Shown here piece by piece: positions 1 through 64,000 of a stretch of DNA of 64,000 nucleotides. Origin of the DNA: Arthrobacter sp. SLBN-122 (GTDB lineage Bacteria > Actinomycetota > Actinomycetes > Actinomycetales > Micrococcaceae); contig NZ_VFMS01000001.1 of NCBI RefSeq assembly GCF_006715165.1, positions 4,278,001 through 4,342,000 on the forward strand, in the 5' to 3' direction. The notes beneath the pieces were generated by a model. The model was not told the DNA's origin. It made no database searches and worked only from the letters and a program-made list of their open reading frames with translations. A program made the translations under genes and the position numbers. Each line of letters opens with the position of its first letter. Within the stretch, counting starts at the first letter, position 1.

Positions 1-2
1 GC

Positions 3-716
3 ATCGGTGCCGCGGAAGCGGCCGCAGCATTGGAGCAGGCAAGGGAATCGGTGAAACCGCCCACCATGGAACTGGTTGACACGAATGATGTCACGCAGGA
101 ATTCCGGGGGTTAGGAAAATTCGATCTCGGCGCGGTCCAGCAGCTCCTGCTGTTCGTCTTCCTGAGCTCGCTCACCGGGGCTGCCACCCTCATCAAGGCC
201 AGGCGCCTGGGCGTCGTTGCCCGGGTCATGGCCGCCCCCGTAGCCAGCTGGCAGGCAGTGGGCGGCCAGGCACTGGGACGGTTCGGGATCGCGGCCGTGC
301 AAGGCGTCTACATTATGGCCGGGACAGCGCTGTTGTTCGGCGTGGAGTGGGGAAACCCCCTACTCGCCGGCGTCATCCTCGCTGTGTTCTGCGCGGTTTC
401 CGCTGCGGCGGCAATGGTCATCGGCGCCGTCCTGGACAATGACGCGGCAGCCTCCGGGGTGGGGGTAGGACTCGGTTTGGTGCTGGCCGGCCTGGGCGGG
501 TCCATGGTGCCTCCGGAGTTCTTTTCCGGAGCGCTTCAACAGGTATCCCTCCTGACGCCGCACCGCTGGGCCTATGACGCTTTCGCCGGAGTGCAGCGGC
601 ACGGCGGCACGCTGACGGACATCCTGCCGCAGTTGGGCGTTCTGGCAGCGATGGCCGCGGCTTTGCTGGTTCTGGGGTCATTCGTGTTGCGGCGCAGTCT
701 TGGACGCGCGCTTTGA
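3..716 (+). CDS. ABC-2 type transporter permease, C-terminal part (5' cut by window)
   Basis: The reading frame is open from the first bases of the window, so the true start lies upstream; an internal TTG at 30 is not a convincing start. The visible part has about five hydrophobic segments: near residue 45 of the visible frame, around the SWQAVGGQALG stretch, two in the middle, and one at the C-terminus before a basic tail. The KARRLG...APVASWQ arrangement and the LLTPHRWAYDAF segment before the last helix are typical of ABC-2 permeases that export drugs or polymers. The ATPase partner is presumably just upstream, outside the window. The substrate cannot be inferred. Confidence 0.8.
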   Translation: MGAAEAAAALEQARESVKPPTMELVDTNDVTQEFRGLGKFDLGAVQQLLLFVFLSSLTGAATLIKARRLGVVARVMAAPVASWQAVGGQALGRFGIAAVQGVYIMAGTALLFGVEWGNPLLAGVILAVFCAVSAAAAMVIGAVLDNDAAASGVGVGLGLVLAGLGGSMVPPEFFSGALQQVSLLTPHRWAYDAFAGVQRHGGTLTDILPQLGVLAAMAAALLVLGSFVLRRSLGRAL

Positions 717-786
717 AGCGGCGCTAACGAAACCCGCAGGGCCGCAGGCGGCCAGCGCTGTGCCTGCACCGGTGGTGGAATTGCGG

Positions 787-2244
787 CTAGAAGCTGGACG
801 AACTGCCGGATCCCGAGAAACTGCCGCCACTGCTTCCGTACCCCGTGGTGCTGCCGCCGCCCCTGGCGGAGTTGACGCTGCTGACCCCGGTATTGAAGCC
901 GGAGCTGAATGTGGCCACGGAGAAAAAGTTGTATGACGGATACACCGTGCCCAGGATGCTGGGTTCGTAGGTCCGCTGCCTGTGGTGGTCCAGGCCCCCG
1001 TGTGCCGTCTCCATCTGCTCGCGCATCAGGCGGGCCTCGCGCTCATTTTTTGCGAAGCCCTGGATGACGGTTTCTGCATGGTTCTCCAACAGCTCCGAGA
1101 GCCGTGAGCGTGCCTCATAGAGCCGGTCCAGGGCCTTTTCCGGGCTGATGCGCCGGTCGGCCAGTTCCGCCGTCCACCGTTCGATGTCCCGGAGGCTCTC
1201 GTCGCGGAAGGAACGAAGCGCCGTGGCGGTGGCAGAATCCCCCTGCCCGTGGCGTTTGGCCAGGAGTTGCTCAAGCCCGGCCAGGTCCTTGCGGAACGGG
1301 GCGAGCTGCCGGTCCCAGGCGGTAGGCCAGGTGTCGGCGCGGTTGAGCAGGGCGTTGCTGTCGGCGATGACGTCATCCAGGGCATCCAGTTCTGCTGCGG
1401 CATCCGCAAACTGGCGGGCGAGCTTGAGGTTCTTCCGCCGGCTGAGCGCCCGTTTGCCCAGCGCGTGCACCTGGTTGGAGAGCTCCGTAGCGGCTGCATA
1501 ACGGCTCAGGAAGGTGCGGTGTTTCTCCAGGACGCGGCTGCCGTATCGGGATGATTCGGGGATGGTGCCGGCATTCAGTTCCGTGACGTCCAGGTCCATG
1601 CTGACGTTGGAGTAGCTCCGGTCACCGCGTTCGATCTGCTTGCGGCAGGATGTCCTGGTCACGGCCCGGACAATCAGCCACGCCGCCGCGCCCAGGACCG
1701 CAAGGCCCCCGGTGATCCAGGCCGTGATCAGGAAGGCGGCAGACCTGTACCAGGGCTGGTTGATGAGCTCGGCGGCACGGCGGATTCCGGCCACCGTGCC
1801 GTCGGTCCATTGTGCGTCGCGGAACAGGTCCTTCGAGGCGTCCTGGATGTCGCTGCGCTGTTCAAGCGACACTTTCCGGTCCTCGCCCATGTAGGTGCCC
1901 ACGTGGCGGCCCACCGGGTCGAGCGCGAAAATGAACAAGCCATCTGCCCATTTCTGTCCATCCGCGCTGATCCACTCAGGGTGCCTGTTACGGGCGAACT
2001 TCAGGACCTCTTCATTGAGGTTGTCCTCAGGCTTTCCGTTGTATGTAAAGACGGCAACGCGGGTGGGCTCGTAGAACTGGATCTTCTCGATCGCGGGAAC
2101 CAGCGTGTTCCGGTCCAGGACACCGGCTGTGTCTTCCACGACGACGGCTGCCGGGACCACGGCAGCGCTTGGGGCCGCCGCACCCAGCAGGGTAGCAGCC
2201 AGGGCAAGCATGATCACGGCTATCCGGCCCACCATGGTGCCCAT
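787..2244 (-). CDS. DUF5129 / TPM-like secreted membrane protein
   Basis: This 485-residue protein has an N-terminal signal-like hydrophobic stretch (about residues 7-28), an extracellular domain of about 150 residues resembling TPM/DUF5129 proteins, one transmembrane helix near residue 180 (ending in an Ala/Trp/Leu-rich stretch), and a long helical, charged cytoplasmic part. It ends in a Gly/Ser-rich tail finishing SGSGSSSSF, a hallmark of TPM-domain membrane proteins. Start choice is ambiguous: ATG at 2244 lies only two bases from a GGGAGGG box, so ATG at 2235 may be used. It is convergent with the ABC permease and divergent from the Usp gene. The function is unknown; a role at the cell envelope is inferred from topology. 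Confidence 0.75.
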   Translation of the reverse strand: MGTMVGRIAVIMLALAATLLGAAAPSAAVVPAAVVVEDTAGVLDRNTLVPAIEKIQFYEPTRVAVFTYNGKPEDNLNEEVLKFARNRHPEWISADGQKWADGLFIFALDPVGRHVGTYMGEDRKVSLEQRSDIQDASKDLFRDAQWTDGTVAGIRRAAELINQPWYRSAAFLITAWITGGLAVLGAAAWLIVRAVTRTSCRKQIERGDRSYSNVSMDLDVTELNAGTIPESSRYGSRVLEKHRTFLSRYAAATELSNQVHALGKRALSRRKNLKLARQFADAAAELDALDDVIADSNALLNRADTWPTAWDRQLAPFRKDLAGLEQLLAKRHGQGDSATATALRSFRDESLRDIERWTAELADRRISPEKALDRLYEARSRLSELLENHAETVIQGFAKNEREARLMREQMETAHGGLDHHRQRTYEPSILGTVYPSYNFFSVATFSSGFNTGVSSVNSARGGGSTTGYGSSGGSFSGSGSSSSF

Positions 2245-2365
2245 ATCCCTCCCCGCTTCCTAGAATCAGAAGGATTGCTGGATTCAGCATGGAACCAACG
2301 GCCCGGCGCGCCAAAGGGGCGAAGGTCCCGCCAGCGAAGATCGGCCTGATGAGGAGCGCTGCCAC

Positions 2366-3217
2366 ATGACACACGGTTCGGGGCACATTGTGGCCGGTTA
2401 CGACGGCTCGAACGAGGCGGCGGCCGCCGTCCGGTGGGCGGCGCGCCATGCCCGGGCGATCAGTTGCCCGCTCCATGTGGTGCATTGTTCAATGTGGCCG
2501 TTGCTGACAAGGCACCTGGGTCCTGTTCCGGGGGTGTCCGGCAGTGGCCTGGAACAGTCCGCCCAGTCCGTCCTGGAGGAGGGCGTCTCGCATGCGGCAG
2601 CGGAAGTACCTGGCCTTGAAATCCGCAGCACCCTGCTCCATGGACTGCCCGCACAGCTCCTGGCTGAATTTTCCGCCGGTCAGAAGATGCTGGTTGTGGG
2701 CAGCCGCGGGCTGGGCGGTTTCCTGGGCCTCCTGGTGGGGTCCGTGAGCCTGGAACTGGCGGCCACTGCGGCCTGCCCTGTGGCTGTGGTCCGGGAGGAC
2801 GCCCATCCCGGCGGACCCGTCGTCGCCGCCGTCGATGCATCGGGTTCGCCGGCAGCCCTGGAAGACGCCTGCGGCCTTGCTTCCGCATGGCAGGCACCCC
2901 TTACGGTGGTCCACGTCCGGTACGAGCCCGCCGGCTACCTGCGGCCGCACGGGCAGGACGGCTCGGCTGAGGCCCGGGAAGTCCTTGAATCCGCCCTGAC
3001 CCAGGTGCGGACCCTGGCCCCGGATGTTGCCGTTGACGGCAGGTTGCCCGCGGACAGTTCTGTCCCGCACGCCATCCTCGAGGCCGCACGGGAAGCGCGG
3101 ATAGTGGTGGTGGGTTCCCAGGGCCGCGGGGTCCTGCGGGAGACCATCGGGTCAACCGCGCACGCTGTACTGCACCACGCCCACGGGCCGGTCCTCGTTT
3201 CCCGGCGCGGCGCTTGA
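2366..3217 (+). CDS. Universal stress protein, two tandem Usp domains
   Basis: The 283-residue protein has two Usp folds, about residues 5-145 and 150-280. Each ends in the ATP-binding signature: GSRG-x-G followed by LVGSVS in the first, and GSQGRG followed by IGSTA in the second. The length fits tandem actinobacterial Usp proteins, which bind ATP and respond to hypoxia or starvation. The start ATG is preceded by GAGGAGCG at a good distance. It stands alone, divergent from the DUF5129 gene. A DosR-type operator was not evident to me upstream. Confidence 0.92.
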   Translation: MTHGSGHIVAGYDGSNEAAAAVRWAARHARAISCPLHVVHCSMWPLLTRHLGPVPGVSGSGLEQSAQSVLEEGVSHAAAEVPGLEIRSTLLHGLPAQLLAEFSAGQKMLVVGSRGLGGFLGLLVGSVSLELAATAACPVAVVREDAHPGGPVVAAVDASGSPAALEDACGLASAWQAPLTVVHVRYEPAGYLRPHGQDGSAEAREVLESALTQVRTLAPDVAVDGRLPADSSVPHAILEAAREARIVVVGSQGRGVLRETIGSTAHAVLHHAHGPVLVSRRGA

Positions 3218-3264
3218 GCAACGCTGCGGCAGGAGTGTCGGCCCGGCTGCAGCGGGACTGCGCC

Positions 3265-3270
3265 TAAGCT
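3265..3270 (+). promoter_or_regulatory. Putative leaderless -10 box TAAGCT
   Basis: TAAGCT is followed by exactly six bases and then GTG at 3277. The same spacing is seen at 4932, 20109, 20826 and, on the other strand, 16762. It selects GTG 3277 over the in-frame TTG at 3274. Confidence 0.4.
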
Positions 3271-3276
3271 GGTTTG

Positions 3277-3808
3277 GTGACCCCTGTCCCCTCCCCCGGC
3301 CCGCTGGACGTCGTCGTCCATTCGGGACCGGCGGACTGGTGGGTCATCCTTGCGGGGCTTGGACCCCTGGCCGTTCTTATCGCAGCCCTGCTTGCCTTCT
3401 ACATCAACTGGCGGACGCTTAAGCAGCGCACCGCTGCGGACCAGACCGCGTTGGACCAAAAGCGAGTAGCGGACGCCGACGCCCTGCGGCAGAAGACCGA
3501 AGCAGACAGCCCGTGCGGAATGGTGGCGCCGTACCCAGTGGGCGCTGGACCGGGCGTTGGATCCCGATGAAGGGACAAAGGCGCTGGGCCTGGCCACGCT
3601 GGAAGTCCTTGCCAGGAGCGAACTCGCCCGCACCGAGGAACTCGAGTTGTTCGACATCGCCTGGAAGAGTGTGTCCGGCGACGAGAACGGGGACGATGAA
3701 GAAGCCGGCACACCCCCGGGGCAGGAGACAGCCTTCGTGGACGACGGTGGGAACTTAGGCGAGAATGGAACAACGGATGAAGACATTGCCAGGGAGGTTG
3801 AACCATGA
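3277..3808 (+). pseudogene. Small single-pass membrane protein, broken by one extra base
   Basis: Two adjacent frames make one protein. The first gives an N-terminal transmembrane helix (WWVILAGLGPLAVLIAALLAF) and a charged coiled-coil stretch with repeated Ala-Asp, up to about 3510. The second continues RAEWWRRTQWALDRALD and runs to the stop at 3808. Removing one C at 3510-3512 restores a single reading frame of about 176 residues with no internal stop. The segment length of 532 bases is one over a multiple of three. Either the gene is inactivated or the C is a sequencing insertion. It overlaps the next small gene by ATGA, so the pair was co-translated. Function unknown; the helix plus cytoplasmic coil is all that can be seen. 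Confidence 0.7.
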
Positions 3809-3999
3809 GTGCAGCATCGCCTGAACACCGCCTTGTCCACCCTCCCCGGAACAGCGCTGCCAAGCCTGCCGGGAAAAAAGCCACCCCCGCCGAACATCGG
3901 GTCCAGGTTGCTGCAGCCAGGCTGCGCGTCACGCTTGATGAACGCCTGGGCCGGGAAACGCCCGCCAAGACCAAGGCCTTGGCCAAGGAACCGATCTAA
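3805..3999 (+). CDS. Small basic hypothetical protein (64 aa)
   Basis: The start ATG overlaps the stop of the preceding membrane-protein gene (ATGA at 3805-3808), which argues for real, coupled translation. The product is 64 residues, rich in Ala, Lys and Arg, without a transmembrane segment or recognisable motif; a helical stretch around residues 30-60 (VQVAAARLRVTLDERLG) is likely. No function can be proposed beyond partnership with the upstream membrane protein. Confidence 0.55.
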   Translation: MSAASPEHRLVHPPRNSAAKPAGKKATPAEHRVQVAAARLRVTLDERLGRETPAKTKALAKEPI

Positions 4000-4052
4000 G
4001 TTCCGTTGCAAGTGCTTGGGGTTCGACGACGCATGGCCGGGTTCGGTGGGCA

Positions 4053-4919
4053 GTGGCAGTAATCCTTGGCTGCGGCCTGGAGCGGCTGCGCCGCTGGGAC
4101 TATGAGGCCGTCGTCGGGCAGGTGGCGCAGTCCGGCAGGTACCTGGACCGTTGGCGTATCGGCTCCCGCCCTGACATCCTCCCGGGAAGCGAAGCCTGGC
4201 TCCTGCTGCAAGGCCGCAATGATGCGGGCAGCGGACTGATCGGCCACGGTTGGGTGGCGTCGGAGCCGTACCAGGCTGCAACGGGCGAGGTTCCCGGTGC
4301 CAGGGATTGGTTCATCGCGGTGGCCTTCGATTCCCTGTTGCCGCTGGGTGAACAGATACGTCCCGGGACCCTTCGGGAAGCCTTCCCCGGCGGCCCCTGG
4401 GATATGGCCAATCCGCCCTCCCTGGTGAGCCTGCCGCCGTCGTCCGGGCCTGTTCTGCAAAACTTGTGGCGGCAATGCGGGCCAACGACGGCGGATCCCA
4501 CCGAGGTGGTGGCCGGAGCCTGGCCGCCGGGCGCCGTCAGCAATGTCCAGGTGAACCGCTTTGAGCGGGACCCTGACGCACGGCGCGCCTGCCTGGCCTT
4601 CCATGGCACGTCGTGCGCCGCCTGCGGCTTCTCCTTCGAGTCCGCCTACGGCGAGGCCGGCGCAGGAGCAATTGCCGTGCACCACGTGGTGCCGCCGACG
4701 ATGCTTGGCGGCGGATACCAGCTTGACCCCATCGCCGACCTCATTCCGCTCTGCCGTAACTGCCACTCGGTGGCGCATGGCGCCAACCCGGCGCTGACGG
4801 TGTCCGAACTCCGGAGCATCACCTCGGCCGCCGGGCATCTGAGGGGTGAAGTGGTCAGCGATCCGGCCCTTCAGGCGCAGGAGGATGCGCGGCGGATCCT
4901 CGGGAGCGGCCAGCCGTAG
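4053..4919 (+). CDS. HNH endonuclease domain protein
   Basis: This 288-residue protein has a C-terminal HNH fold at about residues 185-265. The visible zinc and catalytic pattern is a CAACGF knuckle, then AVHHVVPP with the catalytic His pair, then LIPLCRNCHSVAH. The N-terminal 150 residues form an unassigned domain. The GTG at 4053 is the first plausible start in frame but has no clear ribosome site, so the start is uncertain. It lies between a small coupled gene pair and an alpha/beta hydrolase, with no phage genes nearby. HNH proteins of this size are often restriction-like or housekeeping nucleases; the specific role is unknown. Confidence 0.8.
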   Translation: MAVILGCGLERLRRWDYEAVVGQVAQSGRYLDRWRIGSRPDILPGSEAWLLLQGRNDAGSGLIGHGWVASEPYQAATGEVPGARDWFIAVAFDSLLPLGEQIRPGTLREAFPGGPWDMANPPSLVSLPPSSGPVLQNLWRQCGPTTADPTEVVAGAWPPGAVSNVQVNRFERDPDARRACLAFHGTSCAACGFSFESAYGEAGAGAIAVHHVVPPTMLGGGYQLDPIADLIPLCRNCHSVAHGANPALTVSELRSITSAAGHLRGEVVSDPALQAQEDARRILGSGQP

Positions 4920-4931
4920 GGTTTGCGGGGT

Positions 4932-4937
4932 TATCTT
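4932..4937 (+). promoter_or_regulatory. Putative leaderless -10 box TATCTT
   Basis: TATCTT lies six bases before ATG 4944. This favours that start over the upstream in-frame TTG at 4923, which would include the box in the coding sequence. Confidence 0.35.
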
Positions 4938-4943
4938 GGGACC

Positions 4944-5891
4944 ATGGCGGAGCCGGACCGGAAAGAGTACGGGGTTGACCCTGAGGAGTTTGGTTCTGCC
5001 CGGGTGGATGCGGCCGCCCTCCTGGATGCGGAGTTGGGGGACGTCGATTGGTCAGTTCCGCCGCCGGGCTCGGTGCATGTCCCCATCGACGTTCCCAGTG
5101 GCAAGCTGGCAGCCATGGCACTGGGCGATCCGGACAATCCCTGCGTACTCCTGGTACCCGGGGCCACCGGTTCGAAAGAGGATTTCTCGCTCATGATGCC
5201 CGACCTGGCTGACGCCGGCTACTTCGCGCTGGCTTACGACCTGGCCGGCCAGTACCAGTCAGCAGGCGCAGGCCCGGAGAACCTGGTGCCGCCCCGGAAG
5301 CACTACGACTACCGGCTTTTCGTGGATGACTTCCTGGCGGTCATGATGTCCACTGCCACCCCTGTCCACGTCGTGGCTTATTCCTTCGCCGGCGTTATCG
5401 CGCAAATGGCCTACGTGGAGCACCCGGAGCTTTTCAGGTCCCTCACCCTGCTGGGCTGCCCGCCGGAGCCCGGCCCGGGCTTCAGGGGCGTGAGCCACCT
5501 CGGCCGCTTGAGCACGTGGGTGAACGGACGGGCAGGCGCTGCCCTCCTGATTTGGGGCATCCGCAGCGGCCGCATGGTCCACGTGCCGCCTGGGCGGCAA
5601 CGGTTCGTCAATTACCGTTTCCGCTTCACGCGACGCGCCGCCGTCCGGGACATCTACATACTCATGCAGAATGTTCCGGACCTTCGGCAGCCCCTGGCGG
5701 AGGCGCCGATTCCCAAGTTTGTAGCGGTAGGCGAACACGACCTGTGGCCGCTTCAGCTGCACCGGGTGTTCGCGCAGGCCATTCGTGCCAGGATCGGGGT
5801 GTACAGGGGCGGGCACAGTCCCTGCGAAACTTCCCCGCATGAGTTCAGCCGCGATCTTTTGGCCCTTTATGCCAAAGCGGACGAGGGGTAA
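4944..5891 (+). CDS. Alpha/beta hydrolase
   Basis: The 315-residue alpha/beta-hydrolase fold protein has the oxyanion strand VLLVPGATGSKEDF near residue 65, a nucleophile elbow VVAYSFAGVIAQ near residue 140 (Ser in an A-Y-S-F-A setting rather than G-x-S-x-G), and a late GGHSPCETSP that supplies the catalytic His. A central helical cap lies around residues 175-230. No signal peptide is seen, so it acts in the cytoplasm on an unknown ester or related substrate. ATG 4944 was chosen for the upstream -10-like box and absence of a ribosome site. It is followed by the independently regulated fructan locus. Confidence 0.85.
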   Translation: MAEPDRKEYGVDPEEFGSARVDAAALLDAELGDVDWSVPPPGSVHVPIDVPSGKLAAMALGDPDNPCVLLVPGATGSKEDFSLMMPDLADAGYFALAYDLAGQYQSAGAGPENLVPPRKHYDYRLFVDDFLAVMMSTATPVHVVAYSFAGVIAQMAYVEHPELFRSLTLLGCPPEPGPGFRGVSHLGRLSTWVNGRAGAALLIWGIRSGRMVHVPPGRQRFVNYRFRFTRRAAVRDIYILMQNVPDLRQPLAEAPIPKFVAVGEHDLWPLQLHRVFAQAIRARIGVYRGGHSPCETSPHEFSRDLLALYAKADEG

Positions 5892-5926
5892 TCCAGGCAT
5901 TTAAGCCGCCAAGGACCCGGAAGGCC

Positions 5927-5983
5927 TTGACCGCAGCAAAACGTTTTGCATATAGTGATGCAGGCAACATACAAAACGTTTTG
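5927..5983 (+). promoter_or_regulatory. LacI-type double operator and promoter of the fructan locus
   Basis: A -35 box TTGACC (5927-5932) and a -10 box TATAGT (5951-5956) are spaced 18 bases apart. A perfect palindrome GCAAAACGTTTTGC (5936-5949) fills the spacer. A second palindrome CAAAACGTTTTG (5972-5983) sits just past the expected transcription start. The centres are 35 bases apart. The central CG flanked by A/T tracts is the classical LacI/GalR operator form. Binding at either site would block RNA polymerase, so the regulator at 5999 is expected to repress itself and possibly read-through into the transport genes. Confidence 0.8.
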
Positions 5984-5998
5984 CAAAGGAAGAAGTCA

Positions 5999-7021
5999 AT
6001 GGCGACAAAGGTAAACATCCGGGACGTGGCGAAAGCTGCCGGCGTTTCCGTGACCACCGTGTCCCATGCCCTGAGCGAGGCGCACAGCTCTCGGGTCAAC
6101 GCCCGGACTGTGGAGCACATCAAGGCGGTGGCCGGAGAACTCGGCTACGCCCCCAACCGGCTGGCCAGCGGACTGCGCAACCAGCGCTCCCGGATCCTCG
6201 GCCTGGTCAGCGATGAGATCACCACCACCCCCTTTGCCGGTGCCATGATCCAGGGTGCACAGGACGCAGCCTCCGAGCACGGACACCTGCTGATGGTGGT
6301 CAACTCCGGCCTGGACAATGAACTCGAACGACAGGAAATCCGGGCCCTGCAACAGCACCAGGTGGACGGGGTCATCTACGCCCGGATGTTCCACCAACTG
6401 GTATCCGCGCCAGGCGAGCTGAACGGTCTGCCGACGGTCGTGCTGGATGCGGCCACGGACGATCCCAGGATGTCCTCCGTGGTACCGGATGAATTTGGCG
6501 CCGGCCAATCGGCTGCCGAACTCCTCGTGGCAGCAGGCCACCGCAGGATCGCCATGATCAACAACGAGGACGACATTCCGGCGGCCCACGGGCGGCTTGC
6601 AGGCTTCCGCGAACGCCTGGTCCGTTCCGGACTGGAACTGGCGGAAGAGAACCTGGTGGCCGCACATCCAAGCACGGCCGGAGGGCGGGAAGCTGCGCTG
6701 CAGCTGCTGTCCGGAACGGAGCGGCCCACAGCGCTGTTCTGCTTCAACGACCAAATGGCCATGGGCGCCTACCAGGCCGCCGGACACCTCGGCATCAAGG
6801 TGCCGCAGGAGCTCTCGATTGTGGGGGTGGACAACCTCGAACTGATCGCGGATGCCCTGTGGCCAGGGCTGTCCACCGTGGCCCTCCCGCACTACGAAAT
6901 GGGCCGGTGGGCCGTCCTCAAACTCCTCGCCGAACTTGATGACCCGGACGCCGCCCGCATCCAGGAAAAGATCACCTGCCCGCTCGTTGAGCGGGCGTCT
7001 GTGGCTCCACCCCAAGACTGA
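5999..7021 (+). CDS. LacI-family sugar-responsive repressor
   Basis: The 340-residue protein has an N-terminal LacI helix-turn-helix (NIRDVAKAAGVSVTTVSHAL, about residues 5-24), the hinge helix region RLASGLRN, and a periplasmic-binding-protein-like ligand domain from about residue 60 to the end, with the family's PTALFCFND and LSIVGVDN segments. ATG 5999 is preceded by AAGGAAGAAG; the longer frame beginning at TTG 5927 would run through the promoter. The gene directly precedes the fructan transporter and GH32 enzyme and carries two operators in its own promoter, so it most likely senses fructose, sucrose or a fructo-oligosaccharide. The exact ligand is inferred from context. Confidence 0.92.
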   Translation: MATKVNIRDVAKAAGVSVTTVSHALSEAHSSRVNARTVEHIKAVAGELGYAPNRLASGLRNQRSRILGLVSDEITTTPFAGAMIQGAQDAASEHGHLLMVVNSGLDNELERQEIRALQQHQVDGVIYARMFHQLVSAPGELNGLPTVVLDAATDDPRMSSVVPDEFGAGQSAAELLVAAGHRRIAMINNEDDIPAAHGRLAGFRERLVRSGLELAEENLVAAHPSTAGGREAALQLLSGTERPTALFCFNDQMAMGAYQAAGHLGIKVPQELSIVGVDNLELIADALWPGLSTVALPHYEMGRWAVLKLLAELDDPDAARIQEKITCPLVERASVAPPQD

Positions 7022-7081
7022 ACCATCCAACGCCTGAGCCGGATCCGCACAGCGGACCCGGCCCTCAGTAACCCGCAAAAA

Positions 7082-7113
7082 GGGAACGCAGCCGTTGCAG
7101 CGGCCGCGTTCCC
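7082..7113 (+). terminator. Strong hairpin between repressor and transporter genes
   Basis: GGGAACGC pairs with GCGTTCCC (7082-7089 with 7106-7113). An inner GCCG/CGGC stem follows after one A-C mismatch, with a six-base loop. No T-run follows, so it may act as a partial terminator or an RNA-stability element separating lacI-type mRNA from the transporter mRNA. Confidence 0.5.
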
Positions 7114-7163
7114 GGCAGGACCCCGTCAATCCCTCCACCGTGTCCAAGCAGAAAGACCGACCC

Positions 7164-8454
7164 ATGAACAAGACGCTCACCAAGGTCCTCGCGACCAGCA
7201 TAGCCGCCGCCGCACTCACTGCCACCCTCGCCGGCTGCGGCAAGGGCAGCGCCTCCTCCTCCACGGAAGGATCCGGCGAAATTGCCCTGTGGACCCACAA
7301 TGCAGGCAACCCCGACGAACTGGCCGCCGTCCAGAAGATCGTCGACTCCTACAACGGCAGCCAGGACAAGGTGAAGATCAAGGTCCAGGCTTTCCCCCAG
7401 GACTCATACAACGACTCCGTGGTCTCCGCAGCTGCGGCCGGGAAGCTGCCATGCATTGTGGACATCGACGGCCCCAACGTCCCCAACTGGGCCTGGGCCG
7501 GCTACCTGAAGCCGCTCGAACTCGGCGCCGACCTTTCCAAGCAGCTGCCCAGCACAGTGGCGGAATGGGACGGAAAACCCTATGCGGTTGGCTACTACGA
7601 GTCGCGTTGGCCATGATGGCCCGGGCCTCGGACCTGAAGGCCGCCGGCGTCCGTGTTGCCACCATCGAACAGCCGTGGACCAAGGCAGAGTTCCAGGACG
7701 CCCTTACCAAGCTCAAGGCGTTGGGCAAATGGGATTACCCGCTGGACATCGGCACTGCCGGGACCGGCGAATGGCTGCCTTATGCCTACTCCCCTTTCCT
7801 GCAGTCCTTCGGCGGCGACCTGGTCAACAGGGACGGCTTCCAGAGTGCCGATGGCGTTCTGAACGGAGACAAGGCAGTGGAGTGGGCCGGCTGGTTTCGC
7901 GGCCTGGCCGACCAGGGCTTCATGGCCAAGAAGAGCGGCAAGGACTCCACCCAGGACTTCCTGAACAACAAAAGCGCCATCGTGTATACCGGGTCCTGGG
8001 CTGCGGACAAGGCCAAGGCAGCGCTCGGCGATGACCTGGTGGTCATGCCGCCGGTGGACCTGGGCAAGGGCCCGAAGATCGGCGGCGCCTCCTGGCAGTG
8101 GGGCGTCACCAGCGGCTGCAGCAACTCCGAAGCGGCCATGGACTACCTCTCCTACTCGCTGAAACCGGAGAACATCGCGGCAGTGGCCAAGGCAACCGGC
8201 GCCATTCCCGCCAGCAACGAGGCTGCCGCCCAGATCCCGGCCTTCGCTGAAGGCGGGGCCAACCGGATCTTCATGGACTTCTCCCGCCAGTACGCCGTGA
8301 TGCGGCCGGAGACCCCGGCCTCCCCTTCATCGCCACTGAATTTGGGAAAGCCACGCAGGACATCCTCAACGGGGCAGACGCCCAGTCCACCCTGGACAAG
8401 GCCGTGAAGGCGATCGACGCCAACATCAAGTCCAACGGCGGCTACAAGAAATAG
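7164..8454 (+). pseudogene. Sugar ABC transporter substrate-binding lipoprotein, two frameshifts
   Basis: ATG 7164 opens a lipoprotein signal peptide ending LAGCGKG. A family-1-like solute-binding protein follows (ALWTHNAGNPDE...; AWAGYLKPL; GTGEWLPYAYSPF; GSWAADKAKA). The frame breaks twice. At about 7602-7604 one base is missing between GYYES and ALAMMARASDL. At the CCCC run 8313-8316 one base is missing between MRPETP and LPFIATEFGKA. Restoring both gives about 430 residues ending NGGYKK at 8454. The repressor, both permeases and the GH32 enzyme of this locus are intact, so sequencing error is as likely as real inactivation. The protein would capture fructo-oligosaccharides outside the membrane. 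Confidence 0.85.
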
Positions 8455-8464
8455 CCGGACCCGC

Positions 8465-8496
8465 GGGAGGCCTGCACCCAACGGTGCAGGCCTCCC
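8465..8496 (+). terminator. Perfect 14-bp hairpin between binding-protein and permease genes
   Basis: GGGAGGCCTGCACC (8465-8478), loop CAAC, GGTGCAGGCCTCCC (8483-8496). No T-run follows. Such hairpins after solute-binding-protein genes commonly protect the upstream mRNA or attenuate the permease genes, keeping binding protein in excess. Confidence 0.65.
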
Positions 8497-8519
8497 AGGC
8501 CCGCCGATCGGAGATTCCC

Positions 8520-9491
8520 ATGGCAACTGTTCCCCTCCCCACCCGTCCCCGCGTTCCGGACGCACCCAAACCCGCCCTGCCGCCGTCGAACGCCAAAACC
8601 AACGCACGGCGACGCCCCGGCTTCCGCCGCGACCAGGTCAGCGGCTGGGGCATGATCGCCCCGGCAGCGTTGCTGCTGCTGGCCTTCGTGTTCATCCCGG
8701 CCATCCTCGGCTTCGGCCTGGCCTTCACCAACGCCAGGCTCATTTCGCCCCGTCCCGTCGAATTCGTTGGAATGGACAACTTCGCACGGCTCTTTACGGA
8801 CCCCACGTTCTACCGGGCACTGCTCAACGTGGCCTACTTCACCGTGGTCATCGTGCCGGTGCAGTCCGGCCTGGCCCTGGTGCTGGCGCTCCTGATCAAC
8901 AAGAAGTTCCGCGGTGTGAACTTCTTCCGCACCGTGTACTTCCTGCCGGTGGTCACCTCCATGGTGGTGGTTTCGCTGCTGTGGCTGTTCATGTACCGCA
9001 AGGACGGCCTGATCAACGAGATCCTCTCCACCGTCAGCTTCGGCCTGATCAACGGACCTGACTGGCTGGGAGATCCCAATACCGCCATGCCGGCCATCAT
9101 CATCCTCTCCATCTGGCAGGCCGCGGGCTTCCACATGATCATCTGGCTGGCGGGGCTGCAGGGCATATCCGGTGAGCTGTACGAGGCGGCGCAGCTGGAC
9201 GGCACCAGCCGGTGGCAGCAATTCCGCTACGTCACCTGGCCCGGGCTGTTCCATACCCGCAGCCTGGTCCTGGTCACCATCACCATCCAGGCCCTGGGCC
9301 TGTTCGACCAGATCAGCGTGATGACGCAGGGCGGGCCGATGGATTCAACCACCACCATCGTTTACGAGGCCGTCCGGTCCGGCTACCGGCAGCAGGAAAC
9401 CTCCTATGCATCCGCCATCTCGCTGGTGTTCTTCGTCCTTGTACTGATCGTCTCCGCGGTGCAGCGCTACCTCACGCGGGAGAAAGACTGA
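8520..9491 (+). CDS. Sugar ABC transporter permease (MalF/UgpA type)
   Basis: The 323-residue inner-membrane protein has about six transmembrane helices. The first begins GMIAPAALLLLAFVF near residue 45 after a basic, proline-rich N-terminal tail. The EAA loop that contacts the ATPase is visible as ELYEAAQLDGTSRWQQF, about residues 220-236. ATG 8520 was taken as the start because the upstream extension falls in the hairpin. It is separated from the next permease by a single base. No ATPase gene is in the locus; actinobacterial sugar importers of this class usually share an MsiK-type ATPase encoded elsewhere. Substrate inferred from the GH32 neighbour. Confidence 0.93.
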   Translation: MATVPLPTRPRVPDAPKPALPPSNAKTNARRRPGFRRDQVSGWGMIAPAALLLLAFVFIPAILGFGLAFTNARLISPRPVEFVGMDNFARLFTDPTFYRALLNVAYFTVVIVPVQSGLALVLALLINKKFRGVNFFRTVYFLPVVTSMVVVSLLWLFMYRKDGLINEILSTVSFGLINGPDWLGDPNTAMPAIIILSIWQAAGFHMIIWLAGLQGISGELYEAAQLDGTSRWQQFRYVTWPGLFHTRSLVLVTITIQALGLFDQISVMTQGGPMDSTTTIVYEAVRSGYRQQETSYASAISLVFFVLVLIVSAVQRYLTREKD

Positions 9492-9492
9492 C

Positions 9493-10371
9493 ATGAAAAA
9501 CCAACTGCTTCTCAGGAGCGCCGGCACCATGCTGGTGCGCGTCCTCTTCGCCGTCGTCGCTGCCTTCCCCATCGTCTTCATGCTCGTGTCCTCCTTGAAG
9601 CCGGACCAGCAGATCTTCGGCGACATGTCCTCGCTTGCGGCGTTCCTGCCGGTGGGCAACATCTCCTTCGACAATTACGCCGCCGTGTTCGACCGTGTCC
9701 CGGCGGCACGCTTCCTGCTCAACTCCGTGGGCGTCTCCGCCGTCACCGTGGTGCTGGGGATCTTCGTCAACAGCCTCTGTGCCTTCGCCCTGTCCCGCAT
9801 GCAGGTAAAGGGCAAGAAGATCGTCTTCACCGCGATCCTGGCCACCCTGATCGTGCCGTTCCAGACCCTGGCCCTGCCTCTGGTGTGGTGGGTCAACCAG
9901 CTCCCCTACTTTGAGCTGAACGGCTTCAGCCTCGAGTTCTCCAAGGGCTGGCTGGACACCTACCAGGTCCAGATCATTCCGTTCATCGCCAACGCGTTCT
10001 CCATCTACCTGTATCACCAGTATTTTGAGTCCATCCCCAAGGAACTGGATGAAGCAGCCCGGATCGACGGTGCCGGCTGGTTCAAGATTTACCGCCAGGT
10101 GGTCATGCCCCTGGCAGGCCCGGCCACGGCGACGGTGGCGATCCTGACCTTCCTGCCGGCCTGGAACTCCTACCTCTGGCCGCTCAGGGTGGTCCAGTCC
10201 GAGGAACTGCGGCCTGTGATGATCGGCATTCAGTACTTCTTCCAGCTGAACGTCTCGTGGGGCGAGGTGATGGCCTACGCCTCCCTGATCACGGTCCCGG
10301 TGGTGGTGCTCTTCATCGCCTTCCAGCGTTCGTTCGTCAACAGCATCGCTTCCAGCGGCGTGAAGGGCTGA
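9493..10371 (+). CDS. Sugar ABC transporter permease (MalG/UgpE type)
   Basis: The 292-residue permease has six predicted transmembrane helices and the EAA loop ELDEAARIDGAGWFKIYRQV at about residues 182-201. This is the second half of the heterodimeric permease started by the preceding gene. Its start follows the previous stop by one base, so the two are translationally coupled. The C-terminus ends only two bases before the beta-fructosidase start, which places uptake and hydrolysis in one operon. Confidence 0.93.
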   Translation: MKNQLLLRSAGTMLVRVLFAVVAAFPIVFMLVSSLKPDQQIFGDMSSLAAFLPVGNISFDNYAAVFDRVPAARFLLNSVGVSAVTVVLGIFVNSLCAFALSRMQVKGKKIVFTAILATLIVPFQTLALPLVWWVNQLPYFELNGFSLEFSKGWLDTYQVQIIPFIANAFSIYLYHQYFESIPKELDEAARIDGAGWFKIYRQVVMPLAGPATATVAILTFLPAWNSYLWPLRVVQSEELRPVMIGIQYFFQLNVSWGEVMAYASLITVPVVVLFIAFQRSFVNSIASSGVKG

Positions 10372-10373
10372 GC

Positions 10374-11891
10374 ATGAAGACATTGACGACGGCGGCAGGA
10401 ACCTCGCCCGCTGCCATCAGCGATCCTTACCGGCCCGCCTTCCACTACACGGCGGAACGGAACTGGCTCAACGATCCCAACGGGCTGGTGTACCTCAACG
10501 GCACCTACCACCTCTTCTACCAGCACAATCCTTTCGGCCCTGACTGGGGCAACATGTCCTGGGGGCACGCCACCTCGGAGGACCTGCTGAACTGGGACGA
10601 GCAGCCGGTGGCGATTCCGTGCGACGAGCACGAGGCGATCTTTTCCGGATCGGCTGTCTTCGATGAGTTCAATACCAGCGGCTTCGGCACAGCCGCCAAT
10701 CCCCCGCTCGTGGCGATTTACACCAGCGCCTATACCGGTGCCTCCCCGCTGGCCGGCCGGCAGGCACAGTCGCTGGCGTACAGCCTGGACGAGGGGCTGA
10801 CCTGGACCAAGTACCACGGCAACCCCGTCCTGGACCGCGCATCAGCGGAGTTCCGGGACCCCAAGGTCTTTTGGTACGACGGCGGCGCAGGCAGTTACTG
10901 GGTGATGGTGGCCGTGGAGGCTGTGCAGCGGCAGGTGGTGCTGTACAAGTCCGATGATTTGAAAGCGTGGGAACACCTGAGCACTTTCGGACCCGCCAAT
11001 GCCACCGGCGGAGTGTGGGAGTGCCCGGACCTTTTCGAGCTGCCCGTCGACGGGGACCCGCAGGACACCCGGTGGGTCCTTATCGTGAACCTCAACCCGG
11101 GCGGCATCGCCGGCGGCTCGGCGGGGCAGTACTTCCTGGGAACGTTCGACGGCGTCGCCTTCCGGTCCGAATCGACCGTCACCGAGGGTCTCCAGACCGA
11201 CGGCTCGCGCATGCGCGAGTACGGCTGGCTGGACTGGGGACGGGACTATTACGCCGCCGTCTCGTTCAGCAACGCGCCCGATGGGCGCCGCGTCATGATC
11301 GGCTGGATGAACAACTGGGACTATGCCCGGGAAACGCCCACCGGGGACTGGCGAAGCGCCATGTCCCTGCCACGTGAAGTTTCGCTCATCCGCGTGGACG
11401 GGAAGCCGGCGCTGCGGCAGCAGGCCATCGACCCGTTTTCCGGGCTTGAACCCGCACAGTTGCAGCTTGGACCGCAGGCCTTGGCACCTGGTCTTTTGGC
11501 ACTGCCTGCTGCGGCAGAGGTGGCACGGATCGATGTTGAGTTCCGGCCGGGCACTGCAGACAGCGTGGGGCTGCTGGTAGGTACTGCGGATACCGAACGC
11601 ACCGTCGTCAGCTATGACGTGGCGGAGGGAATACTCAGGCTTGACCGCCGGGAGTCGGGGAACATCAGTTTCCATGCAGCTTTCCCGTCTATTGAAGCCG
11701 TGGCGGTTCCCCTCCGCGACGGCCGCCTCCGGCTGCGCGTCTACCTCGACCGCTGCTCCGTGGAGGTGTTTGCCCAGGACGGCCTGGCCACGGTAACGGA
11801 TCTGGTGTTCCCCTCACTGGCGGGCACGGCGCTGGCGGTTTTCGCGCAGGGTGAGGGCGCGCACCTTGTGGCGCTCGACGTCGTCGGCTGA
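10374..11891 (+). CDS. GH32 beta-fructosidase (levanase/inulinase/sucrose hydrolase)
   Basis: The 505-residue glycoside hydrolase family 32 enzyme has a five-bladed propeller with all three signature acids: WLNDPNG (nucleophile Asp near residue 34), FRDPKV (transition-state Asp near 162) and WECPDLF (acid/base Glu near 216). A C-terminal beta-sandwich begins near residue 370 and includes LRVYLDRCSVEVFAQDG. No signal peptide is present, so it cleaves imported fructosides in the cytoplasm. ATG 10374 was chosen because it directly follows the permease stop. Specificity between sucrose, levan-type and inulin-type oligomers cannot be read from sequence alone. Confidence 0.95.
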   Translation: MKTLTTAAGTSPAAISDPYRPAFHYTAERNWLNDPNGLVYLNGTYHLFYQHNPFGPDWGNMSWGHATSEDLLNWDEQPVAIPCDEHEAIFSGSAVFDEFNTSGFGTAANPPLVAIYTSAYTGASPLAGRQAQSLAYSLDEGLTWTKYHGNPVLDRASAEFRDPKVFWYDGGAGSYWVMVAVEAVQRQVVLYKSDDLKAWEHLSTFGPANATGGVWECPDLFELPVDGDPQDTRWVLIVNLNPGGIAGGSAGQYFLGTFDGVAFRSESTVTEGLQTDGSRMREYGWLDWGRDYYAAVSFSNAPDGRRVMIGWMNNWDYARETPTGDWRSAMSLPREVSLIRVDGKPALRQQAIDPFSGLEPAQLQLGPQALAPGLLALPAAAEVARIDVEFRPGTADSVGLLVGTADTERTVVSYDVAEGILRLDRRESGNISFHAAFPSIEAVAVPLRDGRLRLRVYLDRCSVEVFAQDGLATVTDLVFPSLAGTALAVFAQGEGAHLVALDVVG

Positions 11892-12124
11892 CTCCGTGTA
11901 AGGCCTGCGCTCTCCCCGGTAATCCTTTGACTGATGCGGAACACCACATGGCTGATCAAATTTCTGAGAGGGCACCCACAGATCGCATACTTCGGGGTTA
12001 TCCTCAAAGGGCGTATCCAGTTGTTGGGGCAGGGCACGGCGCAACTGCGGTTTGACCGCCGCGGGTCAGTTTCATCATTTGCATTCACACCGGGGGAACC
12101 CGGCGGATTTCAAAGGAAACGAGC

Positions 12125-13984
12125 ATGGGCCGCCGACATGCAGCAGCTGACGTCAGCTATCCACGCTGGATCTGGATCGTTGCGGCGGGCACCGTGGCAC
12201 TCCTCATCCTGGGCGGCGGGTTCGTGTTGCGAATGCTGATCTTCCCCGCCGGTTCGGAGGGAAATGGGAATGCCGGGGGTGCTCCCCCGGCGGCCTCACC
12301 CCTGACGCAGGACAGCCCGGCATCAGTTCCCGGAAACCCGCCGTGCATTTCCTTGAACATCCTCACGTCACTTGAAAACGCCGACATGGTGCGGGCTTTG
12401 GCGGCCGGGTACACAGCGAAACCCCGAGACGTTGACGGCAAATGCGTGACTCCGGCAGTGACCCAGGAAGAGTCAGGAGTGGCCGCCAACAAGGTTGCCG
12501 GGAAGTTTCCCGGCATGGCCGCCGGAGACAAGCCGTCCATCTGGCTGCCGGACTCCTCAGCATGGTTGCGGATCGCGGCTGCAGCTGACGGCGGAAGCCC
12601 TGTCCCGCAGGAGGCCACCATCGTGGCCCGCAGCGCCATCGTTGTAGCCATGCCGGAGACCATGACTGCCGCCCTGGGCTGGGACAAACAACCCCCGTCA
12701 TGGTCCGAAGTCTTCAAAATGGCCGGGGAACAGGATATCTGGGAACGCCTGGGCCATGGCGACTGGGGAAAATTCAAGTTTGGGAAGGCCAGTCCACTCG
12801 TCTCAACGGCCGGCCTCTTGGCCCTTGCTGCTTCCTATGGTGCCGCCGGCGGCAGCGCAGGTGGTGTGGACGGCATGGACCTGCACGCGCCGTCGCTGAT
12901 CGATAGAGTCCGCGCGGTTGAACTGGGCACCAGCCATTACATGGCCACCCCGGAGCACTTCCTGTGGCACACGAGGCAGGCTGACGACGCCGGGAAGGTC
13001 TCGGAATTCCTCTCCGCCGTCATCGTTGATGAAAAATCGGTGTGGGACTACAACCGGGGAGTAGTCAGCGAGGACGGCAAAACCAAGCACTCCGGGCCTC
13101 CGCCGAAGGAGCCGCTGAGAGCGATTTACCCTCAGGATGGGGTCTACGTCGCGGACAACCCTGCGGTCATTCTCGAGGGCGATTGGGTGGGGAGCCAGTT
13201 GCGTTCGGCGGCCCAGGATTTCCTTGCGTTCGCCGCGACCGAGCAGGGCCAGGACGTTGTGAAGGCCTCAGGCTATCGGTCGGCGCAGGGAGCCGTGGAT
13301 GCCGGGGTGGCGAAAACCGGACAATACGCCCAAACGCTGCAGCCACTGCCGCTGCCCAAAGCGGAGGCGCTTGCAGCCATCAAGGACAGCTTCCCCGAGG
13401 TCCGGAAGCGGGCCAGGGCCTTGTTCCTGCTGGACGTCTCGGACTCGATGGTGCAGGAACCCGGGCTGACCAAACTGCAGCGGGCCAAGGATGCCGTTGC
13501 CAGGGCGCTGGAACATTTTGTCGGCGATGATGAGATCGGGTTGGCCGCCTTCTCCCATGAAGGCGACGGTCCCCTGCAACCCGGCATCGTGACCCCGGTA
13601 GCCCCGCTGAAGTCCAATAAGGAAGACCTCATCAGCAAACTCAACGGGCTGCAGGCTGTGGAAGCAACACCCCTGTTCGAAGCAGTGAGCCGGTTCGCCA
13701 GCGACCAAGCCAAGGAATACAAAGAGAGCTTTATCAACTCGATTGTGCTCTTGAGTGACGGCAAGAACGATACCCGCCACCCTGGGGACCTGGGCGGGCT
13801 CTCGGAGCAGTTGAGCCACCAGAACCACTCGACGCCGGTGCTCGTCTTTACCCTCGCTTACGGACCGGGCGCCGATGTCGCCACTCTCCGGGAAATCGCC
13901 AGGTCCAGCGGGGCTCACTACTATGACGCCACAGATCCAAGCAGGCTCGAAGAGGTGCTCGGCGAACTGGTGACCAGCTTCTAG
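12125..13984 (+). CDS. Membrane-anchored solute-binding-like and VWA domain protein
   Basis: The 619-residue protein has one N-terminal transmembrane helix (WIWIVAAGTVALLILGGG, about residues 17-35). An extracellular solute-binding-like domain (about 70-420) follows, then a C-terminal von Willebrand A domain (about 430-615) whose metal-ion site begins LFLLDVSDSM (DxSxS) and continues with VVLSDGKNDT-like and ATPLFEAV segments. The ribosome site AAAGGAAACGAG precedes ATG 12125. Such SBP-VWA fusions are common in actinobacteria and are thought to mediate adhesion or metal-dependent binding at the cell surface. It appears monocistronic, with a hairpin just downstream. Confidence 0.88.
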   Translation: MGRRHAAADVSYPRWIWIVAAGTVALLILGGGFVLRMLIFPAGSEGNGNAGGAPPAASPLTQDSPASVPGNPPCISLNILTSLENADMVRALAAGYTAKPRDVDGKCVTPAVTQEESGVAANKVAGKFPGMAAGDKPSIWLPDSSAWLRIAAAADGGSPVPQEATIVARSAIVVAMPETMTAALGWDKQPPSWSEVFKMAGEQDIWERLGHGDWGKFKFGKASPLVSTAGLLALAASYGAAGGSAGGVDGMDLHAPSLIDRVRAVELGTSHYMATPEHFLWHTRQADDAGKVSEFLSAVIVDEKSVWDYNRGVVSEDGKTKHSGPPPKEPLRAIYPQDGVYVADNPAVILEGDWVGSQLRSAAQDFLAFAATEQGQDVVKASGYRSAQGAVDAGVAKTGQYAQTLQPLPLPKAEALAAIKDSFPEVRKRARALFLLDVSDSMVQEPGLTKLQRAKDAVARALEHFVGDDEIGLAAFSHEGDGPLQPGIVTPVAPLKSNKEDLISKLNGLQAVEATPLFEAVSRFASDQAKEYKESFINSIVLLSDGKNDTRHPGDLGGLSEQLSHQNHSTPVLVFTLAYGPGADVATLREIARSSGAHYYDATDPSRLEEVLGELVTSF

Positions 13985-13993
13985 GCCAGGACA

Positions 13994-14012
13994 TCCGGCT
14001 CCGGGAGCCGGA
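13994..14012 (+). terminator. GC-rich hairpin after the VWA gene
   Basis: TCCGGCTC, loop CGG, GAGCCGGA, starting ten bases after the VWA stop. No T-run follows, so it is a terminator-like stem of uncertain efficiency. Confidence 0.45.
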
Positions 14013-14216
14013 CGAGGCCCGGCGTTCCTATATATCCGGGCCGCTTCCGCCCGCTCCCGGATGTTCAACAGCATCCTGCGCATCATCCAGCCGTCGCCGA
14101 GCGCGATGGACCGGAATGGAACGACGCCCGGCTGCCGGCGGCGGGGTCCCGTGCCGCCACGGCCTTTGTGGAGGCGGTGGCTGGCCAGCAACAGGGCCAC
14201 ATGTCCCGCCGCAGCC

Positions 14217-15029
14217 TCAGCGCCCGCCCAGTGCATGGAGGACAGCGGCACCAAGGTTCGTCAACGTCATGAAGACTAGGGCCGGAACTCCGAGCATCCA
14301 GGCTACCCGCCGCCGTCGTGCCTGGTTGACAAGGATCCGGAGGCCGTCAAACCTCCGTTGAAGCGCCAACTGGTCGCCTTGGGGAGCCGGCCGCCGGTGC
14401 CACGTCCCAGGCTGGACTGCCACCGAGGATATTCGGGCAAGCTCCACCGGGCCGAGCACCGGGTTGAACCCGTGCAACCAGCGCAACAGTTGAGCGGCCG
14501 TGACCACGGCCACCTGCTCAGGCCGGGCCTTTATGGTGAGGCTTTTCGGTTCAACAATGACGACGACGGCACTCACTTTCACAGGAAAGCCCGCGCCAGC
14601 AGTGAGGAGCTTTGATGCGCGAGCCGCTTCATGCGCTGCGTTGTAGAGGTGCCGGGTCTTCCTCCCTGCAACCATGAGCGTCCGGCCAGCCACCCAGACG
14701 GGCTGGCCGGAGTGGTTCTTCGTGTTGATCGTGAAGATACCCGCAGGACCGATCAGCACGTGATCGATGTCCGTGGATCCGGTCCCCACCGGGACGGCGT
14801 GGAGTACCAGCCACTCTGGCCCCAGATTTTCCAGGATCCTCCCCACTGCCACCTCACCCAGCGCGCCCCTGTACCAGGTCTGGCTTTCCGAACTCAATGG
14901 GCTGACCCCGAAGATCCGCTGAAAGGCGGAGCGTGGGCTCTCCTTACTTTGGAGCGCCAGCAGCTCCTCGATGACGGCCTGCCCAGGGATGCGGGCTCCA
15001 AGATGTGTTGGTGCTGTATCAGCGCTCAT
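14217..15029 (-). CDS. NERD domain protein with C-terminal membrane helix
   Basis: The 270-residue protein has a NERD (nuclease-related) domain at about residues 45-165. It shows GALGEVAVGRIL, then TDIDHVLIGPAGIFTINTKN, where the D-x-D and the Lys of NTKN occupy the nuclease-like site. A C-terminal hydrophobic helix (WMLGVPALVFMTLTNLGA) anchors it. The start at 15029 was chosen for the GGGGGAGAAC ribosome site immediately before that ATG; the longer frame to 15380 lacks one. NERD proteins occur in plasmid, phage-response and DNA-processing contexts, but the role of single-gene copies is unknown. Confidence 0.85.
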   Translation of the reverse strand: MSADTAPTHLGARIPGQAVIEELLALQSKESPRSAFQRIFGVSPLSSESQTWYRGALGEVAVGRILENLGPEWLVLHAVPVGTGSTDIDHVLIGPAGIFTINTKNHSGQPVWVAGRTLMVAGRKTRHLYNAAHEAARASKLLTAGAGFPVKVSAVVVIVEPKSLTIKARPEQVAVVTAAQLLRWLHGFNPVLGPVELARISSVAVQPGTWHRRPAPQGDQLALQRRFDGLRILVNQARRRRVAWMLGVPALVFMTLTNLGAAVLHALGGR

Positions 15030-15318
15030 CGTTCTCCCCCAAGTTTTGGTCCATGCATCCACGAGCGTACGGGCCACCATTATTCTTCGCTCCGCCTTTG
15101 GGTCTCCGCTTCCGGATCTTTCCGGAAAACTTGGGCAACGCTGCGGAAAGCATGCAGTTTTCGGCGCTGGCAAGTGATTCAGATACGTGGCCTTGAAGAC
15201 CTGGTATGCGAGGCCCACGGCACCGCCACCGCTTCCGGCAACAGGAGCTTCAACGCTACGATCTTTGATCACCCACTGACACAAGTGGCTTGGTTGGGCG
15301 GCAGAGGAGAAAACTGAC

Positions 15319-15837
15319 GTGGCCGGAAGCAGGAGAATGAGCGGCCCCCATTGGCGCCGGGTCCTGGGAACGCTCGGCAACGGCGATGCCCGGATTGCCT
15401 ACGCCCAAATTGTGCTCGGGGCTGCGCCTGCCGACATCCTGCCTGAAGTAAAGGAGCAGCGGCGGAACCGGGCAATCGCCGGCCTTCTTGAAGCCGGGCT
15501 CGTGGAGCAGCAGGCGTCAGGCAACTTGGTAGCGTCGGACTCGATATTCCGCGACCTGCTGGACCAGCAGCCACGCCGGCAGCCCCGGACGGGGCTCGAC
15601 AGGTTCCTGCGGCTCGGCCGGATCGAAAGATACCCGGCAAACGTTGCGGATCGGCGGGAGCTTCTTGCCAGGATTGCGGGTGAGGTCATTGCGCCCGGAG
15701 AAAAGTTAACAGAGAGGCAAGTCAACGAACGGCTCCTCAGTTATACCGACGACGTTGTGCTGCTGCGCCGCTACCTGGTCGACTTTGGACTACTGGAGCG
15801 CACGCCCTCGGGCTCTTCGTACTCCTTGGCGGAGTAA
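15319..15837 (+). CDS. DUF2087 family protein (putative regulator)
   Basis: The 172-residue protein has a C-terminal DUF2087 domain (about residues 90-170), recognised by LDRFLRLGRIERYP, then LTERQVNERLLSYTDD and LRRYLVDFGLLERTPSG. The N-terminal 80 residues look like a winged-helix module (RNRAIAGLLEAGLVEQQ). GTG 15319 follows GGAGAAAACTGAC. DUF2087 often accompanies ArsR- or GNAT-type proteins and is thought to bind nucleic acid. Its target is unknown. It is divergent from the NERD gene. Confidence 0.85.
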   Translation: MAGSRRMSGPHWRRVLGTLGNGDARIAYAQIVLGAAPADILPEVKEQRRNRAIAGLLEAGLVEQQASGNLVASDSIFRDLLDQQPRRQPRTGLDRFLRLGRIERYPANVADRRELLARIAGEVIAPGEKLTERQVNERLLSYTDDVVLLRRYLVDFGLLERTPSGSSYSLAE

Positions 15838-15898
15838 CCCCGCTTTATCCAGCCCTGGCGGCGGCTCGATCCGTTCATTCAGCCCGGGAGTTTACTGG

Positions 15899-16750
15899 CT
15901 AGAAGTTCTGCAGGGCCTCACCCAGCATGCGGTGGCCTTGGGCTTCGAAGACCGTGTCGCCCACAAGAAAAGCCCACACGGCCGTGCCGACTGCTTCCCT
16001 CAGCAATTCGATCCGCCACGGATCCTGCGCCCGCGGATCCTTTCCGTACCCGTCCAGGAACGCTAATTCGAGGGCCGGGTCCTTCTGCCACTGCCGTACT
16101 GCAAGCCGACAGAAGTCGCTCGCGGCCGGCCGGAAGTCGAACCGCCCGAAATCTATCGCCTTGAGCTGCCCTTCATGACTGATCCAGTTTCGCGGGTGCC
16201 AGTCACCGTGGGTCGGAACAACCCTGACCGGCGAAGGGCTGTAGTCCAGCAGGTGCCGCCGGGCGTCCCGTTCCAGTCTCGGATCAATCCTGTGGTGGCG
16301 GTCAAGCCAGCTCAGGGCTTTCTGCGTGGCCCGGGCTTCATAGTGGTCATCCACCCGGTGTTCCTCTGCATGGAGCATGCCCAGCAGCTGCCCGGCCTGT
16401 TGGTGCAATTCCGCTGACAGTTCCCCTGCAGTCCCTTCCACGAGGTTCCCGTCGAGATATTCGAGGACAATAACCCTTGCGGACCGACTTGAGTGCAGCA
16501 TCAGCGGTGCGCCGCCGGCAGCCAGGAGCGGGCGGGTATAGGGGGCATGAGCCGTGATCTCGCGGTGGATGTGATGATTCTCGCGGCCAGCGGCCTTCAC
16601 AATTCTCGCCAGGCCACCGGCATGGACCTTGAGGACCTTCGTGTCCGTCAGCCCCCACGACAAGTCCTCAATGAGTTCCGGCGGGCCCAGCCACCGTGCC
16701 ACCAGTTCGGCTTGCGGCGCAGACAGGCAGCCCCGGTCCCATCCCTTCAT
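15899..16750 (-). CDS. Aminoglycoside phosphotransferase-fold kinase (APH family)
   Basis: The 283-residue protein has the APH/choline kinase fold. The catalytic loop is VVPTHGDWHPRNW (His-Gly-Asp with the downstream Asn, about residue 186). The metal-binding segment is AIDFGRFDFRPAASDF (Asp near 203). A hydrophobic hinge VIVLEYLDG lies near residue 97. Such proteins phosphorylate small hydroxylated molecules; antibiotic resistance should not be assumed from the fold. The ATG at 16750 is preceded by TAGGCT and six bases on this strand, suggesting a leaderless transcript. Confidence 0.88.
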   Translation of the reverse strand: MKGWDRGCLSAPQAELVARWLGPPELIEDLSWGLTDTKVLKVHAGGLARIVKAAGRENHHIHREITAHAPYTRPLLAAGGAPLMLHSSRSARVIVLEYLDGNLVEGTAGELSAELHQQAGQLLGMLHAEEHRVDDHYEARATQKALSWLDRHHRIDPRLERDARRHLLDYSPSPVRVVPTHGDWHPRNWISHEGQLKAIDFGRFDFRPAASDFCRLAVRQWQKDPALELAFLDGYGKDPRAQDPWRIELLREAVGTAVWAFLVGDTVFEAQGHRMLGEALQNF

Positions 16751-16756
16751 GCCCGG

Positions 16757-16762
16757 AGCCTA
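16757..16762 (-). promoter_or_regulatory. Putative leaderless -10 box TAGGCT of the APH gene
   Basis: On the minus strand TAGGCT is followed by CCGGGC and then ATG 16750. This is the same box and spacing as at 20109-20121. Confidence 0.45.
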
Positions 16763-16820
16763 TCAAGGCTGGCTCGGGGAAGATCCCGGCGCCCTGTGCG
16801 CAGCATAGGAACCCTTCCGA

Positions 16821-17693
16821 TCAACCAGGAGCAGCCGGACCCCGGGAAGTCGTCGAAAGCGAAAGCGCGAGTGCCCACCCGCCGGCCACTCCAATGGCAA
16901 GTAGAACGGTAAGGAAGGCGATCGCCGGTCCGCTCGGCCATGCCAGGGCGCCGCCGTACCGCAGCAATCCAAGCACCTGAAGAAGAACGAACGCAACGGA
17001 GGTCAGGGCCACTGGGCGGACAGTGCTGAGGTCGCGGCTGAACTGACCCTGCCCGGCCGCCCACCCCAGACCGACCAGCCACGCCCCGATGGCCCGCGCT
17101 GTCAGTTCGGAAAGGGCCCACGGCCACCACTGCGCGGCCAGCGTGGGCACTGCCAGGAGCGCCACGCCATACAACAGGAGTACCCCGGCGATTACCACCA
17201 GGAGCAGCCGGAGCGCAGGAGGCAGCACTGGTGGTCCCGCTGTCACGGACTTCGGATCGGGACGCCGCGACCGGACCTGCATCCGGCTGATGATGAGCAT
17301 CGCCACGGGCACCAGGGCATAAATTGCCAGCCACGCCCAGGTGGCTATCCGGGCAGTGGGGTCAGCGTCTGAAGACAGGTGGAAGCGATCGATATGAAGC
17401 AGGGTGACGCCCAAAGTCAATGCAGTAAAGATGAACACGGGCCAGACTGCCAGCCGCGCTGAATTCCAACCCGCCGACCGGGCGCCCGTCACCTCCAGGC
17501 CGGCACTCGACCAGTATGCCGCGCCGAGGAAGACAGCGGTCATGGGCGGATTGACGGTCCACGCGAAGAATTCATCAGTTTGGAGCGGAAAGACGAACAG
17601 CACGAGCCCGGCCAGAAACACGAGGAACGCAGCGGCATAGAGCAGCCACCGCATCGGCGGGATTAACGGTACAGCTTCAGTTGAAGCAGACAT
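16821..17693 (-). CDS. Multi-pass membrane protein, unknown function
   Basis: The 290-residue, very hydrophobic protein has about eight predicted transmembrane helices, for example WLLYAAAFLVFLAGLVLFVF at residues 18-37 and LLLVVIAGVLLLYGVALLAV in the middle. A short cytoplasmic loop, RMQVRSRRPDPKS, separates the two halves. The ATG at 17693 overlaps the stop of the flavoprotein gene by one base (TGATG), so it is translated with it. No catalytic motif is visible. Coupling to the thioredoxin-reductase-like gene is the only functional hint. Confidence 0.75.
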   Translation of the reverse strand: MSASTEAVPLIPPMRWLLYAAAFLVFLAGLVLFVFPLQTDEFFAWTVNPPMTAVFLGAAYWSSAGLEVTGARSAGWNSARLAVWPVFIFTALTLGVTLLHIDRFHLSSDADPTARIATWAWLAIYALVPVAMLIISRMQVRSRRPDPKSVTAGPPVLPPALRLLLVVIAGVLLLYGVALLAVPTLAAQWWPWALSELTARAIGAWLVGLGWAAGQGQFSRDLSTVRPVALTSVAFVLLQVLGLLRYGGALAWPSGPAIAFLTVLLAIGVAGGWALALSLSTTSRGPAAPG

Positions 17694-19441
17694 CACCGGG
17701 GCAGTTCCTCGCGCGCGGCCGCCCCACCAGGGGCAGCGGACGCGGCCGGCAGAGGGTGTTCGGCCAGGTAGGCATGAAGCATCGAAACCACGGTGGCACC
17801 ATCCCCCACTGCGGTAGCCACTCTCTTGATGGAACCCGCCCGCACGTCGCCAATCGCGAAGATGCCGGGCATGCTGGTTTCCAGCGCCAATGGGGAGCTG
17901 TCCGGCCTGGCGGAGCCGCCGTAACTAACATCCCTGCCGCCAGTGCGCAGAAACCCGGCTGGATCCCGCTCCACAGTTGTGGGCAGCCAGGAGGTCCGCG
18001 GCACCGAACCGATCAACACAAACAAGCCGCCCGCTTCGATTTCCTCGCCCGTGACTACATCGGCCGCTCCGGATGCGGCTACCTTGACGGCGGCAAGGAA
18101 ACCGTCATGATCGCGGGCCCCTACGATGGCGGTGCCAAAGCGGATTGCCACATTCCGCGTGGCCTCAAGTTGGGAGATAAGGTACTCCGACATACTGGCC
18201 GCCAGTGTGGGCCCGCGTACCAGCAGCGTCACCTTCTTTGCATACCTGGCCAGGTGCAGGACTGCCTGTCCGGCCGAGTTACCGCCGCCCACAACACAAA
18301 CATGCTTCCCGGCCATTGACGGCGCCTCCGAGACTGTCGCCCCGTAGAAAACGCCTCTGCCAACCAGATCCTCCAACTGGGGTATGCCCAGCCGGCGGTA
18401 ATCCACGCCGGTGGCCACCACAACTGTGCGGGAATGCACCATGCTGCCATCGGAAATCGACACGGCGTACAGTGCTCCGTCCACGCGGAGCCCCTCCACC
18501 TTGCGCAGGAACAGGAAATCGGTGCCCAGGGTCCAGGCCTGGTGGAAGGAGCGGTAGGCCAGGTGGGCCCCGCTCACACCGCGGGAAAAGCCAGGGTAGT
18601 TCCGGATGAGCGAGCTGGTGCCGGCCTGGCCACCCACTGCCTCTCCCTCGACCACCATGGTGGAGAGGCCCTCGGAGGAAGCGTAAACAGCGGTCGCGAG
18701 GCCGGAGGGACCGGCTCCAACCACCACCACGTCGAAGATCTTGTCCGCCGGCGGCGGCCGGGTCACGCCCATCGCTTCGGCGATCTCCAGGTCAGTGGGG
18801 TTCTCGAGGACAATTGGTGGAGCGGTGAACTCAAGCACCATGACGGGCAGCACGGGGTCGCGCAGGTCCAGGCTCTCCAGCGTCTGTTGCGCGGTCGCGG
18901 ACCCTACAGGATGGAAGACGGCGGGGATGTGGTTCCGGCTCAAGGAGTCACGCAAGGTGTGTGTCCGTTCGTCCCCTACCTCCCCGATAAGCCGTACCGC
19001 CTCGAACCCGACCCCCTGGGCAAGGTGCCAGTCGTCAAGGGCGTCGGTAATAGCCCCATGGAATTCCTCGTCGCGCAATCGTTCGGGACGTATGATCACC
19101 AGTTCTGCGTACCCCTGTGCCACGGCGCGGAAGACAGTTGGGGCGCTTGCGAAGTCACCCCATGTCACCACAACAGCACGTTTGGCCGCAGGGTGAAACC
19201 CATAGGCACGCCGCAGGAAATCAAGTCCTCCGCGGTCGGCCGGTCCGTAGCACCCGAGGATGAGGGCCACCTGGCGGTTCCAGCGGCGGAGCCCCTCCAG
19301 CACCGCCCGCCCGTGCGCGTGGCTGTCGCAGACCAACACCTCGTAGTCGGCACCGTACCGTCGACGTAACTCATCCCCAAGAATGCGCCGGGAGGTCGCG
19401 TCCGTGGTGGCAATCAGCATGATCGGAACCGGGTCATCCAT
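17693..19441 (-). CDS. Fused receiver-like / thioredoxin-reductase-like FAD oxidoreductase
   Basis: The 582-residue protein has an N-terminal receiver-like domain of about 120 residues (PIMLIATTDATSRRIL start) and a linker domain resembling a thioredoxin-like fold (about 125-230). The rest is a TrxB-type flavoprotein with the FAD site VVVVGAGPSGLATAVYASSEG, the NADPH site HVCVVGGGNSAGQAVLHLA, and the late FAD segment GIFAIGDVR. The redox Cys pair of true thioredoxin reductases is absent: the region after VGGQAGTSSLIRNYPGF has no CxxC. ATG 19441 has GGAAAG upstream. It is coupled to a downstream membrane protein and divergent from a UBP zinc-finger gene, a pairing common in actinobacteria. Confidence 0.9.
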   Translation of the reverse strand: MDDPVPIMLIATTDATSRRILGDELRRRYGADYEVLVCDSHAHGRAVLEGLRRWNRQVALILGCYGPADRGGLDFLRRAYGFHPAAKRAVVVTWGDFASAPTVFRAVAQGYAELVIIRPERLRDEEFHGAITDALDDWHLAQGVGFEAVRLIGEVGDERTHTLRDSLSRNHIPAVFHPVGSATAQQTLESLDLRDPVLPVMVLEFTAPPIVLENPTDLEIAEAMGVTRPPPADKIFDVVVVGAGPSGLATAVYASSEGLSTMVVEGEAVGGQAGTSSLIRNYPGFSRGVSGAHLAYRSFHQAWTLGTDFLFLRKVEGLRVDGALYAVSISDGSMVHSRTVVVATGVDYRRLGIPQLEDLVGRGVFYGATVSEAPSMAGKHVCVVGGGNSAGQAVLHLARYAKKVTLLVRGPTLAASMSEYLISQLEATRNVAIRFGTAIVGARDHDGFLAAVKVAASGAADVVTGEEIEAGGLFVLIGSVPRTSWLPTTVERDPAGFLRTGGRDVSYGGSARPDSSPLALETSMPGIFAIGDVRAGSIKRVATAVGDGATVVSMLHAYLAEHPLPAASAAPGGAAAREELPR

Positions 19442-19681
19442 GGGCCGCCGTCTTTCCGGTTCAATGGTTCGGTGGCGCTCACGATACTCGCGCTGCGACA
19501 CCGGGTACAAGGGTGCTCCTTACCCTCCGGGACGGTCCTTCGCCACCGAAGCAAGTGTCCTATCGGACCCCGTGTTTGACGCCCTGATGCGTCATTCCAA
19601 GGCCGCGGAGATAGTGCCAGAATTGCTCCAATCAGTGGCAAGCGGGATGACCTGTACTTGTGAAGAAGCGGAGGAATTGAA

Positions 19682-20056
19682 ATGGAGGACTCCATGGAGG
19701 ACCGCCCTGTTCGGGGAATCAGCCTCACCGCCACGCCCAGTGGAACAGGATGCCTGGAGTGCCTCAGCGGTGATGGCCCGGGCTGGTGGCTGCATCTTCG
19801 CCGCTGCGCCCAATGCGGCCACATCGGCTGCTGCGATTCATCGCCCTCACAGCATGCCAGTACCCATGCCCGCACCGCCGGACACCCCGTCATAAGATCC
19901 TTTGAACCCGGCGAGAACTGGTTCTACGAGCACACCACAAAGAAGTTCTTCCGCGGCCCGCGGCTTCCGGACCCCCAGTCCAGACCGCTGGAGCAGCCGT
20001 CACCTGCACCGGCAGAGATGGTACCGGCGGACTGGCGGGAGCGCCTGCACCGGTAG
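19682..20056 (+). CDS. UBP-type zinc finger protein
   Basis: The 124-residue protein has a ubiquitin-hydrolase-like zinc finger at about residues 20-75. Visible ligands are the GCLECL pair, RRCAQCGHIGCCD, and the His residues of SQHASTHARTAGH. ATG 19682 follows GGAGGAATTGAA. Bacterial UBP fingers have no ubiquitin to bind; they are found beside the fused receiver/thioredoxin-reductase-like flavoprotein, which lies divergently upstream here. A joint redox or stress role is inferred only from that association. Confidence 0.88.
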   Translation: MEDSMEDRPVRGISLTATPSGTGCLECLSGDGPGWWLHLRRCAQCGHIGCCDSSPSQHASTHARTAGHPVIRSFEPGENWFYEHTTKKFFRGPRLPDPQSRPLEQPSPAPAEMVPADWRERLHR

Positions 20057-20108
20057 CCGCGGATTTCAAACAACCATTCGACGCCGGGATTCAGCGAAGG
20101 AGGCTGGT

Positions 20109-20114
20109 TAGGCT
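20109..20114 (+). promoter_or_regulatory. Putative leaderless -10 box TAGGCT of the phosphomutase gene
   Basis: TAGGCT followed by six bases (GTAGGG) and ATG 20121. There is no spaced ribosome site, so leaderless initiation is likely. Confidence 0.45.
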
Positions 20115-20120
20115 GTAGGG

Positions 20121-20828
20121 ATGGCAACAGTTATCCTCGTGCGGCACGGCCGCACCACAGCCAACGCCGCTGGACTGCTGGCCGGCCGGGCGGCCGGCGT
20201 CAGCTTGGACCAGATCGGGCGGGAGCAGGCAGCTTTGACGGGAGACCGGCTCGCTGCCGTGCCCTTGGCCGGGGTGGTATCGAGTCCCCTCGAGCGTTGC
20301 CAGCAAACCGCCCAGCTCATCCTCGATCGCCAGGCGGGTAATCCTTCTGCGCCGACCGATCCCGATCTCACGGAGTGCGATTACGGCCAGTGGCAGGGCC
20401 GCCTGCTTAGTGATCTCGCGGCCGAAGACCTGTGGGCGGCTGTGCAGTCTCAGCCGTCCGCCGTCGTTTTTCCCGGTGGTGAATCCATGGCGGCGATGCA
20501 GGCCAGGTCAGTGGCAGCAATCCGGCGCCACGATGCAGCCTTCGAAGCCGAGTACGGGCCAGGGGCCGTGTGGGCGGCAGTAAGCCACGGTGACATCATC
20601 AAATCGATCCTCGCCGATGCGTTCGGTATGCACCTCGACCTATTCCAGCGCATTAACGTGGGCCCTGCCTCCGTATCGATCGTGCATTATGGTGCTGTGC
20701 GGCCCAGCGTCTACGCGACAAACACGGACGCCGGGGACCTGTCGTGGCTGTCGAACGGCATCAAGTCCGGGGATGCGTCGGTGGGCGGAGGTGCGGGGCA
20801 AACGGCGAAGGGAACCTCGTGTGCCTAA
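20121..20828 (+). CDS. MSMEG_4193-family histidine phosphatase / putative phosphomutase
   Basis: The 235-residue protein of the histidine phosphatase fold carries the RHG signature VILVRHGRTTANA at residues 4-16, a second Arg in SSPLERCQQTA, the Glu of DLTECDYGQWQG, and the second catalytic His in AAVSHGDIIKSILAD. The order and length fit the actinobacterial MSMEG_4193 family. It starts a three-gene cluster with DUF3090 and SCO1664-type genes. In mycobacteria the equivalent cluster sits beside mshC of mycothiol synthesis, from recall; no mshC follows here. Confidence 0.92.
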   Translation: MATVILVRHGRTTANAAGLLAGRAAGVSLDQIGREQAALTGDRLAAVPLAGVVSSPLERCQQTAQLILDRQAGNPSAPTDPDLTECDYGQWQGRLLSDLAAEDLWAAVQSQPSAVVFPGGESMAAMQARSVAAIRRHDAAFEAEYGPGAVWAAVSHGDIIKSILADAFGMHLDLFQRINVGPASVSIVHYGAVRPSVYATNTDAGDLSWLSNGIKSGDASVGGGAGQTAKGTSCA

Positions 20829-20831
20829 AAT
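20826..20831 (+). promoter_or_regulatory. Putative leaderless -10 box TAAAAT of the DUF3090 gene
   Basis: TAAAAT, six bases, ATG 20838. The box overlaps the stop codon region of the preceding gene, so DUF3090 may have its own promoter as well as read-through. Confidence 0.4.
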
Positions 20832-20837
20832 ACTCAC

Positions 20838-21392
20838 ATGCCCACACGCGTTCACGAGTTTGCCTGGCCTGACCGGGTTGTCATCGGCACCGTCGGCCTC
20901 CCGGGGGCACGTACGTTCTACTTGCAGGTCCGCACCGGCAAGCAAATCGTGAGCATCGCCCTCGAGAAGCAACAGTCGGCCGAGCTCGCCGGGAAGATTG
21001 ATGAAATCCTCGATCAGCTCATCGCCCTCGAGGGTAACCCCTTCAGCATTCCCACGGGTACGCCCATCGAACTCGTGGACAATGACCCGCTCGAGGCGGT
21101 CGAGGAACAGTTTCGAACCGGCGCCATGACCTTGGGCTGGGACCCGACGACGGCGCAGGTGATCATCGAGGCATACCCGCTCAGCGATGTTGATGCTGAC
21201 GATGACGACGACCCGGTTGATGGGAACGACGCTGAGGTGGCCGAAATGTTGCTGGTGCGGATGCCGGTTGGTACGGCCCGTGCGTTCGCCAAGCGGACCC
21301 GTGAGGTGGTGGGAGCCGGGCGTCCCGCGTGCCCGCTCTGCGGTTCTCCAGTGGACCCCGACGGACACGTCTGCACCCTGCCTGAGGTTTGA
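20838..21392 (+). CDS. DUF3090 family protein
   Basis: The 184-residue protein of the DUF3090 family opens HEFAWPDRVVIGTVG and has the conserved FYLQVRTGKQIVSIALEKQQ near residue 30. A small zinc ribbon closes it: CPLCGSPVDPDGHVC. An acidic insertion (DADDDDDPVDGND) precedes the MPVGTARAFAKR segment. It follows the phosphomutase by nine bases and overlaps the kinase-like gene, so the three are co-expressed. The family's biochemical function is not established. Confidence 0.92.
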   Translation: MPTRVHEFAWPDRVVIGTVGLPGARTFYLQVRTGKQIVSIALEKQQSAELAGKIDEILDQLIALEGNPFSIPTGTPIELVDNDPLEAVEEQFRTGAMTLGWDPTTAQVIIEAYPLSDVDADDDDDPVDGNDAEVAEMLLVRMPVGTARAFAKRTREVVGAGRPACPLCGSPVDPDGHVCTLPEV

Positions 21393-22159
21393 TGCCGGCA
21401 CCCGACCTCCTGACTGCCGAGCTGACGCTCACCGGGCGCATCACAACGGCGTCGAATGCCACCTTCCTTGCGACCATCGGCGACACCACGGTGGTTTATA
21501 AGCCGATAGCCGGGGAGAAACCGCTGTGGGATTTTCCCGACGGCTTCCTTGCCCACCGGGAGGTGGCCGCCTATCTGGTTTCTGAGGTCCTGGGCTGGAA
21601 CGTGGTGCCACGCACCTGGCTCCGCGATGGTCCCCTGGGCCAAGGAATGGTGCAGCTGTGGCAGCAGACTGATCCCGACCAGAACGCGGTGGATCTCGTT
21701 GCCGCGGACGATATTCCGGAGACCGGGTGGAAACAGGTCCTCGAGGGGCAGGATGAGACGGGGCGGATGGTCGCCCTCATACATGAGGACACGCCGGAGC
21801 TAAGACGCATGGCGGTATTCGACGTCGTCGTCAACAACGCTGACCGCAAAGGCGATCACATTCTTGCCATGCCTGACGGACACCGGCACGGCGTGGACCA
21901 TGGGCTCACCTTTCACCGTGACCACAAGCTGCGCACAGTGCTGTGGGGGTGGTTGGGAGACGCCCTGTCGGCCGAGGAACTTGAGGGCATCGACCGCGTC
22001 ATCGAAGGTCTGGACGGTGAGCTGGGCCAAAGCCTGGCGGACCTGATCAGTGCCGAAGAAATTGCGTCGCTCGTGGCGCGCTGCGCCCGGTTGCGGATGA
22101 CACGGCGGTTCCCTGCTCCCAGGGGTGGGATGCCCGCGGTGCCCTGGCCGCTGTTTTAA
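21392..22159 (+). CDS. SCO1664 family protein (PI3/4-kinase-like fold)
   Basis: The 255-residue protein of the SCO1664 family shows kinase-like elements: VYKPIAGEKPLWDFPDG (ATP-binding Lys), then FDVVVNNADRKGDHIL and HGVDHGLTFH, matching the catalytic and metal-binding loops of PI3/4-kinase-like proteins. ATG 21392 overlaps the DUF3090 stop by one base (TGATG). It is the third member of the conserved trio. Its substrate is unknown. Confidence 0.92.
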   Translation: MPAPDLLTAELTLTGRITTASNATFLATIGDTTVVYKPIAGEKPLWDFPDGFLAHREVAAYLVSEVLGWNVVPRTWLRDGPLGQGMVQLWQQTDPDQNAVDLVAADDIPETGWKQVLEGQDETGRMVALIHEDTPELRRMAVFDVVVNNADRKGDHILAMPDGHRHGVDHGLTFHRDHKLRTVLWGWLGDALSAEELEGIDRVIEGLDGELGQSLADLISAEEIASLVARCARLRMTRRFPAPRGGMPAVPWPLF

Positions 22160-22343
22160 GGACATCAGGGAGACGGACTTAGCTCTTGCCGCCCAATTCA
22201 ACGGGCAGTCCACTGCTTCGTCGCCGAGTACTTTTTCTACAGGAGGGCCCGGCTCGAACGGCGTTTACCTGGACAATTCGGGGCGGCTGCTCCTATCGGG
22301 CTGCAGCGCCCATCCCTCCCGAGAAGAGCACATCGTCACTGCC

Positions 22344-22645
22344 GTCACCGTTCTCGTCGCCGGAGCCGCCGGTGACCTCGGCCAGCGCATTGTTAGCGAA
22401 CTCCTACGCGGCGACTCCCTGGTCCGGGTCTCGCCCTGCAATGGGCCGGTACCACCGGTACCTTGGCAGCCGTGGGCAGGATCGGCCGGCGCCTGTCGAA
22501 GGACCCAGACCAGGCTTTCCTCGTGGCAGGGTATGCAGTACTTCGTCAGCATGTTCAGCGGCGAGGCCGAACTCCATCACGTCAACAACGATCGCTACGG
22601 CCCGCATGAGTGGACCTGGGTCCGCGATGTCCTCCAAGCGCACCG
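22344..22645 (+). pseudogene. Remnant of an NAD(P)-binding (NmrA-like) gene
   Basis: An open frame contains VTVLVAGAAGDLGQRIVSEL, a Rossmann start with the G-x-x-G-x-x-G pattern, but the following 40 residues are garbled and Pro/Arg-rich. It then resumes with a plausible stretch, GMQYFVSMFSGEAELHHV, through EWTWVRDVLQ. There is no proper start codon at the Rossmann strand and the central part is missing, so this looks like an internally deleted oxidoreductase gene. The rest of the 743-base gap between the SCO1664 and beta-lactamase-fold genes holds nothing I can identify. Confidence 0.5.
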
Positions 22646-22902
22646 GAACGTCACAACGGACGATCGCCGACCCGGGCGCAGTATGAAGGCAGTCAAGGAT
22701 CTGCGGTCTGTGACGTCACCCGCCTCTTTGCCGCATGCTACGGGTCGCCGCCCCGAGGCTGGGCTGCTGCGCGAAGGATTCCCCACCGCGCCGCTCAGTC
22801 CTAAGATTGAGGGGCTGGGGCGACGGTGCCGCCACAGGTTTGGCCGGACGTGGTGCCGTGGGCGGCCGCTAACCTGTCATCTCGTCCCGAGCGGATCCGG
22901 CA

Positions 22903-24078
22903 ATGAGCACGAAGAATTACGTATTGAGGCGGGCGTCGCTGGCAGCGGTCCTCCTTGTCTCTGGCTGTACCTATTCCAACGATGAGCCCGCACAGCCATC
23001 GAGCTCGCCCAGCCCCTTCGCTTCCTTGGAAAATCAGGTCCAGCTGTTCATGGACGAAGGCGCGGTGGCCGCCGTCGTCCAGATTCGCTGGCCCGAGGGC
23101 GAGTGGTCCAGGGCCTACGGCGTGCGCGACCTCGAGACCAGGGCTCCGGCTCAGCCCACGGACCGGGCGGAGGTCGCCAGCGTCACCAAGACGATGACGG
23201 CCGTGGCCGCGCTGAAGCTCGTGGACGACAACCTCATCGGGCTGGACGATCCCGTCAATGACGTCATTCCCGGGTTTACATCCACGCTTAAGCCTCCGGC
23301 TCCGATCACTGTGAGGCAACTGCTCAGCCATACGTCCGGAATGCCTGAGGTCAATGATGCCCTCCCAAAGGATGTTGACTTCCGCCCTGTGCTGAGCCAA
23401 ACACTCACGATGGAGCGGGGCCTGCAACTGGCAGGGACCCTCCCCTGGACCTCTGCCGATGTCGGGACTTTCAAGTACTCGAACACCAATTACCTCGCAC
23501 TCGGCCTCCTCATCCAGACGCTGCGGCACAAGCCCTTCGTCCAAGTACTGCAGGAGGAGGTCTTAGGCCCTCTCGGTTTGAAGAACACCAGCCTGGACCG
23601 CATTGACCCGCACGAAGCCGGTCTTTTGCGCGGCTACGTGACCCTGCGCGGTGAACGGGTAGACACCACAGACAATACCTTCGCGGTCGGCAACCCGGCC
23701 GACGGCGCTGTCTCCACGATGGAGGACCTGAACCTCCTCATGGCCGGAATATTCCAGGGACGGGCGGTCTCAGCGTCGTCCCTGCGGGAGATGAAGACCA
23801 GCCCCAGCTTCCGTCCGTACGGGCTGGGCGTATGGGAGCATGCGGACGGATGCTCGAAAAACTCGCGGCACGAGGGCCGGGGCTCGTTCTGGGAATACCA
23901 GACCGTCGTAGTCAGCAGCGGAGACGGGCGGTACCAGGCCGCGATGACAGTCACAACACCACCAATGCCTACCGAGTTAGAGGACCCCTCCACGCGCGAC
24001 AAGCGCGACTACCTGAACGGCCGAATCGAGTCTTCACTCAACGAGGCATTGGACCGCATCTGCAAGCCGGCCGGCTGA
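22903..24078 (+). CDS. Beta-lactamase-fold serine hydrolase lipoprotein (class C / PBP type)
   Basis: The 391-residue protein has a lipoprotein signal (LLVSGC lipobox near residue 23). The beta-lactamase/transpeptidase-like domain shows the S-x-x-K motif ASVTKTM at about residue 97 and the Y-S-N motif FKYSNTNYLALG at about residue 190. The third box is replaced by HEGRGSFWEYQT near residue 325. It belongs with D-aminopeptidase/esterase-like class C family proteins that act outside the membrane. A resistance role is not implied. It begins the accessory zone rich in broken genes. Confidence 0.88.
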   Translation: MSTKNYVLRRASLAAVLLVSGCTYSNDEPAQPSSSPSPFASLENQVQLFMDEGAVAAVVQIRWPEGEWSRAYGVRDLETRAPAQPTDRAEVASVTKTMTAVAALKLVDDNLIGLDDPVNDVIPGFTSTLKPPAPITVRQLLSHTSGMPEVNDALPKDVDFRPVLSQTLTMERGLQLAGTLPWTSADVGTFKYSNTNYLALGLLIQTLRHKPFVQVLQEEVLGPLGLKNTSLDRIDPHEAGLLRGYVTLRGERVDTTDNTFAVGNPADGAVSTMEDLNLLMAGIFQGRAVSASSLREMKTSPSFRPYGLGVWEHADGCSKNSRHEGRGSFWEYQTVVVSSGDGRYQAAMTVTTPPMPTELEDPSTRDKRDYLNGRIESSLNEALDRICKPAG

Positions 24079-24223
24079 GAAAGGCCGTGCTCGCTCAGAC
24101 GGCACACCAGGAACGGGAGAACCTGCGCAGGCCCGGGTATCGAACCCTGCTTGCCATTCAATGATGGGGACCCGAACAAGAATCAGCAGATCCGTGGCAG
24201 TTCTGTTGCCACCCTACGGCCGT

Positions 24224-24397
24224 TCAGATCCCGCCTCCTCCGACTGGTCCTACCCAGCCGCTGAACTCTCCTCCTCCCCTCTGGCGCTCATCGTCGTCCT
24301 TTCCGCAGCGGAGACAGCGCTTATACAAGCTGCCGTCTTCGGCGTGTTCGACATGCCATTTATGGCCGATATTCAACTTGCACAACAGGGCCTTCAT
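24224..24397 (-). CDS. Tiny Cys/His protein, family 1 copy A (57 aa)
   Basis: This short gene was found by comparing repeats. ATG 24397 is preceded by GGGAGAAGG. The 57-residue product begins MKALLCKLNIGHKWHVEHAE, continues DGSLYKRCLRCGKDDDE, and ends GWVGPVGGGGI. The Cys6, His12/His15/His18 and Cys28-x-x-Cys31-Gly pattern suggests a small zinc-binding module. Related copies lie at 25289-25485, 25744-25890, 27068-27226 and 27281-27433, all on the minus strand. No function is known to me. Confidence 0.65.
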   Translation of the reverse strand: MKALLCKLNIGHKWHVEHAEDGSLYKRCLRCGKDDDERQRGGGEFSGWVGPVGGGGI

Positions 24398-24479
24398 GGC
24401 CTTCTCCCGTCCGCGTATCTGGCAATTTCAATGATGGCCCTCGCGTGACACGGGCGGTACTGGCAGCTACCTCAACGCC

Positions 24480-24659
24480 TTAGCATGCTGCAGTGGTGTC
24501 GGCAGCCGCGATGGCGACACTGCCCTCTGGAGCTTCGACGTAGCCGTCGTTCGCTTTGGCCAGCGCCCCGCGGATAACGTCAGCACCGCTACCTTCGAGT
24601 TCGTCCAGCCAGTCCAGCGCGTCGTCATTTTCAAACGGCAGGAAGCCCCATGCGCCCAT
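24480..24659 (-). pseudogene. DUF4259 protein, C-terminally truncated
   Basis: The frame starts MGAWGFLPFENDDALDWLD, an unmistakable DUF4259 N-terminus, after a GAGAGGGG ribosome site. It continues through GYVEAPEGSVAIAAADTTA but stops after 59 residues. Family members are usually about twice as long, so the C-terminal half is missing. It is the next gene upstream on the minus strand of family-1 copy A. Confidence 0.6.
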
Positions 24660-24822
24660 CATCGCCCCTCTCGGTGTCCGGTGTGCTGGCACCACCATGA
24701 CAGTGCCCTGACCCGCCCGGACAGCACCTTTCCGGATGACATCTCAGCGCCTAACTGCTGGACGTGCCGGCTAAGGACGTATGGACCTGTTCATGGTCAG
24801 TTGATAATTTGAGGCTCCGCTC

Positions 24823-25175
24823 TTGTCCGGTGTATGCGAGGCGTTCAGGATCAAGAGGCTGACGAGTTGGCAGGTCCAAAGGGAACTGGACCATGAAGAA
24901 GCCGTGCAGCGGTGGCTGACGCGCCATGTCCCCCCTAGTGCTGGCCGTTCCGGGAGTGCAGGCGTACGTTCAGAACCGCTGTATGCCGGCACTCGATGGA
25001 GCAGACCCTCCATATGCAGACCTGGGCGAAGTTTGGTTCGAAAGCCGTGAGGCTGCAGCGGCAGCGACGCAGTCCCCGGAATGGTCGGCTGTGATCGCCG
25101 ATGCCCGCGAATTTATGGACACGTCAACGATCGTCGTGGTCTGGGCGGGAGGAGCATCCGGCATCGGCCCAGCGC
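24823..25175 (+). pseudogene. EthD-domain protein broken by two frameshifts
   Basis: Three frames join into one EthD-like protein. The first gives IKRLTSWQVQ...HEEAVQRWLTRHVP. After one surplus C in the C6 run at 24930-24935 it continues LVLAVPGVQAYVQNRCMPAL...GLGEVWFESREAA-type sequence to DTSTIVVVWA. After one surplus G near 25148 it ends EEHPASAQR. EthD proteins are small ferredoxin-fold dimers in degradation pathways. Both lesions are single-base homopolymer changes, so an assembly error is possible. The native start is unclear. Confidence 0.6.
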
Positions 25176-25288
25176 CGGAACCCATGTATGCGCAAGTCGA
25201 GATCGCTCTGGCTGCGGCGGATTCGGCCACTCCACCTGGCCTTCAGCCGCCTACTCAACGAGGGTGAAGAAGCTGGCGGGGTTGTCCG

Positions 25289-25485
25289 CTAACCGAATCC
25301 GCCGCCTCCTCCGGTCGGCCCCAGCCATCTACTGAAGTCGCCGCGGCGACGCCCGCCGCCGCGGTCATCGTCGCCCTTACCGCAGCGACGGCAGCGGCTG
25401 TAGCGGCTGTAGAGGTGCCGTCTTCGGCGTGTTCGACATGCCAGTCGTGTTGAATCTTTAGCTTGCACAGCAGTGCCTTGCGCAT
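25289..25485 (-). pseudogene. Tiny Cys/His protein, family 1 copy B (frameshifted)
   Basis: ATG 25485 follows GGAGAGGG. The N-terminus MRKALLCKLKIQHDWHVEHA matches copy A. One base is missing near 25413-25416, after which the other frame gives LYSRYSRCRRCGKGDDD and the conserved tail GPTGGGGFG, stopping at 25289. A nine-base tandem duplication (TACAGCCGC) lies in the Cys region. Immediately downstream on this strand (25289-25251) is a remnant reading ADNPASFFTLVE, the C-terminus of family 2, so the two families are adjacent here as they are at 25.6-25.9 kb. Confidence 0.6.
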
Positions 25486-25603
25486 AACCCTCTCCAATCG
25501 CTGCAGCAGTCACTCCGGCAATGCAATGATGGCCCTCGCCCAGTCGCGGCGAAACCAGCAATTGCTGGTTCTCAATGCTGCTGAGGACCAGCAGGGGGAA
25601 GGC

Positions 25604-25745
25604 TCAGCCCGGGAGGGTGAAGAAGCTGCCGCGTCGTCGGCGCCCAGGATGTCGTGCTGGAAGGCGATGGCGTCCACCACTGGATGTCCACGGAGAGGGC
25701 AGTAGCCGTCGGCGGGCGGGCGATGAACAGCGTTGCCTCGGTTTT
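25604..25745 (-). pseudogene. Family 2 remnant (C-terminal part, two frameshifts)
   Basis: Reading the minus strand and shifting frame twice gives TEATLFIAR, then VVDAIAFQHDILGADDAA, then FFTLPG and stop. These align with the intact family-2 protein at 29927-30211, which ends VDAIAFHHDLLGADDPRAFF. Only the last 45 or so residues remain. It begins on top of the stop codon of family-1 copy C. Confidence 0.55.
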
Positions 25746-25890
25746 ACCCACCTGACCAAGCGCTAAAGTTGTCGTCTCCCCGCTGGCGCTCATTGTCGTC
25801 CTTTCCACAGCGGAGACAGTGCATATACAAGCTGCCGTCTTCGGCGTGCTCGGCATGCCAATCGTGACGAATTTTCGGCTTGTGATCGCC
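25744..25890 (-). pseudogene. Tiny Cys/His protein, family 1 copy C (start lost)
   Basis: The frame reads HKPKIRHDWHAEHAEDGSLY, then MHCLRCGKDDNERQRGDD and ends FSAWSGG. The conserved MKALLC start is absent, replaced by sequence running from the lipoprotein gene stop upstream. The body is more than 70% identical to copy A at a glance. It is most likely a beheaded copy, unless translated from a non-standard start. Confidence 0.55.
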
Positions 25891-25897
25891 TATCGCA

Positions 25898-26632
25898 TCA
25901 GCTGGACACTTCTCGGAGCTTGAACACGATCGAGTCGAAGACGGCGCGAGCCTCCCTTGTCAGCTCCGGACTAGTCGATTCGTGGAATTGGACCACCCAG
26001 AACATAGCGCGATGGCCGTCCAGATTGACCACCCGGTAGGTTTCGCGCTCAGCAGTGCTCGAGTACCAGCGTGTGCATAGGTTCGAATATTCTGAGTGGA
26101 CGCAAAACTGACCGTTGTCGCAGGCTTTGATGTCCACGTGGCCCTCCACGGAGTGGTCGAACTCGACCCCGGAGTAATCGCCCACCATGACCTCGACGGG
26201 AGGGGTGCTGGCCGTTGATGTCTGCGCCGTCATCGCGTCGACGAAGGCCTTGGCCGACGGATTGACCTCGACGAGCGAGCCCTGCCACTTGCATGCGTCC
26301 CTGGGCACATGGTTGGAGGGCCACCAACCGACGAAGACCCCCAAGTCATCCGGGTGATCCGGGTCGTCCTTTCCCAGGCCATCGCCGTCTTTACTCACCC
26401 AGCCGCCTGGGACGGTGATCTCGAAATTCTCTTTGAAGCTGGTGACGAGGTATGTACCGGGGTCGATGTCGCCGCTGTCCGGCAGCGGTGGGACCGTGGG
26501 CACCCGTGGGACCGTGCGTACCTCCGTAGTCGGTGCGGGAGATGGCGTTTCCGTGGCAGTGCACGCCGAAAGGCCGAGGCAAACGGACAACACTGATGTC
26601 ATGGAAATGAAATGGCGTAGCAGCACCCGCAT
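25898..26632 (-). CDS. Hypothetical secreted lipoprotein
   Basis: The 244-residue protein has a lipoprotein signal ending LGLSACTATE. A Thr/Pro-rich linker (about residues 25-55) and a globular domain of about 190 residues follow, including GTYLVTSFKENFEITVPGGW and four or more Cys (DACKW, KACDNGQFC, NLCTRW) that could form disulfides outside the cell. ATG 26632 follows GGAGG; an upstream TTG at 26650 is less likely. No family was recognised. It sits among broken small genes but is itself intact. Confidence 0.75.
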   Translation of the reverse strand: MRVLLRHFISMTSVLSVCLGLSACTATETPSPAPTTEVRTVPRVPTVPPLPDSGDIDPGTYLVTSFKENFEITVPGGWVSKDGDGLGKDDPDHPDDLGVFVGWWPSNHVPRDACKWQGSLVEVNPSAKAFVDAMTAQTSTASTPPVEVMVGDYSGVEFDHSVEGHVDIKACDNGQFCVHSEYSNLCTRWYSSTAERETYRVVNLDGHRAMFWVVQFHESTSPELTREARAVFDSIVFKLREVSS

Positions 26633-27067
26633 GGAGGCCTCCAAAGGCAACCCTTATGCTGCGGACGTTACGCTCAGCCAACAATGACCACAAGAGATGC
26701 CAGGAGCAAATGCTCCCCCTTTTTGGACAACGGGGAACGGATGGTGAATCCCCCGTCGGGCGAATGCGGTCATCCCCGCTGGTTCGCCAAAGCCTCGGCC
26801 CCACGTGCCCGAAAAGGCGCACTAGGGGGCTGTTGATGAAGTGCTCAAAGCTACACTTTCCGAATGAATTGGTCTCGTCCCTGCTGAAAGAACACCGTCC
26901 CCGGGCCTGGCCATGACAGTCTTCGATTCAAATTGCAGCGCTGTGACCCTTCAATGATGGCCTCTGCATGCCCCCGGTGTACCGGCAAAAGTTGAAGGGA
27001 GACGTCGTCGAATCGCTTGCAGGACATCCTAAGCAACCCGGCCTGCTCTGCGTTCCGCTGCAGAGAC
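26633..27067. other. 435-base stretch without a recognised gene
   Basis: Short frames exist on both strands, but none has a ribosome site plus a coherent product. A minus-strand frame starting MSCKRFDDVSLQLL near 27035 has some Cys/His content and could be another decayed family-1 relative; I could not support that. Confidence 0.4.
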
Positions 27068-27226
27068 CTACCACCAGCGCCTTAGGGCCCAGTTGTCTGA
27101 GGCACCGTCTCCATCGTCTCCGTCCTTGCCGCAATGAAGGCAGCGTCTGTACAGGTCTCCATCATCGGAGTGTTCTGTGTGCCACTGGTGATGGATGTTG
27201 AGCTTGCACATTAAGTCTGCGAACAT
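27068..27226 (-). CDS. Tiny Cys/His protein, family 1 copy D (52 aa)
   Basis: ATG 27226 follows ATCGGAGTTCGTC. The 52-residue product begins MFADLMCKLNIHHQWHTEHS, then DDGDLYRRCLHCGKDGDD, and ends NWALRRWW. It keeps the Cys, His-x-x-His and Cys-x-x-Cys-Gly-Lys pattern of copy A but has a different tail, so purifying selection on the Cys/His core is plausible. Unknown function; a zinc-binding fold is inferred. Confidence 0.6.
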   Translation of the reverse strand: MFADLMCKLNIHHQWHTEHSDDGDLYRRCLHCGKDGDDGDGASDNWALRRWW

Positions 27227-27280
27227 GACGAACTCCGATTGGACGAGCCGATGATCCCAGGAAATACTGCGATCGCCCGC

Positions 27281-27433
27281 CTAGTAGTAGTCGCGGCTAT
27301 GGGGATCTTGGGGGTGGTCGCGGCTGGAGAGCCTCCCCGACCACCGGGCATTGCTGGGATCCTTCTTCCCGCAATTAGATTGACGGCGGTACTCACCGTC
27401 ATACATTTGGGCCAGCCAGTGATGGCCCCCCAT
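27281..27433 (-). CDS. Divergent family 1 member, copy E (50 aa)
   Basis: The frame from ATG 27433 reads MGGHHWLAQMYDGEYRRQSN, then CGKKDPSN, and ends DPHSRDYY, 50 residues. HH-x-W, DG-x-Y and CGK positions match the other family-1 copies, though the first Cys of the pair is Ser. No ribosome site is visible and the frame continues open upstream (through LQM), so the start is uncertain and it may be degenerate. Confidence 0.4.
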   Translation of the reverse strand: MGGHHWLAQMYDGEYRRQSNCGKKDPSNARWSGRLSSRDHPQDPHSRDYY

Positions 27434-27558
27434 CTGCAAAGCAGTTTCCGGATCGTATGACGTTTTCTTCTGGAATTGCCCAGCCGTCTTCTGGCTGGCC
27501 GGCGCATAGGGCCGTATAGCTAATCATGGCCTCCGCGAAGCACCAGAAGAAGAGACAA

Positions 27559-27735
27559 TCAGTAGGGCCTGATCCGGCTTGCCCCTACCCCCGGGGGGGT
27601 GAAGAGAATCTTCGGGTCGTCGGCGTCTTGCAGGTCGTGGTGGAAGACAATGGCGCCCCCGGCGGGGTGTAAACGAACAGGACTGCCGCGGAACCACGGC
27701 GTTACCGAGTAGATGGCGAAGTCGGCGGGCGCGTC
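27559..27735 (-). pseudogene. Family 2 remnant downstream of the HTH gene
   Basis: One minus-strand frame gives DFAIYSVTPWFRGS. After a single-base shift the other gives VLFVYTPPGGAIVFHHDLQD, then ADDPKILFTPPG and a short extension to the stop at 27559. This parallels the last 60 residues of the intact family-2 protein (YTVVHS..., VLFVDTRPVDAIAFHHDLLG). The N-terminal half is missing; the winged-helix gene ends just upstream at 27742. Confidence 0.5.
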
Positions 27736-27741
27736 TTGGCC

Positions 27742-28086
27742 TCAACTGGACTCTGCCACCTTCCCCTCATTGGGATGTATTGTCGGCAGCGCGGGGACAC
27801 CGACTTCTTCACCTCTTCGAAGGAGGACGTCGAGGATCTCGCCGACCGCGACCTCGTCCAGACCTTCCCGGCGGAGCGGCTGATTCGGATGTAGCTCGTA
27901 GAAGTTGCGACTCCCGACCCGGCGGCGGGTCAGGTAACCACCCTCGACCAAATCCGCCACGAGTCGGTGTGCGGCGCGCTCCTGGACGCCCACGCTTTCG
28001 GCGATCTCACGGATCCGTATGCCGGGGTGGCGCGCCACGCAGTAAAGCGCATGCAGGTGATTAGTTAGAAAGCCCCATTCAGCCAT
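27742..28086 (-). CDS. Winged helix-turn-helix regulator (MarR/ArsR-like)
   Basis: The 114-residue protein opens MAEWGFLTNHLHALYCVARHPG. A winged helix-turn-helix follows (IRIREIAESVGVQERAAHRLVADL, about residues 23-46), then the wing GGYLTRRRVGSRNFYELHP. The acidic C-terminus may dimerise. It is divergent from the DUF4389 membrane protein at 28285, with about 200 bases between, so it may regulate that gene. The ligand is unknown. Confidence 0.85.
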   Translation of the reverse strand: MAEWGFLTNHLHALYCVARHPGIRIREIAESVGVQERAAHRLVADLVEGGYLTRRRVGSRNFYELHPNQPLRREGLDEVAVGEILDVLLRRGEEVGVPALPTIHPNEGKVAESS

Positions 28087-28284
28087 CCCTCAATAGTAGC
28101 TGTCATAGGGGACATGTCCCTATTGACCTGTCGTGTGCAACGGCCTACCGTGGCCGGTATCGGCGCAAGAATGCCCCACCGCCGACAACGTCGCGGACCT
28201 GGCCGAACTGGAGAGACCCCGCCCGACCCTGTATGACCGACACACTGTCGGAGCACGTGCCTACAGCTCGAGGAAGGATTTCTC

Positions 28285-29004
28285 ATGGCACAACAAACTT
28301 CGTACCCGCTCGCTGTCGACGGAGCGCGATCTCCGCACCTGAGCCGTTGGCTGTGGCTGGTCAAATGGCTGCTGATCATCCCTCACGTTATTGTCTTATT
28401 CTTCCTATGGTTCGTTTTCCTGGTGCTGTCGGTGGTGGCGTTCTTCGCGATCTTGTTCACAGGCCGCTACCCACGGGCAATTTTTGACTTTAACGTTGGC
28501 GTGCTGCGCTGGACGTGGCGGGTCAGCTTCTACTCCTACAGTGCACTGGCAACCGATCACTATCCGCCGTTCACACTGGCCGACGATCCCGACTACCCGG
28601 CACGGCTGTCCGTTGACTATCCACAGTCGCTGTCACGCGGACTCGTACTGGTGAAATGGTGGCTGCTCGCACTCCCTCACTACCTAATCATCGGAGTGTT
28701 CACCGGAGCCGCCTTCGGCAGCTACAACCAGGTGCGTGACGGCAACGCCTGGGCCTACGGCAGCGGCCTGATCGGCCTGCTGGTATGCATCGCCGGTCTC
28801 GTCCTGCTCTTCGCTGACCGCTACCCCCGCGGGTTGTTCGACCTCCTCATGGGCATGAACCGCTGGGTGTTCCGCGTCACCGCCTACGCAGCGCTGATGA
28901 CCGACCAATATCCCCCGTTGCGGCTCGACATGGGCGGCAGCGAACCACCACCCAGCGCAGACACCCCCGTCATGATCGGGCCGGAACCACTGCCGACGAC
29001 ATAG
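28285..29004 (+). CDS. DUF4389 membrane protein
   Basis: The 239-residue protein has two DUF4389 repeats. Each has a pair of transmembrane helices and a conserved FTGRYPRAIFDFNVGVLRW or ADRYPRGLFDLLMGMNRW segment followed by a YPPF or YPPL loop. The two halves cover about residues 15-105 and 110-215. The start follows AGGAAGGATTTCTC. Function unknown; it is likely paired with the divergent regulator. Confidence 0.9.
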   Translation: MAQQTSYPLAVDGARSPHLSRWLWLVKWLLIIPHVIVLFFLWFVFLVLSVVAFFAILFTGRYPRAIFDFNVGVLRWTWRVSFYSYSALATDHYPPFTLADDPDYPARLSVDYPQSLSRGLVLVKWWLLALPHYLIIGVFTGAAFGSYNQVRDGNAWAYGSGLIGLLVCIAGLVLLFADRYPRGLFDLLMGMNRWVFRVTAYAALMTDQYPPLRLDMGGSEPPPSADTPVMIGPEPLPTT

Positions 29005-29109
29005 AAGGGTCCACCCCCGGGGAAGGGACCGCCCATCATTATTCGGATCCGCTACCGCGTCCGACAGCCCTATTAGCCGGGGAGTAAGTCAGCTTTCAAA
29101 GGAGTAGTC

Positions 29110-29859
29110 ATGACGGCCAACATCAATATCAATCCGCCGCTCCGCGGACCCACCGGGCAGCGCGGAATGCATCCAATGAGGCGAATCTCTCTGGCCGCCG
29201 GCATCCTGTACGTGCTCACCTTTGTCTCCATCCCAACCCTCGCCCTCTACAAAGGGGTAAAGGATGACGCCGGCGCTTTCGTCTTGGGCGCCGGCAGCAC
29301 TGCCGCCGTGCAGTGGGGTGCCTTGTCCGAGGTCATCGTCGGACTGGCCGGAATCGGCACCGCCGTTGTGCTCTATCCGGTGGCCAAGCGGGTCAGCCAA
29401 ACCGCGGCACTCGGATTCGTGGCCGCTCGACTAGTGGAAACCTGCCTCATATTCGTCAGCGTCGTCAGCCTGCTGTCGATCACGACCCTGCGAAACGACG
29501 TTGCCGGCACCGCCGGGACGGACTCCGCCTCACTGGTCACAATGAGCCATGGCTTGGTCGCAACCTACAACTGGACGTTCCTTCTATCGCAAAGCTTGAT
29601 GCCCGTGGCCTGCGACCTTCTGCTCGGCTACGTGCTGTTCCGCTCGGCGCTCGTGCCCCGTATCCTCCCGATGGTCGCATTCGTCGGCGCACCGCTGCTC
29701 CTTGCCTCCGACATCGCAGTCTTCTTTGGCGCCTACTCCCAGGTGTCCCCGATCGCCGTTCTGGCCGCACTGCCCGTCGCCGTGTTCGAACTGTCACTGG
29801 GCATCTGGTTGATCACCAAGGGTTTCAAGCCGACAGCTCTGACCGCGGGCCACCCATAA
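29110..29859 (+). CDS. DUF4386 family membrane protein
   Basis: The 249-residue protein has about six transmembrane helices and the DUF4386 layout: AAGILYVLTFVSIPTLALY at the first helix, GFVAARLVETCLIFVSVVSL in the middle, and LVPRILPMVAFVGAPLLL near residue 180. ATG 29110 follows CAAAGGAGTAGTC. No transport substrate or enzyme motif is known for the family. Confidence 0.88.
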   Translation: MTANININPPLRGPTGQRGMHPMRRISLAAGILYVLTFVSIPTLALYKGVKDDAGAFVLGAGSTAAVQWGALSEVIVGLAGIGTAVVLYPVAKRVSQTAALGFVAARLVETCLIFVSVVSLLSITTLRNDVAGTAGTDSASLVTMSHGLVATYNWTFLLSQSLMPVACDLLLGYVLFRSALVPRILPMVAFVGAPLLLASDIAVFFGAYSQVSPIAVLAALPVAVFELSLGIWLITKGFKPTALTAGHP

Positions 29860-29926
29860 CCAGTGACGATTTGTTCCGCATCGGAAGGGCAAGAACAGCC
29901 AATACGAAGTGAAGCGCCGGCCTTCC

Positions 29927-30211
29927 TTACCCCGGAATCGTGAAGAAGGCCCTCGGGTCGTCGGCACCCAGGAGGTCGTGGTGGAAGGCGATGGCGTCCA
30001 CGGGCCGGGTGTCCACGAACAGGACCGCGACCGTCCGGGAATGGACCACCGTGTAGCGGCTAAGGTCTTCCACCCAGGAATGGATCCCGGTGTACTCCTC
30101 GACGAACAACCCGTCACCGAGCAGTCCCCGCTCCTCAAGCAGGTCATAGACAAGATTCCAGGCGAGATCCATCAGTTCATGGATCGCTGCCTCCACCGCT
30201 GGAGCCGTCAT
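29927..30211 (-). CDS. Family 2 protein, intact copy (94 aa)
   Basis: ATG 30211 follows GGGAGGAAG, preferred over the longer frame to 30328. The 94-residue product begins MTAPAVEAAIHELMDLAWNL, continues YDLLEERGLLGDGLFVEEYT, and ends with a hydrophobic strand TVAVLFVDTRPVDAIAFHHD and GADDPRAFFTIPG. It has no Cys and no membrane helix, and looks like a small alpha/beta cytoplasmic protein. Three decayed relatives lie at 25251, 25604 and 27559 on the same strand. No function known. Confidence 0.7.
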   Translation of the reverse strand: MTAPAVEAAIHELMDLAWNLVYDLLEERGLLGDGLFVEEYTGIHSWVEDLSRYTVVHSRTVAVLFVDTRPVDAIAFHHDLLGADDPRAFFTIPG

Positions 30212-30317
30212 ACTTTCATCTTCCTCCCGGGGGCTGACAGTCTTGCGGACGACGGCGGGTGTGTCCTTGGGGCTGTTGCTTTGAGCAGCAGGTGTGGCGA
30301 CTATGGGAAGCGTGGAC

Positions 30318-30875
30318 ATGAAGGGCACCCTCCGCAGGCTGACCTTTCCCCTGTGCCTGCTGGTGCTGGTGCCAGGCGCTGCCGGATGCTCCTATGACTA
30401 CCCGGATCCAGCGGGCACCCAGACAGGCCAAGACAATCGCCCTGACACAACTGACCGGTCACTGATTACGGAATCAGCCGCACGGCCCACCGATCCCCTG
30501 GTCCTTCAGCGCGAGGCGAGAAACTACCAGGACTTGGACGCGCTCCTGAAGGTCGCACCCGGGCCAGTCCTCCTCTTCGAAGAAGGTCCAATGGACGGCC
30601 CTGCCAGGGGCTTCGGCGGGCGCGAAAAGGTGCCGGCGGCGAGCCAGTACACGGTCACAGCGGCCTGCGTGGGCGCCGCCAGCGCCACGATCTTCATCCG
30701 GCAGGAGCACCCGACGGTCACGCTCTGGCCCGTCGAGCTCACAGTCGACTGCCCAGGAACTATGTCCCAGGTCATCACGCTTCAACAAGGCTACGTTTCC
30801 GCACACCTCTCCCTGCCCGACCCCGGAGACACGCCCAGAACGGGGGCCGTGGGCGGAGTACGGGTGACCGGCTGA
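30318..30875 (+). CDS. Hypothetical secreted lipoprotein
   Basis: The 185-residue protein has a lipoprotein signal (LVLVPGAAGC lipobox near residue 23) followed by a disordered Asp/Thr/Pro linker and a beta-rich domain (YTVTAACVGAASATIFIRQ). ATG 30318 has GGGAAG upstream; two earlier in-frame starts lack it. Two Cys (TAAC, VDC) could form one disulfide. It is divergent from the family-2 gene. Family not recognised. Confidence 0.75.
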   Translation: MKGTLRRLTFPLCLLVLVPGAAGCSYDYPDPAGTQTGQDNRPDTTDRSLITESAARPTDPLVLQREARNYQDLDALLKVAPGPVLLFEEGPMDGPARGFGGREKVPAASQYTVTAACVGAASATIFIRQEHPTVTLWPVELTVDCPGTMSQVITLQQGYVSAHLSLPDPGDTPRTGAVGGVRVTG

Positions 30876-30956
30876 GGCCCGATCTCCGCTTCTCCACCGC
30901 ACCGGCGGGATCATGAACTCACTCCCAGGTTTGGTATCCGTGCCATAGCGACGACC

Positions 30957-31592
30957 GTGACCTTCTTTCAGGACTACTCAATACCCGCGCCACCTCCCCG
31001 CCCACGGACCCCTCAGTTCACACCACCTCCCTGGGTGGCACCGCCCCGTTACGAACTGCCGGCAATCGTTCCTGTGGGACGATTCGTCTACCAATCCCCA
31101 ACCTTCGTCCTGGCCATTGAGGCCGTGAAGGTCTACTCCACCGGATGCAACTTTGACCTGACCTGGATGCTCTGCCGCACAGACCAGGAAGACCGGAAGT
31201 GGGCGGAGCTCAACGCAGTGTTTCACCGTCCGGCGCCGCAGGTGCGCGACGGCGGGATGTCTGCCGAGTCTGTGCTTCTGCTCGGAGTGCAGTTGCCCGA
31301 CGGTACTAAGGCCAGCAGCTCGTCGCTGGCGATGTACGCGCCCAAGTCGATGGACCAGGAACCTGATGGGCCGGTCTTCGACTACCGGCCCAGGGGCGGC
31401 AACGGCAGGGAAGACGACATGTCCGCAAACGGCGAAGTGTGGCAGTGGCCTCTGCCGCCGGCCGGGGACCTGCGGCTGGTCGCCCAGTGGACCGACATGG
31501 GCATGCCCGAAAGCAGTATCGTCCTCGACGGGGCCCAGCTCCGGAACGCCGCCGCCGGTGCCCGGAAGTACTGGCCGGAGGACACCCAGTGA
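30957..31592 (+). CDS. Proline-rich hypothetical protein
   Basis: The 211-residue protein has a Pro-rich N-terminus (PAPPPRPRTPQFTPPPWVAP), then a globular beta-rich domain (FVYQSPTFVLAIEAVKVYST onwards). It starts a tight run of small genes: the next begins inside its stop codon (GTGA at 31589). The first codon is GTG with no clear ribosome site. No motif recognised. Confidence 0.7.
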   Translation: MTFFQDYSIPAPPPRPRTPQFTPPPWVAPPRYELPAIVPVGRFVYQSPTFVLAIEAVKVYSTGCNFDLTWMLCRTDQEDRKWAELNAVFHRPAPQVRDGGMSAESVLLLGVQLPDGTKASSSSLAMYAPKSMDQEPDGPVFDYRPRGGNGREDDMSANGEVWQWPLPPAGDLRLVAQWTDMGMPESSIVLDGAQLRNAAAGARKYWPEDTQ

Positions 31593-31762
31593 CGATGGCC
31601 CTGGACAACCCGGTCCTGCTCGTGGTCTTCGCGGCGGTCTTCTTCTACGTCCTCTACGGCGTCATCCGCGCCGCCGTCCGTGACGGCATCCTCCAGGCCG
31701 ACGAGGGGCGGAAGCATGCTGGTGAAGACAACAACAAACCCATATCTCAGTTCCGGCGATGA
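31589..31762 (+). CDS. Small single-pass membrane protein (57 aa)
   Basis: GTG 31589 overlaps the preceding stop by four bases (GTGA). The 57-residue product has one transmembrane helix, NPVLLVVFAAVFFYVLYGVI, at residues 6-25 and a charged cytoplasmic tail. It overlaps the next gene by ATGA. Only topology can be stated. Confidence 0.6.
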   Translation: MTMALDNPVLLVVFAAVFFYVLYGVIRAAVRDGILQADEGRKHAGEDNNKPISQFRR

Positions 31763-32064
31763 GAACTCGGGAAAAGCCTTCATGGCCCTGGAGCCAGCTT
31801 TGGCCTTGGATGACTGGAATTTTGGCCGTCGTAGTTTTCCTCTTGCCCTGGTCCGTCATGCAGGTCGGCCATTGCGTCGACTACGCGCCAGGACAGGGAG
31901 AGAGCTACTGCGCAAGCGGGCCAATTATCGGGTCATCGGCTGCAAACGTCGTGGCGGTCATATCGGGCCTACTGATCCTCTACTTCATACTCCGGATCGT
32001 GCGCATCCTCATCCGACGCGTCCGGCGGCCAGATATGGGACAGCTCCCAACAGATGAGTCTTGA
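31759..32064 (+). CDS. Two-helix membrane protein (101 aa)
   Basis: ATG 31759 overlaps the upstream stop (ATGA). The product has two transmembrane helices, WMTGILAVVVFLLPWSVMQV and AANVVAVISGLLILYFIL. Between them is an extracellular loop with two Cys (HCVDYAPGQGESYC), probably a disulfide. An Arg-rich tail faces the cytoplasm. It overlaps the next gene by TTGA at 32061. Confidence 0.65.
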   Translation: MRTREKPSWPWSQLWPWMTGILAVVVFLLPWSVMQVGHCVDYAPGQGESYCASGPIIGSSAANVVAVISGLLILYFILRIVRILIRRVRRPDMGQLPTDES

Positions 32065-32386
32065 ACACACCCACGCCGACGCAGGCCGCTGCCCTATTCG
32101 ATGCCGCGCTGATCAGCGTCGAGGAGCTGCCTGGCATCGCTGCCCAGTGGCTGGCGGATGGACATTACTCGGAGAGCCTGCGTCTGCTGGCCGGCGCTGA
32201 CCACGACGATTCGGACGACATCCGGTCATGGTGGGCTCTAGCGCTGACAGAAGCAACATGAGCAACACTCCATAGGCCAAGGATTTGAACATCCTCTGGG
32301 ACGAAATGACCAGCTACTACCAACCCAAAAGGCCTGACGAAGAAGTCTGGGCCGACGTGGACGAGTACCTGCGCAGCTGCCTTTAG
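32061..32386 (+). pseudogene. Small acidic protein gene, broken in the middle
   Basis: From TTG 32061 (TTGA overlap with the upstream stop) the frame gives 66 residues including ALISVEELPGIAAQWLADGH and stops at 32261. Further on, another frame gives ILWDEMTSYYQPKRPDEEVW and DVDEYLRSCL to the stop at 32386. The two read like halves of one protein of about 108 residues, but the junction has stops in two frames, so at least one indel plus other damage is present. The final stop overlaps the convergent gene on the other strand. Confidence 0.45.
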
Positions 32387-32701
32387 TCCTTTGTCCCGCC
32401 CGTCGGGCCCTTCGGAAACCGCTCCGGGTGCTTCGGATCCCTCCCGCGTTCCCGCCAGTATTCGTCGCGCTGCCAGAGCGAGAACCGGATCGCAGCCGTT
32501 CCGAGAACGATGACGAATATGGTCTGGACGCCCATTTTTTACGATCAGCCAAGGCAAGGAGATGTTTGGGATAACATTCCACACCCCGAAGATGATCAAG
32601 AACGGCCGTGACCAGAACTCGATGCGTGTGAGCTTTCGTCGGGCTTCCTCTGTGGAAGCCGCAGACTTCCTTGCCCGAGGATCTTTCTGCGCGGCTTGCA
32701 T
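32383..32701 (-). pseudogene. Small two-helix membrane protein with homopolymer frameshift
   Basis: From ATG 32701 the frame gives MQAAQKDPRARKSAAS, then EFWSRPFLIIFGVWNVIPNI. The other frame continues MGVQTIFVIVLGTAAIRFSL and WQRDEYWRERGRDPKHPERF to the stop at 32383. Deleting one A from the A6 run (32535-32540, T6 on the plus strand) joins them into about 105 residues with two transmembrane helices. The length, one over a multiple of three, agrees. Sequencing error or slippage are both possible. Confidence 0.6.
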
Positions 32702-32766
32702 GACTGAAATGAACCACCGACTCCCGGCCCAGGCAAGGTGCTTGACCGGATCTTGTGGCGGGCTGG

Positions 32767-32951
32767 CTACGAGGATACCGGTTCGACGGTGTCCTGGATC
32801 TTCTGAAGCGTCGCTGGACTGGCGGCAATCTCGATAACTCCGCCATCGGAGTCCAGCGTGATGATCTGGAAGCCAAATGGGACAGCCTGCTTGTTGTCAT
32901 TTCGGCTGGCTATTCGCGGCGGGAGTTCGGTTTCAAGGGAATCACAGCCAT
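32767..32951 (-). pseudogene. Fragmentary small protein
   Basis: A minus-strand frame reads QAVPFGFQIITLDSDGGVIE, then IAASPATLQKIQDTVEPVSS and stops at 32767. It looks like real coding sequence but has no start in its own frame. ATG 32951 in a neighbouring frame gives MAVIPLKPNSRRE and could be its beginning if one base is missing near 32910. No family recognised. Confidence 0.35.
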
Positions 32952-32978
32952 GGGCGCTGAAGTATCCTCGACGCTGAA

Positions 32979-33007
32979 ACGGCCCCGCACTGGACGTGCG
33001 GGGCCGT
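32979..33007. terminator. Perfect 12-bp hairpin
   Basis: ACGGCCCCGCAC (32979-32990), loop TGGAC, GTGCGGGGCCGT (32996-33007). It separates the fragment at 32767-32951 from upstream DNA. No clear T-run on either side. Confidence 0.6.
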
Positions 33008-33203
33008 TAGGAACAGCGTCCTTTGATGATAACGAAAGCCGGTGTGAGACGCAGCCCTTGTTGGAAGAACTTCCATCAACGTCTCGGCGGAATCCCGCAG
33101 AAAGCTGGTCCGACCAGCAGCCGGATAGTGGCACGAGGAAATGGAAGTTTGTGGGTACGGTTCAGCAGTTTTGCTGCATCCGCTGCGGCGCCGTTCCGGC
33201 GCC

Positions 33204-33624
33204 TCAGTCTGGCTTCCCGCATTGTGCATATTTTTGTGATCGCTTCAGGAATCCATTGCGGCCCTCGGTTCTATACTTCCGGTCGACGCTGTGGGCGCCG
33301 CCCAGGCCCCGATGCGAACCCCATCGCGCTCAAGCACGGTGCCGTTGGGCAGGTGGGAGTTGCGGCCGGAGATCCCGCGTGTGCCATCGGGATTCGTCCT
33401 GAGCTCGCTGGCGGACCGGTGGTTATCGTGGTTGCCGATTGCCCAGAGGAATTCGACACCGTTCTCCTGAAGGAGGAGGCGCATTCGTTTCTCCGTCTTC
33501 CCACGCAACGCTCCCGGAAAGTCTAACCCCACGCCGCCACTCCGAGCAGCAGATCGATCCCGGCGTCTTTCGAGGTCCGAGTGACAGCCCGCAAATGTTA
33601 GATATGGCCGTAAAAATCACCCAT
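33204..33624 (-). pseudogene. Calcineurin-like metallophosphoesterase remnant
   Basis: ATG 33624 gives MGDFYGHI, then a stop. The same frame resumes HLRAVTRTSKDAGIDLLLGV and reaches another stop. The next frame gives RLLLQENGVEFLWAIGNHDN, with the GNHDN metal-binding signature, and VLERDGVRIGAW. A further shift gives GGAHSVDRKYRTEGRNGF, matching the family's region after the central motif. The C-terminal metal-binding His residues are missing. At least two frameshifts, two stops and a 3' truncation make this a true pseudogene rather than a sequencing artefact. Confidence 0.7.
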
Positions 33625-33654
33625 GACGGCCGCGCGGAATGTCATCTAGAAATC

Positions 33655-33981
33655 CTAGGCCGGAGGCGTGGCCTCGGTGTGGGTCGCAAGATCAATCAGG
33701 GTGCCATCCGTGTCGGTGATGACCGCGATGCCCTGCTTCAAGGCTGCCTTGGAGCACTTCTTGCAGCCGCTCAGCAGGAACCATGCCCTCGCCACCCGGG
33801 CCACATGCTGTCCGCACAGCGTGCCGGAGCTCTGTGAAGACTTAAGGGCAAGGTGTGTGGACGTCCCGCCAGGGGTGTTGACGACCATGACGTCCTGGCT
33901 GCCCTGCCAATCGGGCCCGTACGCCTCGTTCGCGAGGATGTTGGGCACGCTGTTGCGGATGGTGACTTCGTGTTCTGGCAT
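33655..33981 (-). CDS. Hypothetical protein (108 aa) with Cys pair
   Basis: The 108-residue protein starts MPEHEVTIRNSVPNILANEA. It contains VMVVNTPGG, a basic region and a Cys cluster (GTLCGQHV, SGCKKCSKAALK), and ends with Thr-rich sequence. AGGATGACGTC precedes the ATG. It follows the DUF2188 gene by 63 bases on the same strand, so the two may be co-transcribed. No family recognised; the C-x-x-C could bind metal. Confidence 0.55.
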   Translation of the reverse strand: MPEHEVTIRNSVPNILANEAYGPDWQGSQDVMVVNTPGGTSTHLALKSSQSSGTLCGQHVARVARAWFLLSGCKKCSKAALKQGIAVITDTDGTLIDLATHTEATPPA

Positions 33982-34044
33982 GACGTCATCCTATGTATGG
34001 CCGACCAGGGCGGTGCCACGCCTCGCCCTGGTCGGCCGAACGGT

Positions 34045-34272
34045 TTAGCCCGGGATGTTCCGTGGGTCGTGGCCGTAGCTATTCTTTTCGGAGATCGTCC
34101 CGTCCTGGTTCTTGATGACGTGCTCGACCGTGACGGACTGTACGGCCTCGCGGCCGGCGACGATCGCCTCGTCCTTAATGCTGTATCCGGCACCGAACGC
34201 GCCATTAGTGCCCTCACGGCGGTTCTTCCAGGCGCTGTCTTCCCAGAAAGTCTCGATCTCACCCTGTGCCAC
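34045..34272 (-). CDS. DUF2188 family protein
   Basis: The 75-residue product starts at GTG 34272 after AAGGAGAACGCA. It shows the DUF2188 pattern: W-x-N-R-R-E-G near residue 15, AGYSIKDEAIVAGREAVQSV (the tkaeAi..gr segment), and a tail NQDGTISEKNSYGHDP. The longer frame to 34464 is non-coding upstream and crosses the inverted repeat. The family's role is unknown; members are small and often in accessory DNA. Confidence 0.8.
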   Translation of the reverse strand: MAQGEIETFWEDSAWKNRREGTNGAFGAGYSIKDEAIVAGREAVQSVTVEHVIKNQDGTISEKNSYGHDPRNIPG

Positions 34273-34323
34273 TGCGTTCTCCTTCAATCGCGGGTAGCGA
34301 AAAGCCCCGCAACACGATTTGAA

Positions 34324-34375
34324 CTGCTCCCCGAAAGTCAGACTGAAAAATTCAGTTTTGACTTCCGGGGAGCAG
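34324..34375. repeat. Long imperfect inverted repeat (hairpin)
   Basis: CTGCTCCCCG pairs with CGGGGAGCAG. Inside it AAGTCA pairs with TGACTT and ACTGAA with TTCAGT, giving about 23 paired positions with a one-base loop imbalance. It lies upstream of DUF2188 on the minus strand and downstream of the SGNH hydrolase gene, and may terminate transcription from the latter. It could alternatively be a small non-autonomous repeat. Confidence 0.6.
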
Positions 34376-34503
34376 CTCAGCGGGAAGGGGACTTCCATGA
34401 AGAGCCGGATGCTAGCCGCTAGAGTTAACCTCGCACATTTACGAGTCCAACTTTCAGGGACCACTTCATATCCGGCCGGGGCTTTTGCAACACGGTCAAA
34501 TGC

Positions 34504-36342
34504 CTAACCGCATGACGTGGTGTCCCCTCCTATCGCCTTACGCACAGCCCGGCAATACGCCTTTTGGCCTGGAGCTTTGGGGTGGAAGCTGAATGGACTG
34601 GGCTTTGCGCCGTTTGCGAGGAGGATGCTTACCAAGCTTGAAGATTGGTAGTAGTCAACCTTGGCGCCGATGATCCAATCAGCATCGCTGGATTTAGAGC
34701 CTGCTGAGCATACTTCGTGACCGCCGAAGGCATCTACAACCGGTGCGAATGAAATTCGTTGCTGTGTTGGGTCGGCTACGGCTACTTCATCCCTGATCTG
34801 TTGGTTCAGTAAATCGCTCATTTTATTCATCCAAGTCATGTCAGCCTTGGTGAACGAGAGTGGTATGCCTTGGCTAAGAAAGGCCGTCGAGCCAACGTAG
34901 CATGTCGCGGGAGGTACTTTCGGGAATAGATGAGGGTACCCAGCGACCACGATACGAGCTTGTGGGGCCCTCGCCATGATCTGTGCATAGACTTCATGCA
35001 GAGAGGGCACCCCGCATCCCTTCAAAGGGGGAAGATTGCAAACGTTCTGCTTTCCGGAACCGAGCGCAATGATGGCATTCGTTACATCATGGTCGTACTT
35101 TTGGCATGCGGGATGAAAGGGATCAATTCGAGCATCAACAGCTTTAATGCATGCGCCGAGCACGTCTGCAAAACCTGCATCATTTCCCCCGATGGTCAGC
35201 GTGACAAGCTTCACGCTCGGGTCTGTTTTTCCCTCAAGGGCGATTCTGTCGAGTTGGGCGACTTCGTTCCACTGTCCGTGGTAAAAATTTGGGATCTCTG
35301 CGCCGGCACAGGCCCAGTGTTTCCCGACCGGAACACCTAATTTGCCACTCATCAGCACCGGATACGCTGCCGCAGATCGGTGGCATCGGTTCTCCTCTTG
35401 ACCGGTTTTCGTGTCGGTAGGCTGATCCGTCCCGGAGGCAAAGGGCGGGTTGCCCTCACCGGCCGAGTACGAATCGCCAAGGGCGACATAGCGGGACGGA
35501 TCCACAGGCTTCGCTCCCGGCTTGCAGTCGGTTGCCACGTTGGCCACTGTCCCGACTCTAAGGTTGTCCAGCATGACGGCCGAATCTAGGTTGTGGTCGC
35601 CCTGGTCGAAAATAGAAAGGTACAACGAATGGGCTCCGGGACTGATGGGCGTTGCTGCACTGAGGGCAGGCGTCGCGCCGTCGTAGGTGGTGCCTGCGGC
35701 TTCCGTAGCCGACATGGACGTTACCCCCGCGGCATTAATGGTGATCGGGTTTCCTTGCGGGTCAAACGCGAAATTGTCCGGAGCGTTGATCAAAGTACCC
35801 AAGGTGGTCCACGTCGACTTGTCCAGCTCAGCGATGAATGCGTCGTTATAGGAGGTGCCAACGTACTCCGGGTACTCGTCTGAAAGGAACCGAAAGTCGA
35901 TGCCGACGAGGCAATTGGCGTTGCTGGGGACGTTTAAGTCGATTTTGAGGATGGTTACATCGAGGTCGGTGTTGCCACGTACGTTTCCACCGGCGATGTT
36001 TTGCCCCGAACCTCCTGAGGTGTTTGGTTGATCGGCCAGGGCTGCATTGCCTGTCGTCAACAGTGTGTAGCTGTTGCCCGACTTCGGGAACCCGGCCAGC
36101 GGCGTGGTCATGACGGCATTGGGTGTCCCTTGGGGCGGGACAGTGACATAGCTGGCGCCGGTAATCACGCTCGCGTCGGACGCTAGGGCGTTGGCGAGCT
36201 GCAAGGGCGACGCTCCGGTGTCAGTGCTGGCTGCAACTGGTGTTGCCAGACTGACGCACGCCGCTGACATTAAAGAGAGGACTACTCCAAAAATGGAGGC
36301 CCGACGGGTCAGCGGACCGGAGGTGGGCGTTGCCTTTTTCAT
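34504..36342 (-). CDS. Secreted choice-of-anchor L domain plus SGNH/GDSL hydrolase
   Basis: The 612-residue protein has a basic N-terminus and signal peptide (FGVVLSLMSAACVSLATPVA). A choice-of-anchor-L-type beta domain follows at about residues 45-265, marked by DFRFLSDEYPEYVGTSYNDA. The SGNH hydrolase domain shows block I YVALGDSYSAGEGNP (Ser), block III TIGGNDAGF, and block V FSFHPKAPGQKAYC (Asp position atypical, His present). Several Cys pairs suggest disulfides. It is likely exported and cleaves an ester in a polymer or lipid. The stop is near the long inverted repeat. Confidence 0.88.
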   Translation of the reverse strand: MKKATPTSGPLTRRASIFGVVLSLMSAACVSLATPVAASTDTGASPLQLANALASDASVITGASYVTVPPQGTPNAVMTTPLAGFPKSGNSYTLLTTGNAALADQPNTSGGSGQNIAGGNVRGNTDLDVTILKIDLNVPSNANCLVGIDFRFLSDEYPEYVGTSYNDAFIAELDKSTWTTLGTLINAPDNFAFDPQGNPITINAAGVTSMSATEAAGTTYDGATPALSAATPISPGAHSLYLSIFDQGDHNLDSAVMLDNLRVGTVANVATDCKPGAKPVDPSRYVALGDSYSAGEGNPPFASGTDQPTDTKTGQEENRCHRSAAAYPVLMSGKLGVPVGKHWACAGAEIPNFYHGQWNEVAQLDRIALEGKTDPSVKLVTLTIGGNDAGFADVLGACIKAVDARIDPFHPACQKYDHDVTNAIIALGSGKQNVCNLPPLKGCGVPSLHEVYAQIMARAPQARIVVAGYPHLFPKVPPATCYVGSTAFLSQGIPLSFTKADMTWMNKMSDLLNQQIRDEVAVADPTQQRISFAPVVDAFGGHEVCSAGSKSSDADWIIGAKVDYYQSSSLVSILLANGAKPSPFSFHPKAPGQKAYCRAVRKAIGGDTTSCG

Positions 36343-36631
36343 GGATTTCTTCTATCACTCATGTCCACACCCTTTGTATGAGCAACTACATTGGTCATTT
36401 GTATCAAGCCTCAAAAGCCTCGAGAAGCCTCTCTCTAAGACGTTCTCGGGCGGGGTTCCTATTGCCTCGTTGGACGGAATTAGTGGGATGAGGATATAGG
36501 CCAGGCATCGGGTGGGAGGGGATAACAGCTACCCTCCGTCGCATTAGGGGTATAGGGGCTACACATGATGGGGCTGACGACCCGACTCCTTGCATCGGTG
36601 TGGATTGTTACGCACCTCCAAAAAAGGAGTC
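36343..36631. other. Intergenic region upstream of the SGNH gene
   Basis: This 289-base stretch holds no supported gene. It is more A/T-rich than its surroundings, and presumably contains the promoter of the secreted hydrolase. I could not fix -35 and -10 boxes with confidence. Confidence 0.4.
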
Positions 36632-36656
36632 GGCCGCACCCTCCGTGGGTGCGGCC
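36632..36656 (-). terminator. Rho-independent terminator
   Basis: GGCCGCACCC (36632-36641), loop TCCGT, GGGTGCGGCC (36647-36656). On the minus strand it is followed within six bases by a run of six T, and on the plus strand by CACTTTT. It closes the gene remnant that ends at 36672. Confidence 0.8.
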
Positions 36657-36671
36657 CACTTTTGGCGCCGT

Positions 36672-36890
36672 TTAGACGTTCTCGCGGACCAGCAGCTCGA
36701 TCAGGCCGATCTCGGCCAGGCTCTGCAGGTACCTGGTTTCCCTGTACGGATCCAACAGCACGTTGCCCGTGGGGCGCGGCGTGGAGTTGTACGGGGCTAC
36801 CCGGAAGCGACGGTGGGGCCCTGGTTCAGGGGGGTCAGCACGAGGCCTGCGACGGTTCGCATAGGGCTCGTCCGCAGGTTCCGGAGCCAA
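36672..36890 (-). pseudogene. C-terminal remnant of an unidentified gene
   Basis: The minus-strand frame ends NSTPRPTGNVLLDPYRETRY and LQSLAEIGLIELLVRENV directly before a good terminator, which argues that it was once coding. The part upstream of it is incoherent in this frame; a neighbouring frame gives RTVAGLVLTPLNQGPTVASG, so a frameshift separates them. The rest of the gene is missing. This may be the 3' end of a chromosomal gene cut by the island that begins here. Family not recognised. Confidence 0.45.
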
Positions 36891-37167
36891 CTAGCTCCCG
36901 ATCTCACACACCAGCTGTTTTTGACGTGAGTTGTAGGCCCCTGCGGACGAGACTTTCAACAAGGAACGGCCTGTTCCTGCCTAAACACGTACTTGTGAAC
37001 ACGCAAACGTGGTCAGTTGATTTGGAAGTTTGCGGTGTAGCCACAGCCTGAAGTTCAAGAGAAATCGGGCACGCAAACTTGAGCGAGGCCCTCCGGGAAT
37101 GGAACTCGCTGCAGGAATTCGGGGGGGAGGCACAATGCTGACTTTGCCATCCTGCTGACCTGTAGTC
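36891..37167. other. Possible island edge with repeated CGCAAAC motif
   Basis: No gene is supported. CACGCAAAC occurs at 37000-37008 and again at 37070-37078, and CACCGCAAAC occurs on the opposite strand at 37028-37037. Short repeats of this sort near an island edge could be transposase-binding sites, but the evidence is only three copies of nine or ten bases. Confidence 0.3.
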
Positions 37168-40100
37168 CTAGTTTGGGGCACCTTTCTCATGTCGCAACTC
37201 CAGGGTGAGTTGATCTGCAGCTGCGAACTCGCGTACTCGGAGTTGAACAGTCCGCTTGCGTATGACGTCTTCCGATTTTGAAGAGGCAAGTGTCCCGAAA
37301 GGGTCTTGCACGGCTCTCACGAAGGGTGGGGCGTTTTCGAGATCGGCGCGAAGATTGCCAACGAGATAGAGCCAGAAGCGATTTCTTAATTCGCCCCCGG
37401 CCGTCTTCCACTCGTTCCAACTCATGGCTTGAACTTGTGCGTCGACTCCGGACGATTTCAGTTCAATCATTCGATCGATTGAACCACCCTGGATGGTCAG
37501 GACGTCGAAGCCGGGGTAGAGCTCGCTGATGCCCTGCTCAGCGAGCTGGTCAAACACTTGGCCGACCACGGTGGACTGTTCGATGGCGGCTACGATCATC
37601 TCCGGCGAGCTGACGTCGACGATGAGCACGTCCGCATTCTCAGAGGGCGTCTCCCCTGGGAGTACGACGGTCTTCTGCCCGGCGAATCGTCGCTCCTCGA
37701 ATGCGAAGGATATACGCATGCCAAGACGGTCAAGTTCGTTCAGGTCGGTGCCGGCGGCTGCCCTTGGCACGCCTTCAGAACCACCCCCTTGGTCGCCATG
37801 TCCGTCACTTGCCGCCCCGGGTTGACCGTTCTTTCCTTGGGTCTCGTGTTTGGGTCCTGTTCCCTCGATACGGATGAGTTCTCCCTCTATCAGAAGGTCC
37901 TCGTAGCGGTGCAGCGGGATTCGTGGTGCAGCACGGGTCGGAGCGGGAGGGGTTCGGTCTGCTTGCCCGGTGGCCGCTTCTGTTGACTCGCCGTCTGTCG
38001 TGTCGAGCTCGTGGCCTTCAACGCGGTTTGCCAGTTGATCGACCTGATAGGCGTCACCTCCGAGATCGGCAAGGTCTTGCTGCACCTCCTCCAGCTTCTC
38101 CGCGGCGCCGGCCAGATCGAGCAGTTGCTGTCGCTGCGCGCGGTCTGCGTTGATGAACGATAAAAAGGTCTCGACAGTGTTGACCTCCAAGGTCTCCGCA
38201 AGAGCCAAGGCCAAGGTATGAGCGTCCTCTGCTATCGGCGGCCACGCCGGGCCGGACCACACGGCGAAACCTTGAAATCCTGATTCCTCGGAGCGCCGCA
38301 CGTAGTACGTCCGCTGGGGAATGTAACCGAGGTCCTGCCCTCCGAATGAACAACGGAGATTCAGCGACTCCACGAGTTCCAACTTCTCAGCGAATTCAGT
38401 CAAGACCCGCTGGTCGGCTCTACTCCGGTCAGCTCGATCGGCACTTAGACGGGCGAGTAGCGGTGGGATGAGGTCTCGGAGTCCTTGGCGGAAAGTGCCG
38501 AGGCCGGATGGTTCAAGAGGAGTCTCGCCCGGCCTCGCCGACCACTCCAACGCGCTCTCAAGGAGTGGGGTCCCGAAGAGCTCGCGGAGCGGACGAAGCG
38601 CTCCCGGCTCGGCCTCAAGAACGAACAACGGCACCTTGTTTTGAACACCGCTCCGTTCTCGGCTGCCAGACACCGACGCGTACACCACGTCTCGCGCGCT
38701 GAGGAACTCGTACCCAGCCGCAGTGCGAGCGGCAAGCGGGGTGTCAATAAGTGGCGCCCCGTTGTTCACAGTGCTACCGACCAGGAGTTCGAACATCTGT
38801 CGGTAGATCGGCCGCAGTTCCGAGCGCAGCGCCTGGTCGGTGATGCCCGCCGGGTAGAGTTGCGAAATGCGTACGCAGAGATCGTGCGCATCCTCGGCAT
38901 TGAACGCGGCCGGAGTAAGCTCACCGCGGACTTGCAGTTCGTCGAGGCAAGCGCGGAGTGTGGACGCCGGCACCCCAGTCGGTTGTTTGAGGACGGGAAG
39001 GTAGACATCGGCGTCGCGCCCGCTGCGGCCCAGACGACGAACAAGCTCCTCGGATCGACGCCAACTCTGGTTTGGACGCCGCGGACCATGACTAGTGGGG
39101 CAGATCGCGTGGTGACGAAGGCGGTAGAGCCATAGATCTGGGCCAGCATTAACGAGTTCTTCCGACGTTGCTCGCGGAGGAGCCGTGCGGGACGACGGCC
39201 ATTTGCCGGCTCCGACGAATGCCAGCTTGGCCTGGGTGTGGCGGGCGTAGGTGTTCCAGTTGCGAACGAGGTGGTCGAGCAGCTTCTCGGCCACGTCGGT
39301 GTCCCTACGGAGGGCGACTCTCGCGATCTCGTCGAGCCGATCAAGGTTGTGAACCTGATAGAGGTAGTGATCCGTCTGCTCCCACCGTGGATGGGACGCA
39401 AGTGCGCCGACGAGATCCGATTGGTATTCGGACCAGACCTTGTCCAAGCCCGAGAAAGCCCATCCACCAGGGAGACCGAGACCCTTAGTGTTTGTCCACC
39501 CGGTCCCGGTGTCGTCAACATCGTGAAAGTGGATCAGTCTCAAACCACGGCTCACTCCGAGCCAAGCGAAAAAGTTGCGCCAGCGATCATCGATGGTGGT
39601 TTCAAGTGCTTCGTCGGTGTCGTCATCTAGGTCAACTTCTCCCTCGTCGGGATCGATTGTCGCTGGACTCGCGTCGTCATCCTCGTTGACACCGATGCTG
39701 GCAGAGAACTCGGCGAACACGTCGGGCGATGCAAGGAATCGGACCTGCAAGACCTCGCCCGCATCGGCCATTGCTTCAACGATCGGCTCCACAGAGTCAT
39801 CGCCAACCCAGTCGCTTCCGAAGTAAACCTGATGGGCCGGTGCCCAGGTCAACTCCCCGGTGTCATCGGCACGACACGGAACATCAAGGCGACTGAGATT
39901 GAAGAACGCTCGATCCGAACCGAGCCGGCCCATGGGAAGAGGCTGATCGGATTTGGTGGTTTTTCCGGCCAATCGACATATCGTGGCGAGCGTTTCGATG
40001 GTGCGGTTTGACTCTCGCAACTCAGCATCGGACCCTGCCGTGCGCGTTAGTCCTGGGAGGACCGCAGCGCGCATTACCTCCTCGAAGCGGAACTCTTTGA

Positions 40101-42000
40101 CGTCAAAGAGTGCATCCCACGCCTTCATCTGGCGCTCCAGAACCGACCTCTGTTCGGTCCTGCCGAGCGTGCCCCAGCAGACCCCATGTGCGAGGAACTG
40201 TAACTTACGGAGGGGAAGTTCCTCTGCGGAAGAGCGCGGCGGGTAAAACGCACTTTCACCTCGCAGTGCTATCCGCCTAACGGTTCCATCGTCGTTTTCG
40301 CCGACAGGGAAGACCGGTTCCAGCCGGGCGCTCTCCTCCAGGGCTTGGCGATCCGCCGCGTCCGATCGTTCCCAGAGGAGTGCACAAAGATCAAGCACTG
40401 GGTCAACCTGATAACGAGCGTCGAGGCTTGGCCTCAACGCTGTCTTCCCCGTGTCGAGATTGTGCGCAAGGGCGCGTAGTGAGTCAATCGGGCTCAGCGC
40501 CACTGACCCGTAGGCCGCACACACCCTGGCAAGCGTGCCTTCACACAACTCCGGATCAGGGAATTGTCTTCCTTCAAGGACGCAGTCCGGCTTGAGGGAG
40601 GCAGCGAAGGCGGAGCCCTCCGCTCCAAGAACGTGCGATGGAAAAACCGCCTCATTGAGGGCGAGTTCATTCGGTCCTGAGGGCAGGAAACGGACACCCG
40701 TCATTGCCCTGGCAATGGCCTCGGCGAGGAGTCCGCCTGCCGACCCGGAATCGCTTTCGCCTCGATCCAGAACTCGCAGGACGTAACGGGGGCCACCCTC
40801 GGCAAGGAGGTGAGGCATGAGCATCCGCACAAATGTCTCGGCTGCGCAACGTACGAGATACCCGTTGTAGTTCGACTCGGTGTCCGCGACTTGAATGTGC
40901 TGCCGTGAAAGGTCAGTCGTGAAGGCCCCGTTGACCAGCAACGAGCAGGATGAAGCCTCCTGGGTAGGCAGGAAGACGTGAAACCTGCGGTCCTCCGGCC
41001 TGACCCGTGGGTCGTCGGCATCCCGGACCGCGACCGACACTTCGCTGACGTCCACGCCCTCCCATGCCGGCCCAGTCAAGCCGTCGCGGTGATCGCCGAT
41101 TCGCACGTTACCGTCGTGAGCGATCCAGTAACTGTCGCCCTTACCTTCACGGTTAACCAAGTCGACCCTGAAAAGGCCCGACTCCGTCAGGCCAACACAC
41201 CGCTCGGCGCCAGAGGAAGTCACTCGGTGCCTCTCCAGGAGCCACTGACGGTCTGACTCCTCGCTGGAGGTCGAAACCTCAATGACCACTTCTTCAAGGT
41301 GCTTGAGGAAGAGCACACTGGTCATCGGCAGGTTCAATAATTGATGCGCGAGTGCTGCCTTTTGTTCGGAGCTAACCCGTTCGTGGAACGGGAATCGAAA
41401 CGCGCTGTGATAGCCGGTTGCACGCAGTTGGTCCCAGGTCTCGTGCCCCTCGGCGATCGCCCACGGGAAGCGCATCGCCGGCACCCCGCGGACCTTGCCG
41501 CGGTCAAACTCCTTCCAGAGCAGAGACACCTGCGCTTCCGCCTGCTCCCGCCCCAATCGGAAACACACCGTCTCGGAGTAGGCCTCTGGGCTGTCGGTGA
41601 TTTCAAGGACCGACTTGAAGCCCAACCCCTTGTGACCGATGCTGGCGCGCTTAGGGCCCCCGGACTGCGCCTTGGAACTGGCTCCCAAGCCGCACAATCC
41701 GCGAATATCGGCCTCTGTGAAGGGGCGCCCCGTATTGGCAACCCACAGCTCGCTGTCGGTGAGTCGAAACAAAACCCTGTCTTCAGTCCTCGCAACGCCC
41801 ACCAGCGCGTCATCCGCATTCTGGAGGAGCTCATACACGAGACGCCCGCGATAGTCATGGGCGACCTGCGCCTCTTGGCTGACGTCCTCCAGGAGCCGGC
41901 CCTGTGACTCCCGGTACACAGCGAGGTTCTCACGGCAAATGCGCTCGAGGATGTCATCGGGCAGGGGCGTCGTCGCAGTCACGTACGTATTCCACCACAT
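37168..42000 (-). CDS. Sacsin-like GHKL ATPase with C-terminal DUF3883/NO VEIN nuclease-like domain
   Basis: This 1610-residue protein has an N-terminal histidine-kinase/Hsp90-type ATPase of the sacsin kind. The N box is RLVYELLQNADDA (Asn near 61), the G1 region is WVANTGRPFTEADI (89-94) and the G2 loop is IGHKGLGFKSVLEI (122-130). A long helical middle, with an acidic insertion near residue 770, links to a disordered Glu/Gly-rich segment (about 1340-1410). The end is a DUF3883-like domain with GFDVLTIQGG and RMIELKSSG, which fits a D...E-x-K nuclease site. No good ribosome site precedes ATG 42000. Large GHKL/DUF3883 proteins are frequent in defence islands. It lies downstream of the Hsp70 gene set on the same strand. 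Confidence 0.85.
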   Translation of the reverse strand: MWWNTYVTATTPLPDDILERICRENLAVYRESQGRLLEDVSQEAQVAHDYRGRLVYELLQNADDALVGVARTEDRVLFRLTDSELWVANTGRPFTEADIRGLCGLGASSKAQSGGPKRASIGHKGLGFKSVLEITDSPEAYSETVCFRLGREQAEAQVSLLWKEFDRGKVRGVPAMRFPWAIAEGHETWDQLRATGYHSAFRFPFHERVSSEQKAALAHQLLNLPMTSVLFLKHLEEVVIEVSTSSEESDRQWLLERHRVTSSGAERCVGLTESGLFRVDLVNREGKGDSYWIAHDGNVRIGDHRDGLTGPAWEGVDVSEVSVAVRDADDPRVRPEDRRFHVFLPTQEASSCSLLVNGAFTTDLSRQHIQVADTESNYNGYLVRCAAETFVRMLMPHLLAEGGPRYVLRVLDRGESDSGSAGGLLAEAIARAMTGVRFLPSGPNELALNEAVFPSHVLGAEGSAFAASLKPDCVLEGRQFPDPELCEGTLARVCAAYGSVALSPIDSLRALAHNLDTGKTALRPSLDARYQVDPVLDLCALLWERSDAADRQALEESARLEPVFPVGENDDGTVRRIALRGESAFYPPRSSAEELPLRKLQFLAHGVCWGTLGRTEQRSVLERQMKAWDALFDVKEFRFEEVMRAAVLPGLTRTAGSDAELRESNRTIETLATICRLAGKTTKSDQPLPMGRLGSDRAFFNLSRLDVPCRADDTGELTWAPAHQVYFGSDWVGDDSVEPIVEAMADAGEVLQVRFLASPDVFAEFSASIGVNEDDDASPATIDPDEGEVDLDDDTDEALETTIDDRWRNFFAWLGVSRGLRLIHFHDVDDTGTGWTNTKGLGLPGGWAFSGLDKVWSEYQSDLVGALASHPRWEQTDHYLYQVHNLDRLDEIARVALRRDTDVAEKLLDHLVRNWNTYARHTQAKLAFVGAGKWPSSRTAPPRATSEELVNAGPDLWLYRLRHHAICPTSHGPRRPNQSWRRSEELVRRLGRSGRDADVYLPVLKQPTGVPASTLRACLDELQVRGELTPAAFNAEDAHDLCVRISQLYPAGITDQALRSELRPIYRQMFELLVGSTVNNGAPLIDTPLAARTAAGYEFLSARDVVYASVSGSRERSGVQNKVPLFVLEAEPGALRPLRELFGTPLLESALEWSARPGETPLEPSGLGTFRQGLRDLIPPLLARLSADRADRSRADQRVLTEFAEKLELVESLNLRCSFGGQDLGYIPQRTYYVRRSEESGFQGFAVWSGPAWPPIAEDAHTLALALAETLEVNTVETFLSFINADRAQRQQLLDLAGAAEKLEEVQQDLADLGGDAYQVDQLANRVEGHELDTTDGESTEAATGQADRTPPAPTRAAPRIPLHRYEDLLIEGELIRIEGTGPKHETQGKNGQPGAASDGHGDQGGGSEGVPRAAAGTDLNELDRLGMRISFAFEERRFAGQKTVVLPGETPSENADVLIVDVSSPEMIVAAIEQSTVVGQVFDQLAEQGISELYPGFDVLTIQGGSIDRMIELKSSGVDAQVQAMSWNEWKTAGGELRNRFWLYLVGNLRADLENAPPFVRAVQDPFGTLASSKSEDVIRKRTVQLRVREFAAADQLTLELRHEKGAPN

Positions 42001-42037
42001 GGTCCCGACAAAATGTGGGTCGACCTCGCGAGGGTTC

Positions 42038-42064
42038 GGAGTTTTGCGCTTGTGTCAAAACTCC
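42038..42064. repeat. Inverted repeat upstream of the GHKL ATPase gene
   Basis: GGAGTTTTG, nine-base spacer, CAAAACTCC, centred about 50 bases before ATG 42000. It could be an operator. The rest of the 338-base gap (42001-42337) shows no supported gene. Confidence 0.45.
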
Positions 42065-42337
42065 CTACTAGGTATGCCCGTGGATTGGACCAGCCTCCTG
42101 GAACGTCTAACTCGCTAGCGATGGACTAGTCGCTCACGTATAACTCCGGCCCTCAGATGCGAGCATGAACGCGAAGGCGGATCGCAATGTGGTTACTGCG
42201 GGTGGTTAAGGGAGGGCGCTCATATCTCGATCATTCGAAAGTTGCGGGCCCCGGAGACCGTCCCTGGCTGAGCTCCAACGCAGCGGCCTCTTGGCAGGCT
42301 GGATTGTCCGGCTGGGTGATAGTTGGGGCCGTGCGGC

Positions 42338-42649
42338 CTAATAAAGGAAGTCGTGCTGGCCGACCTCGCCGCGCCTTTGGGCCGCTTTCATGGCAACTCG
42401 AACCGCCTTAACACGGATGTAGTTGAACGTCCTCACGACTTCTCCCGGCGACGCGTTGGTATTCAGGGACCATGCAACGAGGTCGTTGTATTCCTTGCGC
42501 GCCTCTACGTCCTCAGGTAGGGAACTCTCGGCCAGAGAAGCCATGTATGCGTCGGCAAGGCTGTGGCAGTGCTCACCTGTGTAGTGGTTCTTCAAAAAGC
42601 TAGCTTCCATGGCCGCGGCCAGTTCGGCACTACGAGCGTCTGAATTCAT
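42338..42649 (-). CDS. Hypothetical helical protein (103 aa)
   Basis: ATG 42649 overlaps the stop of the preceding gene by four bases (ATGA), so the two are coupled. The product is all-helical by appearance: SAELAAAMEASFLKNHYTGE, then SLPEDVEARKEYNDLVAWSL and VRTFNYIRVKAVRVAMKAAQ. No Cys pair and no membrane helix. Unknown function; position ties it to the Hsp70 gene set. Confidence 0.7.
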   Translation of the reverse strand: MNSDARSAELAAAMEASFLKNHYTGEHCHSLADAYMASLAESSLPEDVEARKEYNDLVAWSLNTNASPGEVVRTFNYIRVKAVRVAMKAAQRRGEVGQHDFLY

Positions 42650-43920
42650 TCCTGGGACGCTCTCTCCGGGGTGTCTGCCGTGTCTCGCTTCCGCGACTTA
42701 AACAAACCAGCGACTTTTCCACCCGCCGCGCCCGTGGCTCCAGCGAGTGCCCCACCGAGGCCCTTGACCGCGCTGAGGGCCTGCGGCTCATCCGGAATAC
42801 CGTCGCCGTCCACATCTACGGCACGGAACGGGCGGGACACCGCAGCGGCAGCGCTTGCCACCCCCGAGCTCACGGCGGAGGCACCGGTTGCCACCCCTTC
42901 TCCAACTGTGCTGGCCGTCCCAGTGATCCAGCTTCCCGTGGACTTCGCTGCCTCCTCCAAGGCTGCAAGCGCCCGGTTGGGTTCGGATTCCTGGTCGTCG
43001 GCGTCGGACAATTCGATCTGCAGGGCAAGGTGGGCCGGGAACTCTGCCGGAGCCTCGGGGAATGCTTTACGGGCGGATTCAACGACGTCCCGGCCAAACA
43101 CGAAGCGGCTCACGCCGCCAGTCAGCGCACCCACGCCGTATTCGATCGCCGTCTGATGTTTTCCGTTCAAGGTTTCCCGCACGGTGTCCAGCTGACCCGT
43201 TTGCATGGTCCGTACGAGGCTTTGCGCGGCGCCGCTGGGCAAGGTATCAGCCAGCGTAGTTGCCCAGTGGGACCAGTCCCCGCCGGCGGCGGCAAATTTC
43301 TGGCCAACGCCCACCACACCGTCGGGGGAAGTCTCCGCGACGTCCTTGGCCATGATGGCAATCTGCTCCTGGCTTACCCGCTCATTGGTCAGCCCGTAGA
43401 CCAGGGCATGTGCCTGGTCCTGGTCAAGGGCCTTCCCATGGATGTCGGCGAGGGCCAGGCCGTAGATCGCTGTGAGCTCAAATTGGAGCTGCTGATCTCC
43501 TGCCGGGAGCAGCGCCGCGATCCGGTTCGCACCGCTTTTTGCCGCACCCATGGCCATATTCTTTGCCGCAACTTTCGCCGCTTCCTTGGCGGTTACCTGC
43601 ACGGTCTTCTTGGCGGCCTGCTTGCCTGCAGTCTTGATACCGGCGGCCGCTACTCCCCCGCCCGGAATGAGGGCAATTCCAACTTCAGCTGCGATCGACC
43701 CCGCAGTAATCGCGGCCCCTGCAGCCGTAATTGACGTGCTGTAGTGACGTTCGAGCAGCCTGATTACCTCTGCGGGGGTCGCCTCAGGACGCCGGCGCCG
43801 AATCCGCATGACGTATTTGCGCGCGATTGAGTGACGGGCACTGACCGCCTTCGCGATGTCTGCGTTCGCTTCCTCGTCGTCCAGCTGTGTCTCCAGCGTG
43901 ACAGCTTCGCCTTCGGTCAT
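42646..43920 (-). CDS. Ala/Gly-rich, possibly EcsC-like membrane-active protein
   Basis: The 424-residue protein has a charged N-terminus (IARKYVMRIRRRRPEATPAE) and a hydrophobic Gly/Ala block at about 68-95 (TAAGAAITAGSIAAEVGIAL). An Ala/Lys helix and a region with FELTAIYGLALADIHGKALD, reminiscent of EcsC proteins, follow. Near the end are Ser/Ala/Gly-rich segments and a calcium-loop-like DVDGDGIPDEP before a final Gly-rich helix. AGAGGGGG lies nine bases before the ATG. The composition would fit a membrane-inserting effector, but that is inference. It is coupled to the 103-residue gene. Confidence 0.6.
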   Translation of the reverse strand: MTEGEAVTLETQLDDEEANADIAKAVSARHSIARKYVMRIRRRRPEATPAEVIRLLERHYSTSITAAGAAITAGSIAAEVGIALIPGGGVAAAGIKTAGKQAAKKTVQVTAKEAAKVAAKNMAMGAAKSGANRIAALLPAGDQQLQFELTAIYGLALADIHGKALDQDQAHALVYGLTNERVSQEQIAIMAKDVAETSPDGVVGVGQKFAAAGGDWSHWATTLADTLPSGAAQSLVRTMQTGQLDTVRETLNGKHQTAIEYGVGALTGGVSRFVFGRDVVESARKAFPEAPAEFPAHLALQIELSDADDQESEPNRALAALEEAAKSTGSWITGTASTVGEGVATGASAVSSGVASAAAAVSRPFRAVDVDGDGIPDEPQALSAVKGLGGALAGATGAAGGKVAGLFKSRKRDTADTPERASQE

Positions 43921-43966
43921 TTACGTTGTCCCCCTCTAAACCACAGGCTCAACCCTGAGCCTTCCA

Positions 43967-44125
43967 TCAACGCTGCAATTCAATTCGCGGCAGGGGAACC
44001 CGGGGTCCCCTGCGCGCCGTCATCAGTGTCCCGCATGAGGCGGCAACATCGTGCCCGCCACGCGGCACCACTCCGGCCACACCTGCTCCCACTGCAAGTC
44101 CGCCCGTGGTTGGTACCGCCCTCAT
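43967..44125 (-). CDS. Possible small Gly-rich protein (52 aa)
   Basis: ATG 44125 overlaps the stop of the coiled-coil gene (ATGA at 44122-44125). The frame runs 52 codons: MRAVPTTGGLAVGAGVAGVV, then Arg-rich sequence to RIELQR. The coupled start argues for translation, but the composition is unusual and there is no homology I can name, so it may be chance. Confidence 0.35.
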   Translation of the reverse strand: MRAVPTTGGLAVGAGVAGVVPRGGHDVAASCGTLMTARRGPRVPLPRIELQR

Positions 44126-45465
44126 AGGGAGCGAAGCTTCTCGATGTGACGGCGCTGTTCCTTGTCGTCTTGCTTGACGTGCACGCTGACAAGCACGCGG
44201 TCGCCATCCGGCTTGTAGTAAATGCGACCCATGTCTTCACTACCAGCAACACCGGTGCCAAGCTTCGAAACCTCGCGCCAGCCGCGCATACCTTCCAGAT
44301 CCTTGCCCACAACTTCGCCCATATCAATCTGCACCAGCGATCGCATCATAGACGCTGATGAATCGAGGTTGGCCAATACTTCAATGCTGTCGAGAACAAA
44401 GGTCAGCCGCGAGAAAGCCACATCCAGAAATCCAGAAACACCACGACGAGGTGCCCGGGCCGTCACGTTACGTCTACGCCGCTCTCGCTCGTGTTCCCCT
44501 AGTTCTTGGAGCCGTTCTTGTAGGCCGACCACAGTTGCCTCTAGCGTCAAAATCCGTACGTCGCCTTGCTCCGCCTGATCACGATAGTTCGCCAGGCTGC
44601 TACGAAGTTCGGAGTTTTCCGCGAACGCCAGTTCAAGAAGTTCTTCGGTCTCGGCCTGACGTTTCAGGAGTTTTTTCGTTTCAGCAGCTTGCCGCGGATC
44701 ACGGCTCAGCTCTGCAAGCTGATCTTGTAATGCCTTTTGATGATCTAGGGCCCGATCTAAATCGTCGGAAAGTTTTGACTCCCGACTTGAGGCGGAAGTG
44801 AGCCGCTGTCTTAGGAGCGAAACTTCAGACTCAGAGGTGCTGAGACGGTCCCTGAGTTCGGCCGTCAGATCGACCAATTGCTCGACCTGTGCTGCGAGAT
44901 CCTCTAGCGGCGAGACTGAAGGTGCCGGAGCGGGCGCAGCTGTTGGCTCGGCTGAGGCGGGCGAAAAGACGGCGGAGATCTGAGCCACGACCTCTTCGTG
45001 GCTCCCTATAAACCGGAGCCGGGCAAACCAGTCGTAGAACTTCCCCTCGGTTGTGGGACGATGGCTGACGTCCCACCGCTGGACCGAAAGACCTCCGGCC
45101 TCGAGTGCGTCGACGACATCCGTTGCAAGTCGCTCAGGGGCGTTAAAAACAAGGTAATGACCAAAGCGATTGGTCTCGACCTCCCACTCACCGTGGAAAC
45201 CTAGGAAGGTTTGCTGCTCACCGAGGTCGTCAATTTGCGGCGCGTATGGGATAGAAGCTCCTGCGAAAAGGAACCTGCTGCAGTCCTCGACTTCCCACGA
45301 TGCCCCGGAAACGTCGACCACGTCGTGGGCAAACAACGGGTACACCGCGCCCTCGTAGACAATGCCGGCATATCCGTCCGGAGTTAATCGGACCGGTCGA
45401 CGAACAAATTCCGCAACTACGGACGCACCATCTTGGATACGTACAACGACTTGCTGAGAAGCCAT
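44122..45465 (-). CDS. Coiled-coil protein with C-terminal basic beta domain
   Basis: The 447-residue protein has an N-terminal mixed domain (about 1-165) with QTFLGFHGEWEVETNRFGHY. A Pro/Ala linker leads to a coiled coil of about 150 residues (from LEDLAAQVEQLVDLTAELRD to LQERLQELGEHERERRRR). The C-terminal domain ends GRIYYKPDGDRVLVSVHVKQ, with a strand pattern like RelE/ParE-fold toxins. The start lies one base after the Hsp70 stop, so it is coupled to it. No named family recognised. Confidence 0.7.
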   Translation of the reverse strand: MASQQVVVRIQDGASVVAEFVRRPVRLTPDGYAGIVYEGAVYPLFAHDVVDVSGASWEVEDCSRFLFAGASIPYAPQIDDLGEQQTFLGFHGEWEVETNRFGHYLVFNAPERLATDVVDALEAGGLSVQRWDVSHRPTTEGKFYDWFARLRFIGSHEEVVAQISAVFSPASAEPTAAPAPAPSVSPLEDLAAQVEQLVDLTAELRDRLSTSESEVSLLRQRLTSASSRESKLSDDLDRALDHQKALQDQLAELSRDPRQAAETKKLLKRQAETEELLELAFAENSELRSSLANYRDQAEQGDVRILTLEATVVGLQERLQELGEHERERRRRNVTARAPRRGVSGFLDVAFSRLTFVLDSIEVLANLDSSASMMRSLVQIDMGEVVGKDLEGMRGWREVSKLGTGVAGSEDMGRIYYKPDGDRVLVSVHVKQDDKEQRRHIEKLRSL

Positions 45466-45466
45466 T

Positions 45467-47233
45467 TCAGGCTACCGAAGCGCACCTACAAGCGGGATCG
45501 CCCCATTTGCGCTTACAGACGGCACAGGGCTTGTAGTAGAGGTGTTCGATGAGTTGCTCATCCGTGGCCTGGTCCGGACCAGGGAGCCTCGAAAACGCAT
45601 GAGGCCGATGCTGATAAAGCACGTCTCCGGGAACCAGCCTCGTATCCTGTTGATCGGCTACGTTGGCACGGGCGATAAGGCCGTCATTGGGTATATAGGC
45701 GTCAGTGTCGGCAATATCAATTGGTCCCAGGTCATTGCTGCCAGGGAGTCCGATGCCGAACTCCAGGTCAAAGTAGGACGCATGTGCTTTGTCGCCGCGC
45801 TGCTTGGACATAGCGCTAACAGACAAGATGAGGTTGTCGTCGACCTTTACGTCTAGTTCCAGCCGCTCGACCAGAGGTGGTGCTGTCTTGTCAACAGCAA
45901 TGGCTACCATGCCGAGAGACGTTCTCGGATCGCTGGCTTGGGGTTGATCAGCAAGCTCAGTTGGCGCCACTATGGCGAACTTTGCCGCGCCGTCGGTGGG
46001 GTCGGTGCAGTACAAGTGAAAGCGGTCTTGACATACCTCGCCATCATTCGGCATGGCTGTTCCGGCCCTCAACAATGGAAGGCGTGAACCACGCGCCATT
46101 TCCAGCTCAATGGGCTTTGCCAGCACCAGCCGCTGTGAGTCGTGAGCTATGCGCGCCGCTCCCTGCGAAACAAGCGTGGCACTGTTCGCAGGGACGAGTA
46201 CTCGTTCAGGCCCGAAGAGTTCGTGCAGTCGGCTGCGAATGCTTGGCATCGCGGCCATACCACCGGCAACCAGGCAAAGTGAGACTTGAGCGGGTGCCAT
46301 GCCGACGCTGTCAAGGAGTGATTCAATCTCCTTGATGCCGGATGCCACAAGAGGTCGTGTAATTGCGTCCAGCTCTTGCCGCGTTAGCGGGTACTCAAGT
46401 GTGGTCTCGGATTCTGGAAAGTAGCCTGGACGATAGAAAGTGACGCTCGGCCGCTCCGAGAGTGCAATCTTGTTCCGTTCCGCATCCTGCAACAGCCTGA
46501 GCCGTGCTTCCTTCGTGGGGTGATCTGATTTAGAGATCCCGTGCTTCGTAGAGAATCGCGCGACGACCTCGTCACGTATCACTTCATCGAATTTGTCGCC
46601 CCCGACTGTGTCAGTTCCCCCGTTGCGGAGCTGGAGGATCCGCCCTGGCTCAATTCTGCAAAGTGTGAGGTCGAGGGTACCGCCACCCCAGTCAACGACC
46701 AGTACGTTGCGTCGCATCAGGCCCCGTATTTCGCTGTCGGTATCTGCTGCACCGCGGAGGTAGCCGTAGAGGGCTGCAAGTGGTTCGTGAACAAACTGAG
46801 CCACAGAGATTCCGGCGTGGGCGAACGCTTCTCGAAGAGCCGCGCGTCTCGGGCCGTTCATGTTCACAGGAATCGTAACCACTGCACGGTCCAGCTCGCC
46901 CAGCACTTGTCGCTGACCGCTTCGCCGTGATTCGGAACGGACGTGGCGGATGACATCTGCCACAATCTCGATGGGGCTGCGGTCGACGCCTCCGACAGTC
47001 ACTGATTCCTCGCCTAGGAGAAACTTCGGGGAGCGCACGGTGTTGCCATACACGCCGAGACCGACTTCTTCAAGCGCATGGCGGGCCTCGCGTCCGACGA
47101 CGACTTCCTCGCCCTCGTATCGAACGACAGATGGGTGCGGCAGGCCTTCATCGTCCAAAACGTCAATAACACGGTCGCCAACCACCACAGAAACCAGACT
47201 GTTAGTCGTTCCGAAATCAAAACCTGCAATCAT
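45467..47233 (-). CDS. Hsp70-like ATPase with C-terminal Cys cluster
   Basis: The 588-residue protein of the Hsp70/actin-like ATPase fold shows phosphate-1 FDFGTTNSLVSVVVGD at residue 5, phosphate-2 VLVVDWGGGTLDLTL near 190, and the adenosine loop LCLVAGGMAAMPSIRSRL near 330. A substrate-binding-like domain follows (about 390-540). The end is not the DnaK lid or EEVD but a Cys-rich tail, CAVCKRKWGDPACRC. It overlaps the upstream gene by ATGA and is followed after one base by the coiled-coil gene. No DnaJ or GrpE gene is nearby, so the neighbouring coiled-coil proteins may be its partners. It is a specialised paralogue, not housekeeping DnaK. Confidence 0.88.
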   Translation of the reverse strand: MIAGFDFGTTNSLVSVVVGDRVIDVLDDEGLPHPSVVRYEGEEVVVGREARHALEEVGLGVYGNTVRSPKFLLGEESVTVGGVDRSPIEIVADVIRHVRSESRRSGQRQVLGELDRAVVTIPVNMNGPRRAALREAFAHAGISVAQFVHEPLAALYGYLRGAADTDSEIRGLMRRNVLVVDWGGGTLDLTLCRIEPGRILQLRNGGTDTVGGDKFDEVIRDEVVARFSTKHGISKSDHPTKEARLRLLQDAERNKIALSERPSVTFYRPGYFPESETTLEYPLTRQELDAITRPLVASGIKEIESLLDSVGMAPAQVSLCLVAGGMAAMPSIRSRLHELFGPERVLVPANSATLVSQGAARIAHDSQRLVLAKPIELEMARGSRLPLLRAGTAMPNDGEVCQDRFHLYCTDPTDGAAKFAIVAPTELADQPQASDPRTSLGMVAIAVDKTAPPLVERLELDVKVDDNLILSVSAMSKQRGDKAHASYFDLEFGIGLPGSNDLGPIDIADTDAYIPNDGLIARANVADQQDTRLVPGDVLYQHRPHAFSRLPGPDQATDEQLIEHLYYKPCAVCKRKWGDPACRCASVA

Positions 47234-48375
47234 TGCACTCCCCCATCCAGTTCCTTAAGGCGCGTGACCTCACCACCGATTGCAGTGAGTGCCCTGTCCA
47301 CAAACTCCTCCGCTACACCTGTGCTTCCATGGCGAAGGGCGTGAAGCCCGTCCCCTAAAAGCTCAGCCTGAGTAGCGAGCCGTCGAATCACCTGCGTTCT
47401 GAGAGCCTCATAGTCATCGACGTGGTGGCTCTTATCAACCACGCGGTTGCTTTGCTCTACGGAAAGCCGCAGCTCAAGTTCGTTGGCTCTGGCCGCCAGC
47501 TCCGCGGCATCTGCTCGTACCTTCTCTAGATCTGTTGCCAGTCTATTTCCCAAACCCTCGGCCCTTATGGCACGAAGCTCCTGCTCCCGAGCTTGCGAAA
47601 TGGCCTTCTCTGTTTCCCTCTTCGAATCACGGAGAACACTCTCGAAGTGCCGTGAGACCTGACTCAGTGCCTCTGTATTCCTTGCTGTCGCCAGAACAGC
47701 AGCCGTCTTGTATGCACTTGGCAGTGCCGGAGCGTCCCAGACGGTGGCGCTCATGTCCTCGATGAACTGCCGCGAAGTCCACCGATCGCGGAGAACGCGG
47801 AAGAGCTCAAGAGCGGTTACCGCGTTGGTGCGTAGCCGCTCCCGGCCTGCGTCGGTAAATTCGGATTCATCTTTCAGCCCCAAGTCGCTGAATCTAACCT
47901 GCTTGGCGGCACGGTTAACCTCTTCGGCGGTAAGCCTTTTCAAGGGCTGCTGCTCCGTCAAGTGCTCAATCCGCCCCTCGAAGAGTTTGTGGCTGGCGAA
48001 AGCCACGACAACTAGATCGAGAACGCGGCGACGCACAAGCGTTTCTGATCCCAGCTCAGCCAGCGATGACAATAAAGCCGGCGGGACGGCGAATAGCAGA
48101 TCTCTACCCGCTAATTGCCGAACAGTATCGGTTTCTGCTTGCTCATCCTCTGGCCGTACGGACAGCTCGAATATATCCTTCCGCGACAAATTTAGCTTTC
48201 GTCCCGCTTCGCTGTAGGCATATTCCATCAATGCGAGGATCGTTTTGGGCCGCTCCCGCTTGCTGCTGTTTCCCGGGTTGGGCTGCTGTGGGCCGGTGGC
48301 CGCTGGTTCCTTGGAAAGGAGCGAGTGCGAGCCGTCAGTCGGATGAACTCCAGTGGGTCCGTCGTCTGTTGTCAC
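47230..48375 (-). CDS. Coiled-coil protein of the Hsp70 gene set
   Basis: The 381-residue protein has a disordered N-terminus (about 1-45) and a helical domain (ALMEYAYSEAGRKLNLSRKD to about 190). A coiled coil follows, from RHFESVLRDSKRETEKAISQ to NELELRLSVEQSNRV, with a short C-terminal helical end. GTG 48375 overlaps the stop of the zinc-finger gene (GTGA) and its own stop overlaps the Hsp70 start (ATGA). The layout would suit a nucleotide-exchange or adaptor role for the Hsp70, by loose analogy with GrpE; there is no sequence proof. Confidence 0.7.
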   Translation of the reverse strand: MTTDDGPTGVHPTDGSHSLLSKEPAATGPQQPNPGNSSKRERPKTILALMEYAYSEAGRKLNLSRKDIFELSVRPEDEQAETDTVRQLAGRDLLFAVPPALLSSLAELGSETLVRRRVLDLVVVAFASHKLFEGRIEHLTEQQPLKRLTAEEVNRAAKQVRFSDLGLKDESEFTDAGRERLRTNAVTALELFRVLRDRWTSRQFIEDMSATVWDAPALPSAYKTAAVLATARNTEALSQVSRHFESVLRDSKRETEKAISQAREQELRAIRAEGLGNRLATDLEKVRADAAELAARANELELRLSVEQSNRVVDKSHHVDDYEALRTQVIRRLATQAELLGDGLHALRHGSTGVAEEFVDRALTAIGGEVTRLKELDGGVQ

Positions 48376-49508
48376 TTTCTAAGAACTCCTTGACGTTGAA
48401 CTCGAGGTCGGAAACTTCTGTACCATTTCTCGCTGAGACGGCTGTGTCGAAGGCTTTCGGCATGTCGCAGCGCCGCAGCGAGGTCTCCTACAGCCAGCGC
48501 GTGCTCAGCCAACACCAGGTGGAGCTTGAGCGCGTCGTATGGTCGTTGCGAGCCAATATTCGCAGCCAGCTCAGCCATGTCACCGCCTGCTGTGCCGTCA
48601 AGTGGCAATGCGGTCCACCGGAGCACTTGTTCGATTATCGAGTCGCTGAGCGCGACATCTAGGCTCGGGTGTGGCGACTGCGACAGCGCATCGGGCGACC
48701 AGCTTTCCCCTTTGAGGAGCGCCTGAAGGCGTAGAGACACTTCCGCAACGCGTTGGCTCTTGGTCTTCGTCATGGCGCGTTCGAACTGGTTGTAGTGAAA
48801 GGCGACTATGCCACATATGGCCTCTGCTGGAGGGCGATCGAAACTTCTCAAAATTCCGACAGCCTGATCGTATTTGCCCTCATAGCCACTGCCCTCACCC
48901 GATCGCTCGGAACCCTCTGCCCCAGCAGCATCCTCGCGTGCCAGAACGCCATAAAGGTAGTTTGCGAGACCGGACTGATACCGGACTGCAGTGCGGTGTT
49001 GCTTACAACGCATGATGAAGTCGTCGATAGACCTGCGGCTTAGCTCGCCCCCGTCGACCAGGCGCGCCAAGGCAGCGTCAACGCCGTCAAGATCGTCCAT
49101 ATCAGCCAGAGCGAACTCGAACTGGAAAGTCTCCACAACATCCAGATTCGAAAGCTTCACGTCCACAACACCGCTCCGTTGAGACGACAGAAATTCTGCA
49201 GCGTCTCCAATAGAAATTGTCCTGCCATTGATGCTCACAGCGTCAGCTGTGCGAATCACCCAATCCTTCGGCATGGTTTCGCTGGTGATGATTAGCCGAC
49301 TCCTGCCGCATTCCCGCCCATTGAAAACGAGAACAGGACGTCGCACGGGGTGACCCTCAAAAGTGTGTACGCGGAGATCCCGGGCCGTTGAAAACTCCAC
49401 CCCGCAGGTCGTACACGGAAACGTCACCTCTTTGGGCTCCGCGAATGGACTTGAACCTTCACCTGTAGGCTCATGAAATTCCATGTAGCCGGTGTGCCAA
49501 AAACCCAC
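48372..49508 (-). CDS. C2H2 zinc-finger protein heading the Hsp70 gene set
   Basis: The 378-residue protein has a classical C2H2 finger near its N-terminus: FPCTTCGVEFSTARDLRVHT followed by FEGHP (C-x2-C-x12-H-x4-H, about residues 31-52). A beta-rich domain follows (NGRTISIGDAAEFLSSQRSG), then a helical C-terminal half with TPR-like character (YDQAVGILRSFDRPPAEAIC to the end). GTG 49508 overlaps a possible upstream gene stop by one base; ATG 49484 is the alternative start. A single C2H2 finger is unusual in bacteria and could bind DNA or protein. It is coupled to the next gene. Confidence 0.75.
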   Translation of the reverse strand: MGFWHTGYMEFHEPTGEGSSPFAEPKEVTFPCTTCGVEFSTARDLRVHTFEGHPVRRPVLVFNGRECGRSRLIITSETMPKDWVIRTADAVSINGRTISIGDAAEFLSSQRSGVVDVKLSNLDVVETFQFEFALADMDDLDGVDAALARLVDGGELSRRSIDDFIMRCKQHRTAVRYQSGLANYLYGVLAREDAAGAEGSERSGEGSGYEGKYDQAVGILRSFDRPPAEAICGIVAFHYNQFERAMTKTKSQRVAEVSLRLQALLKGESWSPDALSQSPHPSLDVALSDSIIEQVLRWTALPLDGTAGGDMAELAANIGSQRPYDALKLHLVLAEHALAVGDLAAALRHAESLRHSRLSEKWYRSFRPRVQRQGVLRK

Positions 49509-49876
49509 TATCTTTCGACCTGCCCAAGAGACAGTTGAGAATCAATGGGCGTAGGGCGGCGAAGTCCATGCACCCAGTGCCTTTTCTCCGTGTGGCGCCC
49601 TCGCAGGTCTCCGGACCTACTCATGCCTTTCCTTTCGACGAACCCCCAACGCCGATCAGCCATAGCTGAGCAAGCCGTTTTCATTAGTTCGAGATCATAT
49701 CCCTGCTGGCAGTGCCGTCGTGTACGGAACGCTTCCATTACGCCTTTAGGTCTCAACTCTTTTCCCCTGTCCGATTCGTGGTCATGGTGCACTGTTCGTG
49801 CTTCGCAATTGCTGTTCTTATCCATGAATGGTTGCTCACCCACCACAACGCCCCTTGCGATGAAGAAACACTCCAA
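49508..49876 (-). CDS. Possible small upstream gene of the Hsp70 gene set (122 aa)
   Basis: A 122-codon frame ends TAG exactly on the first base of the zinc-finger gene's GTG (TAGTG), which fits coupled genes. The product is His/Arg/Lys-rich (CEARTVHHDHESDRGKELRP) with no known motif, and the third-position GC is lower than in neighbours. It could equally be a chance frame over a promoter region. Apart from it, the 448-base gap holds nothing identified. Confidence 0.3.
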   Translation of the reverse strand: MECFFIARGVVVGEQPFMDKNSNCEARTVHHDHESDRGKELRPKGVMEAFRTRRHCQQGYDLELMKTACSAMADRRWGFVERKGMSRSGDLRGRHTEKRHWVHGLRRPTPIDSQLSLGQVER

Positions 49877-49955
49877 ATCGGACGCTTCGTGTGAGTGTCC
49901 TGCCTCCCAAAGAGAGCCGACCAGTTGCGCATCAGAGGTTCCAGGAACTGGTCAA

Positions 49956-50612
49956 TTACGGAATCTGGATCCGTGCAGCTTCCTGGAGCAGCGGATCAGA
50001 AATCATGACGGTGGCAGCTCCTGGTGCAATATCGAAGGCAATGTTGCCCCGTGCCTTATCGCCGGGCAGGACCTCCCCTGAACCCAGTTGGTTATCGGCG
50101 AACATGCTCATGTCTGCCTTACGCCCGTTGGCATCCTTTGCCGAGAAGTAGAGCGGGTTGGAGCTCGTCTTGCCGGATTCCGTTTCCCAGAGCACGTCCA
50201 GGAGCAGGTAGGTGCCGTTCTTGGGCGGGGTAGCGAACGCGCCGGTGGTGACAGAGTCGGTGCGGACCGCGGACACGACAGTGATCCTGGCGACGTTGCC
50301 GTTGCGCATCTTCACGGAGAACGGAACGCCCACAGTAGGCGCCGCGGGAGCGGCAGGAGCGGACGATGGCGGTGCTGCCGCCGTCGGGGCGGCCGTAGCG
50401 GCGGCAGCCGGTGCAGTCGCTTCAACGGAGGCCGTGGCGGAGGCGATGGGGCTGGAGTCCGCGGCCTGCTTGCTTCCGCCGGAGCAGGAGCCCATGACGA
50501 TGGCCACCAGGAGGACGCCTGCGGGGACGACGAAGCGCTTTTTCTTGTAAAACGGCCGGGCTGCCGGCCTCTGGGCAGCCGGCGGGACAGGGGCAAAGTT
50601 TTGGTTGGTCAT
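49956..50612 (-). CDS. DUF4352 lipoprotein-like membrane-anchored protein
   Basis: The 218-residue protein has a basic N-terminus and one hydrophobic segment ending VAIVMGSCSGG, a lipobox-like site. A long Ala/Pro/Thr linker (about 50-95) leads to a DUF4352 immunoglobulin-like domain: VPFSVKMRNGNVARITVVSA, then GTYLLLDVLWETESG and FDIAPGAATVMIS. ATG 50612 has GAAAGG upstream. DUF4352 domains are extracellular and common beside secretion or stress genes. It follows the 226-residue membrane gene on the same strand. Confidence 0.82.
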   Translation of the reverse strand: MTNQNFAPVPPAAQRPAARPFYKKKRFVVPAGVLLVAIVMGSCSGGSKQAADSSPIASATASVEATAPAAAATAAPTAAAPPSSAPAAPAAPTVGVPFSVKMRNGNVARITVVSAVRTDSVTTGAFATPPKNGTYLLLDVLWETESGKTSSNPLYFSAKDANGRKADMSMFADNQLGSGEVLPGDKARGNIAFDIAPGAATVMISDPLLQEAARIQIP

Positions 50613-50663
50613 GATGGTGCCTTTCAAGTGATGCGATTGGATGATGCTGCGGAGTAGCAGTGG

Positions 50664-51344
50664 CTACTGTTTTTCCCATTTGCCGCAGCGGGTTGAGTTG
50701 AAGTCCTGCCCTGCCGAGAGGGTGACGACAGGTCGGCCGCCGCCGGGGATGTCGTTTTCGATGATGTCGCTGCCGTTGCTGCCGCTGCGGTAGATCCCCC
50801 AGTAGCAGGTGGAGCCGACGGCAGCCGCGGCCCGATAGGTGCCCGGTTCGATGTCGGTTCCCACCGTCCATGTCCCGTCGCCCACGGTGCGAGCCGCTTT
50901 CGCCTTTTCGGCCCCGGTCACGGCGTCCTCCCGGGCCTTGACCGCTGCCTCAGCCGTCTTCACGGCAGCATCGGCCTTGCCGACTTCGGCTTCCCTGGCC
51001 GCGACCTTGGACTCACGGGACGCGATGCCGTTCTCCAGGGTGTCGTACTTGCCTTTGAGTGACGCGTAGCTGGAAAGCGCAGCGTCCCGCTCGGTCTCGA
51101 CTGTGGACTTCTCGCCAGCTAGGGACTTATACGCGGTGCTTTCCTTAGGATCCGGCAATGCCGTTCCAAGCGCCGTTCCGCCGGCTAACAGCACGACGGC
51201 GGCTGCCGCCAGAAGGGCAGGCTTCTTCCGGCCACGCTTGGCCACCTGGGCAGGAGTCGCATGCCCGGCTTGGTACACCTGATCAGTGCCCTGGATCTCC
51301 CCCGGGCCGATGTCGTTGTTAAACACTTCTCCCCATTTCATGAG
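50664..51344 (-). CDS. Membrane protein with coiled coil and beta domain
   Basis: The protein of about 226 residues has a basic segment and a transmembrane helix (ALLAAAAVVLLAGGTALGTA). An extracellular coiled coil follows (VETERDAALSSYASLKGKYD to VKAREDAVTGAEKAK), then a C-terminal beta domain: GDGTWTVGTDIEPGTYRAAA, with CYWGIYRSG. That end resembles secreted domains often annotated near Ltp- or lipoprotein-type proteins. The start is uncertain: ATG 51344 was taken, with later GTGs possible. It is divergent from the type I restriction operon across a palindrome. Confidence 0.65.
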   Translation of the reverse strand, partial: LMKWGEVFNNDIGPGEIQGTDQVYQAGHATPAQVAKRGRKKPALLAAAAVVLLAGGTALGTALPDPKESTAYKSLAGEKSTVETERDAALSSYASLKGKYDTLENGIASRESKVAAREAEVGKADAAVKTAEAAVKAREDAVTGAEKAKAARTVGDGTWTVGTDIEPGTYRAAAAVGSTCYWGIYRSGSNGSDIIENDIPGGGRPVVTLSAGQDFNSTRCGKWEKQ

Positions 51345-51470
51345 TGCTGCAGGTCGGCGGCGGGATACCTCCCCCCAATGTGCGGTTTCCCGCCGCCGCC
51401 ACAGCTTGGAGATCACCTCCTAGCTGCAGGAAAAAGCTATTACCGGTCGATCTCGTCATGGCTGCAAGCA

Positions 51471-51492
51471 GCTGATAAGGGGGGTTATCAGC
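51471..51492. promoter_or_regulatory. Palindromic operator candidate in the divergent promoter region
   Basis: GCTGATAA, six G, TTATCAGC: a perfect 8-bp inverted repeat between the membrane-protein gene and the HTH-headed restriction operon. A TAGGCT box lies downstream near 51523 and AAAGGGGGTAGCA precedes ATG 51559. The N-terminal HTH of the 685-residue protein, or an outside regulator, could bind here. Confidence 0.55.
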
Positions 51493-51558
51493 GCAAATCT
51501 GGAAACTTCGGTCCGCTCGAGTAGGCTTAGGGAAAGCACCGATGGAAAGGGGGTAGCA

Positions 51559-53616
51559 ATGGAGACAGCGCCGACAACAATGCGAATGACATTGTCGGAT
51601 ATAGCGTCCCTCGCACAGGTTCAGCGTCCGGTCGTCTCGATGTGGCGGAAACGCTCCAGCGCAGGGCCCCTGCCATTCCCCGCACCCGCCGAAACCTTGA
51701 ATGGCATCGAACTCTTCGACGCCGACGAAGTCACCGCGTGGCTGCAGGCCACCGGCCGGGGCAACAATCCTGAGGCAAGGAACGACGTCGCCGTCCACGC
51801 GACGCCTGCCGGCAGCGGCTCGCTGAGGGACGGCCGCAAGACCTTCGACGGCCTGACGGCGCTGCTCGCACTGAAAGTAATCTCCGGACAAGTGCTGGGC
51901 ACCTTAGGTGCTTCTCGTCTCTTGGATGAGGCCGATGAGGCAGATCCGGATGATTTGTTCCTGTATTCGGAACTGGAGGCCCTGGGATCTTCGCTTCCCG
52001 GGCTCGCCAACTTCGCCGACAGGCTGGCCGATAGCGCCTACAGCGCTCCAGCCGCGTTTGAGAAACTTCTGACCCACCGCTTCAAGGAGGGCCTGAGGGA
52101 GCATGCGGAAACAGCTCTCACAGCGGCCGCCCTCAACCTCGTCAGTAACGCAGCCATAGAGCTTGCGGCCACGCTGGATAGCCGGCCCGTCTTCGTGGAT
52201 GCCACACCGGGCGGGAGCGATGCCATGCTCAGCATCGCCCAGCAGTTCAGCGAGTCAGAGTCCGTCACCTTTTTGGCAGCGGATTACGTCGGCGGGGCAT
52301 CGCGTTTGGTGCGCCGGCGCCTGGCTGTGCACGGTACGGACAGTGGGCCCCTCAGGGTAGACGCCAAGGGGGCCTTCGCAGTCACCGGTCCCGCCGTCCA
52401 CGTGGCGCAATATCCCGCGCCCGGCGAACCCGGCCTCGATACCAAAGGCATCCTGTCCGGCATCGAGAACATCGTGCTGCAAATGGATGATTCCCAACGC
52501 GCGGTCGTGATCGCACCCGCCCGGGTGTTGTCTGATGCCCTTGCCGGTGAAGCGGGCAACGTACGCGCCGACCTGCTGCGGTCCGGCCGCGTGCGGGCCA
52601 TCATCCGGCTCACGGCCGGGCTCCTTCGGGCAAAGCCACGCGAGCCGCAGGCGCTGTGGGTGCTGGGGCCCTCTTTTGCCGACGTACCCATCGCAGACCG
52701 CTGGACCATGGTGGCAGATCTCACCACCGCCCCGCTGACCATCGACGTGACCCAGGACCTGATCAGCGACATCGTCGCGTCGATGGGAAACCGCGCCACA
52801 GTCCGCGCCCACTCCTTCCGGTTCGCCCGGCTGCTACAGACCAGGATTCTGCTCGCGGGAGCCGGCGTCCTGGTCAGCGGGCCGGCCAAGAGGAGGCCGA
52901 CGGCGGCGCCGGGCGCAGAGGCCGCGCTCCGCGTCGAGGAACTCGTCCGGGCCCTGGCAACAGGAACGGAGAGCAACGCAAGGTTTCTTGCTGTTCAGCC
53001 CGCGGCCGCCTACTCATTCCCGACCCCAGCCTCGGTCGCGGAACTTATGGGCTCGGGGCACCTGAAGTACGTGAAGGGCATCCGGGTCGAGGACCAGCAC
53101 ATCAACAAGACGGCGGGACGCAGGATCTTTGGCCGGGAGGAACTGCTGGACCCGCACGACGCACCTCCCCGCTTCATCACCCTGCTGGACTTCGCCGCCA
53201 ACTACCCCGCCGGACGGCTCACGGAAGCCGGCGACATTGTCTTCTGTACCAGCCCGCGTCCGGTGGCGATGGTGGATGCAGACGGCGGCGCCGTCGTCGT
53301 CTTTCCCGCGCGGATTTTGAGGATTGACCAGGGCGACCCGGGCGGCCTGCTGCCCGCCATCGTCGCCCGGAACATCAACACCCTCAACCCGGCAGACAAG
53401 TCCTGGCGGGGCTGGCAGCTTCGCCGCACAGGCGAAGCCCAACGCCAGCCGCTCACCGACGCCCTGCACCGCCTGCAACACGAGCAGGCCCAGGCTCGCG
53501 AACGACTCAAACAGCTGGAAGAACTCGTTACCCTGATTACGGACGGCGTAGCGGACGGAAGCCTGACCCTGACAGACCCCCTTTATACCGCCGTACCAGA
53601 AAAAGGAACTGCATAA
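51559..53616 (+). CDS. HTH / methylase-like / specificity-like protein heading the type I RM operon
   Basis: The 685-residue protein starts with a MerR-like or XRE-like helix-turn-helix (TLSDIASLAQVQRPVVSMWR, about 11-30). The middle (about 180-440) is laid out like an N6-adenine methylase: FVDATPGGSDAMLSIA sits where the SAM motif would be. The NPPF/DPPY catalytic motif is not visible, so it is probably inactive. The last 220 residues resemble an HsdS half: a target-recognition-like region with HLKYVKGIRV and RIDQGDPGGLLPAIVARNIN, then a coiled coil (HRLQHEQAQARERLKQLEEL). Its stop overlaps the HsdM start by one base (TAATG). It may be an accessory or regulatory specificity subunit. Confidence 0.7.
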   Translation: METAPTTMRMTLSDIASLAQVQRPVVSMWRKRSSAGPLPFPAPAETLNGIELFDADEVTAWLQATGRGNNPEARNDVAVHATPAGSGSLRDGRKTFDGLTALLALKVISGQVLGTLGASRLLDEADEADPDDLFLYSELEALGSSLPGLANFADRLADSAYSAPAAFEKLLTHRFKEGLREHAETALTAAALNLVSNAAIELAATLDSRPVFVDATPGGSDAMLSIAQQFSESESVTFLAADYVGGASRLVRRRLAVHGTDSGPLRVDAKGAFAVTGPAVHVAQYPAPGEPGLDTKGILSGIENIVLQMDDSQRAVVIAPARVLSDALAGEAGNVRADLLRSGRVRAIIRLTAGLLRAKPREPQALWVLGPSFADVPIADRWTMVADLTTAPLTIDVTQDLISDIVASMGNRATVRAHSFRFARLLQTRILLAGAGVLVSGPAKRRPTAAPGAEAALRVEELVRALATGTESNARFLAVQPAAAYSFPTPASVAELMGSGHLKYVKGIRVEDQHINKTAGRRIFGREELLDPHDAPPRFITLLDFAANYPAGRLTEAGDIVFCTSPRPVAMVDADGGAVVVFPARILRIDQGDPGGLLPAIVARNINTLNPADKSWRGWQLRRTGEAQRQPLTDALHRLQHEQAQARERLKQLEELVTLITDGVADGSLTLTDPLYTAVPEKGTA

Positions 53617-55244
53617 TGCCCCCGAAAGTGAAAGTGGACCTCGCCCCGTCCACCATGAAGGAACTCAAAGACACGCTCTGGAAAGCGGCGGACAAACTCC
53701 GCGGTTCGATGGACGCCTCACAGTACAAGGACGTGATCCTTGGGTTGGTGTTCCTGAAGTACGTGTCGGACGCGTTCGAGGAACGGCGCGAACAGATCCA
53801 GGCCGAGCTGGAAGCTGACGGACTCAACGAAGAGCAGATCGCCCAGCTCATCGATGACGTTGACGAATACACCGGCCGCGGCGTGTTCTGGGTAGCCCCC
53901 CGGGCACGCTGGACCTACCTCGCGGAGAACGCCAAGGGCCTGGACGCAGTGGACGGCGCGGCGCCGAAGTCCATCGGGCTGCTGATCGATGAGGCCATGG
54001 AACTCATCATGCAGGACAACAAGAGCCTGGCCGCCACCCTTCCCAAGATCTACAACCGGGACAACGTGGACCAACGCCGCCTGGGCGAACTGCTGGACCT
54101 CTTTAACTCAGCACGGTTCACCGGCCAGGGCGCCAGCAAGGCGCGCGACCTGCTGGGCGAGGTGTACGAATACTTCCTGGAGAAATTCGCCAAGGCCGAG
54201 GGCAAGCGCGGCGGCGAGTTCTACACCCCTGCTGGCGTGGTCCGGGTGCTGGTGGAGGTGCTGGAGCCGCACCGAGGCCGGGTTTACGACCCGTGCTGCG
54301 GTTCGGGCGGCATGTTCGTCCAGGCGGAGAAGTTCCTGGCCGCCCACCACCTTGAGGGTTCCGACATCTCCGTTTACGGCCAGGAGCTGAACGAGCGCAC
54401 GTGGCGGATGGCCAAGATGAACCTCGCCATCCACGGGCTGAACGCCAATCTGGCCTCGCGCTGGGGCGACACGTTCGCCCGCGACCAGCACCCAGAACTG
54501 ACCGGGAACAACGGCGCGGACTTCATCATGGCCAATCCGCCATTCAACATCAAAGACTGGGCACGCTCGGAGTCGGACCCGCGCTGGAAGTACGGCGTCC
54601 CGCCGGCCGGCAACGCCAATTACGCCTGGATCCAGCACATCATCTCCAAGCTTGCTCCCGGCGGCAGCGCAGGCGTGGTCATGGCCAACGGCTCCATGTC
54701 CTCCAACTCGGGCGGCGAGGGCGAGATCCGCGCGCAACTGGTGGAGGCCGACCTCGTCTCCTGCATGGTGGCGCTGCCCACGCAGCTTTTCCGCAGCACC
54801 GGCATTCCGGTGTGCACTTGGTTCTTCGCGAAGGACAAGACGGCGAGTTCTCGAGGGTCGGTGGACCGGACCGGGCAGGTGCTCTTCATCGACGCCCGGA
54901 ACCTGGGCTACATGGTGGACCGCGCTGAGCGTGCACTGTCCGACGACGACATCGCCAAGATCGCAAACACCTACCACGCCTGGCGCGGCACAGCTTCGGC
55001 TGTTGAAGCAGGGCTGACGTACGACGACGAAGCGGGCTTCTGCTACTCGGCTTCACTTTCGGAGGTGAAGGCAGCGGACTACGCGCTGACGCCCGGACGC
55101 TACGTTGGGGCGGCCGATGTTGAGGACGACGGCGAGCCTATCGAGGAGAAGCTCGCGCGGCTTTCGAAGGACCTTTTCGAGAAATTCGAGGAGTCGGAAC
55201 GGTTGGCTGCCCTGGTGCGCGAGCAGTTGGGGAGGGTCCTGTGA
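53616..55244 (+). CDS. hsdM: Type I restriction-modification methylase subunit HsdM
   Basis: The 542-residue N6-adenine methylase has the HsdM N-terminal helical domain (TMKELKDTLWKAADKLRGSM, residues 10-29). The SAM motif is RVYDPCCGSGGMFVQ near residue 225 and the catalytic motif is FIMANPPFNIKDWA near 305. The length is typical. It modifies adenine in the target set by HsdS, together with which it forms the M2S methylase. It is coupled to the upstream 685-residue gene (TAATG) and to hsdS (GTGA). Confidence 0.97.
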   Translation: MPPKVKVDLAPSTMKELKDTLWKAADKLRGSMDASQYKDVILGLVFLKYVSDAFEERREQIQAELEADGLNEEQIAQLIDDVDEYTGRGVFWVAPRARWTYLAENAKGLDAVDGAAPKSIGLLIDEAMELIMQDNKSLAATLPKIYNRDNVDQRRLGELLDLFNSARFTGQGASKARDLLGEVYEYFLEKFAKAEGKRGGEFYTPAGVVRVLVEVLEPHRGRVYDPCCGSGGMFVQAEKFLAAHHLEGSDISVYGQELNERTWRMAKMNLAIHGLNANLASRWGDTFARDQHPELTGNNGADFIMANPPFNIKDWARSESDPRWKYGVPPAGNANYAWIQHIISKLAPGGSAGVVMANGSMSSNSGGEGEIRAQLVEADLVSCMVALPTQLFRSTGIPVCTWFFAKDKTASSRGSVDRTGQVLFIDARNLGYMVDRAERALSDDDIAKIANTYHAWRGTASAVEAGLTYDDEAGFCYSASLSEVKAADYALTPGRYVGAADVEDDGEPIEEKLARLSKDLFEKFEESERLAALVREQLGRVL

Positions 55245-56398
55245 ACTCGGTTGTTTCGCTCAAGCAAGTTTGTCAGCGTGTGGATTATGGTCTCACAACG
55301 TCAGCTGTCCTCGGCGGTGATGGCCCCAGATTTCTGCGGATCACCGACATAGATGATTCTTTTGTTGACTGGGCTAGCGTTCCCCGCTGTACGGCGTCCG
55401 AAGCAGAATCAGCCAAGTATGCGCTGGCAGATGGAGACATCGTCGTTGCCAGAACAGGTGCTTCTACGGGTCGGTCCCAGTGGGTCACGGTAAGCGAACC
55501 ATCAGTTTTCGCCTCTTATCTAATCCGGTTTCGAGTTGGCCCCGAATTCGACTCCAGGTTTGTGGCTTATGTTCTAAGTTCCGAGCCTTGGTTCGACCAC
55601 GTTTTGAGCGTGGCTCATGGCAAGTCAGCCCAACCTAACATGAGTGCATCTGAGATGGCACGCTTCAGGTTCGCCTGCCCGCCGCTGCCAGAGCAGAAAG
55701 CCATCGCTCAGGTACTCGGTGTACTGGATGACAAAATTGCGGCCAATACCAAGCTCGCAGAGACCGCCGATGAAGTAGGTTCGACACTGACGCGTCGCTG
55801 GTTGGATCCCGATGTAACCGTTGTTCTGTCTTCTATCGCCGACATCGTAATGGGTTCGTCTCCTCTTGGCGCAGACTTGAATGAAACAGGTGCAGGGACG
55901 GTGTTCTATCAAGGAGTCCGGGATTTCGGGCTTCGCTTCCCGAGCAGCAGAGTATGGACTACCGCGCCCTTGCGGCTGGCAGAACCTGGAGACACACTCT
56001 TGAGCGTCCGAGCTCCAGTTGGGCGCGTAAATCTCGCAAGAGAGGAAACGTGCATAGGTCGTGGCTTAGCTTCAGTTCGATCCACTACGGGACAACGCTT
56101 CAGCCTCTTTCACCTTCTCAAGGCGTCGAAAGAAGCTTGGGCACCCTTCGACGGCGGGGGAACTATATTCGGGTCGATAAATAAGGGACAGCTTGCCTCG
56201 ATACAGCTGCCGGGGATTAAGCAAGAACACGCGGGCAGACTTGAGGACTCATTAGCAGCGCTGGAAAAGCTGGTCAGTTCTGCCCTGGGCGAGAACGCCC
56301 AGCTCGCCCAAACGCGCGACAGCATCCTCCCCCAGCTCATGTCCGGCAGACTGCGAGTTAAGGATGCGGAAAAGGTCCTGGAGAACGCCGGGGCGTAA
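55241..56398 (+). CDS. hsdS: Type I restriction specificity subunit HsdS
   Basis: The 385-residue protein has two target-recognition domains, about residues 1-165 and 190-340. Each is followed by a helical spacer: PPLPEQKAIAQVLGVLDDKI after the first and AGRLEDSLAALEKLVSSALG after the second. The TRDs carry typical YGLTTSA and KGQLASIQLPGI segments. It starts inside the HsdM stop codon (GTGA). GC content is visibly lower than in hsdM and hsdR, as usual for exchangeable specificity genes. The target sequence cannot be read from this. Confidence 0.95.
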   Translation: MNSVVSLKQVCQRVDYGLTTSAVLGGDGPRFLRITDIDDSFVDWASVPRCTASEAESAKYALADGDIVVARTGASTGRSQWVTVSEPSVFASYLIRFRVGPEFDSRFVAYVLSSEPWFDHVLSVAHGKSAQPNMSASEMARFRFACPPLPEQKAIAQVLGVLDDKIAANTKLAETADEVGSTLTRRWLDPDVTVVLSSIADIVMGSSPLGADLNETGAGTVFYQGVRDFGLRFPSSRVWTTAPLRLAEPGDTLLSVRAPVGRVNLAREETCIGRGLASVRSTTGQRFSLFHLLKASKEAWAPFDGGGTIFGSINKGQLASIQLPGIKQEHAGRLEDSLAALEKLVSSALGENAQLAQTRDSILPQLMSGRLRVKDAEKVLENAGA

Positions 56399-56486
56399 CT
56401 GTGTAGCGCGCTTGTGGTGGGCGGCCGGGGTGGCCGCCCTGAGGCTGAGTATCTTAAACAACGAGATGGATTTTGGGGGAATCACC

Positions 56487-59400
56487 GTGACAGCACCGGC
56501 AGTAGCTTTTTCGGAAGCAGATTGGGAAGGTGCCGCGAAGAAGCGGCTCGGCGAGCTGGACTGGAAGCCATTGGAAGGCCAAGCCATTGCACCGGGCAAT
56601 GGGGAACGCGAGTCCTGGGCCGAGCTTCTGATCCGGCCCCGCCTGCTTGCCGCCCTCCAGCGGCTCAACCCAGCGGTTCCTGGAGAGTATTTGCAGCAGG
56701 CTCTGGGCGAAATCGCGTCACCCAAGTCGAACGACGCGCTGGCCGAGAATCAGCGCATCCACAACTGCCTCGTCGACGGCTACCGACTGACCTACATCGA
56801 TTCCGACGGTAATGAAGCCAACCCGACCATACGGCTACTAAGCCAGTCACCGGACCAGAACGACTGGCTCGCCGTCAACCAGGTCACGCTCATCCAGGGT
56901 GACTACAAACGGCGATTCGACATGGTGCTCTACTGCAACGGCATGCCCGTCAGCATCATCGAACTCAAGAAGGCCGGCAGCGCGCACGCCGACCTCCCCG
57001 GCGCCCACGCCCAGCTCCAGACCTACCTCCGCGAGTTTCCCATGGCATTCCGCTTTTGCGTGTTCACGGTCGCCACCGACGGAATCCAGGCCAAGTACGG
57101 AACGCCGTTCACCCCCTTCAATCACTTCTCACCGTGGAACGTTGACGACGATGGCGTGCCCGTACCTCAGGGCTACATGGTGGACGGCGACGCGGTCACC
57201 GCACTCGACACCGCGCTGGACGGGCTCTACAACCAGGAACGCTTCCTGCAGCTGGTCCGCAACTTCACCGCGTTCGACCAGGGATCCGGCGGCTTGGCCA
57301 AGCGGATTGCCAAGCCGCACCAGTACTACGCCGTAACCAAGGCAGTGGCCAGCACCATCCAGGCGGTGGAAAGCAACGGCAAGGCCGGCGTCATCTGGCA
57401 CACCCAGGGGTCTGGGAAGTCCATGGAGATGGAACTGTACGCGAACATGGTGGCCCGCCAGCCAAAGCTGAAGAACCCCACCGTTGTAGTCATCACCGAC
57501 CGGAATGAACTGGACGGCCAGTTGTTTGAGGGCTTCGACCGCAGCCTGCTCCTCGCCGAGTCGCCGAAGCAGATCAAGAAGCGATCCGAGCTGCGGGACG
57601 AGTTGAGTAACCGGACCACGGGCGGCATCTACTTCACCACGCTGCAAAAGTTCAGCCGCAGCAAGTCCGAGAAGGACGCCGGCGCTGACCACCCGCTGCT
57701 GTCTGACCGCCGCAACATTATTGTGGTGGTCGACGAAGCTCACCGCTCGCACTACGACGACCTCGACGGGTACGCCCGGCACCTTCGCGACGCTCTTCCC
57801 CACGCCACGCTGATCGCATTCACCGGAACACCAATCTCTTTTGACGACCGGAACACGCAGGAGGTCTTCGGCGATTACGTCGACATCTACGACCTGTCCC
57901 GGGCTGTGGAAGACGGCGCAACAGTGCCCGTGTACTTCGAGCCCCGCCTGATCAAAGTGTCGCTTTCGGAAGGTGTCACGGAAGAGGACCTGGACATGTC
58001 AGCAGATGAACTGACACTGGGGCTCGACGACACGGAACGCGCACGCATTGAGGCGAGCGTCGCCGTCGTCAATGCTGTATATGGTGCGCCGGAACGCATC
58101 GCTGCCCTCGCCGAGGACTTGGTGACCCACTGGGAGAACCGGCGCGAACGGATGCTGAAATTCATTGAGGCGCCCGGCAAGGCAATGATCGTGGGCGGGA
58201 CACGAGAGATTTGCGCGAACCTCTACTCGGCCATCGTGGCACTGCGACCCGATTGGCATTCGGACGACCTGTCCAAGGGCAGGATAAAGGTGGTCTACTC
58301 GGGTGACGCGACCGATGTGCCACCCGTGTCCGCCCATGTGCGTCGCGATTCGCTGAATGCCCAGGTGAAGGAGCGACTCAAGGACGTCGACGACGAGCTG
58401 GAGCTGGTGATCGTCAAGGACATGATGCTCACCGGCTACGACTCACCTCCGCTGCACACCCTATACCTGGACCGGCCGCTCAAGGGCGCGCTGCTGATGC
58501 AGACGCTTGCCCGCGTCAACCGCACGTTCCGCGGCAAGGAAGACGGCCTGCTGGTGGCGTACGCGCCCCTGGCCGAGAACCTTGCCAAGGCACTGAGCGA
58601 GTACACGCAGTCTGACCAGGCGAACAAGCCGGTGGGCAAGAACATCGAGGAGGCTCTGGGACTGACGGTTTCCCTGGTGGAGACCTTGCGCTCCCTGCTG
58701 GCGGGCTACGACTGGAAATCCGTGCTGATGAAGGGTGGGCCGAAGGCCTTCCTGAACGCCGTAACCGGAGCTGTCAGTTACCTGCGGAATCCTGCCACTC
58801 CCGGTAATCAGCCTCAGGACGGGGAAGAGTCACTTGCCGGGAATTACCGCAAGTTTTCCGGTCAGCTGTCGCGGGCGTGGGCACTGTGCTCTGGCTCGAA
58901 CACTCTGGCCGAGCTGCGTCCTGAGATCCAGGTGTATGAGGAGATCCGCGTTTGGATGGCGAAGTACGACGCCGCGGACAGGCAGGCAAGCGGGGAACCG
59001 GTGCCGGAGGAGATCCAGCGGTTGCTGGGGAATCTAATCGCTTCCGCAACATCGTCCGGCGAAGTACTGGACATCTACGATGCCGCCGGCATGCCTAAGC
59101 CGTCGCTGGATGACCTGACGCCCGAGTTCATTGCCAAGACGCAGAGGGCGCGGAACCCGCAGCTGGCCATCGAAGCACTGCGGAAGCTGATTGCCGACGA
59201 ATCTGCATCATCCACCCGGAACAACGTGATCCGGCAGCGGGCCTTCTCCGAACGGATCACCGAGCTGATGAGGAAGTACACGAACCAGCAGCTGACGTCC
59301 GCTGAGGTTATCGCTGAGCTGGTGGAGTTGGCGCGTGAGGTGGCGGCGGAAGGGAAACGCGGGGAGCAGTTCACGCCCCCGCTGAACTCGGACGAACTCG

Positions 59401-59675
59401 CGTTTTATGATGCCGTAGCCCAGAACGAGTCGGCCGTGGAGGTCCAGGGCGAAGGCGTTCTGGCCGACATTGCGCGGGAATTAGTCTCGGTGATGCGGCG
59501 CGATGTTCGTACTGACTGGACCGTGCGCGACGATGTGCGGGCGAAGCTTCGCTCCTCGATCAAGCGGCTTCTTGTGCGATTTGGGTACCCGCCGGATAAG
59601 CAGCCGGAGGCAATCAAGCTGGTCATGGAGCAGATGGAGTCTATGGCCCCGCGTTTCGCTGACGCCCGCATCTAG
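56487..59675 (+). CDS. hsdR: Type I restriction endonuclease subunit HsdR
   Basis: The protein of about 1062 residues has an N-terminal PD-(D/E)xK nuclease: FDMVLYCNGMPVSIIELKKA, with Asp near 144 and E-x-K near 158. The translocase motor has Walker A HTQGSGKSMEMELYAN near 305, the DEAH box VVVDEAHRSHYDD near 415, motif III IAFTGTPISF near 444, and late helicase motifs in LARVNRTFRGKEDG. GTG 56487 has a TGGGGGA box seven bases before it; ATG 56466 is the alternative. It cuts unmodified DNA after translocation, with HsdM and HsdS from the preceding genes, 88 bases upstream. Confidence 0.95.
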   Translation: MTAPAVAFSEADWEGAAKKRLGELDWKPLEGQAIAPGNGERESWAELLIRPRLLAALQRLNPAVPGEYLQQALGEIASPKSNDALAENQRIHNCLVDGYRLTYIDSDGNEANPTIRLLSQSPDQNDWLAVNQVTLIQGDYKRRFDMVLYCNGMPVSIIELKKAGSAHADLPGAHAQLQTYLREFPMAFRFCVFTVATDGIQAKYGTPFTPFNHFSPWNVDDDGVPVPQGYMVDGDAVTALDTALDGLYNQERFLQLVRNFTAFDQGSGGLAKRIAKPHQYYAVTKAVASTIQAVESNGKAGVIWHTQGSGKSMEMELYANMVARQPKLKNPTVVVITDRNELDGQLFEGFDRSLLLAESPKQIKKRSELRDELSNRTTGGIYFTTLQKFSRSKSEKDAGADHPLLSDRRNIIVVVDEAHRSHYDDLDGYARHLRDALPHATLIAFTGTPISFDDRNTQEVFGDYVDIYDLSRAVEDGATVPVYFEPRLIKVSLSEGVTEEDLDMSADELTLGLDDTERARIEASVAVVNAVYGAPERIAALAEDLVTHWENRRERMLKFIEAPGKAMIVGGTREICANLYSAIVALRPDWHSDDLSKGRIKVVYSGDATDVPPVSAHVRRDSLNAQVKERLKDVDDELELVIVKDMMLTGYDSPPLHTLYLDRPLKGALLMQTLARVNRTFRGKEDGLLVAYAPLAENLAKALSEYTQSDQANKPVGKNIEEALGLTVSLVETLRSLLAGYDWKSVLMKGGPKAFLNAVTGAVSYLRNPATPGNQPQDGEESLAGNYRKFSGQLSRAWALCSGSNTLAELRPEIQVYEEIRVWMAKYDAADRQASGEPVPEEIQRLLGNLIASATSSGEVLDIYDAAGMPKPSLDDLTPEFIAKTQRARNPQLAIEALRKLIADESASSTRNNVIRQRAFSERITELMRKYTNQQLTSAEVIAELVELAREVAAEGKRGEQFTPPLNSDELAFYDAVAQNESAVEVQGEGVLADIARELVSVMRRDVRTDWTVRDDVRAKLRSSIKRLLVRFGYPPDKQPEAIKLVMEQMESMAPRFADARI

Positions 59676-59732
59676 CACCTACATCTTTCTGCCAATGGGC
59701 AGCAAGCAACACATCACGAAAATGGGAAAACT

Positions 59733-60248
59733 ATGTCGTCTTACGATCCGCCTACAAGCTACAGCAGCCCCGCCGTTCCTCCGGCCCCGGGGAGCGCTCC
59801 CCAAGTGAACGTCGGCAAAGGTAAAGGCCGGATTAGGAGATTTGCAGCGTCCGCAGGGCCGATCCAGCTGACGCGTGTCGTCTTGGGCGCAATCCTCGGA
59901 TTGTTGTTCATCTTGACCTGGGTCGGCACCGGGCCTGCTGCTGTCGACGCCGGCAGCCCTTCCAAGTGGAAGTCCGACCTCGCCGCTGCAAGCGTCAAGA
60001 ACGATGTCAATAACGGGGAAACAAAGGGAGCCCCGCAGCAGTCGGTGGTCAACGGTTGGTACGCCAACGATATTGCTGCTATCACAGCCACGCAGAACAC
60101 CTATATCGCCGCCAGCTCCGCCCGGAACGGCACCCTCCTGACGCTGCTCGGCCTCGGATTTGCCGGCGAGCTGATCCTTCGAGGACTGGACCGTGCACGA
60201 CTTTCGGCAGCAAATGCCGGGGCGCCACAAAGGACACACGTCCAATGA
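59733..60248 (+). CDS. Two-helix membrane protein (171 aa), partner of DUF4230 gene
   Basis: The 171-residue protein has a Pro/Ser-rich N-terminal tail and a basic stretch (VGKGKGRIRRF). Helix one is LTRVVLGAILGLLFILTWVG; an extracellular segment follows, and helix two is near 125 (LLTLLGLGFAGELIL). It overlaps the next gene by ATGA at 60245, so the pair is co-translated. It follows hsdR by 57 bases and may share its transcript. Function unknown. Confidence 0.75.
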   Translation: MSSYDPPTSYSSPAVPPAPGSAPQVNVGKGKGRIRRFAASAGPIQLTRVVLGAILGLLFILTWVGTGPAAVDAGSPSKWKSDLAAASVKNDVNNGETKGAPQQSVVNGWYANDIAAITATQNTYIAASSARNGTLLTLLGLGFAGELILRGLDRARLSAANAGAPQRTHVQ

Positions 60249-60847
60249 TCAAGCGCATCGTGATCGTGCTGGTTGGCACGATCGTGCTGGGATTAGCCGT
60301 CGTGGGCGTATTGAATATGGCAGGGTTCAACCCGTTCCAGTCGCAACGGACCGACCGGAGCCAGCCTGCGTTACTGAAGTCCATCAAAGACATCAGCCAA
60401 TATCACGCCGCTGTAGGTAACTTTGAAACGGTGCTGGACATCGAGGACAACGTAGCTGGCATCCCAACCCTCATTACCGGACGACGGACCCTGTTCGTTG
60501 CCGCCGGCACCGTCGACGCCTATGTCGATCTCTCTGGTTTCGGGGACAACGATCTGACACTGTCAGCCGACGGGAAGTCGGTGACTGTTCGGTTGCCCGA
60601 GCCACAGCTGGACAAGCCCAACTTAGACCACGAACGGTCCTATGTGTTCAGCCAGGACCGCGGCGTCTTGGACCGGATCGCCGACGCCGTGGAGGCGCCC
60701 AAACAGGCAGAGTTCTTCAAGCTAGCCGAGACGAAACTGGCCTCTGCAGCGGAGGAATCGAAACTGCGCCAACAGGCCGCCGAGAACACAAAGTCTATGT
60801 TGACGGGCATGTTCAGCTCCCTGAAAATCGAAGCCACTTTCCTCTGA
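60245..60847 (+). CDS. DUF4230 family membrane-anchored protein
   Basis: The 200-residue protein has one N-terminal helix (IVIVLVGTIVLGLAVVGVLN). A DUF4230 domain follows: ISQYHAAVGNFETVLDIEDN, then FVAAGTVDAYVDLSGFGDND and VTVRLPEPQLDKPNLDHERS. The end is helical (AEFFKLAETKLASAAEESKL). ATG 60245 overlaps the upstream stop. DUF4230 proteins are membrane-bound with no established biochemical role. A strong terminator follows immediately. Confidence 0.85.
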   Translation: MIKRIVIVLVGTIVLGLAVVGVLNMAGFNPFQSQRTDRSQPALLKSIKDISQYHAAVGNFETVLDIEDNVAGIPTLITGRRTLFVAAGTVDAYVDLSGFGDNDLTLSADGKSVTVRLPEPQLDKPNLDHERSYVFSQDRGVLDRIADAVEAPKQAEFFKLAETKLASAAEESKLRQQAAENTKSMLTGMFSSLKIEATFL

Positions 60848-60850
60848 AAG

Positions 60851-60886
60851 GAATGGCCCCGCTCGCCTTGGCGTGCGGGGCCATTC
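60851..60886 (+). terminator. Strong terminator hairpin after the DUF4230 gene
   Basis: GAATGGCCCCGC (60851-60862) pairs with GCGGGGCCATTC (60875-60886), with an inner CGCC/GGCG stem. It is followed by AATA. It lies between convergent transcription units (DUF4230 and TniQ). Confidence 0.75.
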
Positions 60887-60954
60887 AATAGGCGGCAGCA
60901 GTTGGGTCCCGCATGTGGCGCTATGCGTCCGAGAGGGGCTGTGCGCCTGCGCCG

Positions 60955-62928
60955 CTAAGAGCTGGACCAAGCAGAGCGGTGCTGCCGTACATTATTTGGT
61001 ACTGCTCGATTGTGGGGCGGGCAGCGCGTACATCCTCCTGCCCTGCGCCGGTTTACGACAGAGACGTGTTGCGTGTGGCCCGCTGGGCACGTCCACCAAT
61101 ACCTTCTTGTTCCTGGAACCACTTCCGCAGAAGCAAAGCCATTGCGATCGTGGTCCCAGTCGCGGACTAGTAACGGCTCGCGTGTTGCGAGGTCAGATAC
61201 CCCAGGCTGCAGGATCTTCCCTGTCTCCACAGGGCACGTGAGTTTCGGGTACCTGCAGCGGTTTGAAATGCGCCGTTCGAATTCATGGCCACTGGGACAG
61301 ACCCACCACACCTTCATGTCTGACCCGACCACGACCTGATCGGGGGTGAGTGTCCCATTACGGGCGTGGTTCCATTGTGCCGCGACATCCGGCCGCTTTG
61401 TAGCCAAGTCGTTAAAGCCGGCCAGCAAGACGCGGCCATCGCAAACGTTGCAACGTCCACCAGAGGCAACAAGGCGAAGGGGCGTCCTCACGAAGGAGTG
61501 CCCTCGAGGGCACCGCCAGTGGATACGGTCTTTCGCGTTTCCCGCAGTAATTTCTCGCGGTTCCTTTTTATTGCTGCTGCCGGGATCCCACAAACTTGCT
61601 AGCTGGGGGTGTGTCGTGGCGAGATCGTTTGTGCCTGGGAGCACTTTGCCAAATCCACAGTGGGGACAGCCGGTTCCCCGCAAGGCCCTTTGAGCGAACA
61701 TCGCGTCGTAGTGGTGACCCTGCGGGCAAATCCAGTGGCCGACTTTATTGCTGCCCGTCGACACTGTCCACGGCGTTGCTTCGTGATCTGCTTCAAGATC
61801 CCACTCGTCAAGCAGCCAGGGCACTCTGTCAGCGAGCGAGTTATATCCTGGGAACACCTTACGACCGGAGCAAATCGAGCAGGCGGAATCGTAGGGACCA
61901 TGGAAACTGTTCTTTGGAGGGTGCCGTCGGCTGACGTGTCCTTCCGGGCACAGGTATCGAGTAGTGACTCCCCTCTGCCGGTATCGGTCTTCCCACCATT
62001 GATGGTCGTCTCTATGCCGTGTTCGAAGGCAGTCCATGAAGGTGTGGAACGGTTGCAGAGGTGGGCCCGCACTGGCCTGCGCTTCCACAGGGTCAAGAAG
62101 GGGGCGGGGGTCTTCTGTGTTCCATTCACCTCCGAATCGACACCGCGCGGCGGCCGCTGTCCATCTGAGTATCAACCAGGCCTGGTCTATTCCAGCATCT
62201 GAGGCGGGATTTCCGGCCTCATGCATCCTGTGAGCGACTGCTTTGTACGCGTCACTGTAGGGTCGAGAGAAGTCACAGACTGCGTGAATGACGGCTGAAT
62301 CAGTGATCGTCTCGAGAATTGCTGCCGCTGTGGGAAGGTCTGCCGGCTTTGGCTCACCATCACCATCGTTCCGCACTGCGGAAGCTGCTCGTCGCAGCAC
62401 TTCCGTAATGATTGGCGTCAGCGTGATACTGCTTTGAATTCTCCCTGCCGCTTCGACGATGTCTTTGTCCACCGGTAGGGAGTGTTGCTGGGCCGGGGGC
62501 GGAACGACCCACGGTGGCGGTGCATTTCGGCCCTTCAACAATGTAGGTCCTGTCCATGTTTCGTGGACGGGACAGACGAGTTGTCCGCGATCTGGGTGGA
62601 GTGCGACGCTAGCCCCGTTGCTGCACTTTAGACATGCGTGCCAGACGATCCTCGTGGTGTTCCCGAGAAGTACCAGTCGATCGGCTAGGCTTCCCGCTGC
62701 TTTACGGCAGAGAGCTAATGCTTCGCGCTCTGCAATTTCCTGACTAACGCGGCTACGGGCAGGTAGGTTTCGGTTTTGTCTGTAGGTCGAAACGGCAAGG
62801 CGCCAGAGGTGCCCAGGGTGGGCGGCAGTGGCGGCATCTAACCGAGCCGCATAGCTTGCGACAGTTTCCCCGGGAAGAGGAACTGGTGTCATGGTCAGAG
62901 GCAGGTCGCCGGCTTCTTCAATGTCCAA
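60955..62928 (-). CDS. tniQ: TniQ-family transposition protein with five C-terminal zinc-ribbon repeats
   Basis: The protein of about 657 residues has an N-terminal TniQ domain (PVPLPGETVASYAARLDAAT onwards) with its zinc site WHACLKCSNGASVAL and LVCPVHETW. A helical region follows. The last 330 residues hold five zinc-ribbon/treble-clef units of the DUF4379 kind. Each has WxCPxGH, a distal Cys pair (CSICSG, CPHCGF, CNVCDG, TCPVE, CTRCPP) and, in the first four, a linker with a SLA or DLA-type motif. TTG 62928 has GGAG upstream and overlaps the TniB stop; ATG 62892 is the alternative. TniQ selects transposition targets; the repeats may read DNA or a protein. Confidence 0.85.
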   Translation of the reverse strand: MDIEEAGDLPLTMTPVPLPGETVASYAARLDAATAAHPGHLWRLAVSTYRQNRNLPARSRVSQEIAEREALALCRKAAGSLADRLVLLGNTTRIVWHACLKCSNGASVALHPDRGQLVCPVHETWTGPTLLKGRNAPPPWVVPPPAQQHSLPVDKDIVEAAGRIQSSITLTPIITEVLRRAASAVRNDGDGEPKPADLPTAAAILETITDSAVIHAVCDFSRPYSDAYKAVAHRMHEAGNPASDAGIDQAWLILRWTAAAARCRFGGEWNTEDPRPLLDPVEAQASAGPPLQPFHTFMDCLRTRHRDDHQWWEDRYRQRGVTTRYLCPEGHVSRRHPPKNSFHGPYDSACSICSGRKVFPGYNSLADRVPWLLDEWDLEADHEATPWTVSTGSNKVGHWICPQGHHYDAMFAQRALRGTGCPHCGFGKVLPGTNDLATTHPQLASLWDPGSSNKKEPREITAGNAKDRIHWRCPRGHSFVRTPLRLVASGGRCNVCDGRVLLAGFNDLATKRPDVAAQWNHARNGTLTPDQVVVGSDMKVWWVCPSGHEFERRISNRCRYPKLTCPVETGKILQPGVSDLATREPLLVRDWDHDRNGFASAEVVPGTRRYWWTCPAGHTQHVSVVNRRRAGGCTRCPPHNRAVPNNVRQHRSAWSSS

Positions 62929-63967
62929 TGTGCGCTCCGCGCCGCATAGCGGATTTGAAGAGACTTTCCTCGGCAATTTCTGCCGCTTTATCCTTCGCAA
63001 TTCCGAATGTAAGGACCTCGTCTTCGGGGTTTCGAAGATCTATGAGGTCCAGTGCCGCGCGGCTGACGAGCGAGTTGAGGGCACCTATTCGGCCGTTCGT
63101 AAGTGTGTGCAAATCAGCGCCTAGGGCCTTTAGCCCAAGTTGGTTTTCACCGAACAGGGGCATCGAGCTGACAAGGCTGCTGACGAGCATTTTCCAGCCC
63201 TTGGAACTCCGCTTCTCGTAGGAAACCATTTCCGCCACCCGGTATCGCTCTGCTATCTGTGCTCCTTCCGGTCCGTTAAGCAAGTTGGTGTTCTGCAGCC
63301 CGATTCCTATCAGGAGTATGGGGCAATCTATGTCATCGCCGAGTCGTCGGATAGCTGCACTGACCTTACGGGAATGCGCTCCGCCGTACTTGAGATTATG
63401 AACGTCATCTATCACGAGCAATTCTGTGCGGCAGTCGTTGATCGCATGCTGAACCATTCCCTCTAACCGTGCCTCGGTTTCGCGATGGCCGATCGGTAGC
63501 CCATAGAACTGGGCGATCATTCGATACAGCCCCAATGGTGTTCCGGTTGAGGGAAGGTTCACGTAGGCCACGGGCACCTCACCGCGTTCAACACAGCGAG
63601 GATCCTTATTCAGGCGTTGTGTGAGCAGGTCCAGCATCAGGATTCGGGCGACGGTTGTTTTGCCCGTGTATGAGTCTCCGGTCACGAGCACGCCATGACC
63701 GCCACCGCTGGCATACTGGTGTTCGCGCATCACCCTAGCGAGCACCCCCTGCACGTTCAGGTATGAGTCGTTTTTGACCATTACCCCACGAGTGATGATT
63801 CGCCGGCGCATGTCGTCAAATGCAATCTTTTGGAGCGAAGGCAGGGATAAGTATTCGTTAATGCTCACCGGGGTAGTACGCCTGCCATGATCTAGGAGCT
63901 CTTCTGTAAATCCGCGGTGGTTTTTGAGGTCCAGCCCGCTCCGCACACGGAGGGGGTATTCCATCAT
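62918..63967 (-). CDS. tniB: TniB-type AAA+ ATPase of a Tn5053/Tn7-like element
   Basis: The protein of about 349 residues is an AAA+ ATPase. Walker A is GVLVTGDSYTGKTTVARI (about 97-105), Walker B is ELLVIDDVHNLKYGG (about 183-190), and the sensor region is CPILLIGIGLQNTN. This is the TniB/TnsC layout, the regulator that links target selection to the transposase. ATG 63967 overlaps what seems to be the stop of the upstream gene (ATGA). Its own stop lies within the start of TniQ, giving the standard tniA-tniB-tniQ order with tniA outside the window. Confidence 0.9.
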   Translation of the reverse strand: MMEYPLRVRSGLDLKNHRGFTEELLDHGRRTTPVSINEYLSLPSLQKIAFDDMRRRIITRGVMVKNDSYLNVQGVLARVMREHQYASGGGHGVLVTGDSYTGKTTVARILMLDLLTQRLNKDPRCVERGEVPVAYVNLPSTGTPLGLYRMIAQFYGLPIGHRETEARLEGMVQHAINDCRTELLVIDDVHNLKYGGAHSRKVSAAIRRLGDDIDCPILLIGIGLQNTNLLNGPEGAQIAERYRVAEMVSYEKRSSKGWKMLVSSLVSSMPLFGENQLGLKALGADLHTLTNGRIGALNSLVSRAALDLIDLRNPEDEVLTFGIAKDKAAEIAEESLFKSAMRRGAHIGH

Positions 63968-64000
63968 GTTCCCCACCCGTTCACACCCTCGAAGCCATCC
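63964..64000 (-). CDS. Possible 3' end of tniA (cut by window)
   Basis: One minus-strand frame is open from the window edge, reads DGFEGVNGWGT and stops at 63964, overlapping the TniB ATG by four bases. The position is where a TniA transposase would end. Too short to identify by sequence. Confidence 0.3.
   Translation of the reverse strand, partial: DGFEGVNGWGT

Follow-up and report, generated by a model that had tools for sequence, protein, structure and literature searches.

CoCoNuT type IV restriction systems centre on McrB GTPase and McrC homologues; their predicted defence operon combines coiled-coil proteins with an Hsp70 domain whose ATPase activity is described as probably very weak (PMC11090510). 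GAP1-N2 GTPase conflict operons of actinobacteria and firmicutes carry HSP70, GrpE and sometimes a TPR protein (PMC7159879), and bNACHT25 senses phage through host DnaJ, i.e., a chaperone machine can serve phage sensing in bacterial defence (PMC12169576). The locus described here, from a 64,000-nt stretch of the Arthrobacter sp. SLBN-122 genome (NZ_VFMS01000001.1, positions 4,278,001-4,342,000 of the forward strand; hereafter, the window), also joins an Hsp70 with coiled-coil proteins (CC1 and CC2) and a C2H2/TPR-like protein (ZF). However, its core differs from CoCoNuT in having no McrB-type GTPase or McrC match (Pfam, NCBIfam and PADLOC) and intact Hsp70 ATPase motifs, from the GAP1-N2 systems in having no GTPase, FNIII or GrpE match (a dynamin-like GTPase lies directly upstream in three betaproteobacterial loci only, and does not imply GAP1-N2 identity), and from bNACHT25, which involves host DnaJ and a NACHT protein, in having no NACHT match. 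Further, the four-gene set is without a specific model in PADLOC, Pfam or NCBIfam, and no description of a ZF-CC1-Hsp70-CC2 set was found in open-licence papers. The four genes travel jointly, often among virus-defence genes, and may therefore be an undescribed chaperone-based defence system. Specifically, we hold with middling confidence that 44122-49508 is a mobile, self-contained Hsp70 machine, with a ZF-CC1-Hsp70 core and a lineage-specific fourth gene, that most likely acts against phages.

The four-gene core operon

The preliminary description had read a row of seven or more minus-strand genes as one defence system. The reading frames that it placed on this strand are all present there, and are listed here together with an upstream gene:

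49956-50627, minus strand: DUF4352 protein, 223 aa, upstream of the operon
48372-49508, minus strand: ZF, 378 aa, C2H2/TPR-like, GTG start; opens the core operon
47230-48375, minus strand: CC1, 381 aa, coiled coil; core gene
45467-47233, minus strand: Hsp70, 588 aa; core gene
44122-45465, minus strand: CC2, 447 aa, coiled coil; last gene of the four-gene core
42646-43920, minus strand: "EcsC-like" protein, 424 aa; neighbour of the core, non-member
42338-42649, minus strand: 103-aa protein, its gene overlapping the EcsC-like gene; neighbour of the core, non-member
37168-42000, minus strand: giant protein with sacsin-type GHKL and C-terminal NO VEIN domains, 1610 aa, TmtA (Tiamat) family; separate neighbouring defence gene

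The junctions are likewise as originally described: ZF and CC1 overlap by 4 nt (GTGA), CC1 and Hsp70 by 4 nt (ATGA), a single nucleotide separates Hsp70 from CC2, and the EcsC-like gene shares 4 nt with the 103-aa gene. ZF, CC1, Hsp70 and CC2 form a tightly coupled operon on the minus strand, the four-gene core (44122-49508), and the system is smaller than first proposed, the other three genes being separate neighbours.

ZF carries a conserved N-terminal segment (GFWHxGYxEFHE) and one C2H2 finger (residues 30-53, about 49350-49421) with C32, C35, H48 and H53 invariant in 19 of 19 sequences, the N-terminal invariance being partly built in because distant loci were reached through short ZF peptides. 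The finger of the window's protein, taken singly, falls below the Pfam cut-off (18.3 vs. 25.2 bits), but the profile of the ZF family does match C2H2 fingers of solved structure (best E 1.7e-10). A beta-rich middle and a TPR-like helical C-terminal half follow; the TPR-like assignment is weak by sequence but gains backing from a structure model. CC1 has a variable N-terminus, a helical middle, a coiled coil and a strongly conserved C-terminal part of ~60 residues, while CC2 is a coiled coil with conserved N- and C-terminal parts. Comparison of CC1 with GrpE and of CC2 with RelE-like proteins gave no match, and the HPD motif is absent from all 47 aligned ZF, CC1 and CC2 rows. Against PADLOC-DB 2.0.0 (E 0.01), ZF, CC1 and Hsp70 gave no specific match and CC2 only weak coiled-coil matches (E 0.0005-0.007), and no nuclease, toxin or membrane effector was recognised in the core with Pfam, NCBIfam or PADLOC.

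The Hsp70 label is borne out by the match of the window's protein to PF00012 (E 8.9e-47). The Lys, Glu, Asp and Thr of the ATPase motifs are invariant in 13 of 13 Hsp70s and align with DnaK; judged from the alignment, these motifs are intact. As in the DnaK-DnaJ-GrpE machine, the ATPase is accompanied by the beta part of the substrate-binding domain, which is also matched in the window's protein. In contrast to that machine, by sequence comparison alone, the best Pfam stretch stops before the lid (at 492 of 599), with a few weaker PDB matches reaching profile position 525-527 of 591; the C-terminus carries an invariant CxxC...CxC motif (residues 570-584, about 45482-45526) within its last ~60 residues; and neither the HPD motif nor a match to GrpE is seen in the partners. 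Among the core proteins, none was recognised as a J-domain or GrpE partner, and the host's own J-domain protein and GrpE could be the partners of the window's Hsp70.

Distribution of the core and its surroundings

Searches with six short peptides of ZF, including its N-terminal motif, yielded 20 loci. ZF, CC1 and Hsp70 occur in that order at 18 of the 20 (all 18 also by profile), and these 18 span Actinomycetota, Proteobacteria and one cyanobacterial MAG. One contig (L023) terminates inside ZF, and another (L008) stops 0.7 kb past ZF, in a stretch without a CC1 match; the latter locus is either exceptional or a damaged copy. CC2 is present in 11 of the 18 core loci, every one actinobacterial (11 of 12 actinobacterial loci), and the fourth gene is CC2 in these actinobacterial loci and possibly a dynamin-like GTPase in three Betaproteobacteria. 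Gaps between ZF, CC1 and Hsp70 range from -14 to +9 nt for the chosen starts; the simple ORF caller placed three CC1 starts at positions without a start codon, and the gaps concerned are approximate. The divergence of ZF, CC1 and Hsp70 is correlated (r 0.94-0.98; 0 of 2000 permutations as high).

The preliminary description had made its proposal depend on co-occurrence elsewhere, and this was found: the four genes recur jointly in 11 of these loci, and all four profiles match the same three of 199 genomes of one genus (probably Streptomyces), at adjacent positions. Genomes G107, G706 and G517 are probably the same as those of loci L011, L010 and L005, not additional occurrences. ZF, Hsp70 (E 1e-40) and CC2 also match the same two of 72,556 plasmids. 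Both plasmids are conjugative, and in both the ZF gene is interrupted by an IS3 element; with ZF split, these copies may be dead. Searches with ZF through 50,697 phage records and through IMG/VR gave no copy. ZF is present in two of 396 Actinomycetota genomes and two of 197 genomes of the window's family (own genome counted in each case), and the window's ZF is nearer to that of Micromonospora (55%) than to that of Intrasporangium (46%), a member of the same order as the window's organism. The core operon is a rare and patchy unit that is horizontally mobile between distantly related bacteria.

The surroundings of the core are rich in defence genes. In a pooled scan of 89 of the 171 candidate neighbours within 7 kb, 162 PADLOC models were matched vs. 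10 among 97 control ORFs, where models rather than proteins are counted (a single helicase matches many of them) and the controls come from four actinobacterial genomes only. Across loci, with 31 neighbour proteins also scanned one by one, the named neighbours include BREX PglZ and BrxL, PLD_Helicase, PsyrT, PbeC-like, LeoA/LeoBC, GmrSD, type I RM and Mrr, while the one-by-one scans, covering part of the neighbours, turned up no named defence gene beside five of the 18 core loci (L007, L009, L015, L016 and L018). Against reading these surroundings as a sign of function, defence genes are found clustered with unrelated mobile genes as well.

Alternatively, the core might be a mobile protein-quality-control or stress-tolerance module that guards the proteome of the host, or the proteins of the element itself, and only rides in defence islands along with other mobile cargo. 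The intact ATPase and beta substrate domain of the Hsp70, the patchy distribution that extends to two conjugative plasmids, and the lack of a recognised effector in the core are all consistent with such a role. However, defence genes are numerous among the scanned neighbours, the core lacks a recognised J-domain or GrpE partner, and the proteases and small heat-shock proteins that known stress islands carry are not among the neighbour family matches listed; we consider this explanation unlikely, if still a serious competitor.

It is also conceivable, at a lower probability still, that the core acts not by itself but as a helper that assembles or regulates large neighbouring complexes of other defence systems, such as the dynamin-like Leo proteins, BREX or Tiamat. 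A dynamin-like GTPase gene ends 23 nt before ZF in three of the 18 loci (Betaproteobacteria), LeoA/LeoBC homologues lie just upstream of the core at two further loci, and BREX PglZ and BrxL precede the core in L022. The partners vary between loci, however, and dynamin-type GTPase matches among the 89 scanned neighbours are confined to L010, L012 and L019 (four members), which argues against a helper role.

Genes adjoining the core in the window

The giant was correctly labelled in the preliminary description: a sacsin-type GHKL ATPase domain lies at its N-terminus (Pfam SACS 2.5e-11; NCBIfam P_loop_sacsin 1.4e-22), and its C-terminal NO VEIN domain is just over the Pfam cut-off (23.4 vs. 22.1 bits). 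It matches PADLOC TmtA (E 5.6e-70, residues 14-1317 of 1610), which we take to stand for Tiamat, a system defined by this N-terminal domain. Hence, the statement that no named system has this set held for the core but not for the giant, whose family is already named; the likeness to Tiamat lies in the giant alone (GHKL/sacsin N-terminus, NO VEIN C-terminus and TmtA match), whereas the four-gene core has no TmtA match.

The label "EcsC-like" found no support: the protein, which has a long alanine/glycine-rich stretch, matched no Pfam family at an E-value of 0.1 or lower, and one full-length relative matched SseC alone, below its cut-off. Nor was the gene remnant beside the locus confirmed: the frame at 34504-36342 is open over 612 aa and encodes choice-of-anchor L and GDSL lipase domains; the type I RM and transposition genes reported there are real. 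The DUF4352 protein has homologues upstream of the operon in L004 and L005 as well, and none was found among the called ORFs of the remaining loci.

That the finger, coiled-coil proteins, Hsp70, EcsC-like protein and GHKL giant form a single defence pathway, as first read, appears very improbable and close to refuted. The seven genes are adjacent on the same strand, and their full order is repeated in one other genome, Arthrobacter Alg241-R88 (L004). However, the row is interrupted by 201 nt after CC2 and by 337 nt before the 1610-aa gene, and the last three genes adjoin the core in only one of 18 core loci, within the flanks examined. In L005, whose core is 86-98% identical to that of the window (Hsp70 98%), all three are absent from the 5.7 kb downstream. 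Among the 197 family genomes that yielded two with ZF, TmtA (E 1e-60) is found in the window's own genome only and strong EcsC-like relatives (E below 1e-170) in six, two of which carry ZF, in one case on a different contig; further, TmtA is a protein of an already named system. Overall, the preliminary description was largely right on the operon, and its Hsp70 core, finger/TPR-like protein, dedicated coiled-coil partners and defence-rich surroundings found support; the last three genes as members did not.

A possible Hsp70-driven mechanism

The operon, the co-occurrence of its genes, the conserved ATPase and Cys motifs, the patchy distribution and the defence-rich surroundings are observed. 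Returning to the favoured reading of a self-contained anti-phage machine, we infer its function, the roles of the partners (sensor, effector), the target and each of the following steps. The Hsp70, with an intact ATPase and a substrate-binding beta domain and without a clear DnaK-type lid, would be driven by its own partners rather than by a J protein and GrpE. ZF would direct it to nucleic acid or a phage nucleoprotein, whichever the finger recognises as its target, and CC1 would couple to the Hsp70; ATP-driven remodelling would then dismantle or trap a phage protein complex, with CC2 or the dynamin-like protein supplying the output. More tentatively, and with less confidence than we place in the machine itself, the core may represent an undescribed immunity class in which a dedicated Hsp70 is both sensor and motor, DnaJ and GrpE give way to the zinc-finger/TPR-like adaptor and a coiled-coil co-chaperone, phage nucleoprotein or assembly complexes are dismantled or trapped, and the outputs (CC2 or a dynamin-like GTPase) are exchangeable.

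If the core does serve defence, it would be an immune system, present in Actinomycetota, Proteobacteria and a cyanobacterial MAG, that runs on a private Hsp70 motor with partners of its own, and would make it testable whether a chaperone can be aimed at foreign proteins. Even as a stress module, it would be a mobile Hsp70 machine whose partners match no described family over their full length and include no recognised J or GrpE partner.

The gene row and its conserved core

The window covers bases 4278001-4342000 of a single-contig 4.47-Mb genome, whose close relatives in our locus searches are Arthrobacter-like. Seven minus-strand genes had been read here as one undescribed defence system, and their ORFs, overlaps and lengths all proved correct on re-reading of the window:

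48372-49508, minus strand: ZF, C2H2-finger protein, first in transcription order (378 aa)
47230-48375, minus strand: CC1, coiled-coil protein, second (381 aa)
45467-47233, minus strand: Hsp70, third (588 aa)
44122-45465, minus strand: CC2, coiled-coil protein, fourth (447 aa), 201 nt to the next gene
42646-43920, minus strand: EcsC-like protein, after the 201-nt gap (424 aa)
42338-42649, minus strand: small protein (103 aa), 337 nt to the next gene
37168-42000, minus strand: giant protein, after the 337-nt gap (1610 aa)

Downstream of the giant, 34504-36342 (minus strand) encodes a protein of 612 aa that combines a choice-of-anchor L domain with a GDSL lipase one; the preliminary description took this gene for a remnant, but the frame is open and a remnant state is not obvious.

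Scanning genome contigs with ZF (six search peptides) gave 20 loci. In 18 of them, ORF clusters and tblastn hits to the seven proteins of the window place ZF, CC1 and Hsp70 in the same order and on the same strand, and family profiles detect both CC1 and Hsp70 in these 18 loci. The window's CC1 detected its counterpart by tblastn in 16/18, those of L020 and L022 being recovered via blastp, clustering or profile. Intergenic gaps in the core range from -14 to +9 nt with the starts taken here. CC2, for which tblastn and profile agree, is present in 11/18 core loci, i.e., 11 of the 12 actinobacterial ones (the exception being the Micromonospora locus, L021), and was found by neither method in the 6 non-actinobacterial core loci (L016-L020 and L022). 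The contig of L023 stops within ZF. A Streptomyces contig (L008, 10001-11827) carries a ZF 49% identical to the window's and stops 0.7 kb past it, with no CC1 profile match in that stretch; it may represent an exception in which ZF stands alone, a broken copy, or else a fault of the assembly. The divergence of ZF, CC1 and Hsp70 is correlated (matrix r 0.94-0.98; 0/2000 permutations equally high), as co-inheritance would predict, although common ancestry alone would also raise r.

Distribution of the core and of the downstream genes

Checked protein by protein, co-occurrence in other genomes holds for the four core genes. Each of their profiles (Hsp70 at E 1e-100, ZF at E 0.001, CC1 and CC2 at E 1e-10) matches the identical three of 199 genomes of one genus (apparently Streptomyces), at neighbouring coordinates, and this Hsp70 occurs without its partners in 0/199 at the thresholds used. 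A search of 72,556 plasmid records gave the same two Paenarthrobacter plasmids for each of three queries, ZF, Hsp70 (E 1e-40) and CC2; betaproteobacterial ZF and Hsp70 queries found these two again, and no others. In both of these conjugative plasmids (L024, 10350-18323; L025, 11938-15536) the ZF gene is interrupted by an IS3 element, and one of the two also has an IS3 copy within CC2, so these copies of the core may be dead.

ZF was found in 2/396 Actinomycetota genomes and 2/197 family genomes (own genome included in both counts), and no copy turned up in IMG/VR or among 50,697 phage records. Relatives occur in a cyanobacterial MAG, in two gammaproteobacterial and three betaproteobacterial loci and, over 41 residues, in a contig of a planctomycete MAG. 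With 55% identity, the Micromonospora copy resembles that of the window more than the Intrasporangium copy does (46%), Intrasporangium being of the same order as the window's host; this relationship together with the patchy spread is what a transferred accessory unit would show.

The EcsC-like, small and giant genes follow CC2 in a single locus, L004 (Arthrobacter Alg241-R88). The core of L005 (Arthrobacter SPG23) is similar to the window's (Hsp70 98%, CC2 93%, ZF 91%, CC1 86%), and the three genes are absent from the 5.7 kb covered downstream of it, where a different stretch lies. The giant matches PADLOC TmtA, which we take to be the protein of Tiamat. TmtA (E 1e-60) was found in 1/197 family genomes, the own genome, and a full-length EcsC-like relative (E < 1e-170) in 6/197, of which four lack ZF and another has it on a separate contig. 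Tiamat is named with the systems that are enriched in Actinobacteria and lie nearly always on chromosomes (PMC10482375). Given the L005 core and these counts, the three genes do not stand as members of the proposed system and are outside the core unit.

Defence neighbourhood and the surrounding island

We scanned 89 of the 171 neighbour ORFs within 7 kb with PADLOC models (E 1e-10), using as controls 97 ORFs taken from four actinobacterial genomes (six stretches of 20 kb). The models matched numbered 162 vs. 10, which overstates the contrast because models rather than proteins are counted and one helicase can match many.

Table. Neighbours of the core, by locus
Window, L004, L005: type I RM
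L006: Mrr-type nuclease
L010 (homologues in L012): LeoA + LeoBC
L010 (homologues in L011, L012): weakly ZacB-like protein
L013: PbeC/DndD-like
L014: GHKL protein, kind not clear
L017: SNF2 helicase
L019: PsyrT
L020: PLD_Helicase
L021: nSTAND1 protein
L022: BREX PglZ + BrxL
Two Paenarthrobacter plasmids: DUF262 (GmrSD-type) proteins, DNA methyltransferase, helicase, GIY-YIG nuclease

Among proteins scanned one by one, no named defence neighbour was found in L007, L009, L015, L016 or L018.

A conserved pair follows CC2 in three Streptomyces loci (L010, 15719-20127; L011, 15712-20120; L012, 15350-20118), consisting of a 584-aa protein without match and the weakly ZacB-like protein (885-901 aa). 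In three betaproteobacterial loci (L019, L020 and L022 7054-9978, plus strand), a 974-aa dynamin-like GTPase stops 23 nt before ZF and, for this reason, may be the fourth gene of these cores. Its C-terminal MIT_C domain matches the end of a BrxL model (domains read from the L020 protein; the L019 and L022 copies are 88-89% identical).

The type I RM operon (window 53616-59675, plus strand) is the same in L004 and L005, with HsdM 97%, HsdR 93-95% (95% for L005) and HsdS only 31-33% identical, the last reading as the usual exchange of specificity subunits. Ahead of the operon comes a 685-aa gene with no Pfam match, whose homologues are present in L004 and L005. Beside the operon lies a Tn7/Tn5053-like set (window 60955-63976, minus strand; also L107 4964-7968, minus strand), comprising a DUF4379-repeat protein that resembles TniQ (the match scores under the cut-off), TniB, a transposase of Mu type and an ORF of 305 aa with no match in Pfam. 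The whole island could be cargo of this set; its transposon ends were looked for and none found.

Core proteins and their possible function

The Hsp70 phosphate-binding motifs and K70, E150, D181 and T186, which we take to correspond to DnaK K70, E171, D194 and T199, are kept in 13 aligned sequences, and the profile aligned to solved DnaK with catalytic positions matching. The lid is not clearly recognised because the best Pfam stretch covers the profile only up to position 492 of 599; some PDB matches, few and weaker, extend to position 525-527 of 591. The C-terminal end carries an invariant YY-P-C-x2-C...C-x-C, likely a metal site. ZF residues C32, C35, H48 and H53 are invariant in 19/19 sequences, and the family profile matches solved C2H2 fingers. 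The predicted ZF structure (pLDDT 83) has a beta part (59-133) and a helical half (137-377), the latter resembling TPR proteins in the model. The GFWHxGYxEFHE segment at the N-terminus hardly varies, in part a selection effect because it was one of the six search peptides. In CC1 the coiled coil is followed by the protein's best conserved part; in CC2 it is flanked by two conserved ends of unrecognised fold. The HPD motif occurs in 0/47 aligned ZF, CC1 and CC2 rows (the triplet is present in 2/13 Hsp70 rows, at unrelated positions), and profile comparison of the core partners gave no GrpE-type or RelE-type similarity.

Our preferred hypothesis, to which we give an even chance, is that the core is a dedicated Hsp70 machine, which the ZF/TPR-like protein would aim and CC1 would drive, with CC2 or the dynamin-like protein as putative output and phage complexes as the presumed target. 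Less likely readings are a mobile stress module and, with a somewhat lower probability, a helper of neighbouring systems. A chaperone role in phage sensing is reported for DnaJ with bNACHT25 (PMC12169576), and Hsp70 occurs in two kinds of predicted defence operons, CoCoNuTs (PMC11090510) and GAP1-N2 GTPase systems (PMC7159879). As described there, the former are centred on McrB and the latter on a GTPase, whereas the window's core has no match to either. The core would therefore be a variant among the Hsp70-containing conflict operons already known, without an McrB or GTPase centre, with a reasonable probability that it goes beyond such a variant.
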